Notes under the pieces: model-generated
Told to the model about the DNA's origin: nothing
The model's database searches: none
Seen by the model: only the letters and a program-made list of their open reading frames with translations
Assembly: GCF_001278115.1 (NCBI RefSeq)
Contig: NZ_LIYD01000005.1
Location: forward strand, 3,437,717 to 3,501,716
Reading direction: 5' to 3'
Length of the DNA: 64,000 nucleotides
Source: Flavobacterium akiainvivens
GTDB lineage: Bacteria > Bacteroidota > Bacteroidia > Flavobacteriales > Flavobacteriaceae
Program-made: the position numbers and the translations under genes
Shown: positions 1 through 64,000 of the stretch, one piece after another
Position numbering within the stretch: the stretch's first letter is position 1
Layout: the number at the start of each line of letters is the position of its first letter

Positions 1-304
1 AATAGTAGCCGCAAATGTTATCGCCTTCCATTGCATTTCCGCCATAGTCGTGGTCAAACGTGGCAGCTTCTGTAACAAAGCCACGGTAGGTTCCGGTAAA
101 CGGGCTTGCGGGTGGGTTGCCGGTTTCGTAGCCGGAATAAACATAGCCTATCCATTCGTCCTGGCCATAAGTGGTTTGGTCTCCTGCCGGGTTATCCGGG
201 CATTGTGCCTGTGCCGAACTGTTAAAAAACAGAAGGGCAGCTGTAAAAACGGTAGTTATAATACTACTTCTTTTACTTAGGGGGTTGAAAGTAAAATTAT
301 TCAT
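1..304 (-). CDS. Secreted protein with PA14-like start, 3' part outside window
   Basis: The reading frame opens at an ATG at 304-302 and runs off the left edge (101 codons visible). Residues 1-32 look like a signal peptide: a short basic start, then a hydrophobic stretch (TTVFTAALLFFNSSAQAQ). The mature part starts CPDNPAGDQTTYG and continues with WIGYVYSGYE, a fold opening I associate with PA14/GLEYA-like carbohydrate-binding domains of exported Flavobacteriaceae proteins. The function cannot be named because most of the gene is missing; T9SS export is only an inference from the neighbouring genes. A TAnnTTTG promoter motif lies 24 bases upstream of the start codon. Confidence 0.6.
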   Translation of the reverse strand, partial: MNNFTFNPLSKRSSIITTVFTAALLFFNSSAQAQCPDNPAGDQTTYGQDEWIGYVYSGYETGNPPASPFTGTYRGFVTEAATFDHDYGGNAMEGDNICGYY

Positions 305-327
305 ATCAAAGATATTTTTGGGTATTG

Positions 328-335
328 CAAATATA
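328..335 (-). promoter_or_regulatory. Bacteroidota -7 promoter element
   Basis: TATATTTG on the minus strand fits TAnnTTTG and sits 24 bases before the ATG at 304. No clear -33 TTG is seen at 17-23 bases upstream. Confidence 0.4.
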
Positions 336-478
336 TTGATAATAAGCGTTTTAAGGTGTTTGAGTAGCATTATTATCAATAATTCACATAAAAGGAAGAT
401 TAGTTAAAGTCTAAATAACTAATGGAGTAAAACGTTAATAAATTTTAAGAAAAAATTAACAAATACTGTTAATAAAAA

Positions 479-501
479 ACCCCCACTTTTAACGGTGGGG
501 G
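479..501 (-). terminator. Rho-independent terminator (second of two)
   Basis: Hairpin with CCCCCAC and GTGGGGG arms followed on the minus strand by a T run. It lies 150 bases downstream of another terminator after the 1472-residue T9SS gene and may stop read-through towards the gene at 304. Confidence 0.7.
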
Positions 502-503
502 TT

Positions 504-677
504 CCTACATCCAACTAAAAAATTACTAAAACATTATAATGTAAAACATTATAATTTCTTTTCTCATGTGGGGGGACATCAAATTTAACTTGTGTATAGT
601 TTTGTAATCCTGTTTTAAAAAAGACCCCCTTTAACAAAAGCCTCGGGGGGCCTACATCCAACTAAAAAATTACTAAA
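504..677. repeat. 27-bp direct repeat flanking two tandem terminators
   Basis: The same 27 bases, beginning CCTACATCCAACTAAAAAAT, occur at 504-530 and 651-677, each directly beside a C/G-rich terminator hairpin. Between them is a second small tandem duplication (AAAACATTATAAT at 528-540 and 543-555). The gap 305-686 contains only the promoter element, the two terminators and these repeats; no gene was seen in it. Confidence 0.8.
622..651 (-). terminator. Terminator of the 1472-residue T9SS gene
   Basis: On the minus strand a CCCCC...GGGGG hairpin with an A/T-rich loop is followed by TCTTTTTT. It lies 36 bases after the stop codon at 687. Confidence 0.65.
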
Positions 678-686
678 CTATTATGA

Positions 687-3600
687 TTAGTTCATCATAA
701 TCTTTTTAGATACAACCTGGTTGTTGCTAAGGGTTACATTTACAATAACCACTTGTTGGGCAACGGCAAGGTTAGCGCTTGCAAACTCAGTGTTGTCTAT
801 ATTGTTTTGCGTAAACAGTGTCCTGCCAAGCATATCATAAACGGTTACAGCGCTTATGTTTTCGGTAGCAGTAACTTTAACCTGTTGTGCATCGCGGTAT
901 ACTATTACATCTTTAGCATCAACTACCGGAGTTGTAGTACCAAGTTCATCCTGAGATACATACACTACTACAAAACGGTCGTTAAAAGTACCTGCACCGC
1001 TTGTAAACTCATAGCTGCCATTGTTCAGGTTGTGGGTTATGCCCAGTTGGTTATCTTTAAGATATACTTTCTGGCCTTGAGCAAACACACCCTGTGCACG
1101 GTCTATTTCAATTTCGTATGTTCCGGCAGCAGCGGCGTTAAAGCCAAGTGCTACTGTATCTGTATCTTCAAAGTTACCTCTTGACTGTATGGCAAGTTGT
1201 TTTACAGTGTCCTGTTCAGTCATTAGAGAGTACATATTCAGGTTACCGCCTGTTAGTGCCTCACCGTCATAAGCTTTGTCATAACCAAGGGTAGTTACCG
1301 GCTCATAAGCTACAAGAATCTGGGCAAAGTTGTCGCCACCTTGTACATTAAGCCATACTTTACCGTTTTGTGCAACTTCCGGTGTACCATCGTTTTGTGT
1401 CCTGAAGAACGATGATGTAAGGGTGTTCTGGCGCAGGTTGTTTTTAAATACAAGCTCTTTGTTTGCACCGGTAGCGTGTACTACAAAACCTTGACCTACG
1501 TTTAGTATACCACCTTCAGCAGCTTGCCAAGGGTCTGTAGCTATAGTGTTTCCGGCGTTAGTGTTACCACCGGTACCATCAGCATTAAGTGTTGCAGTGT
1601 TGGCTACATAACCGGTTATTGTACAGGTAGCATAGCTTATTACAGCAGCGTTATTGGTTTTCCTCCACAGCCATATTGTACCGTCTATCGCTTCCCTGTT
1701 AAGAGCGTTTTCTACAAGGAATGCAGTAATGTTTATTGGAGAAGGGTAAGGGTTACCCACGCCGTTGTATGCATTACCTGCGTTGCTTAGCGGCACCCTT
1801 ATAGTACCGTTGTTAAGTGTACCTTCAAAAGTGTGCTCATATTGTGTGCGTGCAGTACCTTCGTTGTAGCCTGAAATGTTTGGCAAGCTGTTAGGCATAC
1901 GGATAAGGGCAGACTTACCGGTTACAAATTTTTCAGTTTGTGGCGAAGTGTAAGCAGTATACACATCTGCAGCTGTATCATAAAAGTAGAAACGGCTTGG
2001 GCTTGTAGATGTTAGCGGAGAGAACTCAAGCAGCGACTGGTAGTCGGCAGTGCCTTCGCGGTAATCCGTTACAGGGGCGCTCCATAGTGTATAGTCAAGC
2101 CTTTTTAGCAGGCCGGTTTTGCGTTTTACTTTTGCAATACCGGTGTTTTGCTCGTCTTCAAGCTGTATAAGGTTAGTACCGTGCTCTATTGTAAGGTTAC
2201 CGGTTGTAGCTATGTTTATAGCGTGGTTAACCGTTACTATTGCGTTACCCCTAAAGGTTACATTAGCACCATCAAGTACATATATTGAACAGGCATTAAA
2301 AGTACCGCCTACTTTTTCGAAAGTACCGTTAAAGATAACGTCTTTTCCAAGTGTTGGTTCACCGTGGCTCCAGCTTGTACCGTTCCAGGTAGTAGCGCTG
2401 TCGCAGTAAATACCTGTAGGGTCTCCGGCTGTAGGCATAGCTACCGGGCCAAATTCATCTGCACCCATATCAGGAGTTGTAGCTTTCCTTTTTTGTCCGT
2501 CTATATCTTTAGGTACTATGCTGTATATAGCGTTTGTACCGGCGTCAACAATACCGTTGTTAGCGGCAGAGTATGCATTAATGTGCAGGTTAGTTGCAGA
2601 TACAAAAGACGGGTTAACGTTTAGCGTGTGTACATCTTTGTTGTTTGCAGTGCTGCCTATTGCAGATTTCCATCCGTCAAGTGTCCAAAGGTAGCCAGGG
2701 TTTTCGTTACCCGGTTCGCCCGGCCATGTAATGTTTACGTTGTTGTTTACACCTATGTAAGCAAGCCTGTCTGAGCTGTAATAGTTGTTATAGTCAAGGT
2801 GGGTAAACACGCTGTTTATATTAGCAGAAGTGTTTTTAACCGATATGGCTGTCCTCCTTGTAGTAGACTGCGATTGTGTGTTTACAAATATGTTGTTCCT
2901 TACGTCAAGGCCGGTTACGTTTTCGTTTACATAAAACGCTGCCGAATAGCCACCGTTTGGCTGGTTACTTGCTGGTGTAAGTACTACAGTGTTGTGGTAA
3001 ATTTTGTAGCCAAAACCTTTGTCTACTACTATACCATAACCGTTGCTGTAGCCGCCGCCGTTACCTTTGGCCTGTACATCAAGTACAAAGTTATTGTACA
3101 CTTTAATGTTCATTTCGCCACCTGTGTAAGTAGAAGCAAGAACTATACCTGCAAATATCTGGTCGTTTTCAGTAATCCTCTTAAGGTCTTTAATGTCGTT
3201 TTTATAGATGTTACCGTTGCGTGAGTTACCTGTAATGTTTATACCACCTGTAGGCAGGCTCGCAGCATTAGTATCCCTGTACAGTTTGTAGATGTAGTTT
3301 TGGTATACATCAAAACCGTTTACGTTGTTAAGGCTTACCGGAAGGATAACTGATTCGCTGTTGGTTTCAGAACCCAGGTCGTTATCATATATTTTTACGG
3401 TTTGGGCAGCGTTATCGGCTTTACCGTTTATAAAGATGGCTTCTTTAACGTTTACAAAGTCGTTGTTAGCAATGTTTATGTTGCTTATAAGTGCATTTGC
3501 AGGGTCATGAGAAATCTCGTTGCTGTCAAATGTATAGTTGCTTCCTGCAAAGATACCCATACAGAAGTTGTCTGAAAGGTTTTTGTAAAGCTGCTTTATA

Positions 3601-5105
3601 ACAGTATACTTAACTGTAATGTTGCTTTGTGTGGCACCGTTAGGGGCAATCCATATAACACCCCTGTCAGTGTAGTCGTTAGAGTTGCTGCCGTGTATAA
3701 TGTTACCGGCATAGCTGCTGTTAACAATCTGTAGGTTCCTTGTAGTACCGTTAGCAGTGTTGCTGCCGTCTATAATTATGTTGCTTGCGCCAAATAGTTT
3801 AAACACAGCAGGCACAGCCCATGAGTCGCCATTACCAGACCCTTGAGCTACATAAGGCCTTGGGGCTTCAATCTTAACATTTTTGCCGGGGGCAGGCTTA
3901 AAGGTTACAGAGTTGCCGTTAGGGTTGTTAAAAGCAGTAACAGTAATAGGGAACGTTTCGCCGTTAGTTACGTTGTATACTTTTTGGCTTACGTTATTTG
4001 AAAGAAGGAACGTTACAGCGCCAGATACACCATACTGGTTAAGGTGGTTAACCGCAGCAGTAATGGTAGCGAAGTGGCCATAAGAACCTACGTAATAAAC
4101 ACCGCTAAGTGCTCCTGCAGGGGTAGTACCCTGTACGGTTATATTTACCGATGCAATAGAGTTTTGGGTAGCATCAGCTGCTTTATACTTAAAAGTATCT
4201 GTACCTGTATAATTGGTAGCAGGTGTATAAGTAATTGTTTTGTCGCCATTAACTACAGCAGTGCCGTGTTCTGGAGCCTGTGTAATTGTAACCGATGTTA
4301 CAGATGAGCCCTGAACGTCGTTAGCAAGAACATTTATTATTTTAGCAGTATTAAGGTTAGTGCTAACAGCATCATCAGTGGCAAGAAGCACAGGGCTGTA
4401 TGCTGAAACAGTACCATAAAGTGCAGGGCCGGTTGAACCAGAGTTTCCGGTACCGCCGTTTGTATTGTAATACTGTGCGCCATTATGTACTAAAAGCACC
4501 TGGTTGTCATTTTGATTAACCTGGTAAACATATATCCTTACATAAACAGTTTCTCCGGCTAAAACACTAAACCCAGAAGGGAAAGCATAGCTAAGGTACT
4601 GGTTAGAAACAGAACCGGCATTAGTGTTAGTGGCTAGTACAGTACCGCTTGTTGAAAAACTAATATCTGTAGGTGTGCCTGTTGAAGATTTTTGGTAAAT
4701 AATAGTGTAAGCATTTACGTTACTGCCATACTTAAAGCGGAAGTTTTTAAGCTCTACCTGTTTGTTTGCAGCAGCCGTTAGCTTTACTTCATAATACTTA
4801 CCATAATCAAAAGTATTGTTAGGAGATGAATTAGTTGGCCAGTTACTGCCAAAATAACCATTGTATATGTTACTGGTGTTAAAGTTAATTCCGTTACCGC
4901 TAATGTTTGCAGCAGTAAAAGAAGCAGAAGGGGCACTTATTGTACCACTGGTGTTGTTGTAATAATACATGGGGTCAGTTGAAGGAAGAGCCCAGTCGAT
5001 TCTTGAACCTTCCCATCTCACAAGCAGCTCGTTAGCGTTGTAAGAAGCATTTTGCGACAGGCCAATAAAAGGCAGTAGCAAAATTAGAAATAATGCTTTT
5101 TTCAT
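687..5105 (-). CDS. T9SS-exported beta-helix protein with type C sorting signal
   Basis: A 1472-residue exported protein. Residues 1-17 form a signal peptide (MKKALFLILLLPFIGLSQ). Residues 20-235 are a beta-rich N-terminal domain. Residues about 240-325 are an Ig/cadherin-like domain (VLANDVQG ... GTDTFKYKAAD). Residues about 335-890 form a right-handed parallel beta-helix built of repeats such as NVNGFDVYQNYIYKL, a fold common in polysaccharide-acting or adhesive proteins. The last 560 residues are homologous to the C-termini of the proteins at 38504 and 42002 (motifs RLDYTLWSAPV, GVGNPYPSPI, GQGFVV) and end in a sorting signal with VTVYDMLGRTLF and a terminal KKIMMN. This matches what I recall as the T9SS type C signal. 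It is expected at the cell surface or in the medium. No catalytic motif was identified, so the ligand is unknown. It is transcribed alone, with its own promoter and terminator. Confidence 0.85.
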   Translation of the reverse strand: MKKALFLILLLPFIGLSQNASYNANELLVRWEGSRIDWALPSTDPMYYYNNTSGTISAPSASFTAANISGNGINFNTSNIYNGYFGSNWPTNSSPNNTFDYGKYYEVKLTAAANKQVELKNFRFKYGSNVNAYTIIYQKSSTGTPTDISFSTSGTVLATNTNAGSVSNQYLSYAFPSGFSVLAGETVYVRIYVYQVNQNDNQVLLVHNGAQYYNTNGGTGNSGSTGPALYGTVSAYSPVLLATDDAVSTNLNTAKIINVLANDVQGSSVTSVTITQAPEHGTAVVNGDKTITYTPATNYTGTDTFKYKAADATQNSIASVNITVQGTTPAGALSGVYYVGSYGHFATITAAVNHLNQYGVSGAVTFLLSNNVSQKVYNVTNGETFPITVTAFNNPNGNSVTFKPAPGKNVKIEAPRPYVAQGSGNGDSWAVPAVFKLFGASNIIIDGSNTANGTTRNLQIVNSSYAGNIIHGSNSNDYTDRGVIWIAPNGATQSNITVKYTVIKQLYKNLSDNFCMGIFAGSNYTFDSNEISHDPANALISNINIANNDFVNVKEAIFINGKADNAAQTVKIYDNDLGSETNSESVILPVSLNNVNGFDVYQNYIYKLYRDTNAASLPTGGINITGNSRNGNIYKNDIKDLKRITENDQIFAGIVLASTYTGGEMNIKVYNNFVLDVQAKGNGGGYSNGYGIVVDKGFGYKIYHNTVVLTPASNQPNGGYSAAFYVNENVTGLDVRNNIFVNTQSQSTTRRTAISVKNTSANINSVFTHLDYNNYYSSDRLAYIGVNNNVNITWPGEPGNENPGYLWTLDGWKSAIGSTANNKDVHTLNVNPSFVSATNLHINAYSAANNGIVDAGTNAIYSIVPKDIDGQKRKATTPDMGADEFGPVAMPTAGDPTGIYCDSATTWNGTSWSHGEPTLGKDVIFNGTFEKVGGTFNACSIYVLDGANVTFRGNAIVTVNHAINIATTGNLTIEHGTNLIQLEDEQNTGIAKVKRKTGLLKRLDYTLWSAPVTDYREGTADYQSLLEFSPLTSTSPSRFYFYDTAADVYTAYTSPQTEKFVTGKSALIRMPNSLPNISGYNEGTARTQYEHTFEGTLNNGTIRVPLSNAGNAYNGVGNPYPSPINITAFLVENALNREAIDGTIWLWRKTNNAAVISYATCTITGYVANTATLNADGTGGNTNAGNTIATDPWQAAEGGILNVGQGFVVHATGANKELVFKNNLRQNTLTSSFFRTQNDGTPEVAQNGKVWLNVQGGDNFAQILVAYEPVTTLGYDKAYDGEALTGGNLNMYSLMTEQDTVKQLAIQSRGNFEDTDTVALGFNAAAAGTYEIEIDRAQGVFAQGQKVYLKDNQLGITHNLNNGSYEFTSGAGTFNDRFVVVYVSQDELGTTTPVVDAKDVIVYRDAQQVKVTATENISAVTVYDMLGRTLFTQNNIDNTEFASANLAVAQQVVIVNVTLSNNQVVSKKIMMN

Positions 5106-5167
5106 CTTAGTAATTATTTAAATTTTAGGTAGTTAAGGGGGGCTTAACTATTTTTTGGTTGCGGGGG

Positions 5168-5195
5168 CAAATGTATTACAAAAATCTGTTAACAA
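5168..5195 (-). promoter_or_regulatory. Promoter of the 1472-residue T9SS gene
   Basis: On the minus strand TTG (5193-5195) and TACATTTG (5168-5175) are 17 bases apart, the exact Bacteroidota -33/-7 arrangement, about 63 bases before the start codon. Confidence 0.7.
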
Positions 5196-5752
5196 AAAAA
5201 TATTTTCAATTAAAATTTTAAGATTTTTTTAAGAAATATTACTATAACGTTTTAGTCGGGTCTATTCTGCTATATTTTAGGGTTTAGCAGTTAAAATCAT
5301 ACCTGTAAAAGCCAACTTTTTTTGTTATATTCTTAACAAATTCAGGTCCATTTTGCCTTACAAAAATTGTGGGATGTCTGTTTCATTTTGCTTTAGTAAT
5401 TTTTAGTGTCTATTTTTTTAGTTGCGTTAACCTGTTTTTTACTGCTTTTTGGCAAGGCTTTTTTTGAAAAATCGCCCAAATGCATTTTGCAACGACCATT
5501 AACAGTATTTCACATTATTTTAACACTGCAAATGTGCTACATCTTCGCGCAATTACCATGAAAGTATGATAGACAAAACATAGACAACCATAAAGTTTTT
5601 TTATAGACAGATGTTAATGTGTTGATTGTAAAATATTTAAAATATAAATTTTGAAACACTCAGGTCAATATTTTTTTCAGAAAAAAAACATATCGATACC
5701 TAAACTGTAAGCGCATTTTAAGAAATGGGTGTTTAATCGTTAACAAAATTTA

Positions 5753-5760
5753 TATATTTG
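5753..5760 (+). promoter_or_regulatory. Bacteroidota -7 element before GH16 gene
   Basis: TATATTTG fits TAnnTTTG and lies 44 bases before the ATG at 5805. A -33 TTG is not evident. Confidence 0.5.
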
Positions 5761-5804
5761 TTAGACCAAAACATCTATTTATCCACTTTTCGTTATTTGA
5801 TTTT

Positions 5805-6911
5805 ATGAAAAAAATGATCTTTATGCTTGCCGTTATGGCAGCATTTTCTTCGTGCTCTGAAGACGACACCCCAACCGACGAATCGGTAATTATTCCCACC
5901 CCGCCCCAGGAGCCGGAAGAGCCACAGCAACCCGGCCCACCCGTGCCTACCCAATATGAGGGCTACACCCTTTTATGGAATGATGAATTTACCGGCACTA
6001 CGCTCGATACCTCTAAATGGAATTATGAAACCGGAACCGGCATTAACGGAAACTTTGGCACCGGGCAGCTTGACCGCGCTACCGACAGGCCCGAGAACGT
6101 AAAAATTGAAACCGGCGATGCCACAAACCAGGGCCTGCTAAACATTACCACCCGCAAAGAATGGTATGTAGACCGTAATTATACCAGCGGCAGGCTTAAT
6201 ACCAAAGATAAATTTAGCGTAGGCCCCGGCAGCCGTATAGAAGCCCGCGTGTGGGCGCGCGATGTTAAATTTAAAGGCCAGGGCTTTGCCTTCTGGATGA
6301 TGCCTGCCGAAATACCCGCCGGCCAGCCCCACCTTATGTGGCCACAGGGCGGCGAGGTAGATATTATGGAATATGTGGGCGCCATACCTTATGCTAACCT
6401 GGGCAGTGTGCACTATGCCTGGTTTTGGATGAACAACGAGTATGTAGACTGGAACCACGGCCACAAAGGCGGCTACTATAATTATGAGCAGCAGCAGGTG
6501 CCGGCTGTAAACCCACAGTATGGGCAGTGGCCTGCAACCGATAATAACCCCCATGCCGGCAGCGGGGGCTACCATTTATACCGTATAGACTGGTATGCAG
6601 ACCGCATGGAGTTTAGTGTAGACCAAAACGTATACCACATTAACTACTTTAATGATGGCGGTGCATTTGGTACAGCCCCCGATGGTGAAGATGCCGATGC
6701 CAAAGTACAGGTTAACGGCAAAACGGTGTTTAAATCAGAATATTCGCACCATTTTGATGAATGGCACCCCTTTAGCCACAATTTTTACCTGATACTATCG
6801 GCCGGTGTAGGGGGCAATGATAATATGACCTACGGCGGTGCCATAGTGCCCGAAGCGGTTTTTCCGTGCGCTACCTATATAGATTATATAAGGGTATACC
6901 AAAGGCAGTAA
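5805..6911 (+). CDS. GH16 beta-glucanase (laminarinase-like) surface lipoprotein
   Basis: A 368-residue family 16 glycoside hydrolase, likely hydrolysing beta-1,3 or mixed-linked glucans such as laminarin. Residues 1-16 are a lipoprotein signal ending at Cys17. The next residues, SEDD, match the acidic surface-export motif described for Flavobacterium lipoproteins, so the enzyme probably faces outward. Residues 20-50 are a Pro/Glu-rich linker. The catalytic domain spans about 52-368. The signature EVDIME gives Glu184 as nucleophile, Asp186 as helper and Glu189 as acid/base. It starts LLWNDEFTGTTLD and ends YIDYIRVYQRQ, both typical of the family. Long aromatic loops (YAWFWMNNEYVDWNHGH) near the active site may set substrate choice; this family also contains agarases, carrageenases and porphyranases, so the glucan assignment is an inference. 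It is monocistronic, with a promoter at 5753 and a strong hairpin after the stop. Confidence 0.88.
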   Translation: MKKMIFMLAVMAAFSSCSEDDTPTDESVIIPTPPQEPEEPQQPGPPVPTQYEGYTLLWNDEFTGTTLDTSKWNYETGTGINGNFGTGQLDRATDRPENVKIETGDATNQGLLNITTRKEWYVDRNYTSGRLNTKDKFSVGPGSRIEARVWARDVKFKGQGFAFWMMPAEIPAGQPHLMWPQGGEVDIMEYVGAIPYANLGSVHYAWFWMNNEYVDWNHGHKGGYYNYEQQQVPAVNPQYGQWPATDNNPHAGSGGYHLYRIDWYADRMEFSVDQNVYHINYFNDGGAFGTAPDGEDADAKVQVNGKTVFKSEYSHHFDEWHPFSHNFYLILSAGVGGNDNMTYGGAIVPEAVFPCATYIDYIRVYQRQ

Positions 6912-6991
6912 AGCCCCCGGCCCCAAAGGGGAGCAGCTTCATTAAACGGGAACACCAGGGTAGCAGTTCCCCTTTGGGGGTTAGGGGGCTT
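6912..6991. terminator. Large bidirectional hairpin between convergent genes
   Basis: Arms near 6912-6933 (AGCCCCCGGCCCCAAAGGGGA) and 6967-6990 pair imperfectly and are flanked by A and T runs. The AGCCCCCTAACCCCCAAAGGGG type of sequence is, from memory, a dispersed intergenic repeat in many Bacteroidota genomes; here it would end both the GH16 and the regulator transcripts. Confidence 0.6.
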
Positions 6992-8845
6992 TTATATCGC
7001 CGCCAAAAGATGGTCAAACTCCTCGTCGCTGCTTATTTCCATCTTTTTCTTAATGCGGTATTTTTTTGTAATGGCGCTCTCGTGGCTTATTTGCAGCAGC
7101 GAGGCTATTTCCTTATTACTCAGGTTAAGCTTTAAAAGCGAGCAGAATTCAACATCGTTTTTAGTAAGCTTTGTAAAGCGGTGTTGCAGGTTGGTGCCAA
7201 AATCAGGGTGCAGGCTGTTAAAGCGGGTTTCAAACTGTTTCCAGTAATCCTGCTGTTTTACAAGCATCTTAAGCTCTTTTTTAACTTCAGCTACAGATCC
7301 GGTAACGGTGGCCTCTGCCTTTTCTATAATATCATTGATAGAATTCTGGAAACTGGCCATGCGCAGTGCTGTGCTGGTTAGCTCGCGCTGCTTTTCGTCA
7401 ATCATGTCGCGCTGTGCATCGCTTAGTTGCTGCTCGTGCCTGTGGCGTTCCTGCAATAGGGTAATATCGGCCCCGGCAGTGCTTAGCTGTTGTTTTTGCA
7501 GCCTGGTTTTTAATATTATACTGCGCATAAACAACAGTATAAGTATAACAATGGCCAGGGCAGCACTTATATAAATGGTAATTTTAGTATTACGGTCGCG
7601 GGCATCCTGCTCCAGTACTTTATTGTTAGCCTCCAGCGACAGGTTTTTTTCGCGCTGCACCTCTGCCTGAAACTTAGCCTGAACCTCGCGGGCATGGTCT
7701 TCGTTTGTTACGCGGTTTAGCGAGTCTTTAGTGGCAATGGCTTTTTGCAGGCCAATAATGGCAGCGGCATCATTATCGGTCTTGGCGTGTGCGGCTGCAA
7801 CGGCAATATCAAGGCGGTTGCGGTCTTCGGCAGGGGTATTGGGGTAAACCGACAGCTTTTTGGTGCGTTCGGCTATTTTAATAGATTCGTTGTACCTGCC
7901 CAGCTTGTTAAACAACTCCGCCGACTCCGCCGCAATAATAGCCACATACACTGAGTTGCTTTCTTCTAATATGCCATAACCACGCGCATAGTTGTCTACG
8001 GCTCTCTTATACTGCTTTTTTGTAGCCGATATATTGCCTACCTTAGTATAGGCTATGGCCAGGTTAAGCACGTTTTTCATTTTTTTAAGCCCGGCAATGG
8101 CCTCATCAAGGGCTTTCAGGGCCTGGTCGTGCCTGTCGAGGTACTTAAGGCACTCGGCATAATTAATAAGGGTGTTATAATAGTTGTTTTTGTCGCCCAG
8201 CTTTTTGTATCCGGCCATACAATCACGATACATATCGGCAGCAAACTCAAAATTATACATCTGCATATAATTGTTTGCCAGCTTTTGCTGTGCGGTAATA
8301 AGCTGCAGGGGCTCGTTTTCTTTCTTTAGCAGCTCAATGCTTTTAAGGCAATACTCAACCGATTTGTCATACTCCTTCATTACATTATAATTGCTGGCAT
8401 AATTGCCATAAATCATACCCTCAAACAGTTTGTTTTTATTGGCCCTGGCAATATCCAGTGCCTGCCCCAGGTATTTAAAAGAATCATCAAACTGGCCCTT
8501 GCTGCGGTATGCAGTAGAAATATTCATGAGCGGGCGCATGGCCAGGCGGGGGTATCCTTTAAAAAGCACAATGGCTTTTTTAAAGTTTGTTATGGCCGAG
8601 TCTTCTTTGCCCAGCGTATTGTAGTATATGGCATATATATTATACAGGCTGCCCCTTATGGTATCGTTAAGGTCTTTGCGTTTCAGGGCTTGCTGCACCA
8701 GTATCTTAACACTGTCGGGCTTAGAGTTAATGTGTTTTTTAACCTTGCCTTCAAACTCACGGTAATTAAAAGGCTTGTCCTGCGCCTTTACAAAAAGCGG
8801 GGCCAGGAGCAGTAATGCCAAAATATACAGTCGTGCCATCATCAT
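6992..8845 (-). CDS. Membrane-bound TPR regulator with LuxR-type HTH (copy 2)
   Basis: A 617-residue predicted one-component regulator. The N-terminus (MMMARLYILALLLLAPLFVKAQ) is a signal peptide. Residues about 25-390 are tandem tetratricopeptide repeats predicted to be periplasmic. A single membrane helix follows at about 423-443 (ITIYISAALAIVILILLF), then a coiled coil with HEQQLSDAQRDMIDEKQRE. The C-terminal 65 residues form a LuxR/GerE-like helix-turn-helix (LSNKEIASLLQISHESAITKKYRIKKKM). No receiver domain or kinase is present, so the TPR domain probably senses a protein or peptide and passes the signal through the membrane helix. Its start overlaps the stop of the upstream paralogue by 4 bases, so the two are translationally coupled. 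Target genes are unknown; the glucanase next door is a possibility by position only. Confidence 0.75.
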   Translation of the reverse strand: MMMARLYILALLLLAPLFVKAQDKPFNYREFEGKVKKHINSKPDSVKILVQQALKRKDLNDTIRGSLYNIYAIYYNTLGKEDSAITNFKKAIVLFKGYPRLAMRPLMNISTAYRSKGQFDDSFKYLGQALDIARANKNKLFEGMIYGNYASNYNVMKEYDKSVEYCLKSIELLKKENEPLQLITAQQKLANNYMQMYNFEFAADMYRDCMAGYKKLGDKNNYYNTLINYAECLKYLDRHDQALKALDEAIAGLKKMKNVLNLAIAYTKVGNISATKKQYKRAVDNYARGYGILEESNSVYVAIIAAESAELFNKLGRYNESIKIAERTKKLSVYPNTPAEDRNRLDIAVAAAHAKTDNDAAAIIGLQKAIATKDSLNRVTNEDHAREVQAKFQAEVQREKNLSLEANNKVLEQDARDRNTKITIYISAALAIVILILLFMRSIILKTRLQKQQLSTAGADITLLQERHRHEQQLSDAQRDMIDEKQRELTSTALRMASFQNSINDIIEKAEATVTGSVAEVKKELKMLVKQQDYWKQFETRFNSLHPDFGTNLQHRFTKLTKNDVEFCSLLKLNLSNKEIASLLQISHESAITKKYRIKKKMEISSDEEFDHLLAAI

Positions 8846-10686
8846 ATATCCATTATCAGGTTTTCAAATTCTTCGTCGCTGCCTATTTCCATTTTTTTCT
8901 TGATGCGGTATTTTTTTGTAATAACGCTTTCGTGGCTTATTTGCAGCAGCGATGCTATTTCTTTATTACTAAGGTTTAGCTTTAGTAGCGAGCAAAACTC
9001 AATATCATTTTTAGTAAGCTTGTCAAAACGGCGGATTAGGGTAGTGCCAAACTCAGGGTGAAGGGTATTAAACCGGGTTTCAAACTGTTTCCAGTAATCC
9101 TGCTGCTTAACCAGGTTTTGCAGTTCGCGTTTTGCATCGTTAACCTGTGTAATCTCGTTATTGTCGCAACGTTCTATAAGTGTACGGATACTGTCCTGGT
9201 AGTTTGCCATGCGCAGGGCGGTGCTGGTTAGCTCGCGTTGCTTTTCGCCAATAATATCCTTTTGTGCGGCAATAAGCTCCTGTTCGTGCACGTGCTGCTG
9301 CTCAATAACACTGCGTTCTGCCTCAATGCTTTTAAGCTCTTCGGTTTGCAGCCTGTTTTTAAGCAGGTAGCCCCTTAGCAGTAAAAGCACAAACAGTATA
9401 ATAAGGACACCTGCCCCTATATAAATCCACATACGGGTTTCGGCTGCGTTTATATCATGGGTGAGTATTTTATTATTAGCCTCAAGGCGTGCATTTTTCT
9501 CCCGTTGGATATCAGTCTGGTACTTGGCCTGTATTTCTTCAATAGCCCCTATTTTCTTAATCTTGTTAAGGGTGTCCATTAATGAGAGCGTGTGCTGGTA
9601 GGCTTTAACGGCATCGTTGGTCATGCCCAGCGCATTATAAGTTGCAGCGGCAGCTTCGGTAAATTTAAGCTGGTTTTCGGTATTGCCTTTTTCGTTAAGC
9701 TTCAGGGTTTTTATCTGCTCTGTAACTTCTAAAGCCCTTTCGTACTCTTTATTGGTATTGAGCAGCGCTATGTATTCGCCGGCAATGCCCGCCGCCCAGC
9801 CGGATTTAGATGCATACAGGTTGCCCATGGCTTTGGCATACCACTCCAGCGCCTGTTTATCATTACCCTGAAGGCCCTTTAGTACCCCCAGGTGCGATTG
9901 CGTAATACCGGTAAGCTCTTTATCGCCATAGGTGTTAAGGCCGTTCAGTGCTTCGGTAAGCACCTTTTCGGCTTCCGCATACTTACCCGTCCTGCCCAGT
10001 GATTCGCCCAGGTTAATCAGCGTATGGTAGTAATTGTTGGTATCCCCGGCTTTTTTAAATGCGGCAGCACTCTCGCGGTTCAGGTCAATGGCAAACTCAT
10101 GGTTGCCCATAGCCATATAGGTATTGGCCAGTTTTTGCTGCACTGCCGGAAGCTTATCGGTATTTTTTTCTGCCTTTAATATGGATATCGACTTTAGCAG
10201 GTAGTCTACCGCCAGCTTGTAGTTTTGCATATAGCTGTAGTTGCTGGCCATTTCGCCATAAGCCGTTGCAATGCCCACATTGTCTTTGTTTTTTTGATAG
10301 ATTACCAGCGCCTGGTTAATAATGTCGAGCGCCTTGCTTAATTCTGACTTGTTTCGGTAGCCTATAGAAAGGTTCATGAGGGTTTTAACCCTAAGCTCTG
10401 GGTAGTTTTTCAGGTAGCCCAAAGATTTATCCATATACCGGATGAGCGAATCGGGCCTGCCGGTTACGCCAAAGTACATGCCATATAAATTATAGGTTTT
10501 ACCCAATATGGAATCGTGCAGGTTGGGTTGCTTCAGGGTTTGCTTTATAAGCGCAAGGCCTTTATCAGGAGCCGAAAATATCAGCTTCCTGGTTTCTTTT
10601 TCGGCTTTGTTAAAATCATAAGCACCCCGCTGCGAAAACGCCACCGTAGTGGCTAACAGCAGGATAGTAGTCAGTATCCTAAGCAT
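8842..10686 (-). CDS. Membrane-bound TPR regulator with LuxR-type HTH (copy 1)
   Basis: A paralogue of the next gene with the same architecture: signal peptide (MLRILTTILLLATTVAFS), TPR array to about residue 390, one membrane helix (WIYIGAGVLIILFVLLLL), coiled coil, and LuxR-type HTH (LSNKEIASLLQISHESVITKKYRIKKKM). I chose the ATG at 10686 (614 residues); the open frame runs up to 10734, but the extra 16 residues are polar and would bury the signal peptide. The HTH of the two copies is nearly identical while the TPR sensors have clearly diverged, which suggests overlapping DNA targets and different inputs. It lies 93 bases downstream of recX and could be read from the recX promoter. Confidence 0.75.
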   Translation of the reverse strand: MLRILTTILLLATTVAFSQRGAYDFNKAEKETRKLIFSAPDKGLALIKQTLKQPNLHDSILGKTYNLYGMYFGVTGRPDSLIRYMDKSLGYLKNYPELRVKTLMNLSIGYRNKSELSKALDIINQALVIYQKNKDNVGIATAYGEMASNYSYMQNYKLAVDYLLKSISILKAEKNTDKLPAVQQKLANTYMAMGNHEFAIDLNRESAAAFKKAGDTNNYYHTLINLGESLGRTGKYAEAEKVLTEALNGLNTYGDKELTGITQSHLGVLKGLQGNDKQALEWYAKAMGNLYASKSGWAAGIAGEYIALLNTNKEYERALEVTEQIKTLKLNEKGNTENQLKFTEAAAATYNALGMTNDAVKAYQHTLSLMDTLNKIKKIGAIEEIQAKYQTDIQREKNARLEANNKILTHDINAAETRMWIYIGAGVLIILFVLLLLRGYLLKNRLQTEELKSIEAERSVIEQQHVHEQELIAAQKDIIGEKQRELTSTALRMANYQDSIRTLIERCDNNEITQVNDAKRELQNLVKQQDYWKQFETRFNTLHPEFGTTLIRRFDKLTKNDIEFCSLLKLNLSNKEIASLLQISHESVITKKYRIKKKMEIGSDEEFENLIMDI

Positions 10687-10778
10687 ATCACCATGTTTTC
10701 GGTTTTTACTATAAAAACAGAAATCCACAGCCAATTTAACATTTTTTTAGAAATGTTTATGCACAAAATAAATATTTC

Positions 10779-11258
10779 TCAATTTGAAGCAATACGGGCA
10801 AGTTCATCAAACACCAGGTTAGATTCAAAGCCTTTTCGTAGCAGGAAATCTCCTACCTTTTTTTTCTTCTTCTGCAAATTTGCTTCGCGGGTGGCCTCCC
10901 ACTGTTTTTGCGCAAGGGCATAAAAGGTTTCAAGGTACTCATCCGGGTTTATTTCCTGAAGGGCACTGTCTATATTATATTTTGAAATACCCCTGGCTTT
11001 TAGCTCCAGCACAATGCGTTTTTTGCCCCACTGCTTTATCCTGAACTTACCCCGGGCAAAGCTGCGTGCAAAACGCTCTTCGTTTATAAACTTGTGTTCT
11101 ATAAGGTGGCCCATAACGGCATCTATCGCCTCCGGAATCATGCGCATGCCCCGCAGCTTTTGCACCACCTCTTCATGGCAGCGCTCCTGGTAGGCACAAA
11201 ACTGTTCCATTTTGCGTTTAGCCTCTTCTACCGTATAGGTTTTATAGCCTTTTTCCAT
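10779..11258 (-). CDS. recX: RecX family regulatory protein
   Basis: A 159-residue RecX-type protein, a modulator that binds RecA filaments and limits recombinase activity. The family's three-helix repeats are visible: an N-terminal CAYQERCHEEVVQKL, a central LIEHKFINEERFARSFARGKFRIKQWG, and a C-terminal DFLLRKGFESNLVFDEL. The length is normal for the family. recA is not in this window. The upstream region (11259 onwards) carries a cluster of palindromic repeats, so any promoter is squeezed close to the start codon. Confidence 0.9.
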   Translation of the reverse strand: MEKGYKTYTVEEAKRKMEQFCAYQERCHEEVVQKLRGMRMIPEAIDAVMGHLIEHKFINEERFARSFARGKFRIKQWGKKRIVLELKARGISKYNIDSALQEINPDEYLETFYALAQKQWEATREANLQKKKKKVGDFLLRKGFESNLVFDELARIASN

Positions 11259-11337
11259 ACTGTAAAGATAAAAAGAATCCTTTACTGCGATGGTATCTTA
11301 AGGCAAAGCCATTTATAAGCCTAAAATCATAATTCGA

Positions 11338-11495
11338 GAGCCCCGGAGGGGCGGCATATTTATAGAAATAAGTTTAGAGGGAGTAGCTGAGCTCCGGAGG
11401 AGCGGCATATAAACGTTGATTATATGCCGTCCCTCCGGGACTCAAACCCTAAAACGCACTGTATTCTGCTATAAATATGCCGCTCCTCCGGAGCT
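11338..11495. repeat. Nested inverted array of four palindromic (REP-like) units
   Basis: Four copies of a GAGCYCCGGAGGRGCGGCATAT-like unit: 11338-11367 (+), 11389-11414 (+), 11421-11443 (-) and 11469-11495 (-). The inner and outer pairs are inverted, so the 158 bases can fold into a large cruciform. The gap 11259-11558 between recX and the cupin gene contains essentially only this array. Confidence 0.8.
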
Positions 11496-11558
11496 TATCA
11501 GGATGTAAATATCTTGGTGTAAAGTATTTAAACCCTTCTAATATTGGTGATTAAAAGG

Positions 11559-12431
11559 TTAAACGGGTAGTCCCAGGTTTTTGTGCGTGCGTATTACCGC
11601 CTGCTCATTTTTATAGTCTATCCATTTCTGGCCGCGGTATTTGCGCATAAGGTTGTCAAAGCCTCTCATTATGGTAACATTATAGGCCGCCTTCATAAGG
11701 TTAACCGGGTTTCTGGGGAAAGCCCTTAAACTCATACTGAAACCGGGCGTAACATACTTCATATAATGCCAGTAGCCTTCGGGCATGTACAGCATTTCAC
11801 CATGCTCAAGGTCGGCCACCAGGCCCTGTGCGTGTTTAAGTGCAGGCCACTTTTCAAAATCAGGGTTGTCAAAGTCTATGTCTTCACGGCTTATAAGCGC
11901 GTGCGGCACTTTATACAGGTAAGGAGTTTGGTTGGGTTCAAACAAAATACACCTTTTTTTACCGTGGAAGTGAAAATGCAGTATGTTGCTAAAGTCTATA
12001 TCATAGTGTATAAATACCTTGCTGTTTTCGCCGCCAAAGAACAGCATGGGCAACTGCTTTACCAACTTCAGGCCTATATCCGGCCAGCGGAAATCTTCCT
12101 TAAGCTGTGGCACCTCTTTCATAAGGTTGTACAAAAAGATGCGGTAGTTGGTGGGCTCTTTTTTAAGGAGGTCAATATAGTCGGCCATTTTCATGGTGGC
12201 ATGGGCCTCATTAAAACCGTCTTTGTGCGATACAGGCCTGTCATCATACAACGGAACCGTTTTATCGCCGGCTATATCCTTAATATATTCAAGCTTCCAC
12301 TTGGTATAAGCGGGCCAGTCTTCGGTTAATTTTTCAATTACTACCGGCTTTTGCTTCTTTACATAATTATTATAGAAATCTTCTTTGGAAATTGTCTTTA
12401 CGCGCTCAATTTCAGTCAGATGTAATGGCAT
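11559..12431 (-). CDS. Cupin-like JmjC-type hydroxylase
   Basis: A 290-residue protein of the Cupin_8/JmjC-like group, probable Fe(II)- and 2-oxoglutarate-dependent protein or small-molecule hydroxylases. The metal triad can be read: His142 and Asp144 in FIHYDIDFSN, and the distal His222 in MPEGYWHYMKY. The N-terminal VKTISKEDFYNNYVKKQKPVVI is the usual family opening (a gift-loop before the jelly roll). There is no signal peptide, so it is cytosolic. The substrate is unknown. The frame starts at ATG 12431 with an AT-rich leader; no operon partner lies within 250 bases upstream. Confidence 0.75.
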   Translation of the reverse strand: MPLHLTEIERVKTISKEDFYNNYVKKQKPVVIEKLTEDWPAYTKWKLEYIKDIAGDKTVPLYDDRPVSHKDGFNEAHATMKMADYIDLLKKEPTNYRIFLYNLMKEVPQLKEDFRWPDIGLKLVKQLPMLFFGGENSKVFIHYDIDFSNILHFHFHGKKRCILFEPNQTPYLYKVPHALISREDIDFDNPDFEKWPALKHAQGLVADLEHGEMLYMPEGYWHYMKYVTPGFSMSLRAFPRNPVNLMKAAYNVTIMRGFDNLMRKYRGQKWIDYKNEQAVIRTHKNLGLPV

Positions 12432-12653
12432 AATGTGTAGCTGTTTAGCAACAGCAAAATTAATAAAGCGTTATTAAAATGTAAAAAATGTATCGTAAAA
12501 TTTTACGTGTACATTCTTAATGGCTTTAAAAAAGCCCATAAACTTCTCATTATTAATCCTAAAGCCATGAGCCAAAAAGCACCCAAATATACAGAATCTT
12601 TAAAGAGGGGAGTGCCTGTTTTAACACTTATTTGTAACGCCTCTAAATAAAAA

Positions 12654-12675
12654 AGCCTGCCACAAAGGGCAGGCT
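12654..12675 (-). terminator. Terminator after the OmpA-type gene
   Basis: AGCCTGCC and GGCAGGCT arms with a 6-base loop, followed on the minus strand by a T run, 20 bases past the stop at 12696. Confidence 0.85.
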
Positions 12676-12695
12676 TCCGGCTGTTCGTGTTTTGT

Positions 12696-14591
12696 TTATA
12701 AGCCTTTTACGATGATGAATTCAATCCTGCGGTTTTCGGCATCCTGCTCTGCAGTACACGGTTCGCACACTATGCGCGGTTCGCTCTTGCCATAACCCTG
12801 GCCGCTTATGCGTTCTTTTGCAATGCCGTTGCTCAGTACATACTGCACCGCGCTAATGGCACGCTCGTTACTCAGCCTCATGTTATACTCGGCGCTGCCT
12901 TTAGTATCGGTATGGGCCTTAACCATAATAACAAGGTTTGGCTTGCTCTTCATAAGCTGCACCAGCTTGTCAAGCTCTTCGGCGGCTTTTTGGGTAATGT
13001 TGCTCTTGTCAAAATCAAAGTAAATATCCTTGAGCACAATCCTGTCGCCCACAATCATGCTTTCCAGCGGAACAAGCTCGGCCACAATATCTTTCTTGCC
13101 GCCGTTTTGTGCCGGCAGGGCAAAGGTATTCTTTTCATAATCAGCTGCAGTGGCTACAAGCGCATAGCCTTTGTTGCAGTCTACGCTATAGCTAACCACA
13201 CCGTTATTATCGGTAGTGCGGGTTTCAATCACGTTGTTTTTTTCGTCAAGAATGGCAACGCTTGCCGCCTTTATAACCTGGCCTGTTTTTTTGTCTTTAA
13301 CGGTAACCACGGCATCTACACCACAAATGGGTATTGCTTTGTACATATTGTCTACATTGCCCATCTGGTCGCCTTTTTTACCGGCCCTGTTGCTGCTAAA
13401 AAAGCCTATGTTCTTTTGCTGGTTCAGGCTGAACGAAAAATCATCGGCAGCTGAGTTTACCGGTGGGCCCACGTTTACGGCATCGCTGCCCTCTTTGGTA
13501 AGGTCGGCATAAAAAACATCAAGCCCGCCCAGGCCTTTGTGCCCGTCAGACGAAAAGAACAGCTTGTTATCATCGGTTATAAAAGGGAAAGCCTCCCTGC
13601 CCGGGGTGTTTATTTTTTTGCCCAGGTTTATGGGTTCACCATAGCTGTTGCCGCCTTTTATCTCTACTTTCCAGATGTCGCTGCCGCCCACAGTGCCTTT
13701 CCTGTCCGATGAAAAATACAGCCATTTGCCGTCTTTGCTAATGCTTGGGCAGTTGGTGCTCCACGCCTTATTATTAAACGGAAGCGCCAACACATTGCCC
13801 CACTTGCCGTTTTCTTTAGTGGCTTTGTACAGGTAAATAAGGCTGGTTTTCTGGCCTTTGCCGCGTTCGGCATCGCCTTCCCTAAAGCTTTCGCTGGCAA
13901 AATACATGGTGTTGCCGTCGGCGCTAAGGGCCACAGGGCCATCGTGGTATTGCGTGTTAAGGCTGCCCAGGGTAGTGGGTTCGCTTATGCTGCCATCGGC
14001 ATTATAGGTAGCGGTATAAATATCAAGGTAAGGCTGCTCATCGCGGCCATAAGTTTTGCGCGATGTGTTGCGGTTACTGGTAAAATACAGTGTACCGTCG
14101 TTAGCTAGCACTGCCCCAAACGAGCCGTATTCCTTATCGTTTATATCGAGAATTTTCTCGTCAAACATCTTGGTCTGGCTCTTTAGCTTAGGCAGGTAGT
14201 CCGGGTCTTCGTTAAAAGCCACAGCACGTGAGTCTTTAGGCGTCATCTTGGCAAATACCTTCATTTGGGCGTTATATTCTTCATAATTGCCGTTAGCCTT
14301 AAGCATCTGGGCATACCTGTAGTAGGTTTCGGCATCCTGCTGCTTGGCATCTATGGCTTTTTTATACCATACGGCAGCCTCTTTGCTGTTGTATACATTA
14401 AAGTAGCTCTCTGCCAGCTGCTTGTACACATAAGGGTCTTTGCCTTTTTTGGCCAGCTTCAGGTATTCTTTGGCTGCATCTACATACTCAAAACGGCCAA
14501 AAAGCTTATCGGCCTGCTCGGTTTCTTTGCTTTGCGCTGAAAGCGAAGTCGTTGCAATTAAAAATCCAAGGGATATATATAAGTTTTTCAT
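12696..14591 (-). CDS. TPR/beta-propeller/OmpA protein, PorE-like partner of PorP
   Basis: A 631-residue envelope protein. Residues 1-19 are a signal peptide with no lipobox cysteine. Residues about 25-115 contain TPR repeats (RFEYVDAAKEYLKLAKKG). Residues about 150-410 are PD40-type propeller blades (GTLYFTSNRN, DGKWLYFSSDRKG, NKLFFSSDGHKG). Residues about 425-510 are a carboxypeptidase-regulatory-like beta domain. Residues about 520-631 are an OmpA domain with YNMRLSNERAISAVQYVL for peptidoglycan binding. This domain order is that of P. gingivalis PorE, a peptidoglycan-anchored T9SS component, and of OmpA proteins paired with PorP/SprF. It lies 11 bases downstream of the porP-like gene, so the two form an operon that ends at the hairpin at 12654. 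Confidence 0.82.
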   Translation of the reverse strand: MKNLYISLGFLIATTSLSAQSKETEQADKLFGRFEYVDAAKEYLKLAKKGKDPYVYKQLAESYFNVYNSKEAAVWYKKAIDAKQQDAETYYRYAQMLKANGNYEEYNAQMKVFAKMTPKDSRAVAFNEDPDYLPKLKSQTKMFDEKILDINDKEYGSFGAVLANDGTLYFTSNRNTSRKTYGRDEQPYLDIYTATYNADGSISEPTTLGSLNTQYHDGPVALSADGNTMYFASESFREGDAERGKGQKTSLIYLYKATKENGKWGNVLALPFNNKAWSTNCPSISKDGKWLYFSSDRKGTVGGSDIWKVEIKGGNSYGEPINLGKKINTPGREAFPFITDDNKLFFSSDGHKGLGGLDVFYADLTKEGSDAVNVGPPVNSAADDFSFSLNQQKNIGFFSSNRAGKKGDQMGNVDNMYKAIPICGVDAVVTVKDKKTGQVIKAASVAILDEKNNVIETRTTDNNGVVSYSVDCNKGYALVATAADYEKNTFALPAQNGGKKDIVAELVPLESMIVGDRIVLKDIYFDFDKSNITQKAAEELDKLVQLMKSKPNLVIMVKAHTDTKGSAEYNMRLSNERAISAVQYVLSNGIAKERISGQGYGKSEPRIVCEPCTAEQDAENRRIEFIIVKGL

Positions 14592-14602
14592 ATTTATTCA
14601 GG

Positions 14603-15547
14603 TTAGAAATAACGTGGTGAACGTGATACTTTTTTCGGGAAGTTCAAATCAAACAACAGCATGATTTCGTGCGATGCCGGTGTGGTAACGTTAAGGTCGC
14701 TCACAATATGGTCATACGCATAGCCTATCCTCAAATTAGGCGTAATGGCAAAGTTTACCATACCGCCAAAAGAGTCGTCTAACCTGTAGGTAGCGCCTAT
14801 CTCAAAGCGGTCAAAGAACAACGCGTTCAAAGAGCCGTCTATCGATGGGTCGATACCAAAGGCTGATTTCAGCATAAATGAGGGCTTCAGCTTAAAGTTG
14901 TCGTTGATCTGGAATACATAACCACCCGTTAAAAAGTAGTGCGAAACCTCTGAACCAAACCTATAGGCTGTGCCGGTGCCGTTCTGCCTGTAGTCAAGGT
15001 GCTTGCTCTTTAGCATGTTGGGCACTGAAAACGCCAGGTAGTAGTTATCGGTGTAGTAAAATGCACCGGTACCCACGTTAAAATAGGTGTTGTTTATGTT
15101 TTCGGCAAATGCAGGGTCGCTATCATCGGGTACGTTGTTGTACACTTCGCTGAACAAGCCCACATCGTGGAACGTTACACCTGCTTTAATACCCAGGGCA
15201 AGCCTGTGCTGGCCACCCAGTTTAAGGGTATAGCTAAAGTCGGCATATACGTTGGTTTCTTTTACAGGGCCTATCTCGTCAACAATGGCCGATAGCCCAA
15301 GCCCTACGTTTTTGCCTACAGGGCTGTGGCCCGAAAACGTGCCTGTACTTGGTGAGTCTTCAATGTCTACCCACTGCTTGCGGTAGAGTAACCCGAATGA
15401 TAAGTTTTCCTTCGAGCCCGCGTAAGCCGGGTTAATTACGTTCATGTTATACATATACTGCGTGTAGTGCGGGTCCTGCTGTGCAAAAGCATCAACAAAA
15501 CCTACCAACGCAATGAATGCGGCGAAGTAAATTTTTTTAAGTTGCAT
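14603..15547 (-). CDS. PorP/SprF family T9SS outer-membrane protein
   Basis: A 314-residue outer-membrane beta-barrel of the PorP/SprF family. After a signal peptide (residues 1-22) come the family hallmarks: QQDPHYTQYMYNMNVINPAYAGS near the N-terminus, YRKQWVDIEDSP, and the C-terminal IGYAYDHIVSDL ... HEIMLLFDLNF. SprF of F. johnsoniae is needed for secretion of the adhesin SprB and similar type-B-signal cargo. Such genes usually sit directly after their cargo gene; here the upstream neighbour is on the other strand, so the pair is an orphan. A plausible cargo in the window is the type-B protein at 50562-55181. Confidence 0.88.
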   Translation of the reverse strand: MQLKKIYFAAFIALVGFVDAFAQQDPHYTQYMYNMNVINPAYAGSKENLSFGLLYRKQWVDIEDSPSTGTFSGHSPVGKNVGLGLSAIVDEIGPVKETNVYADFSYTLKLGGQHRLALGIKAGVTFHDVGLFSEVYNNVPDDSDPAFAENINNTYFNVGTGAFYYTDNYYLAFSVPNMLKSKHLDYRQNGTGTAYRFGSEVSHYFLTGGYVFQINDNFKLKPSFMLKSAFGIDPSIDGSLNALFFDRFEIGATYRLDDSFGGMVNFAITPNLRIGYAYDHIVSDLNVTTPASHEIMLLFDLNFPKKVSRSPRYF

Positions 15548-15603
15548 TTTTTAGTAGTATTGGTTAGCCCTGAAGCATTTTTTGTAAGTTATACCTCTAC
15601 AAA

Positions 15604-15611
15604 CAAAATTA
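15604..15611 (-). promoter_or_regulatory. Bacteroidota -7 element before porP-like gene
   Basis: TAATTTTG on the minus strand 56 bases before the start codon. A TTG lies 15 bases further upstream, slightly closer than usual. Confidence 0.45.
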
Positions 15612-15739
15612 GTTTCAGCGTTATGTCAAAAAAAGCAAAAATTCTTCAAACTTTTATGCTTTTCTTAAGATTTTTTACCACAGGCAGTGGCACTTCTGTT
15701 GCAAAAAGGTAGACAATGGAGCTATAGCGCCAAAAGTGC

Positions 15740-15768
15740 TTAATTTTTCACTTTCGGATTTCAATATT
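15740..15768. repeat. Dispersed intergenic motif, copy 1
   Basis: TTTCACTTTCGGATTTCAATATT differs at one base from the copy at 38084-38106. Both lie in gene-free gaps, each preceded by a CAAAA-rich stretch. Confidence 0.6.
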
Positions 15769-15780
15769 GGCTAAAGCCGT

Positions 15781-15829
15781 TTTCAAGTTTCAGGTTTCAT
15801 CACTCCCATCCACAACCTGAAACTTGAAA
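15781..15829. repeat. 16-bp perfect inverted repeat
   Basis: TTTCAAGTTTCAGGTT at 15781-15796 pairs exactly with 15814-15829 around a 17-base spacer. There is no T run, so it is not an obvious terminator. The gap 15548-15936 otherwise holds the porP promoter, the motif at 15740 and the leader of the SDR gene. Confidence 0.8.
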
Positions 15830-15936
15830 CAAAAATCTTCTTCGTAAATCAGGACACAACATAACTCATTTTGGATACATCTTAAAAACCATCCTGCCGC
15901 AACTTTGTCCTGTAAATCATAAACAACATTTCAATC

Positions 15937-16734
15937 ATGAAAACAATATTTATTACAGGGGCATCAACAGGCCTGGGCAGGGCAACCGCATTTTTATTCC
16001 AGTCTAAAGGGTGGAGGGTAATTGCCACCATGCGCAACCCGCAAAACGAAACCGAACTCACAAGCCTTGACAACGTAACCCTACTTCCGCTTGATGTTAC
16101 CAACCCCGCGCAAATTGAAGCCACCGTGCAGCAGGCCGTTGCCACCGGCGCTATAGATGTGGTGTTTAACAACGCCGGCTACGGACTTGTAGGCCCCATG
16201 GAGGCCATTACAGATGAACAATTGGCTGCGCAGATAGACACCAACCTCATGGGCGTTATGCGTGTTAGCCGTGCCTTTATATCCCACCTTCGCACACAGG
16301 GGTATGGGCTTATACTGATTACCACTTCTATAGGCGGGTTGGTATCATTCCCGTTAAGCTCTGTATACCACGCTACCAAGTGGGCGCTTGAGGGCTGGGC
16401 CGAAAGCATGTCTTTTGAGCTTGGGCTGCACAACATAGGCATTAAGACCATTGCACCCGGCGGCATTGTGACCGATTTTATGACGCGTTCGCTGCAACCT
16501 GCATCGCACCCTGCTTATAATGAGGGCATGGACAAGCTTATGGCGCTGTTTGACGGCGATACTTTTAGCACAGCACAGCAAATTGCCGATGTGGTGTATG
16601 AAGCCGCTACCGATGGCAAAGACCAGGTACGCTATGTTGCCGGCGAAGATGCCAAAGCGCTCTACGCCAGGCGAAACGAAGTTGGCAATGAGGTTTTTAG
16701 GCAGGAAATGGGCCACAACATATTTCAAAATTAA
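15937..16734 (+). CDS. Short-chain dehydrogenase/reductase
   Basis: A 265-residue classical SDR, an NAD(P)-dependent oxidoreductase in the cytosol. The cofactor motif TGASTGLG is at residues 7-14, NNAGYG at 78-83, Ser131 lies in ITTSIGG, and the catalytic Tyr144 and Lys148 lie in YHATK. The dinucleotide-binding loop contains MRNP, which favours NADP but does not prove it. The substrate is unknown. It is followed 13 bases later by an AraC regulator on the same strand, an arrangement in which the regulator usually controls the reductase. A degenerate -7 element (CAACTTTG) ends about 31 bases before the ATG. Confidence 0.88.
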   Translation: MKTIFITGASTGLGRATAFLFQSKGWRVIATMRNPQNETELTSLDNVTLLPLDVTNPAQIEATVQQAVATGAIDVVFNNAGYGLVGPMEAITDEQLAAQIDTNLMGVMRVSRAFISHLRTQGYGLILITTSIGGLVSFPLSSVYHATKWALEGWAESMSFELGLHNIGIKTIAPGGIVTDFMTRSLQPASHPAYNEGMDKLMALFDGDTFSTAQQIADVVYEAATDGKDQVRYVAGEDAKALYARRNEVGNEVFRQEMGHNIFQN

Positions 16735-16747
16735 GTACTTTAGCCTT

Positions 16748-17662
16748 ATGAAAAAGCAGGATACCCCTCCCGTTAAAATAAGCGCCATACCGCAGCTGCA
16801 CCAGTTGCTGGGCATGCCCGGGCCGCGTCACCCATTGGTCAGCCTGGTAGACAATGCCGAAATGAACATAGCACGTAACAACCTGGTAGGCCACTATATA
16901 TTTGATTTCTATAAGATATCCTACAAAAAGTCGGTAAGTGGGCGCATGGGCTATGGCCAGGGGTTTTATGACTTTAACGAGGGTGGCCTGGTGTTTACCG
17001 CCCCCGGGCAAATTATATATGTGGCAGATGATGCCGAATATGACGGGGCCTCACTGCTGTTTCATGCCGATTTCATCCGTAACTCGCCGCTGGGCCAGCA
17101 AATAAAAAAGTACGGCTTCTTTTCTTATGAAACCCACGAGTCGCTTTTCCTTTCTGAAAGCGAAAAAACCATAATGCTGGGTGTAATGGAAAACATAAAG
17201 CATGAGCTTGCCGCCAATATAGACGATTTTAGCCAGGACGTGCTGCTGTCTTACATAGAGCTGCTGCTCAATTACAGCAACCGCTTTTACAGGCGCCAGT
17301 TTATAACCCACAAAACCGTGAGCCACGATTTACTTACGCGTATGGACCAACTTTTGGAAAGCTACTTTGGCAACGAAGACACCCTTAACCACGGCCTGCC
17401 CACGGTAGAGTACCTGGCAGGGCAGCTAAGCCTTTCGCCCCGCTACCTTAGCGATATGCTGCGCTCGCTTACGGGCCTTAGCGCCCAGCAGCACATACAC
17501 GAAAAACTTATGGAAAAGGCAAAGCAATACCTGGCGGCCACTACGCTGTCGGTAGCGCAAATAGCCTACCAGCTGGGCTTTGAACGCCCGCAGTCGTTCA
17601 ACAAGCTGTTTAAAAAGAAGGCACGCGTTTCTCCGCTGGAATACAGGCAAACGTTTAATTGA
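16748..17662 (+). CDS. AraC family transcriptional regulator
   Basis: A 304-residue regulator. I placed the start at ATG 16748 (MKKQDTPPVKISAIPQL); the frame is open further upstream but inside the SDR gene. Residues about 25-190 form the ligand-binding part (GQGFYDFNEGGLVFTAPGQ). Residues about 205-304 hold two HTH motifs, LAGQLSLSPRYLSDMLRSLTG and VAQIAYQLGFERPQSFNKLFKK, the latter followed by the conserved SPLEYR. It most likely regulates the preceding SDR gene in response to a small molecule. The pair ends at a hairpin at 17720. Confidence 0.87.
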   Translation: MKKQDTPPVKISAIPQLHQLLGMPGPRHPLVSLVDNAEMNIARNNLVGHYIFDFYKISYKKSVSGRMGYGQGFYDFNEGGLVFTAPGQIIYVADDAEYDGASLLFHADFIRNSPLGQQIKKYGFFSYETHESLFLSESEKTIMLGVMENIKHELAANIDDFSQDVLLSYIELLLNYSNRFYRRQFITHKTVSHDLLTRMDQLLESYFGNEDTLNHGLPTVEYLAGQLSLSPRYLSDMLRSLTGLSAQQHIHEKLMEKAKQYLAATTLSVAQIAYQLGFERPQSFNKLFKKKARVSPLEYRQTFN

Positions 17663-17719
17663 GTCGAAAGTTTAAGGGTCGAAAGTCAAAAGTCCCGTAA
17701 CTTCAAAATACTATATAAA

Positions 17720-17743
17720 AAGGCTGTCTGAAAAGATGGCCTT
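17720..17743 (+). terminator. Terminator of SDR/AraC operon
   Basis: AAGGCTGTCT and AGATGGCCTT arms with a 4-base loop, followed by ATTTGTTT. Confidence 0.55.
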
Positions 17744-18033
17744 ATTTGTTTAGCCGGTTTTCTAATCAACAACGATATAATGCATTGTGACCTTAAAAGG
17801 TAAACCCTTTGTGTTCTTAGTGAAAAACCTGGTGCCCTTTGTGTTTAAAATAAGCAACCAGATCAGCAAATCAATTCCCTACGGGAAAATCCTGTATGCT
17901 ATCCTTTTTTGCTGCCGAAATTATTTCCCTAACAGGAAAGCGTGCTATCGCGTAGCGATTTAATTTCGGTAGCAAAGCACAGGCCGGCATGCCATTTTGC
18001 CGTAGGCAATACATTTCGGTAAATTATACCCAT
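17744..18033. repeat. Repeat-rich gap, with inverted repeat at 17911-17973
   Basis: No gene is seen. GCTGCCGAAATTA (17911-17923) and TAATTTCGGTAGC (17961-17973) are inverted copies with one mismatch, and GCTATCGCGTAGC at 17944 folds between them. Another ATTTCGGTAA lies at 18013. Phrases such as CCCTTTGTGTTCTTAGTGAA and GCCCTTTGTG at 17814-17850 repeat a short CCTTTGTG unit. They look like decayed dispersed repeats. The segment 17663-17695 contains GTCGAAAGTCAAAAGTC, related to the 23-bp units at 38341. Confidence 0.5.
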
Positions 18034-18038
18034 AAAAA

Positions 18039-18062
18039 AAGCCTCCCTTTTCAGAGAGGCTT
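18039..18062 (-). terminator. Terminator after initiator tRNA
   Basis: AAGCCTC...GAGGCTT hairpin followed by seven T on the minus strand, 3 bases beyond the tRNA 3' end. Confidence 0.8.
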
Positions 18063-18064
18063 AG

Positions 18065-18137
18065 TAGCGGGAACAGGACTCGAACCTGTGACCTTCGGGT
18101 TATGAGCCCGACGAGCTGCCTACTGCTCTATCCCGCG
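18065..18137 (-). tRNA. Initiator tRNA-fMet (CAT)
   Basis: A 73-base cloverleaf: acceptor CGCGGGA/TCCCGCT, D stem GAGC/GCTC, anticodon arm TCGGG-CTCATAA-CCCGA, T arm ACAGG-TTCGAGT-CCTGT, discriminator A. It is the initiator because the first acceptor pair is mismatched (C1 against U72), three G:C pairs abut the anticodon loop, and the D stem has A11:U24. CCA is not encoded. Confidence 0.93.
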
Positions 18138-18148
18138 ATGTTATACTG

Positions 18149-18156
18149 CAAATATA
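18149..18156 (-). promoter_or_regulatory. -7 promoter element of tRNA-fMet
   Basis: TATATTTG on the minus strand, 11 bases before the tRNA 5' end, fits TAnnTTTG. Confidence 0.6.
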
Positions 18157-18266
18157 CGGCTTTTTTTCGGGAATTTGGCGCTAATTGCTAAATACCTGCG
18201 TTGGGGTTTGTAGTTGCCTGTTGCTGGGGGTGTTAGAGGCTCATTTAAATTGCAGGCATAAAAAAA

Positions 18267-18286
18267 GCGCCCCGAAACCGGAGCGC
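18267..18286 (-). terminator. Terminator of the prs-rplY operon
   Basis: GCGCTCCG and CGGGGCGC arms around GTTT with a following T run on the minus strand, 29 bases after the rplY stop. Confidence 0.85.
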
Positions 18287-18314
18287 CCTTTGTAATATAA
18301 CGGATAGATAAATT

Positions 18315-18926
18315 TTACTTTTTCTTTCCTTTTGCAGGAGCTTTTGCAGCTTTTGCAGCTTCCTGGGCAGCCTTCATTGCAGCACGAGAAATACGTACCT
18401 GGGCAATTACAGTGTTGTCTGGCTGAAGCAGTTTGTAACCATCCTGAGAAAGCTTAGTAATGTAAAGCTTGTTACCCATTTCAAGTTCAGTAATGTCTGC
18501 CTCGATAAAGTCAGGAAGGTTAGCAGGAAGTGCACGCACTTTAAGTTTACGCTGGTTAAGGCGAAGAACACCACCGGCCATAACACCTTTAGAGTTACCT
18601 ACAACTTTTACAGGAACTTCCATAGTGATTTCTTTTTCAGCGTGTAGCTGGTAGAAGTCAATGTGAAGGATTTTGTCGCTTACAGGGTGAAACTGTATGT
18701 CCTGAAGAATTGCGTTAAATTGCTTACCGCCTTCAAGGTCAATTACTACAGTGTGTACGTTTGGAGTGTAAACAAGGTTTTTAAACGCCATGTCTTCAGC
18801 AATAAAGTGTACTGGTTGATCTCCTCCGTATAGCACGCAAGGAACCATTCCAGCATTACGTGCCGCACGCGTTGCCGCTTTACCCACGCTTTCTCTTTCA
18901 GATCCTTTGATCGTAATTGATTTCAT
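18315..18926 (-). CDS. rplY: Ribosomal protein bL25 (general stress protein Ctc type)
   Basis: A 203-residue long form of bL25, which binds 5S rRNA in the large subunit. The N-terminal 5S-binding domain ([27 protein letters not shown]) is followed by a TL5/CTC-type beta domain from about residue 95 ([21 protein letters not shown]). The tail is Ala/Lys-rich ([18 protein letters not shown]), as in other Bacteroidota. It lies 37 bases after prs, so the two are co-transcribed, the common order in this phylum. Confidence 0.93.
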
Positions 18927-18963
18927 TTGAAATAATTAAAATATAGTTAATAAATAAAATACG

Positions 18964-19905
18964 TTATTGCAGGAACTTGCCGCTTATAGAGGTATTGTTC
19001 TGCACCATGTGCATTACCTCTGCAAAAAGGTCGGCACAGGTTACCACCTTAATTTTAGACGTTTCCTTTTTTAGTGGGATACTGTCTGTAACAATAAGTT
19101 CCTTCAGCTGGCTTTGCTCAATTTTTTCATAAGCGCCACCGCTTAATATAGGGTGTGTACATATAGCGCGAACGCTAAGTGCCCCTTTTTCCATCATAAG
19201 GTCGGCTGCTTTTGCAAGCGTACCGCCCGTGTCTATCATGTCGTCTACAAGTATAATGTTACGGCCTGTAACATCGCCTATAAGCTCCATGGTTTCAATT
19301 TTGTTAGCTTCTTTGCGCTGCTTGTAGCATATTACCACGTCGCTGCCCAAAAACTTGCTGTATGCATAAGCCCTTTTACTACCGCCCATATCCGGAGAGG
19401 CTATGGTAAGGTTATCAAGGTTAAGGCTCTTTATATAAGGTACAAAAATGGTAGAAGCAAAAAGGTGGTCTACCGGCTTCTCAAAAAAGCCCTGAATCTG
19501 GTCGGCATGCAGGTCCATGGTCATAATCCTGGTTGCACCGGCCGCTTCTAAAAGCTTGGCAACAAGCTTGGCGCCTATTGGCACACGCGGCTTGTCTTTC
19601 CTGTCTTGCCTTGCCCAGCCAAAGTAAGGTATAACAGCAGTTATATGCCTTGCCGATGCCCTTTTGGCTGCATCAATCATTAATAAAAGTTCCATCAGGT
19701 TATCTGATGTAGGGAAGGTAGAGCATACTAAAAACACCCTTAATCCCCTTATCGACTCTTCAAACGAAGGCTGAAATTCACCATCGCTGTAAGTAGAGAA
19801 TGTAGTTTTGCCTAACGGTATACCATAGCTGGCAGCTATCTTTTCGGCCAGGTACGTACTGTTAGTACACGAAAATATCTTGGCTTCGGGCTCAAAATAT
19901 GACAT
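18964..19905 (-). CDS. prs: Ribose-phosphate pyrophosphokinase
   Basis: A 313-residue PRPP synthetase, which makes phosphoribosyl pyrophosphate from ribose 5-phosphate and ATP for nucleotide, histidine and NAD synthesis. Visible motifs are the ATP/metal region DLHADQIQGFF and the PRPP-binding loop ILVDDMIDTGGTL. The N-terminal KIFSCTNSTYLAEKIAASYGIPLG is typical. It is first in an operon with rplY, driven by the promoter at 19957-19985. Confidence 0.96.
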   Translation of the reverse strand: MSYFEPEAKIFSCTNSTYLAEKIAASYGIPLGKTTFSTYSDGEFQPSFEESIRGLRVFLVCSTFPTSDNLMELLLMIDAAKRASARHITAVIPYFGWARQDRKDKPRVPIGAKLVAKLLEAAGATRIMTMDLHADQIQGFFEKPVDHLFASTIFVPYIKSLNLDNLTIASPDMGGSKRAYAYSKFLGSDVVICYKQRKEANKIETMELIGDVTGRNIILVDDMIDTGGTLAKAADLMMEKGALSVRAICTHPILSGGAYEKIEQSQLKELIVTDSIPLKKETSKIKVVTCADLFAEVMHMVQNNTSISGKFLQ

Positions 19906-19956
19906 TTTAATTTGCTGTTTAGTAGTTAGTTAGTGTTGCGTGTTATAAACAGGGTG

Positions 19957-19985
19957 CAAATTTAGAAATTTAATTTTACCTGCAA
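19957..19985 (-). promoter_or_regulatory. Promoter of prs-rplY
   Basis: TTG (19983-19985) and TAAATTTG (19957-19964) on the minus strand, 18 bases apart, 51 bases before the start codon. Confidence 0.7.
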
Positions 19986-20028
19986 GCTAATTTGTTGGGT
20001 ATTTTTAACGCGTTTCAATAAATTTTTC

Positions 20029-20036
20029 TACATTTG
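20029..20036 (+). promoter_or_regulatory. -7 promoter element of tRNA-Leu
   Basis: TACATTTG fits TAnnTTTG and lies 28 bases before the tRNA. Confidence 0.55.
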
Positions 20037-20064
20037 CAGCCACAAATTTACACATTTGTTTTTT

Positions 20065-20144
20065 GCCTGGATGGCGGAATTGGTAGACGCGCACGACTCA
20101 AACTCGTGTACTACGGTGTGTGGGTTCGATTCCCACTCCAGGTA
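20065..20144 (+). tRNA. tRNA-Leu (CAA)
   Basis: An 80-base class II cloverleaf with acceptor GCCTGGA/TCCAGGT, D-arm segment GGCGGAATTGGTAGACGCGC, anticodon CAA in loop CTCAAAC, a variable arm, and T arm GTGGG-TTCGATT-CCCAC. Discriminator A; CCA is not encoded. Confidence 0.93.
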
Positions 20145-20150
20145 CTTTTA

Positions 20151-20176
20151 AAAGGCTCTCATAACTGAGGGCCTTT
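20151..20176 (+). terminator. Terminator of tRNA-Leu
   Basis: AAAGGCTCTC pairs with GAGGGCCTTT around ATAACT, followed by further T residues. Confidence 0.85.
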
Positions 20177-20189
20177 TTTTATTCTCCAT

Positions 20190-20235
20190 GGCTAAAGCCT
20201 TTTTATTATGATTTGCCCCTGGCTTCAGCCAGGGG
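20190..20235. repeat. Small palindromic elements
   Basis: GGCTAAAGCC at 20190-20199 and the palindrome CCCCTGGCTTCAGCCAGGGG at 20216-20235. I recall similar GGCTAAAGCC / GGCTTCAGCC sequences as frequent intergenic repeats in Flavobacteriaceae. Confidence 0.55.
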
Positions 20236-20246
20236 AACAAAAAAAA

Positions 20247-20275
20247 GCCGCCCGGGTCACTACACACCGGGCGGC
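20247..20275 (-). terminator. Terminator of the metal-efflux operon
   Basis: GCCGCCCGG and CCGGGCGGC arms flanked by A runs on one side and a T run on the minus-strand exit, 33 bases after the pump stop codon. Confidence 0.85.
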
Positions 20276-20307
20276 AAAAAAAACAACTTGACTAAACACT
20301 AAATTTT

Positions 20308-23300
20308 TTAGTTCTCTAACTTTTCATGCTTATTTTTCATGGCCCAGTAAAAGAAGTTAGGGAATACCAGCAGCGTAAATACCGTTGCAGTAATCAGGCC
20401 TCCTATTATAGATACGGCCAGCGGTTTTTGCGATTCAGACCCAATACCGGTTGAAAGCGCGGCAGGCATAAGCCCAATGGCGGCCATAAGCGCCGTCATT
20501 ACCACAGGGCGGGTGCGGCTTTTTACCCCTTCTATTACAGATGATGCCAGGCTCATTTTATTCTTGAGGTTGCTGTGGAACTCCGAGACGAGTATTACCC
20601 CGTTTTGTATACAAATACCCAGCAGCGCTATAAAGCCCACCCCGGCCGAAATACCAAAGTTTATGCCAGTTAGCTGCAGGGCAAGTATGCCGCCTATAAT
20701 GGCAAACGGCACGTTTACCAGTACCAGCAGCGAGTCTTTAATATTGCCAAACATTATAAACAGCAGCACAAATATGAGCACCAGCGATACCGGAACCACC
20801 TGTGCAAGCTTGGCGCTGGCGCGTATCTGGTTTTCATATTCGCCGGTCCAGCCCACGGTGTAGCCATCAGGCAGTTTTATTTCTTTAACCTTGGCCTGAG
20901 CTTCGGCAATAGTACCGCCCAGGTCGCGGTCGCGCACTGAGAATTTAACCCCAATAAAACGCTTGGCATTATCGCGGTACACGAATGACGGACCCGTTTC
21001 GGTAGTAAGCGTGGCAATTTCCTTAAGCGGAACCTTGCCGCCACGCAGTGTAGGCACCATAAGGTTCATGATATCCTCCTCATTCTGGCGGTATTCCTTA
21101 CGGTAGCGCAGCCTGATGTCAAACTTCTTTTCGCCTTCATATTTCTCGGTAGCGGTTTTACCGCCCACAGCCATTTCTATAATGCTTTGGGCATCGCTTT
21201 TCTGCACGCCGTAAAGTGCCATTTTTTGCTCGTCAAACTTAACGCTCATAGCTGGCTGGCCCAGGTTGCGCAGCACGCCTACGTCTTTAACGCCGTCTAT
21301 ATTCTCAATTTTAGCCATAACCTGGTTGGCAAGCTTGTCTAACACCTGCAGGTCATCGCCATAAATTTTAACGGCATTACTGGCCTTAAAGCCTGCCACC
21401 GCCTCGGCCACGTTGTCTATAACCGGCTGAGAGTAGTTCCAGGTTATACCCTGGTATACACTCAGCTTTTGGTTCATTTGCTCTACCAGCTCATCCATGG
21501 TTATTTTGTGTTTCCACTCTTCCTTTGGCTTCAGGTCTACCTGAAATTGCAGGAAGCCAAAACCGTTAGGGTCGGTACCGTCGTTACTGCGGCCGGTTTG
21601 GCTCATTACATCGTCTACCTCTTCAAAAGACTTAAGCTCTTTACGGATAATGCCCGCCATCTTTACGCTCTCGGTAAGCGAGTTGCTAATGGGCAGCTCT
21701 GCCGTTACCCACAGCGCGCCCTCGTTAAGCGGCGGGAGGAATTCGGTGCCCATAAACCGTGCAGAAAACATGGTAAGCCCCAGTATTGCAAAAGATATAA
21801 GCATGGATATTTTTTTGTGCTTAAAGCTTACCGCAAGTCCTTTGGCAACTATGTTGTTAAAGAACTCCACAAACGGGTTGTGCTTTTCGCGCACGTTTTT
21901 GTTGAGTAGTATAGAGCACAGCACCGGCACCAGCGTAAGGGTAAAGATAAGTGCACCCAGTAACGCAAAACCCAGTGTCCAGGCAAGGGGAGAGAACATT
22001 TTGCCTTCTACCTTTTCGAATGAGAAAATAGGCAGCAGTGCCGAAATGATAATCAGCTTACTGAAGAAAATAGCCACACCCAGCTTAGACCCCGTTTTAC
22101 GGATAAGCCCCATTTTAGCCAGTTTGTTAAAGCGCTCGTCGCCTTCCTTTCGCCGCAGGTGGTCAAGCGTTACAAAAAGCCCTTCAACCATTACCACGGC
22201 ACCATCTATAATAATACCAAAGTCTACCGCACCCAGCGAAAGCAGGTTGGCGCTCATGCCTTTAAGCCTTAAACATAAAAACGCAAACAGCAGTGCCAGC
22301 GGAATTATAATGGCCACAATAACCGTTGTGCGCCAGTCGGCCATAAAGAGCAGTACAATAACCGTTACCAGTATAATACCCTCTACAAGGTTGTGGGTTA
22401 CCGTCTTGGTACAGAATTCCATCAGGTTATCGCGGTCATAAAACGTAACCATTTTCACATCTTTTGGTATTACGTTTTCCTGTACATAGGCTATTTTTTC
22501 TTTAACGGCTTTTAGTACTATAGATGGGTTTTCGCCCTTTCGCATAATCACAATACCCTCTACCACATCATCTTTATCGTTAAGGCCCACCTGGCCCACA
22601 CGCGGCACATTGCTTTCAACCACCTTGCCTATATCTTTAATAAGGATAGGGTTGCCGTTATACTGGGCTACAATGGTGTTTTCTATATCGGCAATGTTGT
22701 CTAATAGCCCCACGCCGCGCACCACATAAGCCTGCCCGTTTTTCTCAATAACATCGCCGCCCACGTTAAGGTTAGCCTTGCTTATAGCCTCAAATACCTC
22801 TGGCGATGTAAGCTCATATTTTTGGAGCAGGGTAGGGTCGGCCTCTACTTCGTATGTTTTTTCACGCCCGCCAAAAACCGCTACATCGGCTACGCCCGGC
22901 ACAGCACGCAACTGGCGGTCTATAACCCAGTTTTGAAGCGTAAGCAGCTCGCGGGTATCTTTATCAGGGCTTTCCAGCGTGTAGCGGAAAATCTCGCCCG
23001 TAGGGCCGTAAGGCGGCTGTACTTCGGGGTCTATGCCTTCAGGAAGTTCTACATTCCCCAACAGGTTGTTTACCTGCTGCCGCGCAAAAAAGTCTTCTAC
23101 ATCATCATCAAAAATTATCTTGATTACCGAAAGACCAAACATGGTTATACTGCGCACGTTGGTCTTTTTTTGCAGCGAGTTCATAGATATTTCTATGGGC
23201 GATGTTACAAAGCGCTCTACCTCTTCGGCGCTGCGGCCCGGCCATTGCGTAACAATAACGATCTGGGTATTGGTAACATCCGGGAAAGCTTCTACCGGTA

Positions 23301-23409
23301 TATTTTTATAACTGATAACACCTGCTATCACCACAATAGCCACCCAAAAAAAAGTGAATAGCTTATTGCGTAGGGAAAACCCTATTATGTTTTTTATCAT
23401 TTTTACCAT
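20308..23409 (-). CDS. Heavy-metal RND efflux pump, CzcA/CusA family
   Basis: A 1033-residue inner-membrane RND transporter that expels metal ions using the proton gradient. It has the usual two repeats of one membrane helix, a large periplasmic loop and further helices (first helix about 15-33). Helix 4 reads DFGIIIDGAVVMVEG, with Asp396, Asp402 and Glu409 conserved as in CzcA-type pumps for divalent cations (Zn, Co, Ni, Cd). The Cu/Ag-type alternative is less likely, but the metal is an inference. PVEAFPDVTNTQIVIVTQWPG near the N-terminus is diagnostic for the heavy-metal branch. It is last in an operon with adaptor (gap 10 bases), TolC (gap 3) and a small exported protein, forming a complete tripartite efflux system. 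Confidence 0.93.
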   Translation of the reverse strand: MVKMIKNIIGFSLRNKLFTFFWVAIVVIAGVISYKNIPVEAFPDVTNTQIVIVTQWPGRSAEEVERFVTSPIEISMNSLQKKTNVRSITMFGLSVIKIIFDDDVEDFFARQQVNNLLGNVELPEGIDPEVQPPYGPTGEIFRYTLESPDKDTRELLTLQNWVIDRQLRAVPGVADVAVFGGREKTYEVEADPTLLQKYELTSPEVFEAISKANLNVGGDVIEKNGQAYVVRGVGLLDNIADIENTIVAQYNGNPILIKDIGKVVESNVPRVGQVGLNDKDDVVEGIVIMRKGENPSIVLKAVKEKIAYVQENVIPKDVKMVTFYDRDNLMEFCTKTVTHNLVEGIILVTVIVLLFMADWRTTVIVAIIIPLALLFAFLCLRLKGMSANLLSLGAVDFGIIIDGAVVMVEGLFVTLDHLRRKEGDERFNKLAKMGLIRKTGSKLGVAIFFSKLIIISALLPIFSFEKVEGKMFSPLAWTLGFALLGALIFTLTLVPVLCSILLNKNVREKHNPFVEFFNNIVAKGLAVSFKHKKISMLISFAILGLTMFSARFMGTEFLPPLNEGALWVTAELPISNSLTESVKMAGIIRKELKSFEEVDDVMSQTGRSNDGTDPNGFGFLQFQVDLKPKEEWKHKITMDELVEQMNQKLSVYQGITWNYSQPVIDNVAEAVAGFKASNAVKIYGDDLQVLDKLANQVMAKIENIDGVKDVGVLRNLGQPAMSVKFDEQKMALYGVQKSDAQSIIEMAVGGKTATEKYEGEKKFDIRLRYRKEYRQNEEDIMNLMVPTLRGGKVPLKEIATLTTETGPSFVYRDNAKRFIGVKFSVRDRDLGGTIAEAQAKVKEIKLPDGYTVGWTGEYENQIRASAKLAQVVPVSLVLIFVLLFIMFGNIKDSLLVLVNVPFAIIGGILALQLTGINFGISAGVGFIALLGICIQNGVILVSEFHSNLKNKMSLASSVIEGVKSRTRPVVMTALMAAIGLMPAALSTGIGSESQKPLAVSIIGGLITATVFTLLVFPNFFYWAMKNKHEKLEN

Positions 23410-23419
23410 AGCTGTACAA

Positions 23420-24517
23420 TTAATCGTTTATGGCATCATAAATGAGCAGGTTGTTTTTTACAATCACTTTTTCGCCCGCCTGTAAGCCCGTGGCTATGTA
23501 GGTTTTTTTGTCTAAAGCGCGGTATACGGTAACCTCGCGGGTTTCAATATTGTCTTTACCCTTGTATACCATTACAAAATTCTTGCTCTTGTCAAACACC
23601 ACAGCCTCGCTGGGTACGGTTACAAACTTCTTGTCATCGGCAAAGTGCACGGTAACGGTGGCGTTCATTTCGGGCTTCAGGGCCACATCGGCATTCGGTA
23701 CGCTTATCAGCGCTTTTGCCGCACGGGTATCGGGGTCTATTACGTTAAATATCTTGTCTATTTTGCCGGTAATATCCCTGTCAGGGTAAGCAATGGTGCG
23801 TATGCCTACTTCCTGGCCCACCTTAATTTTGTTGAGGTCGCCTTCGTTTACGTTTGCCAGTACCCACACACGGTCTAACTTGGCTATGGTAAACACGGCC
23901 TCATCGCGGTTGCTGCTCAGCATTTCGTTAGGGCTAATGTCTTTAGATACTATGTAGCCGCTTATTGGCGCATACAGGTTGTATACAGAGCCGCCTTTAA
24001 GCTTGTAAATCTGGTTTACCTCGCCCATCCTGCGCTGTTCAGCCTTAGCCTTATCCAGCTCTTTCTGGGCCATTACCAGTTCTTTTTCGCTGGCAAGCTT
24101 GCCGTCATACATATCTTTTACACTTTGCAGGTTGCGCTCTGCAATGCTCAGGTTAGCTTCTGCATCGCTGGCCTGGCTCTGGAAACCGGCAATCTCGCTA
24201 CTGCGCACGCTTGCCAATAGCTGTCCCTGTTGTACATAGTCGCCCAGCTCGGCCTTAATGGCTATTACATTACCGCCCACCGCCGGAAAAACCTGGCTTA
24301 TATTGTTGTTTTCGGCGCTTACCTTACCAAACAGGCGAATTTCGTTTTGCGCCACTTCTTCGGTAGCATCGGCAAACGTACTTGTACTATACATCTGGTC
24401 GGTCATTACAAATTTTTCAGGGGTTTCGGCTACGGCTTTTTCCTCTTTTTTAGAGCATGCGGCTACTGTAAAAAGCGCGGCAGTGCTTAAAAGCATTATA
24501 TATTTAGATTTTTTCAT
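23420..24517 (-). CDS. RND efflux periplasmic adaptor lipoprotein, CzcB/CusB type
   Basis: A 365-residue membrane fusion protein linking the pump to TolC. The N-terminal signal ends at a lipobox cysteine (FTVAACSKKEE), so it is anchored in the inner membrane. A biotinyl-lipoyl-like half motif (VIAIKAELGDYVQQGQLLASV) precedes a coiled-coil hairpin (about 115-165) and the second half (NLYAPISGYIVSKDISPNEML). The C-terminal beta domains follow. There is no His-rich N- or C-terminal metal-binding extension. Confidence 0.92.
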   Translation of the reverse strand: MKKSKYIMLLSTAALFTVAACSKKEEKAVAETPEKFVMTDQMYSTSTFADATEEVAQNEIRLFGKVSAENNNISQVFPAVGGNVIAIKAELGDYVQQGQLLASVRSSEIAGFQSQASDAEANLSIAERNLQSVKDMYDGKLASEKELVMAQKELDKAKAEQRRMGEVNQIYKLKGGSVYNLYAPISGYIVSKDISPNEMLSSNRDEAVFTIAKLDRVWVLANVNEGDLNKIKVGQEVGIRTIAYPDRDITGKIDKIFNVIDPDTRAAKALISVPNADVALKPEMNATVTVHFADDKKFVTVPSEAVVFDKSKNFVMVYKGKDNIETREVTVYRALDKKTYIATGLQAGEKVIVKNNLLIYDAIND

Positions 24518-24520
24518 GGT

Positions 24521-25783
24521 TTAGAAGTTGTTAGTACCTGTTACAAAATTGATTTCGGCGGCGGCAATGGCCAGCTGCGTCTTTACACGCTCTACTTCGG
24601 TTTGCGCCTCGTTATAGGCTTCAAAAAAGTCAGTAAACTCAATCATAGACACGTTGCCTTTCTGGAAGTTGCTGTTAAGCCCGTTAAACACGGCATCAAA
24701 ATCATTGTTTACCAGTATGCCTATGCGCTTGTATTCGTCTACGCTGCGGGTAAAGTTCTGGTAGGCGGCAAGTACTTCGGTGTTAATTTCAAGCTCTTTA
24801 TATTCAACACCCTTAGTGCTTTCCAGCCGGCCTGTTTTTGCCTTTTGTATGTTACCCCTGTTGCGGTCAAAAAAAGGCAACGATATGGCAACCCCCACAT
24901 TGTACTGGTTGTTAAAGGCATCGCCCTGCTGGTTGTAGCCGCCGCGCAGTGTAACATCGGGTATGGCCAGGCTGCGTTGCAGCTTAAGGTTAATATCTGC
25001 CGCATCATTAGCCAGTTTTGCCTGGTTAAGGTCGGCGCGGTTTTGTAGTGATTTGCTTAAAACCTCGTCATACACAAAAGTGCGCGCGGCATAGGCATCG
25101 GCATCCTGTTCGGTATATTCGGTTTTAATTAATGCGGTAGTGCCCAGCAGTACATTAAGCTTTTGCTGTACTTCTATCAGGGTCTTGGTTTCTTCAGATT
25201 TGTCGTTGTTTATTTTTACGTAAACCGATTTTAGGCGCACAAGGTCTTTCAGCGCCACGTTGTTTTTAGCCACCTGAACCTCATAGCCCGTTATAAGTTC
25301 CTGTAGCTTATTGAGCAGGTTATCATATTTTTCTATGATTTTTTCCTGGTTGTGAAGCGTATAGAACGACTGCCATATTTCAAATTGCAGGTTGCGGGTA
25401 AGTTCGGCCAGGTCAGCGCTTGCAAGCTCTTTATCTTTTTTGGCAAGGGCTATCTGGTTTTTGCGCTTTCCGCCCAAAATAATAAGCTGCTCTATGCCTA
25501 CAGCAAGGTTATTGTTATTACCCTGTGGGAAATACAGGTTGTTTTGACCTTCATAGGCTATTACATCAACACTTACCTCCGGGTTAGGGTAGGCCTTGCT
25601 CTGAATGATGTCTGCACCGGCCTTATCAATACCATATTGTGCGGCCAGTAGCTGAAAGTTGTTTTTAAAGAAAAGCGCTTCGGCCTGCTTAATGGTAAGC
25701 GGCAGCACCTGTGCAGATTGTGCAGCCATACCGGCCCAGCACAGCAGCAATGCCATGCAGGGCATTAATTTTTTTAATGCCAT
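24521..25783 (-). CDS. TolC family outer-membrane efflux protein
   Basis: A 420-residue outer-membrane channel protein. After a signal peptide (to about residue 22) come two outer-membrane-efflux repeats rich in coiled coil (for example LARLTRNLQFEIWQSFY-type helices and VGVAISLPFFDRNRGNIQKAK in the second). It would form the trimeric exit duct of the RND system encoded just downstream. Its stop is 3 bases before the adaptor start, so translation is likely coupled. Confidence 0.9.
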   Translation of the reverse strand: MALKKLMPCMALLLCWAGMAAQSAQVLPLTIKQAEALFFKNNFQLLAAQYGIDKAGADIIQSKAYPNPEVSVDVIAYEGQNNLYFPQGNNNNLAVGIEQLIILGGKRKNQIALAKKDKELASADLAELTRNLQFEIWQSFYTLHNQEKIIEKYDNLLNKLQELITGYEVQVAKNNVALKDLVRLKSVYVKINNDKSEETKTLIEVQQKLNVLLGTTALIKTEYTEQDADAYAARTFVYDEVLSKSLQNRADLNQAKLANDAADINLKLQRSLAIPDVTLRGGYNQQGDAFNNQYNVGVAISLPFFDRNRGNIQKAKTGRLESTKGVEYKELEINTEVLAAYQNFTRSVDEYKRIGILVNNDFDAVFNGLNSNFQKGNVSMIEFTDFFEAYNEAQTEVERVKTQLAIAAAEINFVTGTNNF

Positions 25784-25914
25784 TTTTTATTTTTTAAATA
25801 CTATAAAAAGGGAAATGTTGCACTATGTGCATACCAGTTGCGGCCGCTGTAAATAATACGGCAACAGGGCACTACCTGTACAGGCGTGCGCAGTAAATGG
25901 TATTTGTATAGTAT

Positions 25915-26304
25915 TTAAACCTCCGGAGGCGGAGAAAATAACGCAAGATATGGAGATAGGTAGGGGGTATCTTTATAAAAAGTATCGGCAAGGATAATTT
26001 TATAGTTTTCGGCTACCGGGGCCTCAAAAACAAAGTCATACTGTTCGCCAAAAAACCAGGTGGCCTTTTTCTGGAACATTTTATGGGAAATAGGGGTTTT
26101 AGAGTGGTGCTCGGGTATAGCGTCGTCTATCATAAGTACTTCTTCCAGTACAAGCTCTACAAAGCTGTCTACTTCTTCAAAGTCTTCGTCAACGCGGCTA
26201 AACTCGGTTAACGTGTGCGGGTTATCTATACTAAAGTTGAATATATGGAGTGCCATAAGCATCCATAAAATACGGTGTTTTATATGTACAGGGTGTACGT
26301 TCAC
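25915..26304 (-). CDS. Small exported protein heading the metal-efflux operon
   Basis: A 129-residue protein of unknown function. The start is a GTG at 26304; starting at the internal ATG (26262) would cut into the signal-like segment HIKHRILWMLMALHIFNFS. The mature part is acidic early on (RVDEDFEEVDSFVELVLEEV), has a central HHSK, and ends LFSPPPEV. I recall small proteins with a similar NxSID start and a C-terminal PPPE at the head of czc/cus operons in Bacteroidota. An accessory periplasmic role such as metal binding or sensing is inference from position only. It lies 131 bases before tolC. Confidence 0.65.
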   Translation of the reverse strand: MNVHPVHIKHRILWMLMALHIFNFSIDNPHTLTEFSRVDEDFEEVDSFVELVLEEVLMIDDAIPEHHSKTPISHKMFQKKATWFFGEQYDFVFEAPVAENYKIILADTFYKDTPYLSPYLALFSPPPEV

Positions 26305-26419
26305 AGGGTATATTCAATATTAGCAGGGTACAATATTACGCATTCCCTATCATAAACCTTGCCAATTTTAACATTTAATACCCGGTTTTGCTATAATAAT
26401 CCTGTGTAAGGCAAAAAAG

Positions 26420-26439
26420 ATTTCATTTTCAGATGAAAT
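26420..26439 (-). terminator. Terminator at the end of the kdp regulatory genes
   Basis: ATTTCAT/ATGAAAT hairpin followed by CTTTTTTG on the minus strand. The stem begins at the last base of the kinase stop codon. Confidence 0.6.
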
Positions 26440-28160
26440 TATACAGAAACCGGCAGCGAAATGCTAAAGGTACTGCCCCTGCCTATGGCGCTGTCTACCC
26501 ATATAGTACCGTTCATTGATGTGATAAACTCTTTACTTATGGCAAGGCCAAGCCCTGTGCCTTCCTTCTCATTGCCCGGCACGCGGAAGTATTTATCAAA
26601 TATGCGTTGCTGGTATCCGGCCTCTATGCCTATGCCGGTGTCTTGTACGGCAATTATTATATTACCCTCATGTCTAAACGCCGAAACCACAACCTTTGAC
26701 TGCTCATAAGAATATCGTATGGCGTTAGACACCAGGTTGCTTACTATCCAGGTTGCCTTTTCTTTATCAACTGTAACGGGTAGAAGGTTTTCCTCAATTT
26801 TAATTTCTACCGCTATGTTTTTTGCCTCTGCAATTTTATAGGTGGCAGCCACGGCATCGTGTATAATACCGTTAACATTGCAGGGTTCAGGGTGCAGTTG
26901 TGCCTTTCCTGTTTCTACCTGGGTAATATTAAGCAGCTCGCCGGTGGTGCGCAACAGGCGGGTGATGTCGTCTTTTATGCTGCTGATGAGGTTTTTCTGC
27001 TCATCGTTAAGGGTGCCGGTACGCTCGTTTTCCAGCAGTTGCAGGCTCATTTTCATGCTGGCAATGGGCGTTTTAAACTCGTGCGATACCGTGGCTATGA
27101 AACTGGTTTTGGCCACATCAAGCTCTTTGTAAGGCGTTATGTTTTGCAGGATAATAAACGAACCTATAGCCTTTGCTTCACTTTCCCCGGTAGGGATTAT
27201 ACTTATAGGCACCAGCCTTTTTTCAAAGTAGCTTTCTTTGTTATCGGCATAAATTTTTAAAGGTTCTTCTTTTGTGGGTGCAGTGCTAATTTGTTGCAGC
27301 AGCAGCCTTAGCAGGTCATTATGCAGGGCTACGTCTGCCGCGGGTTTGCCTATGGTGGTTTCTTTTTTAAGCCCCGATATTTTAAGGGCTTCCTCGTTTA
27401 TAAACAGGATCCTGTTCTTTTCATCAAGGCCAATAACGGGGTCGTGCAGGTTGTTGATAAGCGTTTCTACACGCCTTTTTTCTGTCATAACCCTTGCCAG
27501 GTCGGTATCGCTGTATTCCTGTAGTTTCTGGGCCATGGTGTTGAATGATTTGGCTAAGGCCGAAAACTCATCATGCCCCTTAAAGTGCAGGCGCTGGGCA
27601 TAGTTTTTAGCCGCTATCTGGCGGATGCTCTCCGTAAGGTCGCGAATGGGGTTGGCTATATACCCCGGCAGGTTAATAATCAGCGTAAAGCCAATGATAA
27701 GGCAAAACGAACTGGTTATTGATATCCACAGTATGGAGTTTTTTGCTGTATCGCCGGCTATGTTACTCTTGCGCTTTATGGCATCCATATTCAGCTTCAT
27801 GATGCTGTTAATGTCCATACGCACTTTAGCCACCAGGGTGGTATTGGCGCTGTCTTTCAATAAGGCATCAAAATCTTCCTGCAGGTCGGTAGTAAGTTCT
27901 TTTTCGCCTACTTCGGTAATGTTGCTTTTTTGCAGGTCAAGGCTTTCCTGAAATTTTTCAGGGGTTTTGGGCTCCCGGCTTATATTATCCAGCAGTTTGT
28001 ACATAGTGCGCGAATAATCAAGCGACTGGTAATTTGCCGTGAGTATGTTGCCCGCGTCTTCGGCCAGCAGGTTTACCTGCCGCACGGCAAGGGCAGCCAG
28101 CATTACAATAAGAGCAAAAAGCAGCGTAAGGGCTACGGTAAGCTTGGTTTTTATTTTCAT
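26439..28160 (-). CDS. HAMP-PAS sensor histidine kinase of the kdp cluster
   Basis: A 573-residue membrane kinase. Membrane helices lie at about 8-27 and 143-164, enclosing a short periplasmic domain of about 115 residues. They are followed by HAMP (about 165-220), PAS (about 232-340), the phospho-accepting His360 in FIATVSHEFKTP, and the ATPase domain with N-box (IVSNLVSNAIRYS), G1 (DTGIGI) and G2 (GTGLGLAI). It starts one base after the stop of the KdpD-like gene. In E. coli the kinase and KdpD sensor are one protein; here they are two. The kinase probably phosphorylates the NtrC-type regulator at 35853, the only response regulator in the cluster. Confidence 0.85.
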   Translation of the reverse strand: MKIKTKLTVALTLLFALIVMLAALAVRQVNLLAEDAGNILTANYQSLDYSRTMYKLLDNISREPKTPEKFQESLDLQKSNITEVGEKELTTDLQEDFDALLKDSANTTLVAKVRMDINSIMKLNMDAIKRKSNIAGDTAKNSILWISITSSFCLIIGFTLIINLPGYIANPIRDLTESIRQIAAKNYAQRLHFKGHDEFSALAKSFNTMAQKLQEYSDTDLARVMTEKRRVETLINNLHDPVIGLDEKNRILFINEEALKISGLKKETTIGKPAADVALHNDLLRLLLQQISTAPTKEEPLKIYADNKESYFEKRLVPISIIPTGESEAKAIGSFIILQNITPYKELDVAKTSFIATVSHEFKTPIASMKMSLQLLENERTGTLNDEQKNLISSIKDDITRLLRTTGELLNITQVETGKAQLHPEPCNVNGIIHDAVAATYKIAEAKNIAVEIKIEENLLPVTVDKEKATWIVSNLVSNAIRYSYEQSKVVVSAFRHEGNIIIAVQDTGIGIEAGYQQRIFDKYFRVPGNEKEGTGLGLAISKEFITSMNGTIWVDSAIGRGSTFSISLPVSV

Positions 28161-28161
28161 T

Positions 28162-29292
28162 TCAGCTCAAAATAATTAGGTCGGTCTCCCCGGCCGACAG
28201 CTTGTTAAGCAGCGCATTAAATATATTAGTCGATAAAATTACCTTAAATAACGTTAGGTGCGGCTTGCCAATGCATATAGTTGTTATTTTGCGTGCTTCA
28301 GCCTGCTCCATAATGGCGGTTGCCACCCGGGTGTGCTGCACACGTATAATTTCGGCGCCCAGCTCTGTGGCCAGCTTAAAGTTGTTTATAAGGTGGCGCT
28401 GCTTATCCAGGGCAATTTTATCGGCGCTTTCTTTAGGCAGTTCTACGTACAGCAAAAACCACTTGCTGTGGTAGTAGTTGGCCAGCCTGGCTGTTTTACG
28501 GATAACCGTTTTTGCCGTAGTATGGTTACTGCTTATACACGCCATAAAGCGCTCCTGTTTCAGGTTTTTAATGCCGGTAACCTCGGTTTCTACCTTGCGC
28601 TCTACCTGGCTGGCCACTTCTTTTAATGCCAGCTCGCGCAGTTGCAGTATGTGTTCGGGCTTAAAGAAATTGTTGAGCGCATTGGGTATCTTGTCTGCCG
28701 TGTATATCTTTCCCTGTTTCAGGCGGGTAATCAGCTCCTCGGCCGTAAGGTCTATATTCACTACCTCGTCTGCCGCTTTCAGTACGCTGTCGGGTATGCG
28801 CTCTTTAACCTCAATGCCGGTAATTTCTTTAATATCATCATTAAGGCTCTCAATATGCTGAATGTTTACGGCGCTAATCACATTTATGCCGGCATCTATA
28901 ATATCCATTACATCCTGCCAGCGTTTGGTGTTCTTGCTGCCCTCTATGTTGGTGTGTGCCAGCTCGTCTACAACAACTACTTCGGGCCGCAGGTTGATTA
29001 TGGCCTGCACGTCGAGCTCTTCAAGGTACTTGCCTTTGTAAAAAATAGACCGTTTGGGTATTATGGGCAGCCCTTCCAGCAGGTCGTGGGTTTCTTTACG
29101 GTTGTGGGTTTCTATAAAGCCTATTTTTACATCAATGCCGTTGCGCAAAAGGCTGTGTGCCTCTTGTAGCATACGATAGGTTTTGCCTACACCGGCACTC
29201 ATGCCGATGTAGACTTTAAACTTGCCCTTTCTCGACTTTTGTATCAGGTCGAGAAAATGCTTCACATTATTTTCTTTTTCACTATTCACCAT
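28162..29292 (-). CDS. kdpD: KdpD-type sensor domain protein without kinase (KdpD + Usp)
   Basis: A 376-residue protein equal to the cytosolic N-terminal part of KdpD. I chose ATG 29292 (MVNSEKENNVKHF), which overlaps the porin stop codon as TAATG; the frame is open up to 29379 but inside the porin gene. The KdpD domain has Walker A (GMSAGVGKTYRM) and Walker B (VVVDELAHTN). A universal-stress-protein domain follows (about 230-376), expected to bind a nucleotide such as c-di-AMP or ATP in other KdpDs. There are no membrane helices and no histidine-kinase domain; those are supplied by the next gene. Confidence 0.88.
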   Translation of the reverse strand: MVNSEKENNVKHFLDLIQKSRKGKFKVYIGMSAGVGKTYRMLQEAHSLLRNGIDVKIGFIETHNRKETHDLLEGLPIIPKRSIFYKGKYLEELDVQAIINLRPEVVVVDELAHTNIEGSKNTKRWQDVMDIIDAGINVISAVNIQHIESLNDDIKEITGIEVKERIPDSVLKAADEVVNIDLTAEELITRLKQGKIYTADKIPNALNNFFKPEHILQLRELALKEVASQVERKVETEVTGIKNLKQERFMACISSNHTTAKTVIRKTARLANYYHSKWFLLYVELPKESADKIALDKQRHLINNFKLATELGAEIIRVQHTRVATAIMEQAEARKITTICIGKPHLTLFKVILSTNIFNALLNKLSAGETDLIILS

Positions 29293-30605
29293 TATAACCT
29301 GAAGCTGGCAGCAAGTGTTATCCTGTTTTCTGATTTTTTTAGGTCGGGCCTCCAGCCATCTGTAGAGGTGTCTATCCATCCGTCAGGGCTTGTGGTGCCG
29401 CCCTGGCCGGCAAAGTAGGGCACGTTGCTGCTCCTGAAGCCATACTCCAGCCTGAAGGTTACAAAATCGCTGGGCATAACATCAAAGGTAGCTGTAGCCT
29501 GAAACATTTTTAAGTCTTTTCCTTCGGCTAATGCATCGTTAAAAGCGTTATCGGCCACCGGCGATGGAGAGAAGGCCAGGTAAGCCCCGGGGTTGGTAAC
29601 ATAATCGCCCCTTAGCGTGATTGCCATCTTGTTTTTGTTGAACCACACACGGTTAGCCAGTGATGTGCCAAACATATAATTTTCCGATGCCTTTATACCG
29701 CCGCCCGTCTGGAAGCCGTAGTGCGTGTTAAGGCTAAAAGCCGCCTGAGAGATGCCGGTGCTTTCCTTGTCCTTAAAATAACGCGCCACAACACTGTTAT
29801 CATGATGGAAACGGCTTACCTGTGCATTGCCCCTGGTGTCTTTTCCGTTAAGGTAAAAGTTTGCCACTAATTGAAGGTTTTCGTTAGGGCGGTAGTAGCT
29901 TGATGAGCCCAACCCAAGTGCCTGGTTCCAGCCGTTGTAGGTTTGCCATCCGTTAAGGAACCATATTTCCTGCTTAAAGTTTTTAGAAGGATACATTTGT
30001 ACCCGTGCCCCCTGAAAATAAAACGGTGTAAAATCACACACCATGCTGCGCTGGTAGTTCCAGTTTTCGTTAACCACATAGCTTTCAAGGCCTATGTAGC
30101 TCATAAAAATACCCATCTCTACATTAATACCGAGCCACGCATTAAAGTGGTAACCTGCCGCCGCCTCGCGAATGTATTTAAGGTTGTTAAGGCTGGTGTT
30201 GCGGCCGTGGTTTACTGTGCCATCTAAATCTTGTACAATACTTGCCATCTGGCCATATTGCAACCACAGGCGGCCTATAATGTTTTTGTAATAGCTTTCT
30301 ATGCCAATACTTGCCATGTTAATAGTAAACTCATTACTGCGCCCTATGGTTGAGGAGATAGTGTGCGTATTGTCTTTAGGCTTGCTGAAATCATAGTTGT
30401 AGTAGGCATCTACATAAGCTACACCGGTCAGTATGGTTTCGCCGTCTTTGTCCTGTAAAGTAAGCGGAAAGTTAGTCTGCCTGTTCTGGCCGTTAATCCA
30501 GCCCAGGTCCATACCGTCAAAAGGTACTTTTTTGGTTACCGTATCGGTTTGGGCAGTAGCAATAGAGGCAAATAGCAACGGTGCTATTAAATGTATGGTT
30601 TTCAT
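29292..30605 (-). CDS. Outer-membrane beta-barrel porin of the kdp cluster
   Basis: A 437-residue predicted porin of the BBP2/OmpL-like type. A signal peptide (MKTIHLIAPLLFASIATAQ) precedes a beta-rich chain with alternating aromatic strands (GVAYVDAYYNYDFSKP, NIIGRLWLQYGQMASIV) and a C-terminal strand ending ITLAASFRL. The position inside the kdp operon suggests it raises outer-membrane permeability to potassium under limitation. It overlaps the kdpD start by one base and lies 236 bases after kdpC, a gap filled by a palindromic element. Confidence 0.8.
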   Translation of the reverse strand: MKTIHLIAPLLFASIATAQTDTVTKKVPFDGMDLGWINGQNRQTNFPLTLQDKDGETILTGVAYVDAYYNYDFSKPKDNTHTISSTIGRSNEFTINMASIGIESYYKNIIGRLWLQYGQMASIVQDLDGTVNHGRNTSLNNLKYIREAAAGYHFNAWLGINVEMGIFMSYIGLESYVVNENWNYQRSMVCDFTPFYFQGARVQMYPSKNFKQEIWFLNGWQTYNGWNQALGLGSSSYYRPNENLQLVANFYLNGKDTRGNAQVSRFHHDNSVVARYFKDKESTGISQAAFSLNTHYGFQTGGGIKASENYMFGTSLANRVWFNKNKMAITLRGDYVTNPGAYLAFSPSPVADNAFNDALAEGKDLKMFQATATFDVMPSDFVTFRLEYGFRSSNVPYFAGQGGTTSPDGWIDTSTDGWRPDLKKSENRITLAASFRL

Positions 30606-30674
30606 TTTGTTTGATGTTTTCTAATTTTTTTTGATTATGAGTAAGGTACTGTGCTGATCCTCAGTTTTTTTTTT

Positions 30675-30809
30675 ATTGCTTTCTTCACGCGCCGTCATTG
30701 CGAGGAGGCACGACGAAGCAATCTTTTTTGTCAGCCTGAGCTTTGTCAAAGGCAAGATTGCCGAGCTCCGCAGGCTCCGCTCGCAATGACGGCGCGTGAA
30801 GAAAGCAAT
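30675..30809. repeat. 135-bp palindromic element with 30-bp perfect inverted ends
   Basis: Left end 30675-30704 and right end 30780-30809 are exact reverse complements; the ends include GCCGTCATTGCGAG. The centre contains CACGACGAAGCAATC and GCAAGATTGCCG. Sequences of the form GTCATTGCGAGGAGGCACGACGAAGCAATC are, from memory, a widespread non-coding repeat. It carries no gene and sits between kdpC and the porin gene, looking like a miniature mobile element. Confidence 0.85.
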
Positions 30810-30841
30810 GAACACCAGCAATCTCTGTGGTATAGCTCGTT

Positions 30842-31402
30842 TTATTTTAGTGAAGAAAGCCCATCCAGCGCCAGATTCAGTTCCAGCACATTAATTACCT
30901 CAGTGCCCAGCAATGGTTTTTGTGTAAGTTCGGCCACTTTTTTCTGTACGAAGGCTTCGCTCAGGTTGCGGGCTTTTGCCACACGTTTTACCTGCACTGC
31001 CGCCGCCTGTGGCGATATGTGCGGGTCGAGGCCGCTACCGCTTGCGGTTACCATCTCGGCTGGGATGTCTTTCCTTTCAACACCCGGGTTTTTGATGAGG
31101 AACGAGTCGATACGCGTTTGCACCAGCGCCAGGTAATCAGGGTTAGACGGACCCTTGTTACTGCCGCCCGAACCAGCGCCGTTATAATCTACAGCGCTTG
31201 GACGGGGCCAGAAGTGTTTGTTTTGCGTAAAACCTTGGGCTACATTGGTATGGTAGCGCTTGCCGTTAACCTCTGTTATAAAGCCGTTGCCCTGATTTGG
31301 GGCGAGTTGTGCCACACCCAGTATGGACAGGGTGTATATACCCGAAAAGAACACGGCGCAAAACACCGTAAGCCTTATAGCGGGAATGATGTGTTTTTTC
31401 AT
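30842..31402 (-). CDS. kdpC: Potassium-transporting ATPase subunit KdpC
   Basis: A 186-residue inner-membrane subunit that stabilises the KdpFABC complex. The start is ATG 31402 (MKKHIIPAIRL); the frame is open to 31510, but that part is translated repeat sequence. One N-terminal membrane helix (about 7-27) is followed by the periplasmic domain with family motifs FWPRPSAVDYN, GSGLDPHISPQAA and VNVLELNLAL-type C-terminus (here EVINVLELNLALDGL). Palindromic repeats lie on both sides of the gene. Confidence 0.93.
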   Translation of the reverse strand: MKKHIIPAIRLTVFCAVFFSGIYTLSILGVAQLAPNQGNGFITEVNGKRYHTNVAQGFTQNKHFWPRPSAVDYNGAGSGGSNKGPSNPDYLALVQTRIDSFLIKNPGVERKDIPAEMVTASGSGLDPHISPQAAAVQVKRVAKARNLSEAFVQKKVAELTQKPLLGTEVINVLELNLALDGLSSLK

Positions 31403-31430
31403 TTTTATTGTTTTTGATTTTGACAGCATT

Positions 31431-31511
31431 TTTGTCATTCCGACTGAAGCGCAGCGGAATGGAGGAATCTTTTTTATTTGAGAGAGATTCCTCCTTCGTC
31501 GGAATGACAAA
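31431..31511. repeat. 81-bp palindromic element between kdpC and kdpB
   Basis: TTTGTCATTCCGAC (31431-31444) and GTCGGAATGACAAA (31498-31511) are inverted, with an inner inverted pair GGAGGAATCT (31461-31470) and AGATTCCTCC (31485-31494). It is a different family from the one at 30675 but has the same organisation. Confidence 0.85.
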
Positions 31512-31524
31512 CCGCGGTCTGTTA

Positions 31525-33564
31525 CTAAAAAAATACCCCCACCAGCATATCAATTACCTTAATCCCGATGAAGGGAACAATAACCCCGCCCAGCCCATAA
31601 ATAAACAGGTTGCGGCGTAGCAGGGCAGAGGCGCCAATAGGCTTGTAGGCCACGCCTTTCAGCGCAAGCGGTATAAGGAACGGTATAATAATAGCATTAA
31701 ATATTACAGCAGAAAGTATGGCGCTCTCCGGGCTGTGCAGCTGCATAATGTTGAGCCCCTGCAAGGCCGGTATGGCAGTAATAAACAGCGCCGGTATTAT
31801 GGCAAAATACTTGGCTACGTCGTTAGCAATACTAAAGGTGGTAAGCGTGCCGCGGGTCATAAGTAATTGCTTGCCAATCTCTACAATTTCAATAAGTTTG
31901 GTGGGGTCGTTATCAAGGTCTACCATGTTGCCGGCTTCCTTGGCGGCCTGTGTGCCGCTGTTCATGGCCACGCCCACATCGGCCTGGGCAAGGGCAGGGG
32001 CATCGTTAGTGCCGTCGCCCATCATGGCTACCAGCTTGCCTTTGGCCTGTTCGGCTTTTATATAGTTCATTTTATCTTCGGGTTTGGCCTCGGCAATAAA
32101 ATCGTCTACACCGGCCTTTTCGGCAATGTATTTCGCGGTAAGCGGGTTATCGCCGGTAACCATTACGGTTTTAACGCCCATTTTGCGCAGACGGTCAAAC
32201 CTTTCCGATATGCCTGTTTTTATAATGTCCTGAAGCTCTACCACGCCCAGTACCTGCTCATTTTTAGTCACTACAAGTGGCGTACCCCCGTTGCCCGATA
32301 CCTCTTTTACCTTCTGGGTAATCGCTTCCGGGAAAGGGTTGCCTGCCTTCTCTACCAGGTTTTTAATGGCATCATAAGCCCCTTTACGGATGCGCACATC
32401 GGCAAAGTCAATACCCGAACTGCGGGTTTCTGCAGTGAATTTTATAAACCGCGGAGTAGGGATATCAAAGCTTTTTGGGTCTTTACCCGCCAGCTCTATG
32501 ATGGATTTGCCCTCGGGGGTTTCATCGGCAATTGAACTCAGCACAGCCGCCTGTATGAAGTCGTTACCCGCCACACCGGGAGCCAGGTGAAAATGCGTAG
32601 CCTTGCGGTTGCCTATGGTTATGGTGCCGGTTTTGTCCAGCAGCAGCACGTCTATATCGCCTGCGGTTTCTACGGCCTTGCCTGATTTGGTTATTACATT
32701 GGCACGCAGCGCCCTGTCCATACCCGCAATGCCAATTGCCGAAAGCAGCCCCCCTATAGTGGTAGGTATGAGACAGACGAATAAGGAAATGAACGCCGCT
32801 ATAGTTATGGGTACATTAGCATAATCGGCAAAAGGCTTTAGGGTAACACACACTATTATAAATACCAGCGTAAAACCCGCCAGCAGTATGGTAAGCGCAA
32901 TTTCGTTAGGGGTTTTCTGGCGGCTGGCGCCCTCTACAAGGGCAATCATCTTATCAAGAAAACTCTCGCCGGCATTGGTAGTAACCTGGACTTTTATCTT
33001 GTCAGACAGTACCTTTGTGCCGCCCGTAACCGAGCTTTTATCGCCGCCCGCCTCGCGTATTACCGGGGCGCTTTCGCCGGTTATGGCGCTTTCGTCAATA
33101 GTGGCAAGCCCCTCAATAATTTCACCGTCGGTAGGTATAATATCGCCGGGTTCGCAAATAAACACATCGCCCTTTTTAAGGGATGATGACGGCACAATTT
33201 GTACTTCATCTACATACATTTCGCCTACAGGCTCAATTTTTTTTGCGGGGGTTTCCTCGCGTGTTTTTCTAAGGCTGTCCGCCTGCGCCTTGCCCCGTGC
33301 CTCGGCAATAGCCTCGGCAAAGTTGGCAAAGAGCAGTGTGAACAACAGAATTAAAAAAACAACGAAATTGTAAGCAAAGCTGCCCTGGCCGGTTGCCCCG
33401 GTAGCTGTCCACACGCATACGCACAGCATAATGGTGGTGCTTATTTCTACTGTAAACATTACCGGGTTTTTAATGAGCGATGCCGGGTTAAGCTTTATAA
33501 AAGACTGTTTTAAGGCCTGTTTTACCAGCTCAGGCTGAAACAGGGTTGTAGTACTGGATTTCAT
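31525..33564 (-). CDS. kdpB: Potassium-transporting ATPase catalytic subunit KdpB
   Basis: A 679-residue P-type ATPase that energises high-affinity potassium uptake. The actuator motif TGES is at 162-165, the phosphorylated Asp310 lies in DKTGT, and the hinge motif [10 protein letters not shown] and the [13 protein letters not shown] motif are present. Membrane helices lie at about 35-55 and 65-85, at 225-280, and at the C-terminus. Length and order match the family. It lies 9 bases after kdpA. Confidence 0.97.
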
Positions 33565-33573
33565 CTTTTGGAT

Positions 33574-35274
33574 TTAATAGAGTGAAAAATATTCGGCTAT
33601 GGGCCCCAGGGTTAGCGCCGGGAAGAAACTCAGCGCGGCCACAATAAAGATCACGGCAAACACCATAAAGCCAAACGTTGGGGTATCGGTCTTAAGCGTG
33701 CCCGAACTTTCAGGTACATACTTTTTAGCGGCAAGAATGCCTGCAATGGCTACAGGGCCAATAATAGGCAGGTAGCGCGCCAGCAGCATAACAATACCTG
33801 TAGCAATGTTCCAGAAGACGGTGTTGTCGCCCAGGCCTTCAAAGCCGCTGCCGTTATTGGCGCTTGATGAGGTAAACTCATACAACATTTCGCTAAAGCC
33901 GTGGTAACCGGGGTTGGCCAGCCATGATGCATAAGCTTCAGGGTTGCCTGCATACAGGTGGCTTGCCAGTGCAGTACCTGCCAAAATTAAAAGTGGGTGA
34001 AGCAGCGCCACCATCATGGCTATTTTCATTTCCCGGGCTTCTATTTTCTTGCCGAGGAATTCCGGCGTGCGGCCCACCATTAACCCGCTGATGAACACCG
34101 CGAGTATGATAAAGATGTAAAAGTTAAGGAAGCCTACGCCTATGCCGCCGTAAAAGCAGTTTACCATCATGCCCAGCAGGGTGGTAAGCCCACCCATGGG
34201 CGTAAAGCTGTCGTGCATAGCATTAACCGAACCGTTGCTGGTGCAGGTGGTATAAGTGGCCCAATTGGCCGACGCCGCTGCCCCAAAACGCATTTCCTTA
34301 CCCTCAAGGTTGCCTGCCGTTTGTGAAATACCCATCTTTTCGAGGGCCGGGTTACCGCCGGTTTCGCCTGTAATGGTAGGGATAAGCAGCAGTAAAAAAC
34401 CCAGGGTCATTACGCCAAAAACCGTCCACGCCAGTTTGCGGCGCTTTAGTACATAGCCCAGCGCAAACACGAGGGCTATTGGTATCAGTACAATGCTTAT
34501 GTTCTCTACTATATTGGTAATGTAGTTGGGGTTTTCCATAGGGTTGGCGCTGTTGGGGCCGTAAAATCCGCCGCCATTGGTGCCCAGTTGTTTAATGGCT
34601 ACAAATGCCGCCACAGGGCCGCGGCTTACCTGCTGTTCCTTACCTTCAAGGGTAGTAATGGTGTCTTTACCCTCAAAGGTCATAGGTGTGCCGTTAAACA
34701 CCAGTATTACAGCTGCTACAAAGCATATAGGCAGCAGCACACGGGTTGCCGAGCGTACAAAAAAGCTGTAGAAGTTGCCCAGTTGGGTGGTGGTTTTTTC
34801 TTTCATGGCTGTAAACACCACGCCACACACCGCCATGCCGCACGCCGCGCTTATAAACTGCCACAGCATTAGCGTAAGCTGTCCCAGATACGATAATCCG
34901 GTTTCGCCGCTGTAGTGCTGCAGGTTGGTATTGGTTATAAAGCTTACAGTGGTGTTAAAGGCCAGGTCGCCGCTCATAGACGGGTTGCCATCGGGGTTTA
35001 GGGGCAGCCACTCCATATTGAGCAGTACAAACATGGAGATTATAAACCACACCGCGTTTATGGTAAGCAGGGCGGCAAGGTGCTCTTTCCACCCCATTTG
35101 CCTGTAGGGATCTATGCCGCCCATTTTGTAGAAAATCTGGTCTATGGGGTTAAAAGCCCTGTCCAGCCAGGTATTTTCATAATTAAAAAGTTTGCCTATG
35201 TAGCGGCCTAAAGGTATTGCCATGAGCAATACCAGCGCATACATTACTATTATGCCAATGATTTCGCTGCTCAT
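33574..35274 (-). CDS. kdpA: Potassium-transporting ATPase channel subunit KdpA
   Basis: A 566-residue polytopic membrane protein with the four-fold channel-like repeat of KdpA. The signature LGTNGGGFYGPNSANPMENP is a selectivity-filter region. It binds and conducts potassium in the KdpFABC complex. It starts 3 bases after kdpF. Confidence 0.97.
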   Translation of the reverse strand: MSSEIIGIIVMYALVLLMAIPLGRYIGKLFNYENTWLDRAFNPIDQIFYKMGGIDPYRQMGWKEHLAALLTINAVWFIISMFVLLNMEWLPLNPDGNPSMSGDLAFNTTVSFITNTNLQHYSGETGLSYLGQLTLMLWQFISAACGMAVCGVVFTAMKEKTTTQLGNFYSFFVRSATRVLLPICFVAAVILVFNGTPMTFEGKDTITTLEGKEQQVSRGPVAAFVAIKQLGTNGGGFYGPNSANPMENPNYITNIVENISIVLIPIALVFALGYVLKRRKLAWTVFGVMTLGFLLLLIPTITGETGGNPALEKMGISQTAGNLEGKEMRFGAAASANWATYTTCTSNGSVNAMHDSFTPMGGLTTLLGMMVNCFYGGIGVGFLNFYIFIILAVFISGLMVGRTPEFLGKKIEAREMKIAMMVALLHPLLILAGTALASHLYAGNPEAYASWLANPGYHGFSEMLYEFTSSSANNGSGFEGLGDNTVFWNIATGIVMLLARYLPIIGPVAIAGILAAKKYVPESSGTLKTDTPTFGFMVFAVIFIVAALSFFPALTLGPIAEYFSLY

Positions 35275-35277
35275 GGT

Positions 35278-35355
35278 TTAAAATTTTTCGGGTTTTACAA
35301 GAACGTAGCACATATAGGCAAAAACCAGCAGGGCTACTATAAAGAGTAGGGTCAT
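35278..35355 (-). CDS. kdpF: KdpF small membrane subunit
   Basis: A 25-residue peptide, one membrane helix (LLFIVALLVFAYMCYVL) ending KPEKF. The position directly before kdpA and the single helix identify it as KdpF, which stabilises the complex. The frame is open upstream to 35478, but that part overlaps the preceding gene and has no membrane character. Confidence 0.8.
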   Translation of the reverse strand: MTLLFIVALLVFAYMCYVLVKPEKF

Positions 35356-35365
35356 AACTAAGGGT

Positions 35366-35647
35366 TTATACGCCTGAAGCATTGATTTGTGAAACATACT
35401 CCCTTTTAAGTTGCGGGGGGAACAGCTTTGCCACGGTGCAGTTGCGCACTTCCATAAATGTGGAAACCGAGTACACATAAATGTTGCCTATGGCATTTTT
35501 GGTTTCGTTACTGCCGGTAGTAAACAGTAGTTCGGCAATATCAAGGCATTTTTTAGCACGGGTAATGTGCCCCTGCCTGATGCAGGCTTTGGTTATCTCG
35601 GCAAACTGAACCGCTTTAATGGCAGCGGTCTTTACATGGTGTCTCAT
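35366..35647 (-). CDS. Small helical protein at the head of the kdp operon
   Basis: A 93-residue protein without signal peptide or membrane helix. It looks all-helical: FAEITKACIRQGHITRAKKCLDIAELLF, then a NAIGNIYVYSVSTFME segment. I recall small proteins with KNAI.N.YVYS in Bacteroidota kdp loci (possibly DUF7674), but cannot confirm this. It is the first gene of the kdp operon, 10 bases before kdpF, so a role in potassium uptake or its regulation is inferred from position. Confidence 0.6.
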   Translation of the reverse strand: MRHHVKTAAIKAVQFAEITKACIRQGHITRAKKCLDIAELLFTTGSNETKNAIGNIYVYSVSTFMEVRNCTVAKLFPPQLKREYVSQINASGV

Positions 35648-35671
35648 TTTGGTATTTGTTTTTTACGGTAA

Positions 35672-35688
35672 TGCCAAAATAGATGCCT
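35672..35688 (-). promoter_or_regulatory. Possible degenerate sigma-54 promoter of kdp
   Basis: On the minus strand AGGCAT (35683-35688), five bases, then TTGG (35674-35677) resembles TGGCAC-N5-TTGC with two or three deviations, 25 bases before the first kdp start codon. It is supported mainly by the neighbouring sigma-54 activator gene. No good TAnnTTTG element was seen in this leader. Confidence 0.35.
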
Positions 35689-35733
35689 GTTTTTAATTTA
35701 ATGGTGTATGGTTTTTGTTTTCAGTGTGTTGTA

Positions 35734-35760
35734 TTTGTTTTGGGATTGTGCCAAAACAAA
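35734..35760. promoter_or_regulatory. 10-bp inverted repeat, candidate activator site
   Basis: TTTGTTTTGG and CCAAAACAAA, perfect arms with a 7-base spacer, 87 bases upstream of the first kdp gene. The distance fits an upstream activator or enhancer site for the NtrC-type regulator. Confidence 0.45.
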
Positions 35761-35785
35761 AAACCTTATCATTTTGATAAGGTTT
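35761..35785 (-). terminator. Terminator of the sigma-54 regulator gene
   Basis: AAACCTTATC and GATAAGGTTT around a 5-base loop, followed by a T-rich run on the minus strand. It separates the regulator transcript from the kdp operon. Confidence 0.75.
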
Positions 35786-35852
35786 TGGTATTATTATGAG
35801 AAAAAAACTACTGAGCTACTAAGCAAGATTGGCACTTTCCATTTTTTCGACT

Positions 35853-37199
35853 TTACGACTTAATAGCATACTCCTCAATCTTCCGGTACAGCGTTGCAAT
35901 GCCAATAACCAGCAGCCGTGCGGCCTCGGCCTTGTTGCCCCCGGTATAATTGAGTACTTTCTGAATCTGGATCTTTTCGGCGGCAGCTAATGAGAAGGCC
36001 GACAGCGTTTTGTCGGTTGGTGTAGCCTCTTCAGCCGACCGCATATCAAATGGCAGGGTATTGATGTTCAGGGTATTGCCGGTTTCAAGAATCACGCTGC
36101 GTTCAATAACATTCTTAAGTTCGCGAATGTTTCCCGGCCACGGATGCAGCTTTAGCATTTGCAGGTAGGCGTTTTCCATACCTGTTATTTTACTGCCTGT
36201 TTTAGCATTAAAGGTTTTGATGAAGAAGCTTGCAAGTGTTTCAATATCAGTGGTTCGCTGTCGAAGTGAGGGCAGGTTAATCTCAAAAATAGACAGGCGG
36301 TAATATAAATCCTGCCTAAAATGGCCCTCTTCAATTTCCTTTAGCAGGTTGCGGTTGGTAGCGGCAATAACCCGCACGTTTACCTTGGTAACCTTGCTTT
36401 CGCCTACTTTAATAAATTCGCCATTCTCTAACACTCTCAGTAGTTTAGCCTGTAAATCAAGGGCCATTTCGCCCAGTTCATCCAGAAAAATGGTGCCGCC
36501 GTTGGCCTCTTCAAACAAGCCTTTCTTGTCTTTCATGGCACCGGTAAAGGCACCGGCTATATGGCCAAACATCTCACTTTCAAGTAAATCATGGCTAAAT
36601 GCCGAACAGTTTATAGCCACAAAATTCTTGCTGCGGCGCGGGCTGTTTTGGTGTATAGCATTGGCAAACACCTCTTTACCCGTGCCCGTTTCGCCCGTAA
36701 GCAGCACGGTAGCATCGGTAGGCGACACGCGTTCGGCAAGGCTTACGGCTTCACGAATGGCCTTAGATGTACCTAAAATTCCTTCAAACGAATACTTTTT
36801 GTCGAGCCGTGCCTCAAGGCTGGCTACCTGTTTGCTCAGGTTTCCTTTTTCTATAGCTCTGTGTATGAGTGGGATAATCTTGTTGTTGTCATCGCCTTTT
36901 ACTATATAATCAAAAGCGCCGTTTTTAATGGCCTGTACACCATCAGGTATATTGCCGTATGCGGTAAGCAGTATTACTTCAACCGCAGGCCACTTTTCTT
37001 TTAGGGCTGTAACAAGCTCAACGCCATTGCCATCGGGCAATTTTACATCGCAAAGTACTACATCAATGTCAGGGGTTAGTTTTTTAAGGCCTGATTTACA
37101 GTCTTGTGCCTGTAAAACCTCAAAACCTTCAAGGGTAATAATGCGCGCCATGAGCGAGCGTAGTTTTTCTTCGTCGTCTATTATCAGGATTTTGCCCAT
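35853..37199 (-). CDS. Sigma-54-dependent response regulator (NtrC family)
   Basis: A 448-residue activator. The receiver domain (1-115) has Asp8/Asp9, the phospho-acceptor Asp51 in LCDVKLPDGNG, Thr79 and Lys101. The AAA+ domain has Walker A GETGTGKE (169-176), the sigma-54 contact loop GAFTGA (216-221) and Walker B GTIFLDE. The C-terminal Fis-type HTH is around 405-445 (NKAEAARLLVIGIATLYRKIEEY). It lies directly upstream of the kdp operon and probably replaces KdpE, working with the kinase at 26439. Its stop codon falls in a repeat-like sequence (TCGACTTTACGACT on the plus strand). Its promoter is at 37221-37248. Confidence 0.9.
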   Translation of the reverse strand: MGKILIIDDEEKLRSLMARIITLEGFEVLQAQDCKSGLKKLTPDIDVVLCDVKLPDGNGVELVTALKEKWPAVEVILLTAYGNIPDGVQAIKNGAFDYIVKGDDNNKIIPLIHRAIEKGNLSKQVASLEARLDKKYSFEGILGTSKAIREAVSLAERVSPTDATVLLTGETGTGKEVFANAIHQNSPRRSKNFVAINCSAFSHDLLESEMFGHIAGAFTGAMKDKKGLFEEANGGTIFLDELGEMALDLQAKLLRVLENGEFIKVGESKVTKVNVRVIAATNRNLLKEIEEGHFRQDLYYRLSIFEINLPSLRQRTTDIETLASFFIKTFNAKTGSKITGMENAYLQMLKLHPWPGNIRELKNVIERSVILETGNTLNINTLPFDMRSAEEATPTDKTLSAFSLAAAEKIQIQKVLNYTGGNKAEAARLLVIGIATLYRKIEEYAIKS

Positions 37200-37220
37200 A
37201 GAAAAGGAGGGTATTTACTG

Positions 37221-37248
37221 CAAATGTAACGAAATTACTATCGGGCAA
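37221..37248 (-). promoter_or_regulatory. Promoter of the sigma-54 regulator
   Basis: TTG (37246-37248) and TACATTTG (37221-37228) on the minus strand, 17 bases apart, 21 bases before the start codon. Confidence 0.7.
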
Positions 37249-37468
37249 TGCAAATGCTTGTGAAAAGTAGTACAAAATACAGTTTTGAATTTTTAACAAA
37301 AAATCAAACATTTTTAACAAATCATTTATTTAATTGTATTTATTGTATTAAAATTTTATTAATTCATATTATGCTCTGCGATTTTATGGCTAAATTCGAT
37401 AGGACAAATTTGCTGCAAAAGCGACAGGAATATGTAACGGAAATACCAATTTCAATAAAGCAAAAACT

Positions 37469-37942
37469 ATGAAAGCTTCAAGAATTTTTATCAATGCACT
37501 CATTATTTACGTCTGTATAGGGGTGTTTTTCCTTATTATGGATGCCTTAAACCTTACCCACATCATTTATCTGAGGCTTGTAAACTTCATTTTTGTGATA
37601 TACGGCGTTAACAAAACCATTAAATCCAACTTTCATGAGGGTATAAGCGGTTACTTTACTAACCTTGGCGCTGCCTTTGCAACAGCATTTGTAAGCCTGG
37701 TAATCAGTTTGTTAAGCTTTATGCTGTATGCCGAATACCAAGGTGGGGAGGAGTACCTTAAAAATTATGCCTCTGATTACATCTTTGGCGGATGGGAACC
37801 CTCGCCGTACCAGTTTGGTATAGGTTTATTTATAGAAGGCCTTGCCGCATGTGCCATAGTTTCGTTTGCTATGATGCAGTTCTGGAAAGATAAAGTAGAG
37901 AAAATCAACGCAGTAGACGACGCTGCCCACAACCCGCACTAA
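37469..37942 (+). CDS. DUF4199-like membrane protein
   Basis: A 157-residue membrane protein resembling the DUF4199 family of Bacteroidota. Four hydrophobic helices can be seen: about 7-25 (FINALIIYVCIGVFFLIM), 33-48, 66-92 (NLGAAFATAFVSLVISLLSFML) and 118-138 (FGIGLFIEGLAACAIVSFAMM). The function is unknown. It is transcribed alone and away from the regulator, ending at the hairpin at 37970. Confidence 0.65.
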   Translation: MKASRIFINALIIYVCIGVFFLIMDALNLTHIIYLRLVNFIFVIYGVNKTIKSNFHEGISGYFTNLGAAFATAFVSLVISLLSFMLYAEYQGGEEYLKNYASDYIFGGWEPSPYQFGIGLFIEGLAACAIVSFAMMQFWKDKVEKINAVDDAAHNPH

Positions 37943-37969
37943 ATTAAGCTAACTCAGTTTTATATCAGG

Positions 37970-37986
37970 CCCCTGCATTGCGGGGG
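37970..37986 (+). terminator. Terminator of the DUF4199 gene
   Basis: CCCC/GGGG stem with a short loop followed by TCTTTTTTTT. Confidence 0.65.
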
Positions 37987-38078
37987 TCTTTTTTTTGCAT
38001 CCGGGCGGTGTTTTCTACCTGTAATTCCTGGCCGGTTAAATCGCAGTAAAAACCTACAATCATCTGTCAAAAAAGGGC

Positions 38079-38106
38079 TAATATTTCACTTTTGGATTTC
38101 AATATT
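38079..38106. repeat. Dispersed intergenic motif, copy 2
   Basis: TTTCACTTTTGGATTTCAATATT at 38084-38106, one base different from the copy at 15740. Confidence 0.6.
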
Positions 38107-38228
38107 CAGTCTGTAGTCAAAAGATGTAAAGTCATAAAACAGCACTTTGGTGCCAATTTTTTATTGTTAGGTATTTTTATATGCCCATAAATATTATCAG
38201 GGAAAAAGTTCAAACTACCCATCAAAAA

Positions 38229-38254
38229 AAAATTCACGATATATCGTGAATTTT
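38229..38254. repeat. 26-bp perfect palindrome
   Basis: AAAATTCACGAT followed by AT and its reverse complement. It is self-complementary over its whole length and lies in a gene-free gap (37943-38503). Confidence 0.8.
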
Positions 38255-38255
38255 A

Positions 38256-38443
38256 GTCAAAAGGGTAAAAGTCAAAAGAGAAAAAGTCGAAGGTCAAAAG
38301 TCGTGAAGGCTTCAAAACTTTTGACCTTCAACTTTCATCCTTTCGACTTTATGACTTTTTCTCTTTCGACTTTATGACTTTTTCTCTTTCGACTTTATGA
38401 CTTTCATCCTTTCGACTTTATGACTTTCCTTCTTTTGACTTTA
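38256..38443. repeat. 23-bp tandem repeats with inverted partner
   Basis: Four head-to-tail 23-base units, each beginning TTTCGACTTTATGACTTT, at 38341-38363, 38364-38386, 38387-38409 and 38410-38432. The last five bases vary (TTCTC, TTCTC, CATCC, CCTTC). Degenerate part-units flank them. The stretch 38256-38310 holds the same motif in reverse orientation (GAAAAAGTCGAAGGTCAAAAGTC). No reading frame or spacer structure suggests a CRISPR array. Confidence 0.9.
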
Positions 38444-38452
38444 GGCCAAACT

Positions 38453-38482
38453 AAAAACCCCTCCGTAGCGGGAGGGGTTTTT
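38453..38482 (-). terminator. Terminator of the 1099-residue T9SS gene
   Basis: AAAAACCCCTCC and GGAGGGGTTTTT arms, followed by further T-rich sequence on the minus strand, 21 bases after the stop. Confidence 0.9.
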
Positions 38483-38503
38483 GTTGAAAATGAGGGCTAT
38501 CAA

Positions 38504-41500
38504 TTAATAAACAATCTTCTTGCTTACTTTTCCGTTTACAGTGTCAATTTCTACAATCAGTACCTGCTGTGCAGCGTTAAGGTTGTTAATTGAGGTTTGG
38601 GTGGCGTTAATGCCGGTTTGCTCATACAGTTTCCTGCCGCGAACATCATAAATGGTTACACCGTTCATGGTAGCAGTACCGCTGGTAATGTTTATGGCAC
38701 CGTTATTTTGGTACACCATAACCATATTGGCCAGTTCAGGCTGGTTAGTGCCCAGTGCATCGGTAACATATACTACCTCAAAGCGAGAAGTAAATTCACC
38801 CGCAGGAGAGGTAAAGGTATAACCTTCGCCTTCGCTAATGCTTGTAATAGTGCCCAGCAGGTTGTCTTTTATAAAGATTTCCTGGCCTTGCTCAAACACA
38901 CCATCTGCGTTGTGCAGCACAATGCTGTATTCGCCGGCTGCATCTACATTGTAGCCCATAGGCACTACATCAGTATTAACAAACGATGGCCTTGCCTGTA
39001 CTACAAGTTTTTCTTCGCCAAGAATAGACCACAGGTTGCTGGTGCCGCCCAGTAGGGCCCTGGCATCGCGGCCATAGTCAATATCCATGGTAGCAGTGCT
39101 GCTGTATACAAGGGCTGCCTGTGTTGCCATGCCGGCACCTTGTAGGCTTAGCCATATCCTTGATTTCTGGTCTTCGTCCTGGGCAGTCCTAAAGAACTGG
39201 TTGTTGTGCACATTGCCTCTTCTCATGGCAGTGTTAAAGGTTGCAACAGGGTTAGCACCTGCGGTGGTACTGGTTTGTATCAGGAATCCCTGGCCTATGT
39301 TAATGGTCCAGTTGGCCTCATCGCTATCGTTAAAATAGCTGTCCCACTGCATACCGCCATACTGTTCCTCGCCGGCGTTGCCGTTAAGCGCGTGGTTGTA
39401 GGTATAGGTATCCCATGTAAGGGTGGCATAGCTGGTAGCGTTCCAGTTGTTTTTCTTCCTCCAGAAGTACAGTGCCGAACCACTTTGTATTACGCTTGAG
39501 TTAGCCGTAAAGAAGTCGTGTACGTTTATAGCCGATGGGAATGGGTTACCCACAGCTGTATAGCGCTCGCTTATAGTGCTTAGCGGGGTGGTAACAGTAC
39601 CGTTGTGTACTGCGCCGGTAAACACACCTATGTGTTGTGTTGTGCCGGTGCCGGTGTTATAGCCGGTTACGCCAGGCAGGTCGTTTGGCATCCTTATAAG
39701 GTAGCCTTTTGCATTTGCAAAGCTGGTAGTTAGCGGGTTTATAGGCAGGTATTGCTCTTCGTTAGCCGTAGCGTTAAACCCATATTCATAAAACCTGTCG
39801 TTAACTGTAAGGGGTGAAAACGCTTTAAGGTTCTGGCCCGTTACCGGAGACGACCATAGTGTATAGTCAAGCCTGAAAAGGTTGCTGCTGGCGCGTGTTA
39901 CGGTTATGTTACCGGTGTTAGCCTCGGCAGATGTGTCCTGTAGCAGGTGTGCCTCGTTTTCAAGGCTAAAGCTGCTGCCTGCCGCTACGTGTAGCGATTT
40001 GTTAAGGTGCAGTGTGTGGCCCGATGGTATGGTTACCACGGCATTGTTACTTACATAGGCACGGCATCCGTTTAGGTTGGCGGCCACGCTGTAGTTGCCC
40101 GTAAAGTAAATTGTAGTACCTATATCAGGCGTGCCGTTGCTCCATGCACTACCATCCCATGTGGTTTCTTTTTTAGATACTACACCACCTGTTGTAGTAA
40201 CAACTTCAGGATACCCGTTTTGTGTAACCACAGCCCTAAAGTATGCAGGTGTTGTGGTAATATTCATTTGTGCAGGGGTTAAGAACGTTGTGGTAACGTT
40301 AATATTGGTCTTGTTAGTAAATGCAGGGTTATCTGCTTTTTCCCAACGTACCACACCTCCTACATTACCTGTAAGGGTAAGGTTGGTTACAGGTACATCT
40401 GTACACTCAATCACAATGTTGTTTAGCGAGCCTGCTGTAGGTGGTACCGCTACCACTATTATTTGTACGCTTGCCATTTTTCTGGTGCCCCAGGTATTGT
40501 CAATTGCAGTAACGTTGTAGGTAAAAGTACCCGTAGTGGTTGTAGGTGGGGTAAAAGTAGCGCCGGTGCCTAAAACAGTACCATCGCCACCATCAAGTGT
40601 CCATGCATAGCTGTACGTTGAGCCTGTACAGGTTGTATTTGTTATAGTAGTGCCAAGGGTTGGAGTACTACCCACATAGTAAGTGCCTGCACCGGTTGCA
40701 GCCAGGTCAAAATTACTTTTGTTTACTTCATATATTCTTAGTGCCGGTGCGGTGCTAAGGGCTACAAGGGCATTAAACCTTATGGTAATCCTGTTAACTA
40801 TGGCATTAGGCGCAATTTGCAGTGTAGCAATCTGGTTGTTTTGCAACAGGCCAAGTACCTGTGCATTAACCGGAAGCCCCAGTAATGTATTTAAGTTAGT
40901 AGTGTAGGTAGCAGCACCGTTTACACCATAAGTGGTAACCGTTATGCCTTGTATAAGGTTAGCGGCAAGTAGTGCAGGTGGTACCTGTACCCTAAGGTTA
41001 AACTTATCTGTTACAGATGCAGTGCCTTGAAAATAAATAGTTTGCTCTACCCACTCTCCTACAGTTAATGTGCCAAGTGAAAGGTTAGAATAGGTTGTAA
41101 GGTTGTTGTCTATAGCATTTTGGGGGTTTGCTAAAGTAGTGTTGGCAAGGCCTAACACGTTGTATGCATCGTAAGATGTAAATGCCGCGGTGCTACAGCC
41201 GGTAGTGGCGCCTGTAACATAATGAATGTCATACACGTCAAGCAGTTTTGCAGCACCTCCGCCAAGTACGCCGGTTGTTACAGTGTTGGTAATTCTCAGG
41301 CGCCTGTAAGTGTTGTTAAGGGTCAGCCTTATAAAATGCTTGCCCTGTCCATTGGTTACTACCCTTAATTCGTCAGTACCATAACTGCTCGATGCGGTAG
41401 CGTTGTAAACATTGGTGCCTGTGTCGGTCTTTGCCTGTACACCAACAGTCTGGGTACCAATAGTAGCAAAGTTTATAACACCGTTAAGGAAGTTGCCCAG

Positions 41501-41803
41501 TGCACCGCCCAAAAGGCCGCCCAAAAAGTTAGTACTGGGGTCTGCTTCCAGTTGAATGTACAGAGGGGTGTTAACCGGTACATCACTGGCAAATTGAACT
41601 TCAAGGAATTTAACCAGCGTGCCAGACACAGATCCTAAGGTTGCCTTTGTGGTTGTTGATGCGTCAAAAGCGTTTGCTCCGTCAGTAACTGATGCAGATG
41701 ACGACTGAACGCTTGCAGGTCTTACGGTTGTTAACTGTGCCTGGGCAGACAGCCAGAACACGCAGAATAACAACGTCATTTTTAGGGGGAATTTTGCTCT
41801 CAT
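38504..41803 (-). CDS. T9SS-exported multidomain protein with type C sorting signal
   Basis: A 1099-residue exported protein. The signal peptide is residues 1-22 (MTLLFCVFWLSAQAQ region). Residues about 25-370 are two related beta-sandwich-like blocks, each with a phrase such as DAFDASTTTKATLGS or NAIDNNLTTYSNLSLG, which resemble discoidin/carbohydrate-binding openings. Residues about 375-455 are PKD/Ig-like (TYSYAWTLDGGDGTVLGTGATF). From about residue 545 the protein is homologous to the C-termini of the proteins at 687 and 42002 (FRLDYTLWSSPV, GYLIRMPNDLP, YFWRKKNN, VVPMGYNV), ending in the sorting signal VTIYDVRGRKLYE ... KKIVY. It is probably surface-attached or released; ligand and function are unknown. 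It lies downstream of the 2431-residue paralogue, separated by a terminator, so it is an independent unit. Confidence 0.85.
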   Translation of the reverse strand: MRAKFPLKMTLLFCVFWLSAQAQLTTVRPASVQSSSASVTDGANAFDASTTTKATLGSVSGTLVKFLEVQFASDVPVNTPLYIQLEADPSTNFLGGLLGGALGNFLNGVINFATIGTQTVGVQAKTDTGTNVYNATASSSYGTDELRVVTNGQGKHFIRLTLNNTYRRLRITNTVTTGVLGGGAAKLLDVYDIHYVTGATTGCSTAAFTSYDAYNVLGLANTTLANPQNAIDNNLTTYSNLSLGTLTVGEWVEQTIYFQGTASVTDKFNLRVQVPPALLAANLIQGITVTTYGVNGAATYTTNLNTLLGLPVNAQVLGLLQNNQIATLQIAPNAIVNRITIRFNALVALSTAPALRIYEVNKSNFDLAATGAGTYYVGSTPTLGTTITNTTCTGSTYSYAWTLDGGDGTVLGTGATFTPPTTTTGTFTYNVTAIDNTWGTRKMASVQIIVVAVPPTAGSLNNIVIECTDVPVTNLTLTGNVGGVVRWEKADNPAFTNKTNINVTTTFLTPAQMNITTTPAYFRAVVTQNGYPEVVTTTGGVVSKKETTWDGSAWSNGTPDIGTTIYFTGNYSVAANLNGCRAYVSNNAVVTIPSGHTLHLNKSLHVAAGSSFSLENEAHLLQDTSAEANTGNITVTRASSNLFRLDYTLWSSPVTGQNLKAFSPLTVNDRFYEYGFNATANEEQYLPINPLTTSFANAKGYLIRMPNDLPGVTGYNTGTGTTQHIGVFTGAVHNGTVTTPLSTISERYTAVGNPFPSAINVHDFFTANSSVIQSGSALYFWRKKNNWNATSYATLTWDTYTYNHALNGNAGEEQYGGMQWDSYFNDSDEANWTINIGQGFLIQTSTTAGANPVATFNTAMRRGNVHNNQFFRTAQDEDQKSRIWLSLQGAGMATQAALVYSSTATMDIDYGRDARALLGGTSNLWSILGEEKLVVQARPSFVNTDVVPMGYNVDAAGEYSIVLHNADGVFEQGQEIFIKDNLLGTITSISEGEGYTFTSPAGEFTSRFEVVYVTDALGTNQPELANMVMVYQNNGAINITSGTATMNGVTIYDVRGRKLYEQTGINATQTSINNLNAAQQVLIVEIDTVNGKVSKKIVY

Positions 41804-41953
41804 TCTTTATGCGATTTTTGTTTATCAGAGCAAAATTCTTAGGGACGGGCGTTTAGAAAAAGCCAATTAAAATTTCTATCGTTGTAATTCGCTCTTTTAT
41901 CGACAAAATGCAAAAAATTAAAAATGAGGGTCTTATGGGTAAAAACAATAAAA

Positions 41954-41977
41954 AAACCCACGCTTTTGCGTGGGTTT
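41954..41977 (-). terminator. Terminator of the 2431-residue T9SS gene
   Basis: AAACCCACGC and GCGTGGGTTT arms with a TTTT loop, followed by a T run on the minus strand. Confidence 0.9.
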
Positions 41978-42001
41978 CTGTTGAATTTGGGGGGCTGTTC
42001 G

Positions 42002-45000
42002 TTAGTAAACGATACGTTTTGTAACGGTTCCTTTTACGGTTTCAATCTCTACAATCAAAACCTGCTGGGCAACGCTCAGGCGGCTTATAGAAGCCTCCGT
42101 GGCATTAATGTTGCCCTGCTCATAAATCTTGGTGCCGCGAACGTCATAAAGGGTTACGCCGGTCATTTCTATTGCACCCGATGTAATGTTTATGGCGCCG
42201 TTTTCACGGTACACCAGTATGGCGTTGTCAAGCTCCGGCTTATCAGTACCCAGGGCATCGGTTTCGTATAATACTTCAAACCTGGTGTCAAAAGTACCTG
42301 CGCCGCTTGTAAAGCTGTAACCTGATTGTTTAAGGTTGTGTACAGTACCTGTAAGGTTGTCTTTCAGGTAAATGTTTTGGGCCACCTGTGCAAATGCACC
42401 GTCTACATGGTCAAGGCTAAGGGTGTACTGGCCTGCGTTTGTAACGCTAAAGCCCATAGGCACCACATCTGTAACATCAAACACAGGTTTGGCCTGAATG
42501 TTAAGGTTGTCCTGTCCGGCCTTGCTGTATAGTGTAGCAGTACCATCGGCAAAGGCGCGTGCATCATAACCATAGTCAAGGCCTGTTGTGCCCTGTGGCA
42601 TGTAGCTAACCAGCGCCTGGCTAAAGGCAGCTGTACCGGTAAGGTTTATCCACCAGCGCGATACGGCCGGGGCATTGTTGTTGTTCTGCGTCCTGAAAAA
42701 CGGCTGGCCGTTAGCAGCCGGGGCCGGTTTCCTCATGGCGTTGGTAAACTGTATTTCGGTAGCAGGGCTAACATCGCCGCGCAGTTTTACCACAAAGCCC
42801 TGTCCCGGAGATATAATCCAGTTCTCGTTAAAGTCTTCGCTGTTTTCATCGTTACCACCGTAATAGAAAGCACCGTCGTTAGCACCGCCCATGTCTCCGC
42901 CTTCGGCCTGGTTTTCGGTAAAGCCTGCCATGGTAAGGTGGGCATAGCTGGTTTCAAGCGCGTTATTTTTCTTCCTCCAGAAGTAAATACCTTCGCCGGC
43001 CTCAAGCACGCCGTTGTTCTGGTCAAAGAAGTTTATAACGCTTATGGGCGATGCATAAGGGTTGGCCACAGCTATGTAATGGTTTACAAGTTCGCCTGCG
43101 GCTACGCCTACAGTACCGTTGTTCAGCACGCCGTTAAATATACCGTTGTACGGAATAGCCGTATCGCCGGTGTTGTAGCCGTTTACATCAGGCAGGTCAT
43201 TCGGCATACGGATAAGGTATCCTGTACCGGCTGCAAATGGTGTAGTGGCAGGGCTTTCTACAGCAAGGTAGTTTTCTTCGCCTTCAGCGTTAAGTCCGTA
43301 TGTATAAAAACGGGTTGGTGCCGTTTCAGGGCTAAAGTCAAGCAGCATCTGGTTGTGCACCGGCGAACCCCATAGTGTATAATCAAGCCTGAAAAGCTCA
43401 TTGCTGTTGCGCAGTACTGTTGCGCTGCCTGTGTTGGCCACATCGTTTACCTGTATAAGGGCGGCGTTGTTTTCTACGGTAAGGGTACCGTTGGCAGCCA
43501 CTTCGTTTTGCACGGTTAGCGTAGCGCCCGTTTTAACGGTAAGCACCGCACCGGTAGCAACCGTAAGGCTAAGCGCCTGTGCATTTGTTGTAGTAACCTG
43601 CGGGTTAAAAGCAGATGCGCCTATTGTAGCCGGGGTAGCAGCAGTAGGCACACCACCGCAAGACCAGTTGCCGGCATCGTTCCAGTTGTTGTTATTGGCA
43701 GCGCCGGTCCAGGTGTTTTGGTTTACGGTTATGGCAGCAGTACCGGTAAGGCCGGCAGGTACAGCCTGGCAGGTAGCGTCTTCTACAGCCACAAGGGTGT
43801 AGGTAACGTTAGCCTGTGGTGTAACATCAAAAGTATAAGTGCTGGCGGTAACGTTGTTTACCACTACGTCTTCGGTACCGTTGTTGTAGGTAATATTCCA
43901 CGGTTGTGCGCCGGTAAGGGCAATGCTAACCTGTGTTGTAGCGCCATAGCATATAGCTGCATCAGTTGCAGATATAACCGCAGTAGGTGCCTCGTTAACC
44001 ACTACTGTAGTGCTGGCATTAACCGCGCCCATACAGGCAGGGGTAACATCTGTACGTACCATGGTTATAATTTCAAGCAGGTGGCTGCCTGCCGGTAGTG
44101 TTACTGTGAAAGAGCCTTTACCATCGGCATCGGCAGTTACGGCAACCACAATGTCTTCATTGCCGTCTATAGTATAGCTAACGTTTGCCGAGCTGTTGGC
44201 AATCATACCTTCAAGGCTTATTACAGATGCACCACCCTGGCATACCGTTGCAGGAGTACCCGCAATAACCGCCGTAGGGGCAGGGTTAACCTGTAGTGTA
44301 GCACTGTTGTTAGTGCTAAAGGTTTGGGCACATGCAGGGGCTACGCTCCTTGTAAGGGCGGTAACCACCACCTGCTGGCCGTTGTTAGCAAAAGTAACCG
44401 GTAGTGTAAAGCTGGCGTTTCCGGTTTCATTGGCCGTAACAGCCGCCTGTTGTGCAGCGCCGCCGTTTACAGTATAATCTACCGTAAAGGCAGTATTGGC
44501 CGTAAGTCCCGAAAGGATTATTTCAGCAGTACCATCTGTACACACCGCTGAGGTGCTAACACCCGTAAGAGTAGGTATGGCGTTGATAACAATATCGCTG
44601 CCGTTATCGTTAGTGCTTCCGGTAATTACAAGTCCCGAAGAAAGGTGTATAACCCTTACCCTGTAGTTGCCTGCTGCAAATGTATTTGGCAGGGTAGCGG
44701 CAATTGGGCTTGTAGTACTGGCATTGCTTATTATGTTTTCAAATAGCGTTGGGAACACACCCGCCGCATCAGAATGCTGCACGTAGAAGTTACCCGCACC
44801 AAAGTTGCCTTCTGTAGTAAACGCTACCGAAATGCCGTTTGCAGTACCGGCGCAGTAAGGACCATAAGCCGCAGCTGTAGTGATAACGCTTGGGGCGGTT
44901 TCTACCACACCGTTAATGTTTACCACTTTAGTAATGCCGCCGCCTGTAAAGGTAAGCGTACCGTTGTATTCGCCTATGGCAAGGCCATCGGCAAGTTTTA

Positions 45001-48000
45001 CAAAAATGTTAGGGTTTTCAAGGTTTATTGTAGTACCCGAGTAGCTTATGCTGCCGCTTGTGCCATAAGAAACCTGGTTGTTAGTACTAATCCTGAAACC
45101 TGTGCTTGCCGTAACAGTTATGTTGCCGTTAGTAGCATTGGTAAGGTTTTCACCCACTATGCTTTGCAGCTGTACCGGCTGGTTAGTGGCAGCCTGGCCC
45201 GCATAAGCATGAAGCCCTGTTACCGGCGATGGCGCAACGGTAAAGTTCCTTACCGTATATACAAGCGTTTTAGTATCGCCCGATGGGCTGTAGTAGCTCG
45301 ATACATTAAGTGTAATGTTGTACACGCCAACCGGGGTTGTGCCGTCAAAAACAATCTTGCGGTTAGGCGCATCATACGTTGCACCTGCCGGAAGGTTAGT
45401 AGCGCTGTAGGTAAGCTGCGGCGTACCCGTAGCTGTAATTACATATTCGTCTGTAGCGCCAAGCATACTGTTGTCTGTAGTAGCGCTGGTTATAGCAGGG
45501 GCCTGTGTAGGCGTGCCAAACATACCCTTAACGCGGAATGCATTTTCACTTCCGTTAAGGTAATAGTTGCCGCCATCTCCTATAGGCTGCATCCTGAATT
45601 TAATAGTAGTGCCTCCGGTTAGGTTTTGAAGTGCAGTAATACCGGAAAGACTATGGCTGTTGGCAGAACCTGTAGTATTTGTACTTCCGGTATTTGCCGT
45701 GCCTATTTCAGCAAAAGCTCCACCGTTTACAGAATAAGACAACCTGTAGCTCTGAGGGCCGCTGTTAGACCTCCTTGTGTTGGTGCTTATTGTTGTAAGG
45801 CTAAGGTTGTTCCCTGTGTCTACAGTAATAGTAAAAGTAAAACTGTTGTTGTCTGTAGAGTTACCGGTGCTCCAGCCTCCTGAGCCACCCCATGAGTTGG
45901 CGGCCGCCTGAGTACCGTTAGAGCCCGAAATGTTTGAGCCACGTACCATTTGTACAGCTACGTTGTCAATGTTGGCATGGGTAAATGCTGGTGCAAATGT
46001 AGTAGTACCAAAGTCAGACTGGCCATCAGTGTTCCAGTATACAACATCAGTCTCTCCGGATGGAGGGTTGCCCACTACAAGCCAGCCTGAATTTAGTGCT
46101 GTAAACGTATAGTTTGTGGCCTCTCCGCCGCTAAGGTTTACCGGGTAAGCACCTGCCGAAGCTGTACTTGTAGCGGTTGTAGTAGCCGTAGGGGCTGTAA
46201 AGGTAGCGCCTGTGCCCGGTGCAGTAGCATCGCTGCCCACAATACCGTCATACCTAATGGTGTATGATGTAGGTAGTCCTGCACCTATATTCACATTAAA
46301 CGGATCTACAGCAGCAGTACCTATAACCGCATCGGCTGTAGCCGTAATGTTTTTAGGGGTAATAACACCGGTAAGGCCCGGTTGTGTAAGGGTATAGTTA
46401 GCCGCCTGCGCACCGCCAAGGGTTATGGTTATGGCATTGCCTTCGCCTGCGTTCCTGGTAGCATATGTACCGCTTGTTGCCGTTACCGCATCAGGAGCTA
46501 TAACACCGTCAAGCACTACACCTGTAAAGGTAGCGGTAGTGTTGCCGTTATATACTTTAGCAGGGTTTACACCGGCAATTGTAGCCGTAATGGTTTTAGG
46601 GCTTATAGTAGCTGTAACACCTGTTGGCTGGCTCACAGTATAGTTAGCCGCGTCATCACCTGTAAGTGCAAAGCCTGAAACGGTTACCGGTTTGCCTGTA
46701 GCCGCAGTAGCATTATTAAATACCGCAGTAGCATTTGTAGCATCAGGGGCAACAGCATCACCTTCTATAAGGCCGTTAAGTGTAGCTGTGCCGCTTAATG
46801 TGGCAGTATCGTTTCGGTCATAAACCTTATCGTTAGCCGTTACACCGGTAATGGTAAGGGCAAGGGGGGTAATGTTTGCAGTAGCAGTACCTGTTGCAGG
46901 CTGTAGCATATAGTTGCCGGCCTGTGCACCACCCAGCGTATAGGTAAGGTTAACTGTTTTTTCGTTACCTGCAGCAGGGGTTTCAAAAACACCTGTAGCG
47001 CTTACCGTAACTGCATCCGGGGCAATAACGCCGCTAAGGCTTCCGCCCGATACGGTTGCTGTTGTAGCACCGTCATATATCTTGTTGGCTGCTGTTGCGC
47101 CACTTGCCGTTATAGGCTTAGGCGTAATAGTACCTGTAGTAAGTATGGCATCTTCGGCAAGTACATAGTTGGCAGCATTGTTACCGGTTAAAATAAACTC
47201 GGCTACCACTCCTACTTCCTCACCTGCATTAACTGCTTCAAAAACCGAATTCTCGGTTACAAGAACCACTTCATCCCCGGCTATAACGCCATCAAGCTGG
47301 CCCGTTGCAACGGCGCTGTCTGTACCGTCATACACTTTGGTATCTACCACTACGTTAACAATGGTAATGGTTTTAGGGTTTACCGTTACAATCACGCTTT
47401 GTGTAGCGCCGTTGTAGTCGGCATCGCCTTCCTGGTAAGCATACAGTGTAAAAGTACCTGCGCTGTAAAGTTCAAGGGTGTTGTTTACCACATTGGCAAT
47501 AGCCTGCTCTGCCTCAGTTACATAGTAGCTGGTCATGGCAAGCCCGCTGTTAGAGGTGGCATATCCGGTAAGGCCATAAGGCGCATCGCCATAAGTAAAT
47601 GTGGCAGGGCCTGCAAAAGTTATAACCTGGTCTTCTTTAGCCGGGTCGGTAATATCGGCAAATACCGTAACAGGAGCCAGCGTATAGTTGGCGGCCTGTG
47701 CACCTGAAAGTGTGTAGCCTGCAACGGTAACAATTTTGCCACCGCCTATTTCGGCATTTTCAAAAGTACCCACAGGGGTACCCGAAACCGTTACATCATC
47801 ACCCGACACAAGGCCGTTAAGCTGTGGAGTGCCGCTTATGGCGGCAGTAGTGTTACCGTCATATACTTTGTTGGCAGCGCTAATACCGCTAACGGTTAGC
47901 GGGGCAGCCGTAATTTCGGCTGTAAGGCCGGCAGGGCTTTGCGGGTATGCAATAGTATAGTTAGTATTATCTACACTATAGCCACCGTTTATAATAACCT

Positions 48001-49297
48001 GTTGTGTACCGGCATTAGCCGATGCAAAAGCAGCCTGGGGGGTGCCGCTAAGTGTGGTAGCGTCGCCTTCTACAAGGCCCGTAAAGGTAGGGTCTGCACT
48101 AAGGGTTGCAATGGTAGAGCCGTCATATATCTTACCGTTTGCAGTACCGCCGCTTAGGGTAAGAGGCTTAGGGGTAATAGCACCTGCAAGGTTAGCAGGC
48201 TGTGTAAGTGTATAGTTTGCTGCGTGTGTACCCGTTAGCGTAAGGGGGGCATCAAGGGTTACAGGCTTGTTAGTTGCAGCATCGGCATTGTTATATGTTG
48301 CGGTATAAGCGCCAAGGGCTACATTTGTACTGCCGGTTACAAGGCCGCCAAATGTTGGTGTGCCTAAAGAGGCTGTATTAGTACCGTCATACACCTTTGT
48401 GGTGTTTATGTTTGTAAGTGTGATTGTTTTAGGGTTTACAGTAATGATAACATTACGTGTTGCACTTCCGGCAGTATTAGTTGCCGTTATTTTAAGGTTG
48501 TATGTTCCTGCCGGGGTAGTGTTTGCTATTGCAACAGCACCAGAGCTTATAGTTATGCCTGCAGGCACGGCAGTTGTGGGTGCATTTGCCGAAAGAGAGA
48601 ATGTAGGTGTAGGGGTGCCTGTTGAGGTAAATGGCAGGCTGGTTGCGGTTCCGTGTGTAACGGTTGCACTGGTGCTGCTGCCACCAAGTGTTGGGGCTAC
48701 AGATGTGCTACTTACCGTACCGTTTACCTGGAAGTTATTAAATCTAAGGTTTCCGGTGCTGCTTGCATTGTGTCCCCAAATCCTTACAGTAAGTGCACCT
48801 GTAAGGTTTGAAGGAAGCCCTGTGCTTGCCGTAAATGAATCAAGGCTTCCGGTACTTTCACTTGAAATAGTCTGGTTGCTTATTACCGTTGTACCGGCTG
48901 ATGAAAAGCCGTTTGTACTTATTTGTATGGTAACCCTTGTAGGGCCCGCACCGCTTCTTCCTAAACGGAAAACCAGTGACGAATAGGATACCTGTTTACC
49001 TGTAGAAGGGGTTATGGTATACTGTAGGTATTTGCCGGAAGTAGAAAAGTTTCCGGTGTTCCAGGTAGATGCATTTCCTATAGAAGATCCACCGCCGTCA
49101 TTTCCGTTTTGGTATGCAATGCTGTTTGCCGAAACACTGACTGATGATGCTGTAATGCCGGTTACAACATCTGATGCAGTTGCATTACCTTCAAATTCAT
49201 ACATTAACAATTGCTGCCCCTGGGAGACGGAGGCTGTTAAAAAGAGGGCCAGTAGGGCGAGGCTCCTCAATACTCTCTGATGTAGTAGTTTCATCAT
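42002..49297 (-). CDS. Giant T9SS adhesin-like protein with YDG/MBG repeats
   Basis: A 2431-residue exported protein. After a signal peptide (to about residue 28) comes a beta-rich domain (30-200) and a putative-Ig linker. Residues about 290-1080 contain seven YDG-type repeats, each opening with KVYDGxxTA or a variant (KIYDGSTI, KVYDRNDT, KVYNGNTT), plus an MBG-like insertion (FAGPATFTYGDAPYGL). These modules are typical of long adhesive stalks. A second lectin-like block follows (about 1115-1290), then Ig-like domains with single Cys pairs, and from about 1860 the shared C-terminal module (FRLDYTLWGSPV ... VVPMGFSV) and the sorting signal (VTLYDVRGTKIYE ... KRIVY). No enzyme motif was found. 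Surface adhesion is inferred from architecture. It is monocistronic by the terminators on each side. Confidence 0.87.
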   Translation of the reverse strand: MMKLLHQRVLRSLALLALFLTASVSQGQQLLMYEFEGNATASDVVTGITASSVSVSANSIAYQNGNDGGGSSIGNASTWNTGNFSTSGKYLQYTITPSTGKQVSYSSLVFRLGRSGAGPTRVTIQISTNGFSSAGTTVISNQTISSESTGSLDSFTASTGLPSNLTGALTVRIWGHNASSTGNLRFNNFQVNGTVSSTSVAPTLGGSSTSATVTHGTATSLPFTSTGTPTPTFSLSANAPTTAVPAGITISSGAVAIANTTPAGTYNLKITATNTAGSATRNVIITVNPKTITLTNINTTKVYDGTNTASLGTPTFGGLVTGSTNVALGAYTATYNNADAATNKPVTLDAPLTLTGTHAANYTLTQPANLAGAITPKPLTLSGGTANGKIYDGSTIATLSADPTFTGLVEGDATTLSGTPQAAFASANAGTQQVIINGGYSVDNTNYTIAYPQSPAGLTAEITAAPLTVSGISAANKVYDGNTTAAISGTPQLNGLVSGDDVTVSGTPVGTFENAEIGGGKIVTVAGYTLSGAQAANYTLAPVTVFADITDPAKEDQVITFAGPATFTYGDAPYGLTGYATSNSGLAMTSYYVTEAEQAIANVVNNTLELYSAGTFTLYAYQEGDADYNGATQSVIVTVNPKTITIVNVVVDTKVYDGTDSAVATGQLDGVIAGDEVVLVTENSVFEAVNAGEEVGVVAEFILTGNNAANYVLAEDAILTTGTITPKPITASGATAANKIYDGATTATVSGGSLSGVIAPDAVTVSATGVFETPAAGNEKTVNLTYTLGGAQAGNYMLQPATGTATANITPLALTITGVTANDKVYDRNDTATLSGTATLNGLIEGDAVAPDATNATAVFNNATAATGKPVTVSGFALTGDDAANYTVSQPTGVTATISPKTITATIAGVNPAKVYNGNTTATFTGVVLDGVIAPDAVTATSGTYATRNAGEGNAITITLGGAQAANYTLTQPGLTGVITPKNITATADAVIGTAAVDPFNVNIGAGLPTSYTIRYDGIVGSDATAPGTGATFTAPTATTTATSTASAGAYPVNLSGGEATNYTFTALNSGWLVVGNPPSGETDVVYWNTDGQSDFGTTTFAPAFTHANIDNVAVQMVRGSNISGSNGTQAAANSWGGSGGWSTGNSTDNNSFTFTITVDTGNNLSLTTISTNTRRSNSGPQSYRLSYSVNGGAFAEIGTANTGSTNTTGSANSHSLSGITALQNLTGGTTIKFRMQPIGDGGNYYLNGSENAFRVKGMFGTPTQAPAITSATTDNSMLGATDEYVITATGTPQLTYSATNLPAGATYDAPNRKIVFDGTTPVGVYNITLNVSSYYSPSGDTKTLVYTVRNFTVAPSPVTGLHAYAGQAATNQPVQLQSIVGENLTNATNGNITVTASTGFRISTNNQVSYGTSGSISYSGTTINLENPNIFVKLADGLAIGEYNGTLTFTGGGITKVVNINGVVETAPSVITTAAAYGPYCAGTANGISVAFTTEGNFGAGNFYVQHSDAAGVFPTLFENIISNASTTSPIAATLPNTFAAGNYRVRVIHLSSGLVITGSTNDNGSDIVINAIPTLTGVSTSAVCTDGTAEIILSGLTANTAFTVDYTVNGGAAQQAAVTANETGNASFTLPVTFANNGQQVVVTALTRSVAPACAQTFSTNNSATLQVNPAPTAVIAGTPATVCQGGASVISLEGMIANSSANVSYTIDGNEDIVVAVTADADGKGSFTVTLPAGSHLLEIITMVRTDVTPACMGAVNASTTVVVNEAPTAVISATDAAICYGATTQVSIALTGAQPWNITYNNGTEDVVVNNVTASTYTFDVTPQANVTYTLVAVEDATCQAVPAGLTGTAAITVNQNTWTGAANNNNWNDAGNWSCGGVPTAATPATIGASAFNPQVTTTNAQALSLTVATGAVLTVKTGATLTVQNEVAANGTLTVENNAALIQVNDVANTGSATVLRNSNELFRLDYTLWGSPVHNQMLLDFSPETAPTRFYTYGLNAEGEENYLAVESPATTPFAAGTGYLIRMPNDLPDVNGYNTGDTAIPYNGIFNGVLNNGTVGVAAGELVNHYIAVANPYASPISVINFFDQNNGVLEAGEGIYFWRKKNNALETSYAHLTMAGFTENQAEGGDMGGANDGAFYYGGNDENSEDFNENWIISPGQGFVVKLRGDVSPATEIQFTNAMRKPAPAANGQPFFRTQNNNNAPAVSRWWINLTGTAAFSQALVSYMPQGTTGLDYGYDARAFADGTATLYSKAGQDNLNIQAKPVFDVTDVVPMGFSVTNAGQYTLSLDHVDGAFAQVAQNIYLKDNLTGTVHNLKQSGYSFTSGAGTFDTRFEVLYETDALGTDKPELDNAILVYRENGAINITSGAIEMTGVTLYDVRGTKIYEQGNINATEASISRLSVAQQVLIVEIETVKGTVTKRIVY

Positions 49298-49460
49298 AAT
49301 AGTTGATTAGTAAATTGATTTATAAAGAATTTTAGTACTTGACATTCAAATGGATACAAATTTTGAAATCAAATATTAACTAATGTTCTCTATACAATCA
49401 ATAGACTATTATGATTGTGTTAACACATTCAGGATGAGGTTATTTGCTAATTATAGTCAA

Positions 49461-49487
49461 AAAAAACATAGATATCCTGTGTTTTTT
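49461..49487 (-). terminator. Terminator of the adhesin-nuclease operon
   Basis: AAAAAACA and TGTTTTTT arms around an 11-base loop, 28 bases after the nuclease stop. Confidence 0.5.
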
Positions 49488-49514
49488 TAACAAAATGTTG
49501 CAAAAATGTAGTGT

Positions 49515-50558
49515 TTACTGTAAAATTACCTTAAATACCTCAATATGAGCCTTGTCAGATAATTCTATTAGATAAATGCCCGGTGCGTTGCCTGTTATAT
49601 CTATAACATTATCCTGCAATTTGTGTGAAACCCGCTGCCCTAAAGGGTTTACAACGCGTATGGAATATTCAATATTTGCATTTTGAATACTAACAATGCC
49701 TGTATTTATTGTTGGATATATAACAATTTGTGATGTTTCTTTAATGTTAAGACCCAATTCCTGCCACGTATCCTCTGCTGCGGGGCCGTTCCAAATCAGG
49801 GTTGCCAGGTAGGGGTTGTCTATAAAAGGGTTGCGGTTGCCCTGCATATCCTGTAGTATGGTGTTGCGGTTTTTTTCATACTGGCTCACCGGGTCTTCCT
49901 GGTTCCACTCCAGGAAAATATTAGGCATATCGGTCATGGGGCTGTAAGAGCTGCTGCCGCTGCCCACCACATTGGCCTCGCATTGTGTGCCGTAGCGCAC
50001 ATACATATACATCATCATACGGGCAATATCGCCGCGCCACTCATCCCCCGGATAAAAAAAGCCACCGGTAATGGTGGTGGCATGCCCGCTGCCGTCGGCA
50101 AAACGGCGGTTGCTGCGGCTGCTGTTCATGTTGGCATCTATGGCGCGCAGGTGGTGGGCATCGGCCCCCGGGCCTGCATATTCTAAATTAGGGTTACCCA
50201 AAGACCTGGGGAACACGTGTTCCCTAACCCACAGCCCGCTGCAAGACAGTGTGTGGCAATTGTCGTCCTTATCGCGTGTACGGTCGTTATTGGTATCGGC
50301 ATCGGTATCATCATACCCATAAATCAGGAACACATTTTCCGGGTTATCGGGGTCAAGGTCGGCTGCCTCAAGGGCAGTCCAAACGTCTGGCGTGTAGGTA
50401 AGCTCGGTGGTATGCGTTTGCGTAACAAGCGTTGCCAGCTGCTCTTTAAGGGCATTGCCGGTAAGGGTAAGGTCTACGCCCTCATAATACTCAAAATAGT
50501 CAGGCAGCTGGGCAAAAGCACAAAACGGAACAAACAGCAGTGCATATAGCTTTTTCAT
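49515..50558 (-). CDS. Secreted endonuclease I family nuclease with T9SS signal
   Basis: A 347-residue extracellular nuclease of the EndA/Nuc-M (endonuclease I) family, which degrades DNA and sometimes RNA. The signal peptide is residues 1-16 (MKKLYALLFVPFCAFA). The catalytic beta-beta-alpha-metal region reads LWVREHVFPRSLG and is followed by GADAHHLRAIDANMNSSRSN, with the conserved His, His and Asn/Arg residues. FYPGDEWRGDIARMMMYMYVRY is also typical. The last 70 residues are a type A T9SS sorting domain (IVIYPTINTGIVSI ... GIYLIEL). It starts 3 bases after the stop of the SprB-like gene, so the two are co-translated. A likely role is use of extracellular DNA or remodelling of biofilm. Confidence 0.9.
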   Translation of the reverse strand: MKKLYALLFVPFCAFAQLPDYFEYYEGVDLTLTGNALKEQLATLVTQTHTTELTYTPDVWTALEAADLDPDNPENVFLIYGYDDTDADTNNDRTRDKDDNCHTLSCSGLWVREHVFPRSLGNPNLEYAGPGADAHHLRAIDANMNSSRSNRRFADGSGHATTITGGFFYPGDEWRGDIARMMMYMYVRYGTQCEANVVGSGSSSYSPMTDMPNIFLEWNQEDPVSQYEKNRNTILQDMQGNRNPFIDNPYLATLIWNGPAAEDTWQELGLNIKETSQIVIYPTINTGIVSIQNANIEYSIRVVNPLGQRVSHKLQDNVIDITGNAPGIYLIELSDKAHIEVFKVILQ

Positions 50559-50561
50559 GGC

Positions 50562-53500
50562 TTATCGTATTAAAGAAAAGTGCGCCTTAAACTCCCTGTT
50601 TTGTCCGTTTGTAGCGCGGTATGACACCGTAAACCAGTAATCGGTAGCCGGCAGGTCATAGCCGTTATAAGTACCATCCCACCCTCCGGCACCCGGCCTG
50701 AAGGCAGAAATAAGCTTGCCGTAGCGGTCATAAATAAACACGCGGGCGTTGTACTGGCCTATAAGCCCTTTTATGTTCCAAACGTCTTTAGTGCCGTCGT
50801 GGTTAGGGGTAAAATAATGCGGGTAGTTAAGCGCAAACACTTCAAGCTCTATAACACCACAGCCGTTTTTATCGCGCACGGTAACGGTATAAAAGCCATC
50901 GGTAATACCGCTAAAATAAGGTTCATCCTGGTAAGGGCCGCCCTCAAGGCTGTATTCATAATCGCCACTGCCGCCGGTAACGGTTATGCTAATCGTCTGG
51001 TTGGTATGAAAATCCTGGCCCACTTCGGCTGTGGCTATAGCCAGTGATGAGGTACCTACCGTTGTAGACGCGCTGCTGCTGCAACCGCTCGCGGCATTGG
51101 TAGCCGTAACGGTATACGTACCCGGCTCGTTAACGGTAATAAACGCTGAGGTATCGGGCAGTGCATCGCCGTCTTTTTCCCATGCAAAAGTATAGGTGCC
51201 GTTATCGGGCAGGTTGCTGTCTATAATAGCAGGGCTGTAAGTGCCGTCTGTAAGGTCTTCGCAAAGGTACAGTTTTGCGGGTGGAGCAGGGTTGGGCAGC
51301 GGGGTTACCACTATAGCCATAGTTGCCACATCAGTACAAACAGTCCCCACGGTGTAGCTAATGGTTACGCTGCCGGGGTTTACCGGGGTTACAAGGCCGG
51401 TGGCATCTACCGTGGCAACGTTGGTATTGCTGCTGGCCCATGTGCCGCCTGTTGCGGTATTGGCAAGCTGAAGGGTATCGTCTATACACACCACGTTATT
51501 GCCTGTGATAACACCCGGCGATGGTGCAGGGGCAGGCTGTGGGTTAACGGTTATGGCAAGCGTATTGGTACAGCCCGGGTTGTTCCTTACCGTTAGGGTA
51601 TACGGTCCCGGCGCTACATTTAAAAATACCGGCGACCCCTGGAAGCTTACCCCGTCAAGGCTGTAGGTATGGCCCATGCCAAGGGGGGCTGTAACGGTAA
51701 CGGTTGCTGTGGCGGTGTCGCAATCCGGCTGCTGTATGTTAGCTACAGGTACAACAGGCTGTGCAGGTGCAGCATTTATAATTTGTTGTGCTACTGCCTG
51801 GCAGCCACCGCTGTTAAATACCGTTATGGTGTGGTTGCCCTGTGCCACCGGAGTAAATATGGCTGATGTTTGCACAGGCCCATTGTCTATGCTATAGGTG
51901 TAGCCCGTCCCGGTAGGTGCGGTAACGGTTATGGTGCCAAATGCTGTAGTACAGTCGGGTTGGGTGTGTGAAAGCACTACTGCCGGAACTGCCGCCGGTG
52001 GCTGGTTTACAACCTGTGTTGCTGCCGCAGAAATACATCCGGCGGCATTCCGTACAATTATGGAGTAACTGCCCGGGGCAAGGTTGCCAAAGGTAGTGCC
52101 CGGCTGCCAGTTAAGGCCATTGTTTATACTGTAGGTTAACCCTGAACCTGTAGGTAATGATACGGTTATACTGCCCGTGGTTTGCCCGCAAAGCGGCTGC
52201 TGTGCCGTGAGTTGTGGCGTGGCCGGGGCAGCAGGTACTGCATTTATGGTCCTTACGCTTACGGTAGAAACACACCCTTCTACATTCATGGCGGTTACAG
52301 GGTAGGTGCCCGGCGTTAGTGTAAATACAGGCGATGCCTGGTAATCTGTTCCGTTAACCGAATAGGTAATGCCCGTGCCTGTTGGGGCTGTTACGGTTAT
52401 GGTTCCGGTAGTATCAGTACAGCCGGGATTTTGTACTATGGCCTGCGGTGTAGCCGGTACCGGTGGGGCAGCGCCAACAACCCGCTCTGTAGCCGGTGAT
52501 ATACATCCGGCGGCGTTTTTAACGGTTATGTTATAGGTGCCTTCGGTAAGGGTAAACGTAGCTGATGCCACATAAGTAGTACCGTTGCTGCTGTAGGTAA
52601 AGCCTGTTCCTGTTGGTGCAGTTACCGTAACGGTTGCTGCGGTAGTGCAGGTAGCAGGGGTATAGTTAAGTGCAGGTGCTGCCGGTGCGGTAGGCTGTGG
52701 GTTTACCACAATGTTTCCGGTAACTGATGTACATCCGTTAGCATTTTGCGTGGTAATAACATACGTTCCTGCCAAAACATCAAATTCGGTTGCGGTTTGC
52801 CAGGTATCGCCATTGTCTATGCTATATTGGTAGCCTGTGCCTGTAGGCGATATTATGCTAATAGTGCCGTTTGCGTTATCACAGTCGGGGTGGTTTACTG
52901 ATGTAATTGCTACGGCAGGTACCGCCGGTTGTGGGTTCACCACAATATCCGGTGTAACCGATGTACACCCGCCCGCGTTTTGGGTGGTAATAACATACGT
53001 TCCGCCCGGTACGTTAAATACCGGTGTGGTTTGCCAGGTGTCGCCGCCGTTAATGCTGTACTGGTATCCGGCACCTGTAGGGGCCTCTATAGTAATAGTA
53101 CCGTTAACGTTATCACAATCAGGGTCGGTTACATTAGTTGTAGCAACAGCAGGAGTTACAGGTTGTGGGTTTACCACAATGTTCGCACTGATTGATGTAC
53201 ATCCGTCTGCGTTTTGGGTTATAATGGTATAGGTTCCGGCAGGTACTTCAAAAACCGTTTCAGTTTGCCAGGTATCGCCATTGTCTATGCTGTATTGGTA
53301 GCCTGTGCCTACAGGTGCCGTTACGGTAATAGTGCCGTTAGTGTTATCGCAGTCAGGATGGCTTGCAAAAGCAGTTGCGGGAGCCGGTGCGCCCGGCTGC
53401 GGGGCTACTACAATATTTGATGTAACCGATGTGCATCCGGCAGCATTTTTGGTAACAAGAGTGTAAAAGCCAACCGTTACTTCAAACACTGTTTCAGTCT

Positions 53501-55181
53501 GCCAGGTATCGCCATTATCTATACTGTATTGATATTCTGCACCCACAGGGCTGGTTACAGTCAGGGTGCCGTTAGGGTTGGTACAATCCGGGTCGGTGGT
53601 TTGCACAATGGCAACATCAGGCTGTGCGGGTTGCGGGTTTACCACAATATTTGGTGTAACCGATGTACACCCGTCGGCGTTTTGTGTAGTAACAACATAC
53701 GTTCCGGCCGGTACTTCAAATACCGTTTCGGTTTGCCATGTATCGCCGCCATCTATGCTGTATTGGTAGCCTGCCCCGGTAGGGCTGTTTATGGTAATGA
53801 TACCTGTAGCGGTATCACAGTCAGGGTGGCCAACAATAGTATTGGCTACAGCCGGTGCCCCCGGAACCGGGTCTACAACTATAGGGTCAGTCTCTGCGCT
53901 GCATCCTGTACTGTTTTGGACTATGATTGTATATGTGCCGCTGGCTACTTCAAACTCGGGTCCGGTTTGCCAGGTGTCGCCACCGTCTATACTGTATTCA
54001 TAATCGGTTCCAACAGGCTCGGTTATTGTTATAACACCCGGTGTAGTACAGGTAGGCTGGGTAACGATATTCTCAGGGTCATCAAGCGTGCCTATGGTTA
54101 ACTGTGCACTATAGCTGTACAGCGTGCAGGTGGGCGATGTAATTACGCAAAAATATTGTGCGCCGTCTAACGTTTGTGGTGCGCTGCTTATTACAAAAGT
54201 ATCGGTAGTGCCACCGGCATATATACCGCCGTTGGTAACGTTTACAACTGTGCCCAATGTATTAAAGGTCTTCCACTGGTAGGTAAAGCCGGAGCCGCTT
54301 ACGCCACTTGAAAACACGGCTTCCTGGCCTGCGCAAATTTCAACCGGGTCAGGGTTCAGTACAGATGGGGTAGGTAAAGAGGGTGGGTTAGCGGTGTGTA
54401 TACCCAGGTTATCGCAGCTCTCTTGGCTGTAGGTATTCCAGTCGGCTGCTGCATACGTTGCAGCAGGTGCTATTACTTCCGGTTTACGGATAATGGAGTA
54501 GCCCACTTCGTTAGGGGCATGTACCACATCTATAATAGCACCGTTTTTTCTGAGCTTAATAGCATCCTGTGCATTTATACCATTACTAAGTACCGCATCT
54601 GGGGTTATACCGCAGGGTGCTGTTCCACTCCTTACAAGGTAGGTAGAATATGGGGCTATAGAGCCAGGTAATGTTAAAACATATCCGGATGTAGGGTTTG
54701 CATCGGTGTAGGTGCCATAACGTTCCAGCACATATTCTCCGTTAAAGGTTACGGTGTTTCCGCTTGGGTTGTATAGCTCTATTGCACCCGGCGTCAATGC
54801 CTGGGCATCATATACCTCAGAAATATAAATTTCGGTATACCCGCACGCGCTTATAAGGGGTGTAAATGTAGTGGCAGATGTTGCCGTACAGCCTCCGTTT
54901 GCCGTTACGGTCACAGTGCCTGTAGTAGCGTCTTCGGGCACTACTGCACTGATGTTAGTATCTGATACGATGGTAAAATCTGCCAGGTGGCCGTCAAAAT
55001 ACACTGCGCTTACCCCGCTGCCGGATTCAAAGCCGGTGCCGGTAAGGGTTACAACTGTATTGGCCGGGCCGCTAACAGGAAAGACTGATGTTATAAACGT
55101 GTTGGTACAGGCCTGTGAATAACTGTTATAACAGCATAAAGCAAAAAACACGAAAAAACAAATAGTAATTTTTTTAACCAT
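50562..55181 (-). CDS. SprB-like repeat adhesin with type B (CHU_C) C-terminus
   Basis: A 1539-residue exported protein. After the signal peptide (to about residue 24) come an IPT/TIG domain (30-108, SVFPVSGPANTVVTLTGTGF), a lamin-tail domain (113-230, TEIYISEVYDAQALTPGAIEL), an Ig-like domain, and eleven SprB-type repeats of about 78 residues (about 370-1220). Five or six of the repeats are nearly identical (GYQYSIDNGDTWQT ... NPQP). A Big_2-like domain follows (TATGGTWASSNTNVATVDATG). The last 85 residues (YFTPNHDGTKDVWNIKG ... VFIYDRYGKLI ... GGWDGTYNG) are the gliding-motility-type type B signal. SprB of F. johnsoniae, with the same repeat type, is a moving adhesin for gliding. Such cargo needs a SprF/PorP partner; none is adjacent here. 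Confidence 0.88.
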   Translation of the reverse strand: MVKKITICFFVFFALCCYNSYSQACTNTFITSVFPVSGPANTVVTLTGTGFESGSGVSAVYFDGHLADFTIVSDTNISAVVPEDATTGTVTVTANGGCTATSATTFTPLISACGYTEIYISEVYDAQALTPGAIELYNPSGNTVTFNGEYVLERYGTYTDANPTSGYVLTLPGSIAPYSTYLVRSGTAPCGITPDAVLSNGINAQDAIKLRKNGAIIDVVHAPNEVGYSIIRKPEVIAPAATYAAADWNTYSQESCDNLGIHTANPPSLPTPSVLNPDPVEICAGQEAVFSSGVSGSGFTYQWKTFNTLGTVVNVTNGGIYAGGTTDTFVISSAPQTLDGAQYFCVITSPTCTLYSYSAQLTIGTLDDPENIVTQPTCTTPGVITITEPVGTDYEYSIDGGDTWQTGPEFEVASGTYTIIVQNSTGCSAETDPIVVDPVPGAPAVANTIVGHPDCDTATGIITINSPTGAGYQYSIDGGDTWQTETVFEVPAGTYVVTTQNADGCTSVTPNIVVNPQPAQPDVAIVQTTDPDCTNPNGTLTVTSPVGAEYQYSIDNGDTWQTETVFEVTVGFYTLVTKNAAGCTSVTSNIVVAPQPGAPAPATAFASHPDCDNTNGTITVTAPVGTGYQYSIDNGDTWQTETVFEVPAGTYTIITQNADGCTSISANIVVNPQPVTPAVATTNVTDPDCDNVNGTITIEAPTGAGYQYSINGGDTWQTTPVFNVPGGTYVITTQNAGGCTSVTPDIVVNPQPAVPAVAITSVNHPDCDNANGTISIISPTGTGYQYSIDNGDTWQTATEFDVLAGTYVITTQNANGCTSVTGNIVVNPQPTAPAAPALNYTPATCTTAATVTVTAPTGTGFTYSSNGTTYVASATFTLTEGTYNITVKNAAGCISPATERVVGAAPPVPATPQAIVQNPGCTDTTGTITVTAPTGTGITYSVNGTDYQASPVFTLTPGTYPVTAMNVEGCVSTVSVRTINAVPAAPATPQLTAQQPLCGQTTGSITVSLPTGSGLTYSINNGLNWQPGTTFGNLAPGSYSIIVRNAAGCISAAATQVVNQPPAAVPAVVLSHTQPDCTTAFGTITVTAPTGTGYTYSIDNGPVQTSAIFTPVAQGNHTITVFNSGGCQAVAQQIINAAPAQPVVPVANIQQPDCDTATATVTVTAPLGMGHTYSLDGVSFQGSPVFLNVAPGPYTLTVRNNPGCTNTLAITVNPQPAPAPSPGVITGNNVVCIDDTLQLANTATGGTWASSNTNVATVDATGLVTPVNPGSVTISYTVGTVCTDVATMAIVVTPLPNPAPPAKLYLCEDLTDGTYSPAIIDSNLPDNGTYTFAWEKDGDALPDTSAFITVNEPGTYTVTATNAASGCSSSASTTVGTSSLAIATAEVGQDFHTNQTISITVTGGSGDYEYSLEGGPYQDEPYFSGITDGFYTVTVRDKNGCGVIELEVFALNYPHYFTPNHDGTKDVWNIKGLIGQYNARVFIYDRYGKLISAFRPGAGGWDGTYNGYDLPATDYWFTVSYRATNGQNREFKAHFSLIR
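52685..54075 (-). repeat. Near-identical SprB-type coding repeats
   Basis: About six consecutive units of roughly 234 bases inside the adhesin gene. The protein phrases GYQYSIDNGDTWQTETVFEV and CTSVT.NIVVNPQP recur in each, and the DNA is close to identical in several places (for example TGCCAGGTATCGCCATTGTC on the plus strand). Five more diverged units follow towards 51530. Confidence 0.85.
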
Positions 55182-55203
55182 CTCATTTTGAATTAAAGGG
55201 AGA

Positions 55204-55211
55204 CAAAAGTA
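55204..55211 (-). promoter_or_regulatory. -7 promoter element of the SprB-like gene
   Basis: TACTTTTG on the minus strand fits TAnnTTTG, 22 bases before the start codon. Confidence 0.5.
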
Positions 55212-55314
55212 GCCCGTAAATTAATCTAATGAGGAGATTTCAAATTAACGAAATTTTAAGAAAATGTTATAAAATTTTTTGTGCGTATTTTTTAGTTATT
55301 TTGGTTGTATAAAA

Positions 55315-55336
55315 AAACCACGCCTAAGCGTGGTTT
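55315..55336 (-). terminator. Terminator of the 124-residue exported protein gene
   Basis: AAACCACGC and GCGTGGTTT arms with a 4-base loop and a T run on the minus strand. Confidence 0.9.
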
Positions 55337-55342
55337 TGTATC

Positions 55343-55717
55343 TTATTTAGCTTCATAATACTCTTTAAGCTTCTTGCTGTAGGTATTGCGGTAAGCGGCA
55401 AATTTTTTATACTGGTCTGCTGTTAGTACAGATTTTAATTTGGCTTCCTTTTCGTCGTTAAGGGTTTTAAGCTTTTTGGCCTTATCTGTAGCGTTTACTG
55501 CTTTGTTAGCCTCAACAGCCTTGGTTAAAAAGGTTTTGTTTATGTCAAGCACTTTTGTGTACTGGCCATCGTTAAGCCCCAATTGGGTTTTCATTTGCGC
55601 GGTTACGGCCTTTGCGCCTTCGCTAAGCTTGTCCTGCGCAGCAGCATTTACAGTAAACATAAGGAACAGCACAAGGGTGCCTAAAAATGCCTTAGAGGCA
55701 TTAGTAAAATTTTTCAT
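55343..55717 (-). CDS. Small exported helical protein (Spy/DUF4890-like)
   Basis: A 124-residue exported protein. The signal peptide ends near residue 27 (LFLMFTVNAAAQ). The mature part is Lys-rich and helical: MKTQLGLNDGQYTKVLDINKTF, then LNDEKEAKLKSVLTADQYKKFAAYRNTY. The pattern of LGL...Q...V..I and LT..QY.KF resembles Spy/CpxP-type or DUF4890-type periplasmic proteins, which can act as envelope chaperones. Its role here is unproven. It is monocistronic, with a TATTTTTG promoter element at 55760 and its own terminator. Confidence 0.7.
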   Translation of the reverse strand: MKNFTNASKAFLGTLVLFLMFTVNAAAQDKLSEGAKAVTAQMKTQLGLNDGQYTKVLDINKTFLTKAVEANKAVNATDKAKKLKTLNDEKEAKLKSVLTADQYKKFAAYRNTYSKKLKEYYEAK

Positions 55718-55759
55718 CTCTAATTTTGTTTTATGCGGTTAGGGGCTTATGCCTTATTG

Positions 55760-55767
55760 CAAAAATA
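55760..55767 (-). promoter_or_regulatory. -7 promoter element
   Basis: TATTTTTG on the minus strand, 42 bases before the start at 55717. Confidence 0.45.
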
Positions 55768-55837
55768 TACGATAATTTCTACTGTAGTATACCCGGGCTG
55801 TTAAATTAGTTTGTCAATGGGGGCAATTAATCAAACT

Positions 55838-56242
55838 TTATACCCTGGCGTAGTGCAGCATCATTTCTGCTTCTTTAAGCCTTAGCTCCTGTTGTTCCAG
55901 CCTGTGGGCTGCCTTTTCCAGTTTTAGCGGGTTGTTGCTCCTTTTTACCCTTACAATAAGCTTGTCTGAAAGGTTAGAAACGTGGTTTGCCTTAAGCTGC
56001 CTGTAAAAATCGGCATAGGTTACCTCATTGCCAATGGTTTCGCTGTCATCATGGCTGTTAACCATGCGCTGGCTTACCGATTCCATAAGATGCAGCGACT
56101 GCTGGCGGAGTTTGCCGTGTTTAGTAATGACCTGTTCTTTTTTAATGAACAGCATCTTGCCAAGTAAATGGCGTGCTAATATGTAGCCCAGGGGGGATAG
56201 GACTACACCTGTAGCAATCAGGATGTCTGAATTTAGTAGCAT
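55838..56242 (-). CDS. Small membrane protein of unknown function
   Basis: A 134-residue protein with one N-terminal hydrophobic helix (ILIATGVVLSPLGYILARHLLG), a basic patch (KKEQVITKHGKLRQQ), and a charged helical C-terminus with a likely coiled coil (LEKAAHRLEQQELRLKEAEMML). The start is ATG 56242; an in-frame TTG at 56266 would lie inside the promoter. I do not recognise the family. Confidence 0.6.
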   Translation of the reverse strand: MLLNSDILIATGVVLSPLGYILARHLLGKMLFIKKEQVITKHGKLRQQSLHLMESVSQRMVNSHDDSETIGNEVTYADFYRQLKANHVSNLSDKLIVRVKRSNNPLKLEKAAHRLEQQELRLKEAEMMLHYARV

Positions 56243-56263
56243 AGTAATTAGATGTTTACAATG

Positions 56264-56296
56264 CAAAGCTAAATAATTTTATGATAACTTTAACAA
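56264..56296 (-). promoter_or_regulatory. Promoter of the 134-residue membrane protein
   Basis: TAGCTTTG at 56264-56271 with a TTG 22 bases upstream on the minus strand, within the usual 17-23 range. Confidence 0.55.
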
Positions 56297-56407
56297 AATA
56301 TTAATAAACGTTAACAATTATCTCATTGATAATTTCTATCGGTTTAGTAAAAGTATATTTAGAGGTTTTTTGTAGGATTTTCATGCTGATTTACAGCTAA
56401 ATAAAAA

Positions 56408-56430
56408 GGGCTGCTTAAGTAAGCAGCCCT
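56408..56430 (-). terminator. Terminator of the fabH-accB-accC transcript
   Basis: GGGCTGCTTA and TAAGCAGCCC arms (tight loop) with A and T runs outside. Confidence 0.9.
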
Positions 56431-56438
56431 TTTTTGTA

Positions 56439-57785
56439 TTATGCAGGATCTTTCATTTTAAAAGATTCCATGAATTTTGTAGTATAGTTACCGGCTACAT
56501 AATCCGGTTCGTCCATAAGCTGGCGGTGAAATGGTATTGTGGTTTTAATACCCTCAATGATAAACTCATCAAGCGCGCGCTTCATTTTATTGATGGCCTC
56601 TTCACGGGTTTGTGCCGTTGTTATAAGCTTGGCAATCATAGAGTCGTAGTTTGGCGGAATTGTATAGCCGCTGTATACGTGGGTATCAAGCCTTACACCG
56701 TGGCCGCCCGGCATGTGCAGGGTGGTGATTTTGCCCGGAGACGGACGGAAATCATTATACGGGTCTTCGGCATTAATACGGCATTCTATAGAGTGCAGCT
56801 CAGGCAGGTAGTTTTTACCGCTGATAGGCACACCTGCTGCTACAAGTATTTGCTCACGAATCAGGTCATAGTCTATTACCTGCTCGGTAATAGGGTGCTC
56901 TACCTGAATACGTGTGTTCATTTCCATAAAGTAAAAGTTGCGGTGCTTGTCTACCAGGAACTCTACTGTACCGGCGCCTTCATAAGCAATAAACTCGGCC
57001 GCTTTAATGGCAGCCTCGCCCATTTTGTGGCGCAGCTCATCGGTCATAAATGGCGATGGCGTTTCTTCGGTAAGCTTCTGGTGGCGGCGCTGTACCGAAC
57101 AGTCGCGCTCGCTAAGGTGGCAGGCTTTACCAAAAGAGTCGCCTACTATTTGTATTTCAATATGGCGCGGCTCTTCAATAAGCTTTTCCATATACATACC
57201 GTCGTTACCAAATGATGCGGCAGCTTCCTGTTTGGCGCTTTCCCATGCTTTTAGCAGGTCGTCTTTTTTCCAAACGGCACGCATACCTTTACCACCACCA
57301 CCGGCGGTAGCCTTAAGCATTACAGGGTAGCCTACTTCTTCAGCCAGTACTTCGGCAGTTTCATAAGAATCTATAATACCGTCAGAACCCGGCACACAAG
57401 GTACACCGGCTGCCTTCATGGTAGCTTTTGCAGTAGCCTTGTCGCCCATTTTATCAATCATATCCGGCGAAGCACCAATAAATTTAATACCGTGCTCGCG
57501 GCATATGCGGCTAAAACGTGCGTTTTCGCTAAGGAAACCATAGCCCGGGTGAATAGCATCGGCATTTGTAATTTCTGCCGCAGCTATAATGTTAGATATT
57601 TTAAGGTATGACAGGTTGCTTGGCGGCGGACCTATACATACAGCCTCATCGGCAAATTTTACGTGAAGGCTCTCGGCGTCGGCAGTACTGTATACGGCCA
57701 CGGTCTTAATGCCCATCTCTTTACAGGTCCTTATTACACGAAGTGCAATTTCGCCCCTGTTTGCTATTAATACTTTTTTAAACAT
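56439..57785 (-). CDS. accC: Acetyl-CoA carboxylase biotin carboxylase subunit
   Basis: A 448-residue ATP-grasp enzyme that carboxylates biotin on AccB, the first step of malonyl-CoA formation. Motifs are the N-terminal [21 protein letters not shown], the Gly-rich ATP loop [16 protein letters not shown], and [15 protein letters not shown] near the active site. Length is normal. It is the last gene of the fabH-accB-accC unit. Confidence 0.96.
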
Positions 57786-57877
57786 CGCGCTCTCTTATTT
57801 TAAATTTTAAATGGTAAATTTTAAATTCTTTAAACACTGAAAATCATTCAGCATTTAAAATTCAAAATTTAAAATAA

Positions 57878-58357
57878 TTAAGACGGGTCTACCAGGAATA
57901 GCGGCTGGTCAAACTCTACAGGAGATGCGTCGTCTACAAGCACCTTAACAATTTTGCCCGATATTTCAGACTCAATTTCGTTAAACAGCTTCATAGCCTC
58001 AATAACACATACCACATCACCTTTAGATATAGTGCTGCCTACTTCTACAAATGCAGCTTTATCCGGAGATGGTTTCCTGTATAGAGTGCCTATAATTGGC
58101 GACTTTATAGTTATGTATTTAGCGTTTTCATCTGCAGCAGCAGGGGCAGCGGCTACGGGAGCAGCGGCAACCGGGGCGGCAGCCACAGGGGCAGCCTGTT
58201 GTACAGGAATGTGTTGTACAAAAGCAGTAGCAGCTTCAGCAGCACCTTCGGTAGTTGTTTTTATGGTGATCTTAAAATCATCCATCTCCAGCTTTACCTC
58301 AGTAGCGCCAGATTTGGCTACAAACTTGATTAGGTTTTGAATTTCTCTGATATCCAT
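57878..58357 (-). CDS. accB: Biotin carboxyl carrier protein of acetyl-CoA carboxylase
   Basis: A 159-residue carrier. The C-terminal biotinyl domain has the Lys of EAMKLFNEIE, about 35 residues from the end. An Ala/Pro-rich linker (APVAAAPVAAAPVAAAPAAA) joins it to the N-terminal domain (MDIREIQNLIKFVAKSGATEVKLEM). The gap to accC (57786-57877) is AT-rich with a weak inverted TTTAAATTTT repeat. Confidence 0.95.
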   Translation of the reverse strand: MDIREIQNLIKFVAKSGATEVKLEMDDFKITIKTTTEGAAEAATAFVQHIPVQQAAPVAAAPVAAAPVAAAPAAADENAKYITIKSPIIGTLYRKPSPDKAAFVEVGSTISKGDVVCVIEAMKLFNEIESEISGKIVKVLVDDASPVEFDQPLFLVDPS

Positions 58358-58393
58358 AGTTTTCCTTATTTGTTATTTGTGTGTGTCTTTGTT

Positions 58394-59392
58394 TTAGTTT
58401 TTGTCGTATGCCCACTTAAGATAAATAGAGCCCCATGTAAAGCCTCCGCCAAATGATGCGAAGATTATGTTGTCTCCCTTTTTAAGCAGGTGTTCAAAGT
58501 CGTGCAGTACAAGTGGCAGCGTGGCCGATGTGGTGTTGCCATACCTTTGTATGTTTACCAGCACCTTGCTCTCGTCTACCCCCATGCGCTGCGCAGTAGC
58601 GTCTATAATGCGGCGGTTAGCCTGGTGGGCTACAAGCCAGTTTACATCATCGTGCGTAAGGTTGTTTTGTTTCATGATTTTTTCGCTAACATCTGCCATG
58701 TTGCTTACCGCATATTTAAATACGGTTTTACCATCCTGAAACACATAATGCTGTTTGTTGTCTACCGTTTCGTGGCTGGCCGGCAGTATAGATCCGCCTG
58801 CATCAATCTTAAGGTATTCGCGGCCTATGCCGTCGCTCCTTAGTATTTCGTCCTGCACGCCAAGGCCCTCATGGTTAGGCTCAAAAAGCGCGGCACCTGC
58901 ACCATCGCCAAAGATAATGCAGGTAGCCCTGTCAGTATAATCTATAATAGAAGACATTTTATCTGCCCCAATAAGCAACACCTTTTTATAACGTCCGCTT
59001 TGAATGTAGGCTGCCGCGGTGCTCATGCCATATAAAAAGCTTGAACATGCCGCCTGCAGGTCATAACCAAAAGCGTTTACAGCGCCTATTTGCGTGGCAA
59101 CATAAACGGCAGTGGCTGCAACGGGCATATCGGGTGTGGCGGTGGCCACAATAACCATGTCTATTTCTGCGGGGTTTGTGCCAGATTTGGCAAGAAGGTT
59201 TTCGGCTGCCTTAATAGCAAGAAAAGAAGTGCCCTGGCCTTCTTCTTTCAATATACGCCTTTCCTTTATTCCGGTACGGGTGGTAATCCATTCATCGTTT
59301 GTATCTACCATTGTTTCAAGCACCTGGTTAGAAAGTACAAAATCCGGAACGTAAGCACCTATTGCGGTAATGGCGGCTGTTATTTTAGTCAT
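58394..59392 (-). CDS. fabH: 3-oxoacyl-ACP synthase III
   Basis: A 332-residue KASIII, which condenses acetyl-CoA (or branched acyl-CoA) with malonyl-ACP to start fatty acid synthesis. The triad is visible: Cys116 in QAACSSF, His256 in AHQANRR and Asn286 in RYGNTTSA. It starts a unit with accB and accC. The terminator at 59516 separates it from rpmF; a weak TATAATTG element with TTG about 23 bases upstream may be its own promoter. Confidence 0.95.
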   Translation of the reverse strand: MTKITAAITAIGAYVPDFVLSNQVLETMVDTNDEWITTRTGIKERRILKEEGQGTSFLAIKAAENLLAKSGTNPAEIDMVIVATATPDMPVAATAVYVATQIGAVNAFGYDLQAACSSFLYGMSTAAAYIQSGRYKKVLLIGADKMSSIIDYTDRATCIIFGDGAGAALFEPNHEGLGVQDEILRSDGIGREYLKIDAGGSILPASHETVDNKQHYVFQDGKTVFKYAVSNMADVSEKIMKQNNLTHDDVNWLVAHQANRRIIDATAQRMGVDESKVLVNIQRYGNTTSATLPLVLHDFEHLLKKGDNIIFASFGGGFTWGSIYLKWAYDKN

Positions 59393-59515
59393 AGTCTATT
59401 AATAATCACCTGTTTCGGTCAATTATAGCCCGAAAAAGCGGTGGAAATTACAAAAAAATTATAATATGGCAGTACCTGCGGGGCTGCTAAATTTAAAAAA
59501 AGGTATTTAACAAAA

Positions 59516-59538
59516 AAACTCCCACGTAGTGAGAGTTT
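59516..59538 (-). terminator. Terminator after rpmF
   Basis: AAACTCTCAC and GTGGGAGTTT arms on the minus strand, followed by a T run. Confidence 0.8.
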
Positions 59539-59560
59539 TTTACCCTATACTTTTTAGTAA

Positions 59561-59755
59561 TTAAGCTACAGCTTCAGTCTTGTCTATAACAACCTGGCCC
59601 CTGTAGTACATTTTACCTTCATGCCAGTATGCCCTGTGGTAAAGGTGAGCCTCACCGGTTACTGCGCATGTAGCGATTTGAGGTACAGATGCCTTATAGT
59701 GCGTCCTCCTTTTATCTCTTCTTGTTTTCGAGGTTTTTCTCTTAGGATGTGCCAT
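59561..59755 (-). CDS. rpmF: Ribosomal protein bL32
   Basis: A 64-residue bL32. The N-terminus [20 protein letters not shown] is characteristic, followed by [24 protein letters not shown]. It starts 9 bases after the yceD-like gene, the usual partner. Confidence 0.97.
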
Positions 59756-59764
59756 TTTACAATA

Positions 59765-60313
59765 TTATTTATTATCCGTTAATAGTTTCTTCAGGCCGTC
59801 CCATCGCGGGTCGGTATCTTGTTCTTGTTTCTTTTCTTCTTTTTTGGGCGCTTTTGGTGCCAGTTCCTCAAGTTTGTTGAGTATGCCTGCATCAAGCGTG
59901 CCGTCTTTTATGCCGGGGTGTACCCTTTTTGTGGGTACCGAAAGCACAATCATTTCATATATATACTGCGCTACGTCTACCTGGTATTCGCCGTGGGGCA
60001 AAATAAGCATCTCGTCATTGTCATTGTTAAACTCGTCGCCAAATTTTACAATCAGGTTAAGCTTTCCTTTTATAGGCAGGTCAAAATCCTCATTGCTCAA
60101 ATCGCACGGAACGTTAACAGTGCCTTTGTGCTTAAAGCCAAGCTCCATGTGGGTGCTTTTCTTTTCCAGTGTAAGTTGTACTTTAACATCAACGTTGTTA
60201 TATTCGTCAAAGCTAAAGCCGTCAAAGAACGCCTTGTTTATATCAAATTCAAACTGGTGCTTTCCTAACTTTAACCCCACAAACGGGATTAAATAATCCT
60301 TATTCGCTTTCAT
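59765..60313 (-). CDS. YceD family protein (DUF177)
   Basis: A 182-residue protein of the YceD/DUF177 family, which accompanies rpmF in most bacteria and has been linked to 23S rRNA accumulation. CDLSNEDFDLPIKGKLNLIVKFGDE and the C-terminal SVPTKRVHPG ... DPRWDGLKKL are typical. One of the usual Cys pairs is missing, as in many Bacteroidota. It is first in the operon after the promoter at 60397. Confidence 0.85.
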   Translation of the reverse strand: MKANKDYLIPFVGLKLGKHQFEFDINKAFFDGFSFDEYNNVDVKVQLTLEKKSTHMELGFKHKGTVNVPCDLSNEDFDLPIKGKLNLIVKFGDEFNNDNDEMLILPHGEYQVDVAQYIYEMIVLSVPTKRVHPGIKDGTLDAGILNKLEELAPKAPKKEEKKQEQDTDPRWDGLKKLLTDNK

Positions 60314-60396
60314 GATCCAGTTTTTAGCTGTTGTTTTTACTTCTTTTTGTGGCTAATGTTTCCGCAAGTGGTTTCAGCACAACAGTTTTGAGCGTG

Positions 60397-60424
60397 CAAA
60401 GATATAAAATTATTGCAATTCCAA
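60397..60424 (-). promoter_or_regulatory. Promoter of yceD-rpmF
   Basis: TTG (60422-60424) and TATCTTTG (60397-60404) on the minus strand with 17 bases between, 83 bases before the start codon. Confidence 0.7.
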
Positions 60425-60429
60425 AACCG

Positions 60430-61500
60430 TTAGTGAAATTTTTTTGATTCTTCCTGCTTTTCCCTGATTTTTAGCGGATTCTTAGTCAGTTCTTTATATT
60501 CTGCCCGGTTATGGAACACGTCCAGCGCCAGGTATAATGCTTCTTTAAACGAGTTGTTGTCGGCCACGCCCTTGCCGGCTATTTCATAAGCCGTGCCATG
60601 GTCTGGGCTGGTGCGTATGCGGTCAAGCCCTGCCGTGTAGTTTACGCCATTGCCAAAAGACAGGGTTTTAAACGGTATAAGCCCCTGGTCATGATAGGCC
60701 GCTATAATGGCATCATACTTTTCATACTGGCCGCTGCCAAAAAAGCTGTCGGCGCTAAACGGGCCAAAAACGTGCACGCCTTCTTCAAAAAGGGTTTTAA
60801 GCGCGGGTTTAACCACATCATCGTCTTCATGGCCTATAACGCCGTTGTCTCCGCTGTGCGGGTTTACGCCCAGTATGGCAATTTTTGGTTTAGTAATACG
60901 GAAATCCTGCTTAAGCGTCTTATTAATAGTGAGTATCTTTTTACGGATAAGCTCTTCGGTTAAATGTGCCGATACCTCATTAACCGGTATATGGTCAGTA
61001 AGCAACCCTACGCGCAACTTGTCCTGCACCATAAGCATAAGGGCATCGCCCTCCAGCTGCTGGTCAAGGTAATCAGTATGCCCGGGGAATTTAAACTCTT
61101 CGCTTTGTATGTTGTACTTATTAATAGGTGCAGTAACTAATACATCTACCTGCTTGTTTTTAAGCGCTTCTACCGCAGCTGTAAACGATTTTATGGCATA
61201 CTGGCCCACAACGGGGTCGTTAGTGCCAAACTCAAGGTTTACGCCTTCTTTCCACACGTTTAGCACATTTATCTTGCCAATAACCATCTGGTCAAGGCTG
61301 TCTATGCCGTGCAGGGCTATTTCATTAAGCTCAAGCTGTTTTTTTATGAAGGAAAGTATTTTTACGTTGGCAAAAATCACGGGGGTGCACATCTCGAGCA
61401 TGCGGCTGTCTTCAAAAGTTTTAAGCAATACCTCGGCACCTATGCCGTTTAGGTCGCCTATAGATATGCCTGCAATTACATTTTCGGCCTTTTTTGTCAT
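60430..61500 (-). CDS. pdxA: 4-hydroxythreonine-4-phosphate dehydrogenase
   Basis: A 356-residue PdxA, an NAD-dependent enzyme of pyridoxal phosphate synthesis. Metal-binding histidines lie in FPGHTDYLDQQ, and the conserved AAYHDQGLIPFKTLSFG and GVNYTAGLDRIRTSPDHGTAYEIAGK follow. It is divergent from ribE across only 52 bases. No terminator is seen between its stop and the yceD promoter. Confidence 0.96.
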   Translation of the reverse strand: MTKKAENVIAGISIGDLNGIGAEVLLKTFEDSRMLEMCTPVIFANVKILSFIKKQLELNEIALHGIDSLDQMVIGKINVLNVWKEGVNLEFGTNDPVVGQYAIKSFTAAVEALKNKQVDVLVTAPINKYNIQSEEFKFPGHTDYLDQQLEGDALMLMVQDKLRVGLLTDHIPVNEVSAHLTEELIRKKILTINKTLKQDFRITKPKIAILGVNPHSGDNGVIGHEDDDVVKPALKTLFEEGVHVFGPFSADSFFGSGQYEKYDAIIAAYHDQGLIPFKTLSFGNGVNYTAGLDRIRTSPDHGTAYEIAGKGVADNNSFKEALYLALDVFHNRAEYKELTKNPLKIREKQEESKKFH

Positions 61501-61516
61501 GATGTGTTTTAATGCT

Positions 61517-61538
61517 TAATTTTGTTGATACAAATTTA
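61517..61538. promoter_or_regulatory. Facing -7 elements of ribE (+) and pdxA (-)
   Basis: TAATTTTG at 61517-61524 (+) has a TTG 20 bases upstream, inside the start of pdxA. TAAATTTG at 61531-61538 (-) lies just beyond it. The two promoters face each other, so their transcripts would overlap by a few bases. Confidence 0.55.
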
Positions 61539-61552
61539 CACAAATAATCAGC

Positions 61553-62143
61553 ATGTTTACAGGAATTATTGAAACGGCCGCTACCATAAAGCAAATAGTT
61601 AAAGACAACGACAACATACACTACACCCTTACAAGCCCTATTACCCACGAACTTAAGATAGACCAGAGCCTTGCGCACGATGGTGTATGCCTTACCGTAG
61701 TGGCTATAGATGCCGAAAGCTATACCGTAACCGCCATTAAGGAAACCCTTGAAAAAACCAACCTTAAGGGCTGGGCCGAAGGCGGCACCGTAAACCTGGA
61801 GCGCGCCATGAAGCTGGGCGACAGGCTCGACGGGCACATTGTACAGGGCCACGTAGACCAGACCGGCATATGCGTAAGTGTAGAAGAAGCCGGCGGCAGC
61901 TGGTATTTTACCTTTGAATATGAAGCAGGCCCGGGCAACATTACCATAGAAAAAGGTTCTATATGCGTTAACGGTGTGAGCCTTACCGTAGTAAACTCTC
62001 AGGATAACCGCTTTAGCGTAGCTATTATACCGTATACTTTTGAGCATACTAACTTTAACGCCATTAAAGCCGGTACTACCGTAAACCTTGAGTTTGATGT
62101 AGTGGGCAAGTATGTAGCACGCCTGCACGCGCTAAGGGCATAA
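61553..62143 (+). CDS. ribE: Riboflavin synthase alpha chain
   Basis: A 196-residue enzyme that converts two lumazines to riboflavin. The start MFTGIIE is family-typical. Two lumazine-binding repeats are seen: LAHDGVCLTV in the first, ICVNGVSLTV in the second. RLDGHIVQGHVDQTG links them. The stop codon directly abuts the stop of the opposite-strand peroxidase gene. Confidence 0.95.
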   Translation: MFTGIIETAATIKQIVKDNDNIHYTLTSPITHELKIDQSLAHDGVCLTVVAIDAESYTVTAIKETLEKTNLKGWAEGGTVNLERAMKLGDRLDGHIVQGHVDQTGICVSVEEAGGSWYFTFEYEAGPGNITIEKGSICVNGVSLTVVNSQDNRFSVAIIPYTFEHTNFNAIKAGTTVNLEFDVVGKYVARLHALRA

Positions 62144-63325
62144 TTAAAGGTGCTGGTTGATAAACGGGTCTGTCCAGCGGGGGTCGCTAAAAATGGCCGG
62201 GTCTGTCAGGGTGTTTAAAAACAGCAGCAGCGCCACCTTGTCTTCCTGGCTAAGGTGCAGCTGGCGCGGCTGCCCGTTTGTATCTTTAAGGAAAGGCGAT
62301 AGCTGCGGGTGGTTTTGCACACCGCTGTCATAAAAGTCAATAACCTCCATAAGCGTATGGAAACGCCCGTCGTGCATATACGGCCCGGTAAGCTGTATGT
62401 TGCGCAGGGTGGGTATTTTAAAGGCGCCTTTCATGTTTATATTGTTGGGGTAGTGCTCAAACGCACCCTGGTCTGCCGCTGTATTAAGGTCGAGCCCATT
62501 GTTTATGGGGCCTGAGTTGGGGCTTACAAAAGCCTCGGTAGTATGGCAGCCGTAGCAGGCCAGGCCACCTTCGCTAAAAGGCTTCAGGAACAGGAACTTG
62601 CCCCGGTTTTCCTGCGCGCTGAAGTTAGGGAAATCATCGGCCATATTCGCCACCTGAACCCTTCCCCGGTCATACTTGGCATCATACGTAACCATACTCC
62701 TTATAAATTGCGAGAGCGCATCGGCAATCCTTATATTGCTTATATGGCTGTCGCCAAAGGCATCCTTAAACAGTTTGGCATAATACGGTTCTGCCGCTAC
62801 ACGCAGGCTTATCTGGTCAAGGGTAAGCCCCATTTCCTTTACATCTACTATGGGTAAAAGCGCCTGGTCTTCAAGGGTATTGGCCCTTTCATCATAAAAA
62901 AAGTGCCCGCGTTTATAAAAGCGGCTGTTAACCAGCGTCATACTGTTGCGGCGTGTAGACTCGCCATACAGCCCGGTGCTAAACGCCCCGTTGTCGGCAT
63001 AGGCCCTTTCGGTGCGGTGGCAGGAACCACAGGCGGTTGTGCGGTTTAGGCTCAGGTTTACATCATAAAACAGCACACGGCCCAGGGTAGCGCCATAATC
63101 AGTAATGGGGTTGTTATCGGGTGTGTTGTCTGTGCCGTTTATAGCGCTGGGCAAGAAGCCGTTATCGTTTGTGGTAAAGTAGCCCGGCAGGTTGAGGCTG
63201 TAATTATAAGGCGTTTGGGGCAGGTTAAGCAGGTATTCATAGCCGCTTTCGGTAACGGGGGTGTATTCCTTCTCGTCTGAACACGATACAAGCAGCGGCA
63301 ACAATAGCCATAAATACCTAAGCAT
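62144..63325 (-). CDS. Di-haem cytochrome-c peroxidase lipoprotein
   Basis: A 393-residue lipoprotein (lipobox Cys15 in LLVSCSDEKE) of the CcpA/MauG family, reducing hydrogen peroxide with electrons from cytochrome c. Two haem motifs are present: CGSCH (99-103) and CYGCH (257-261). The C-terminal NMKGAFKIPTLRNIQLTGPYMHDGRF fits the family, including a candidate Met ligand. SDEKE after the Cys resembles a surface-export motif, so it may face outward; this is inference. It could also be a MauG-like modification enzyme. Confidence 0.9.
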   Translation of the reverse strand: MLRYLWLLLPLLVSCSDEKEYTPVTESGYEYLLNLPQTPYNYSLNLPGYFTTNDNGFLPSAINGTDNTPDNNPITDYGATLGRVLFYDVNLSLNRTTACGSCHRTERAYADNGAFSTGLYGESTRRNSMTLVNSRFYKRGHFFYDERANTLEDQALLPIVDVKEMGLTLDQISLRVAAEPYYAKLFKDAFGDSHISNIRIADALSQFIRSMVTYDAKYDRGRVQVANMADDFPNFSAQENRGKFLFLKPFSEGGLACYGCHTTEAFVSPNSGPINNGLDLNTAADQGAFEHYPNNINMKGAFKIPTLRNIQLTGPYMHDGRFHTLMEVIDFYDSGVQNHPQLSPFLKDTNGQPRQLHLSQEDKVALLLFLNTLTDPAIFSDPRWTDPFINQHL

Positions 63326-63465
63326 AAGAGGGTTGATTGATGATTGGGGGTAAAAGTAATGCTTCTGTTTGAAGCTGTAGCTGATTAAGAAAAATTTAAC
63401 GTATGGTTGGCGTCACTACAGTGCAATTCTGAAGAGTACACCATTTTTTGGCCGGGGTGTAGCCT

Positions 63466-63473
63466 TAACTTTG
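63466..63473 (+). promoter_or_regulatory. -7 promoter element of the right-edge SDR gene
   Basis: TAACTTTG fits TAnnTTTG, 27 bases before the ATG at 63501. A TTTTTTG lies 15 bases upstream. Confidence 0.5.
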
Positions 63474-63500
63474 TAGTATAATTTTAAAAACCAATACATT

Positions 63501-64000
63501 ATGTCAGTAAATATAGCCCTTGTAACCGGCGGGAGCCGCGGGTTGGGCAAAAACATGGCGCTTGCCATAGCTAAAAAAGGCCTTAACGTTATTATTACCT
63601 ACAACAGCCAAAAGGCTGAGGCTGATGCCGTTGTGGCTGAAATCGAATCCCTGGGCCAAAAAGCCGCCGCCCTGCAGCTTAATGTGGGCGATGCCACTAC
63701 CTTTGATGCTTTCTATCAGCAGGTTAGCAGTGTTTTGAAAGAGGTGTTTAATGCCGATAAATTCGACTACCTGGTTAACAACGCAGGCATTGGCATACAT
63801 GCTTCTTTTGCCGAAACTACTATAGAACAGTTTGATAATCTGGTAGATATACATTTTAAAGGGGGCTTTTTTATGACCCAGAAAGCACTGCCACTGCTTA
63901 ACAACGGCGGGGGCATCATAAACATCTCTACAGGGCTGGCACGCTTTAGTACCCCTGGCTATGCGGCCTATGCCAGCATGAAGGGCGCGCTGGAAACCCT
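63501..64000 (+). CDS. SDR family oxidoreductase, cut by window edge
   Basis: The frame starts MSVNIALVTGGSRGLGKNMA at 63501 and stays open to the end (166 codons). The NAD(P) motif TGGSRGLG, YLVNNAGIG, the catalytic Ser (IINISTG) and the YAAYASMKG motif with active-site Tyr and Lys are all present. The order is that of classical SDRs. The substrate is unknown and the C-terminus is outside the window. Confidence 0.85.
   Translation, partial: MSVNIALVTGGSRGLGKNMALAIAKKGLNVIITYNSQKAEADAVVAEIESLGQKAAALQLNVGDATTFDAFYQQVSSVLKEVFNADKFDYLVNNAGIGIHASFAETTIEQFDNLVDIHFKGGFFMTQKALPLLNNGGGIINISTGLARFSTPGYAAYASMKGALET

Follow-up and report, generated by a model that had tools for sequence, protein, structure and literature searches.

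Organization of the locus

In the window, a stretch of 64,000 nucleotides from Flavobacterium akiainvivens, the gene of a type B adhesin lies directly upstream of that of a secreted Endonuclease I (EndoI), and a gene for a YDG-repeat protein comes next. The features of the region, together with a shuttle gene from another part of the window and the SprB/SprF candidates of the genome, are given below.

55314..55337, minus strand: terminator-like hairpin, palindromic, upstream of the adhesin, between it and the preceding gene
50562-55181, minus strand: type B adhesin, open reading frame of 1539 aa
54861..55097, minus strand: TIG/IPT domain, residues 29-107 (PF01833 2.5e-9 and fold match)
54522..54836, minus strand: lamin tail domain (LTD), residues 116-220 (PF00932)
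51492..54281, minus strand: repeat region of the adhesin
52692-53829, minus strand: 234-bp tandem array of 4.9 copies, within the repeat region
50565..50828, minus strand: type B CTD, residues 1452-1539 (TIGR04131 1.4e-29)
49515-50558, minus strand: secreted EndoI, open reading frame of 347 aa
49812..50462, minus strand: Endonuclease I domain, residues 33-249, R-E-H at 112-114 (PF04231)
49518..49721, minus strand: type A CTD, residues 280-347 (TIGR04183)
42002..49297, minus strand: next gene, 2431-aa YDG-repeat protein, type C signal 39.1 bits, just under the cut-off of 40
14603..15547, minus strand: PorP/SprF-like shuttle, about 35 kb from the adhesin, without C-tail CxC
C1:3639359-3648896: SprB/SprF candidates

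The original prediction placed the start of the nuclease 3 bases after the adhesin stop, and both reading frames are indeed found there, the intergenic bases being 50559-50561; judging from this gap, the co-production that it proposed is likely. The two different T9SS signals were likewise found, with a type B CTD on the adhesin and a type A CTD on the nuclease, so that the three successive genes, the YDG-repeat one included, appear to carry type B, type A and type C signals. The type C signal and the TIG and LTD domains of the adhesin come in addition to the original prediction. With the hairpin lying upstream of the adhesin, transcription of the pair likely has a start of its own; the hairpin was listed on the plus strand, it is palindromic and the minus strand likewise ends in T. 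The total of promoter and terminator sites in the scan of this region equals the shuffled expectation. Also upstream of the adhesin, TACTTTTG (55204-55211) resembles the flavobacterial -7 motif.

Two further type C sorted proteins are present in the window, at 687-5105 and 38504-41803 (59.3 and 52.4 bits, cut-off 40).

Domains of the adhesin and the nuclease

The type B CTD of the adhesin is clear (TIGR04131 102.1 bits, cut-off 35), while its LTD scores close to the threshold, with 30.7 bits against a PF00932 cut-off of 34.3 in the protein scan and 37.4 in the genome scan; LTDs of related adhesins are above it (43.5, 39.9 and 38.3 bits). Residues 115-299 also match NF033680 weakly (34.3 bits, cut-off 1300). 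The predicted model of the TIG domain (residues 24-111) matches IPT/TIG-type chains, with a best Z of 13.1 and rmsd of 2.1-2.2, in a TIG-LTD model of mean pLDDT 67.4 from which Foldseek and VIA compared the TIG part alone; the fold matches listed include no lamin chain, which excludes nothing. The LTD stretch had no credible match among PDB sequences. The strongest LTD match of the genome is a 679-aa protein at C1:1974788.

By its domain (PF04231 161.9 bits, cut-off 25, E 2.8e-47) and motifs, the nuclease is an Endonuclease I, with predicted DNA cleavage. The R-E-H and N..R.N motifs, presumably catalytic in Endonuclease I, are both present, and are found in 99/99 and 82/99 of the related domains, respectively. 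Its type A CTD is above the cut-off with TIGR04183 (25.5 bits versus 23) and under it with the Pfam model PF18962 (22.6 versus 27), and a PDB match of the nuclease profile A2 (E 3e-8) is 8glk_D, a CTD chain named Endonuclease I that we infer to be NucA. The structure model of the nuclease had a mean pLDDT of 48.6 and was set aside. NucA (Fjoh_4723) is an EndoI with a type A CTD, described as T9SS cargo in the F. johnsoniae translocon (PMC10994853), being thus comparable to the window nuclease as a predicted nuclease exported by this system; however, the NucA passages of that paper mention no adhesin partner, whereas the window nuclease adjoins one. In addition, the secretion table of a Riemerella gldM mutant contains an Endonuclease I with a T9SS CTD, with a relative change of 0.26 (PMC6549377).

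The genome has a second EndoI (L002/L032), whose same-strand neighbour is a 404-aa gene with no adhesin features by the profiles used. From its N-terminus, this neighbour is possibly an rRNA methyltransferase, and a gene of 404-405 aa is also found beside EndoI in L041-L045. Six tandem EndoI reading frames are present on one short contig of G020 (L046:4404-12042), with stop codons inside several of the matches.

Relation of the adhesin to SprB

The adhesin was originally called SprB-like, which holds for its CTD but not for its repeat family or gene context. It shares with SprB and other type B adhesins (TIGR04131) the type B CTD, long repeats and 57% CTD identity to the SprB candidate of the genome, a 2762-aa type B protein at C1:3639359 with a SprF-like gene directly after it. 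In a comparison comprising 24 of the 26 type B CTDs of the genome, the closest to the window adhesin were those of this candidate and its near-copy (57% each), the others reaching up to 55%; a location on the gliding track is therefore possible for the adhesin. Unlike SprB, it has a TIG-LTD head, a nuclease downstream instead of sprF, and repeats below the cut-off of the SprB repeat model PF13573 (10.9 bits, E 0.37, cut-off 28), which match the BNR/Asp-box and Reelin models better; PF13573 is also absent from the matches listed for the SprB candidate.

Regarding the shuttles, the genome has five PorP/SprF-like genes and one fragment, none of which adjoins the adhesin, the position directly downstream being taken by the nuclease, and the window adhesin is an 'orphan' type B substrate. 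Among the five proteins, one of which is cut short with its tail unseen, the C-tail CxC is present only in the SprF-like protein next to the SprB candidate; twin cysteines of F. johnsoniae SprF were reported to form a disulfide to GldK (PMC12635249). In the same species, one orphan shuttle is described as common to three orphans, and a SprB fusion with the CTD of one orphan reached the track in 3% of cells, with most foci static (PMC12618676).

Three of the PorP/SprF-like genes (window 14603-15547, C1:3016518-3017516 and C1:2784510-2785265) are more than 90% identical to each other, which suggests a recent duplication; the last one is truncated, and its tail is found in another frame. Among the SprB-class CTDs at C1:3647378, C1:2821038 and C2:3054, the first two are 99% identical and the third scores the same as the first, these being either paralogues or assembly duplicates. 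The TIG-LTD head of the window adhesin groups with that of the second TIG-LTD adhesin of the genome (L156:6175-10002), together with heads from relatives, four of first adhesins and one of a second adhesin (92/97), in a tree made with the first-listed domain match per protein, with two rows dropped and three partial, to be taken as a hint only. This grouping, set against the SprB-like class of the CTD, could possibly reflect recombination between tandem adhesins.

Conservation of the gene pair in Flavobacterium

The pairing is not unique to this genome: ten genomes, the window and nine other Flavobacterium, have the orthologous nuclease directly after a type B gene, with gaps between -1 and 24 nt, namely 3 (window), 4, 5, -1, 11, 12, -1, 24, 9 and 8 nt. 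The nuclease scan of the genome contigs gave 344 matches, 330 of them being relatives, and the best 80 of these 330 loci were kept, with the nuclease standing alone in 22 and as part of a longer reading frame in 58 (L071 and L072, among the 80, are cut by the contig end). A type B adhesin lies directly upstream in six of the 22 stand-alone loci (L048, L050, L052, L053, L054 and L056), and in L049 and L057 (F. cerinum) the contigs begin inside a type B CTD that ends 24 and 9 nt before the nuclease; the other 14 stand-alone loci among the best 80 of 330 have no adjoining type B adhesin. These eight, the window and G239 (L172) make up the ten genomes; F. suaedae and F. salilacus are examples of species with the pair. 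The adhesins of G110 and G251 are each interrupted by a contig break in the repeats, and the unjoined halves were taken as one gene. In relatives, the nuclease comes after a tandem of two type B adhesins.

The nucleases of the paired loci have drifted to about 60-65% identity, and the order adhesin-then-nuclease was kept in the nine other genomes. Adhesin and nuclease distances also correlate (r 0.52, p 0.014, 9 genomes). Across 299 genomes of the genus, the adhesin N-terminal profile matches 126 at E 1e-8 and the nuclease 103 at 1e-60; considering a strong class, the adhesin N-terminus (>300 bits) is found in nine, the nuclease (>440 bits) in nine and both in eight (Fisher 5.6e-14, with post hoc thresholds and kinship ignored). 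We estimate a chance of about 1% that one of the EndoI genes would have a type B gene just upstream, given 26 type B CTDs, two EndoI genes and an assumed 4000 genes, which, together with the recurrence in nine other genomes, argues that the pairing is more than chance.

Different arrangements were also seen. G214 has both adhesins with no nuclease between (L174), the flanking gene being kept as judged by eye, and a 47% EndoI elsewhere (L183); G259 has a strong-class nuclease without a strong-class adhesin; in G141 both are there but apart (L176 and L177); and in L051, L035 and L036, which belong to the paired clade, the nuclease is present but no adhesin adjoins it. In 20 further TIG-LTD regions from 19 genomes of the genus and family, no EndoI or EEP nuclease was found by profile; two of these regions, L194 and L195, are adhesin tandems whose downstream genes can be read, and in L185, L193 and L196 the adhesin itself is cut by the contig end. 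In a control, 12 expected proteins were recovered with the EndoI profile, three of them outside the training set at 36-42% identity, and none in L174; the EEP profile control covered its own members only. Consequently, TIG-LTD surface proteins are not tied to nucleases in general, and in one clade an adhesin cluster may already have been present when the nuclease was inserted into it.

Pfam scans of the gene that follows the nuclease covered nine relatives, a set without L057, and showed fn3 and LTD in seven (L048, L051, L052, L053, L054, L056 and L172), so the nuclease sits among LTD proteins in most relatives. This gene has fn3 without LTD in L050, and in L049 is a YDG-repeat protein without LTD, as in the window. 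Its type C signal is above the cut-off in the three tested (L048, L050 and L172).

Fused endonucleases and nuclease phylogeny

The same modules are found in single polypeptides. Ten large secreted fusions of 1706-2074 aa (L064:9959-16183, L067:9968-15928 and eight others) all have EndoI, the SprB repeat and a type A tail, and nine of the ten have each of LTD, fn3 and a second nuclease domain, PF03372 (EEP). Mid-size fusions, 44 of which are considered here as a subset, have EndoI in every case, a type A tail in 37 and LTD in 35. The EndoI-fn3-LTD-EEP-SprB fusions of Tenacibaculum, Cellulophaga, Yeosuana, Mariniflexile and others thus resemble the window pair, but they differ from it in being one polypeptide with a type A tail, usually with two nuclease domains, and in their separate EndoI clade (98/91). 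The LTDs of the adhesin and the fusions are about 25-32% alike among the matches listed.

The nuclease tree comprises 55 of the 99 rows, after omission of five long branches and 39 further rows of mid-size fusions. In this tree, the paired nucleases fall within a set of 12 rows (98/97), separate from the fusions. A single clade of the eight rows labelled paired is not rejected (p-AU 0.214), in trees where L057 is labelled unpaired though paired and L049 is left out; an earlier tree, rooted on a long branch, was not relied on. As the clades are apart, the fusions indicate that these modules go together and not that the pair originated by splitting, and gene fission from a fused ancestor is not supported. 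No paper on the adhesin-nuclease pair or on EndoI-SprB fusions was found among open-licence PMC texts.

Possible roles of the pair

The abutting genes, with their domains, sorting signals and conservation, are a clade-specific variant of known T9SS cargo arrangements. Our tentative reading, to which we give somewhat less than an even chance, is a clade-specific operon that jointly puts out a DNA-facing surface adhesin and an extracellular endonuclease. A SprF-like shuttle would export the type B adhesin and keep it on the cell surface, where the TIG-LTD head would hold extracellular DNA or a DNA-rich matrix, the role of the LTD being the weakest link. The nuclease would be exported through PorV, lose its CTD and be released or attached near the cell, then cut the DNA held by the adhesin, resulting in nutrient release or a looser matrix, and the split pair would be the two-chain equivalent of the one-chain EndoI-LTD fusions of other Flavobacteriaceae.

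Regarding the LTD, it occurs in the nuclease ExeM, and its bacterial function is described as unsettled, being called membrane-directing by some (PMC6085458) and DNA-associated by others (PMC4486849). ExeM-type nucleases are similar in having an LTD linked to a secreted nuclease, and the weak NF033680 match of the adhesin is counted with this similarity; however, they combine LTD and EEP nuclease in one chain, while in the window the adhesin bearing the LTD is a protein of its own and the nuclease belongs to EndoI, and ExeM without its LTD was reported to clear DNA in vivo almost like the wild type (PMC6085458). Bacteroidota, among them Lutibacter and related Flavobacteriaceae, are considered important for extracellular DNA turnover in marine sediments (PMC8289736).

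A joint role on extracellular DNA is favoured by the pairing in ten genomes, the LTD on the downstream gene in seven of nine relatives and the EndoI-LTD and EndoI-SprB fusions, to which the co-occurrence, the distance correlation, EndoI as T9SS cargo and the LTD of ExeM can be added; the LTD-nuclease fusions seen elsewhere also speak for some activity on extracellular DNA, which may include the DNA uptake, or the release from or attack on biofilms, that were originally suggested. Against it are counted the 20 nuclease-free TIG-LTD regions, G214 (L174), the unpaired L051, L035 and L036, the next gene without LTD in the window, L049 and L050, the low likeness between adhesin and fusion LTDs and the DNA clearing by ExeM without LTD. 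The rival reading is a T9SS cargo island, where a self-sufficient secreted DNase would have been inserted into an older LTD-adhesin tandem operon in one Flavobacterium clade, sharing expression and export without a joint function and scavenging DNA alone. Adhesin tandems without nuclease (L194, L195 and L174), nucleases without an adjacent adhesin (L055, L051, L035 and L036) and the second EndoI beside its 404-aa gene are expected from such an island, but the order maintained in nine other genomes despite the divergence of the nucleases, and the same modules joined in fused proteins, are less so. This explanation is also given somewhat less than an even chance, and a joint device on extracellular DNA is only slightly more likely, both being almost equal. 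If the joint function on extracellular DNA is true, T9SS type B adhesins, usually studied for gliding, would be linked to extracellular DNA turnover, and a role would be offered for bacterial LTDs.

It is rather unlikely that the pair works as a release device, with the adhesin sticking to a DNA-rich matrix that the co-made DNase cuts, so that the cell glides on or disperses. The SprB-class CTD and the likely co-expression point in this direction, and so does the reported role of extracellular DNases in promoting the dispersal of biofilms of several species (PMC6085458); however, no sprF-like gene adjoins the adhesin, and type A cargo need not stay near it.

Movement of the nuclease together with the adhesin, as originally claimed, is not supported by what is known of their routes. 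In F. johnsoniae, type A cargo is reported to use PorV and type B cargo cognate PorP/SprF-like shuttles. Where a protein goes depends on its CTD: even an amylase was placed on the gliding track by a SprB CTD, and a SprB fusion bearing the type A CTD of that amylase, AmyB, was released (PMC12618676). Co-production of the pair is thus likely, and co-movement is not supported by the separate routes, although the type A protein RemA, partly static and partly mobile on the surface, leaves some room for it (PMC12618676). As a long shot, contact with the TIG-LTD head would recruit the nuclease to a gliding-track adhesin, and a mobile DNase on the cell surface would then sweep over extracellular DNA and cut it, with the EndoI-LTD-SprB fusions as its one-chain counterparts.
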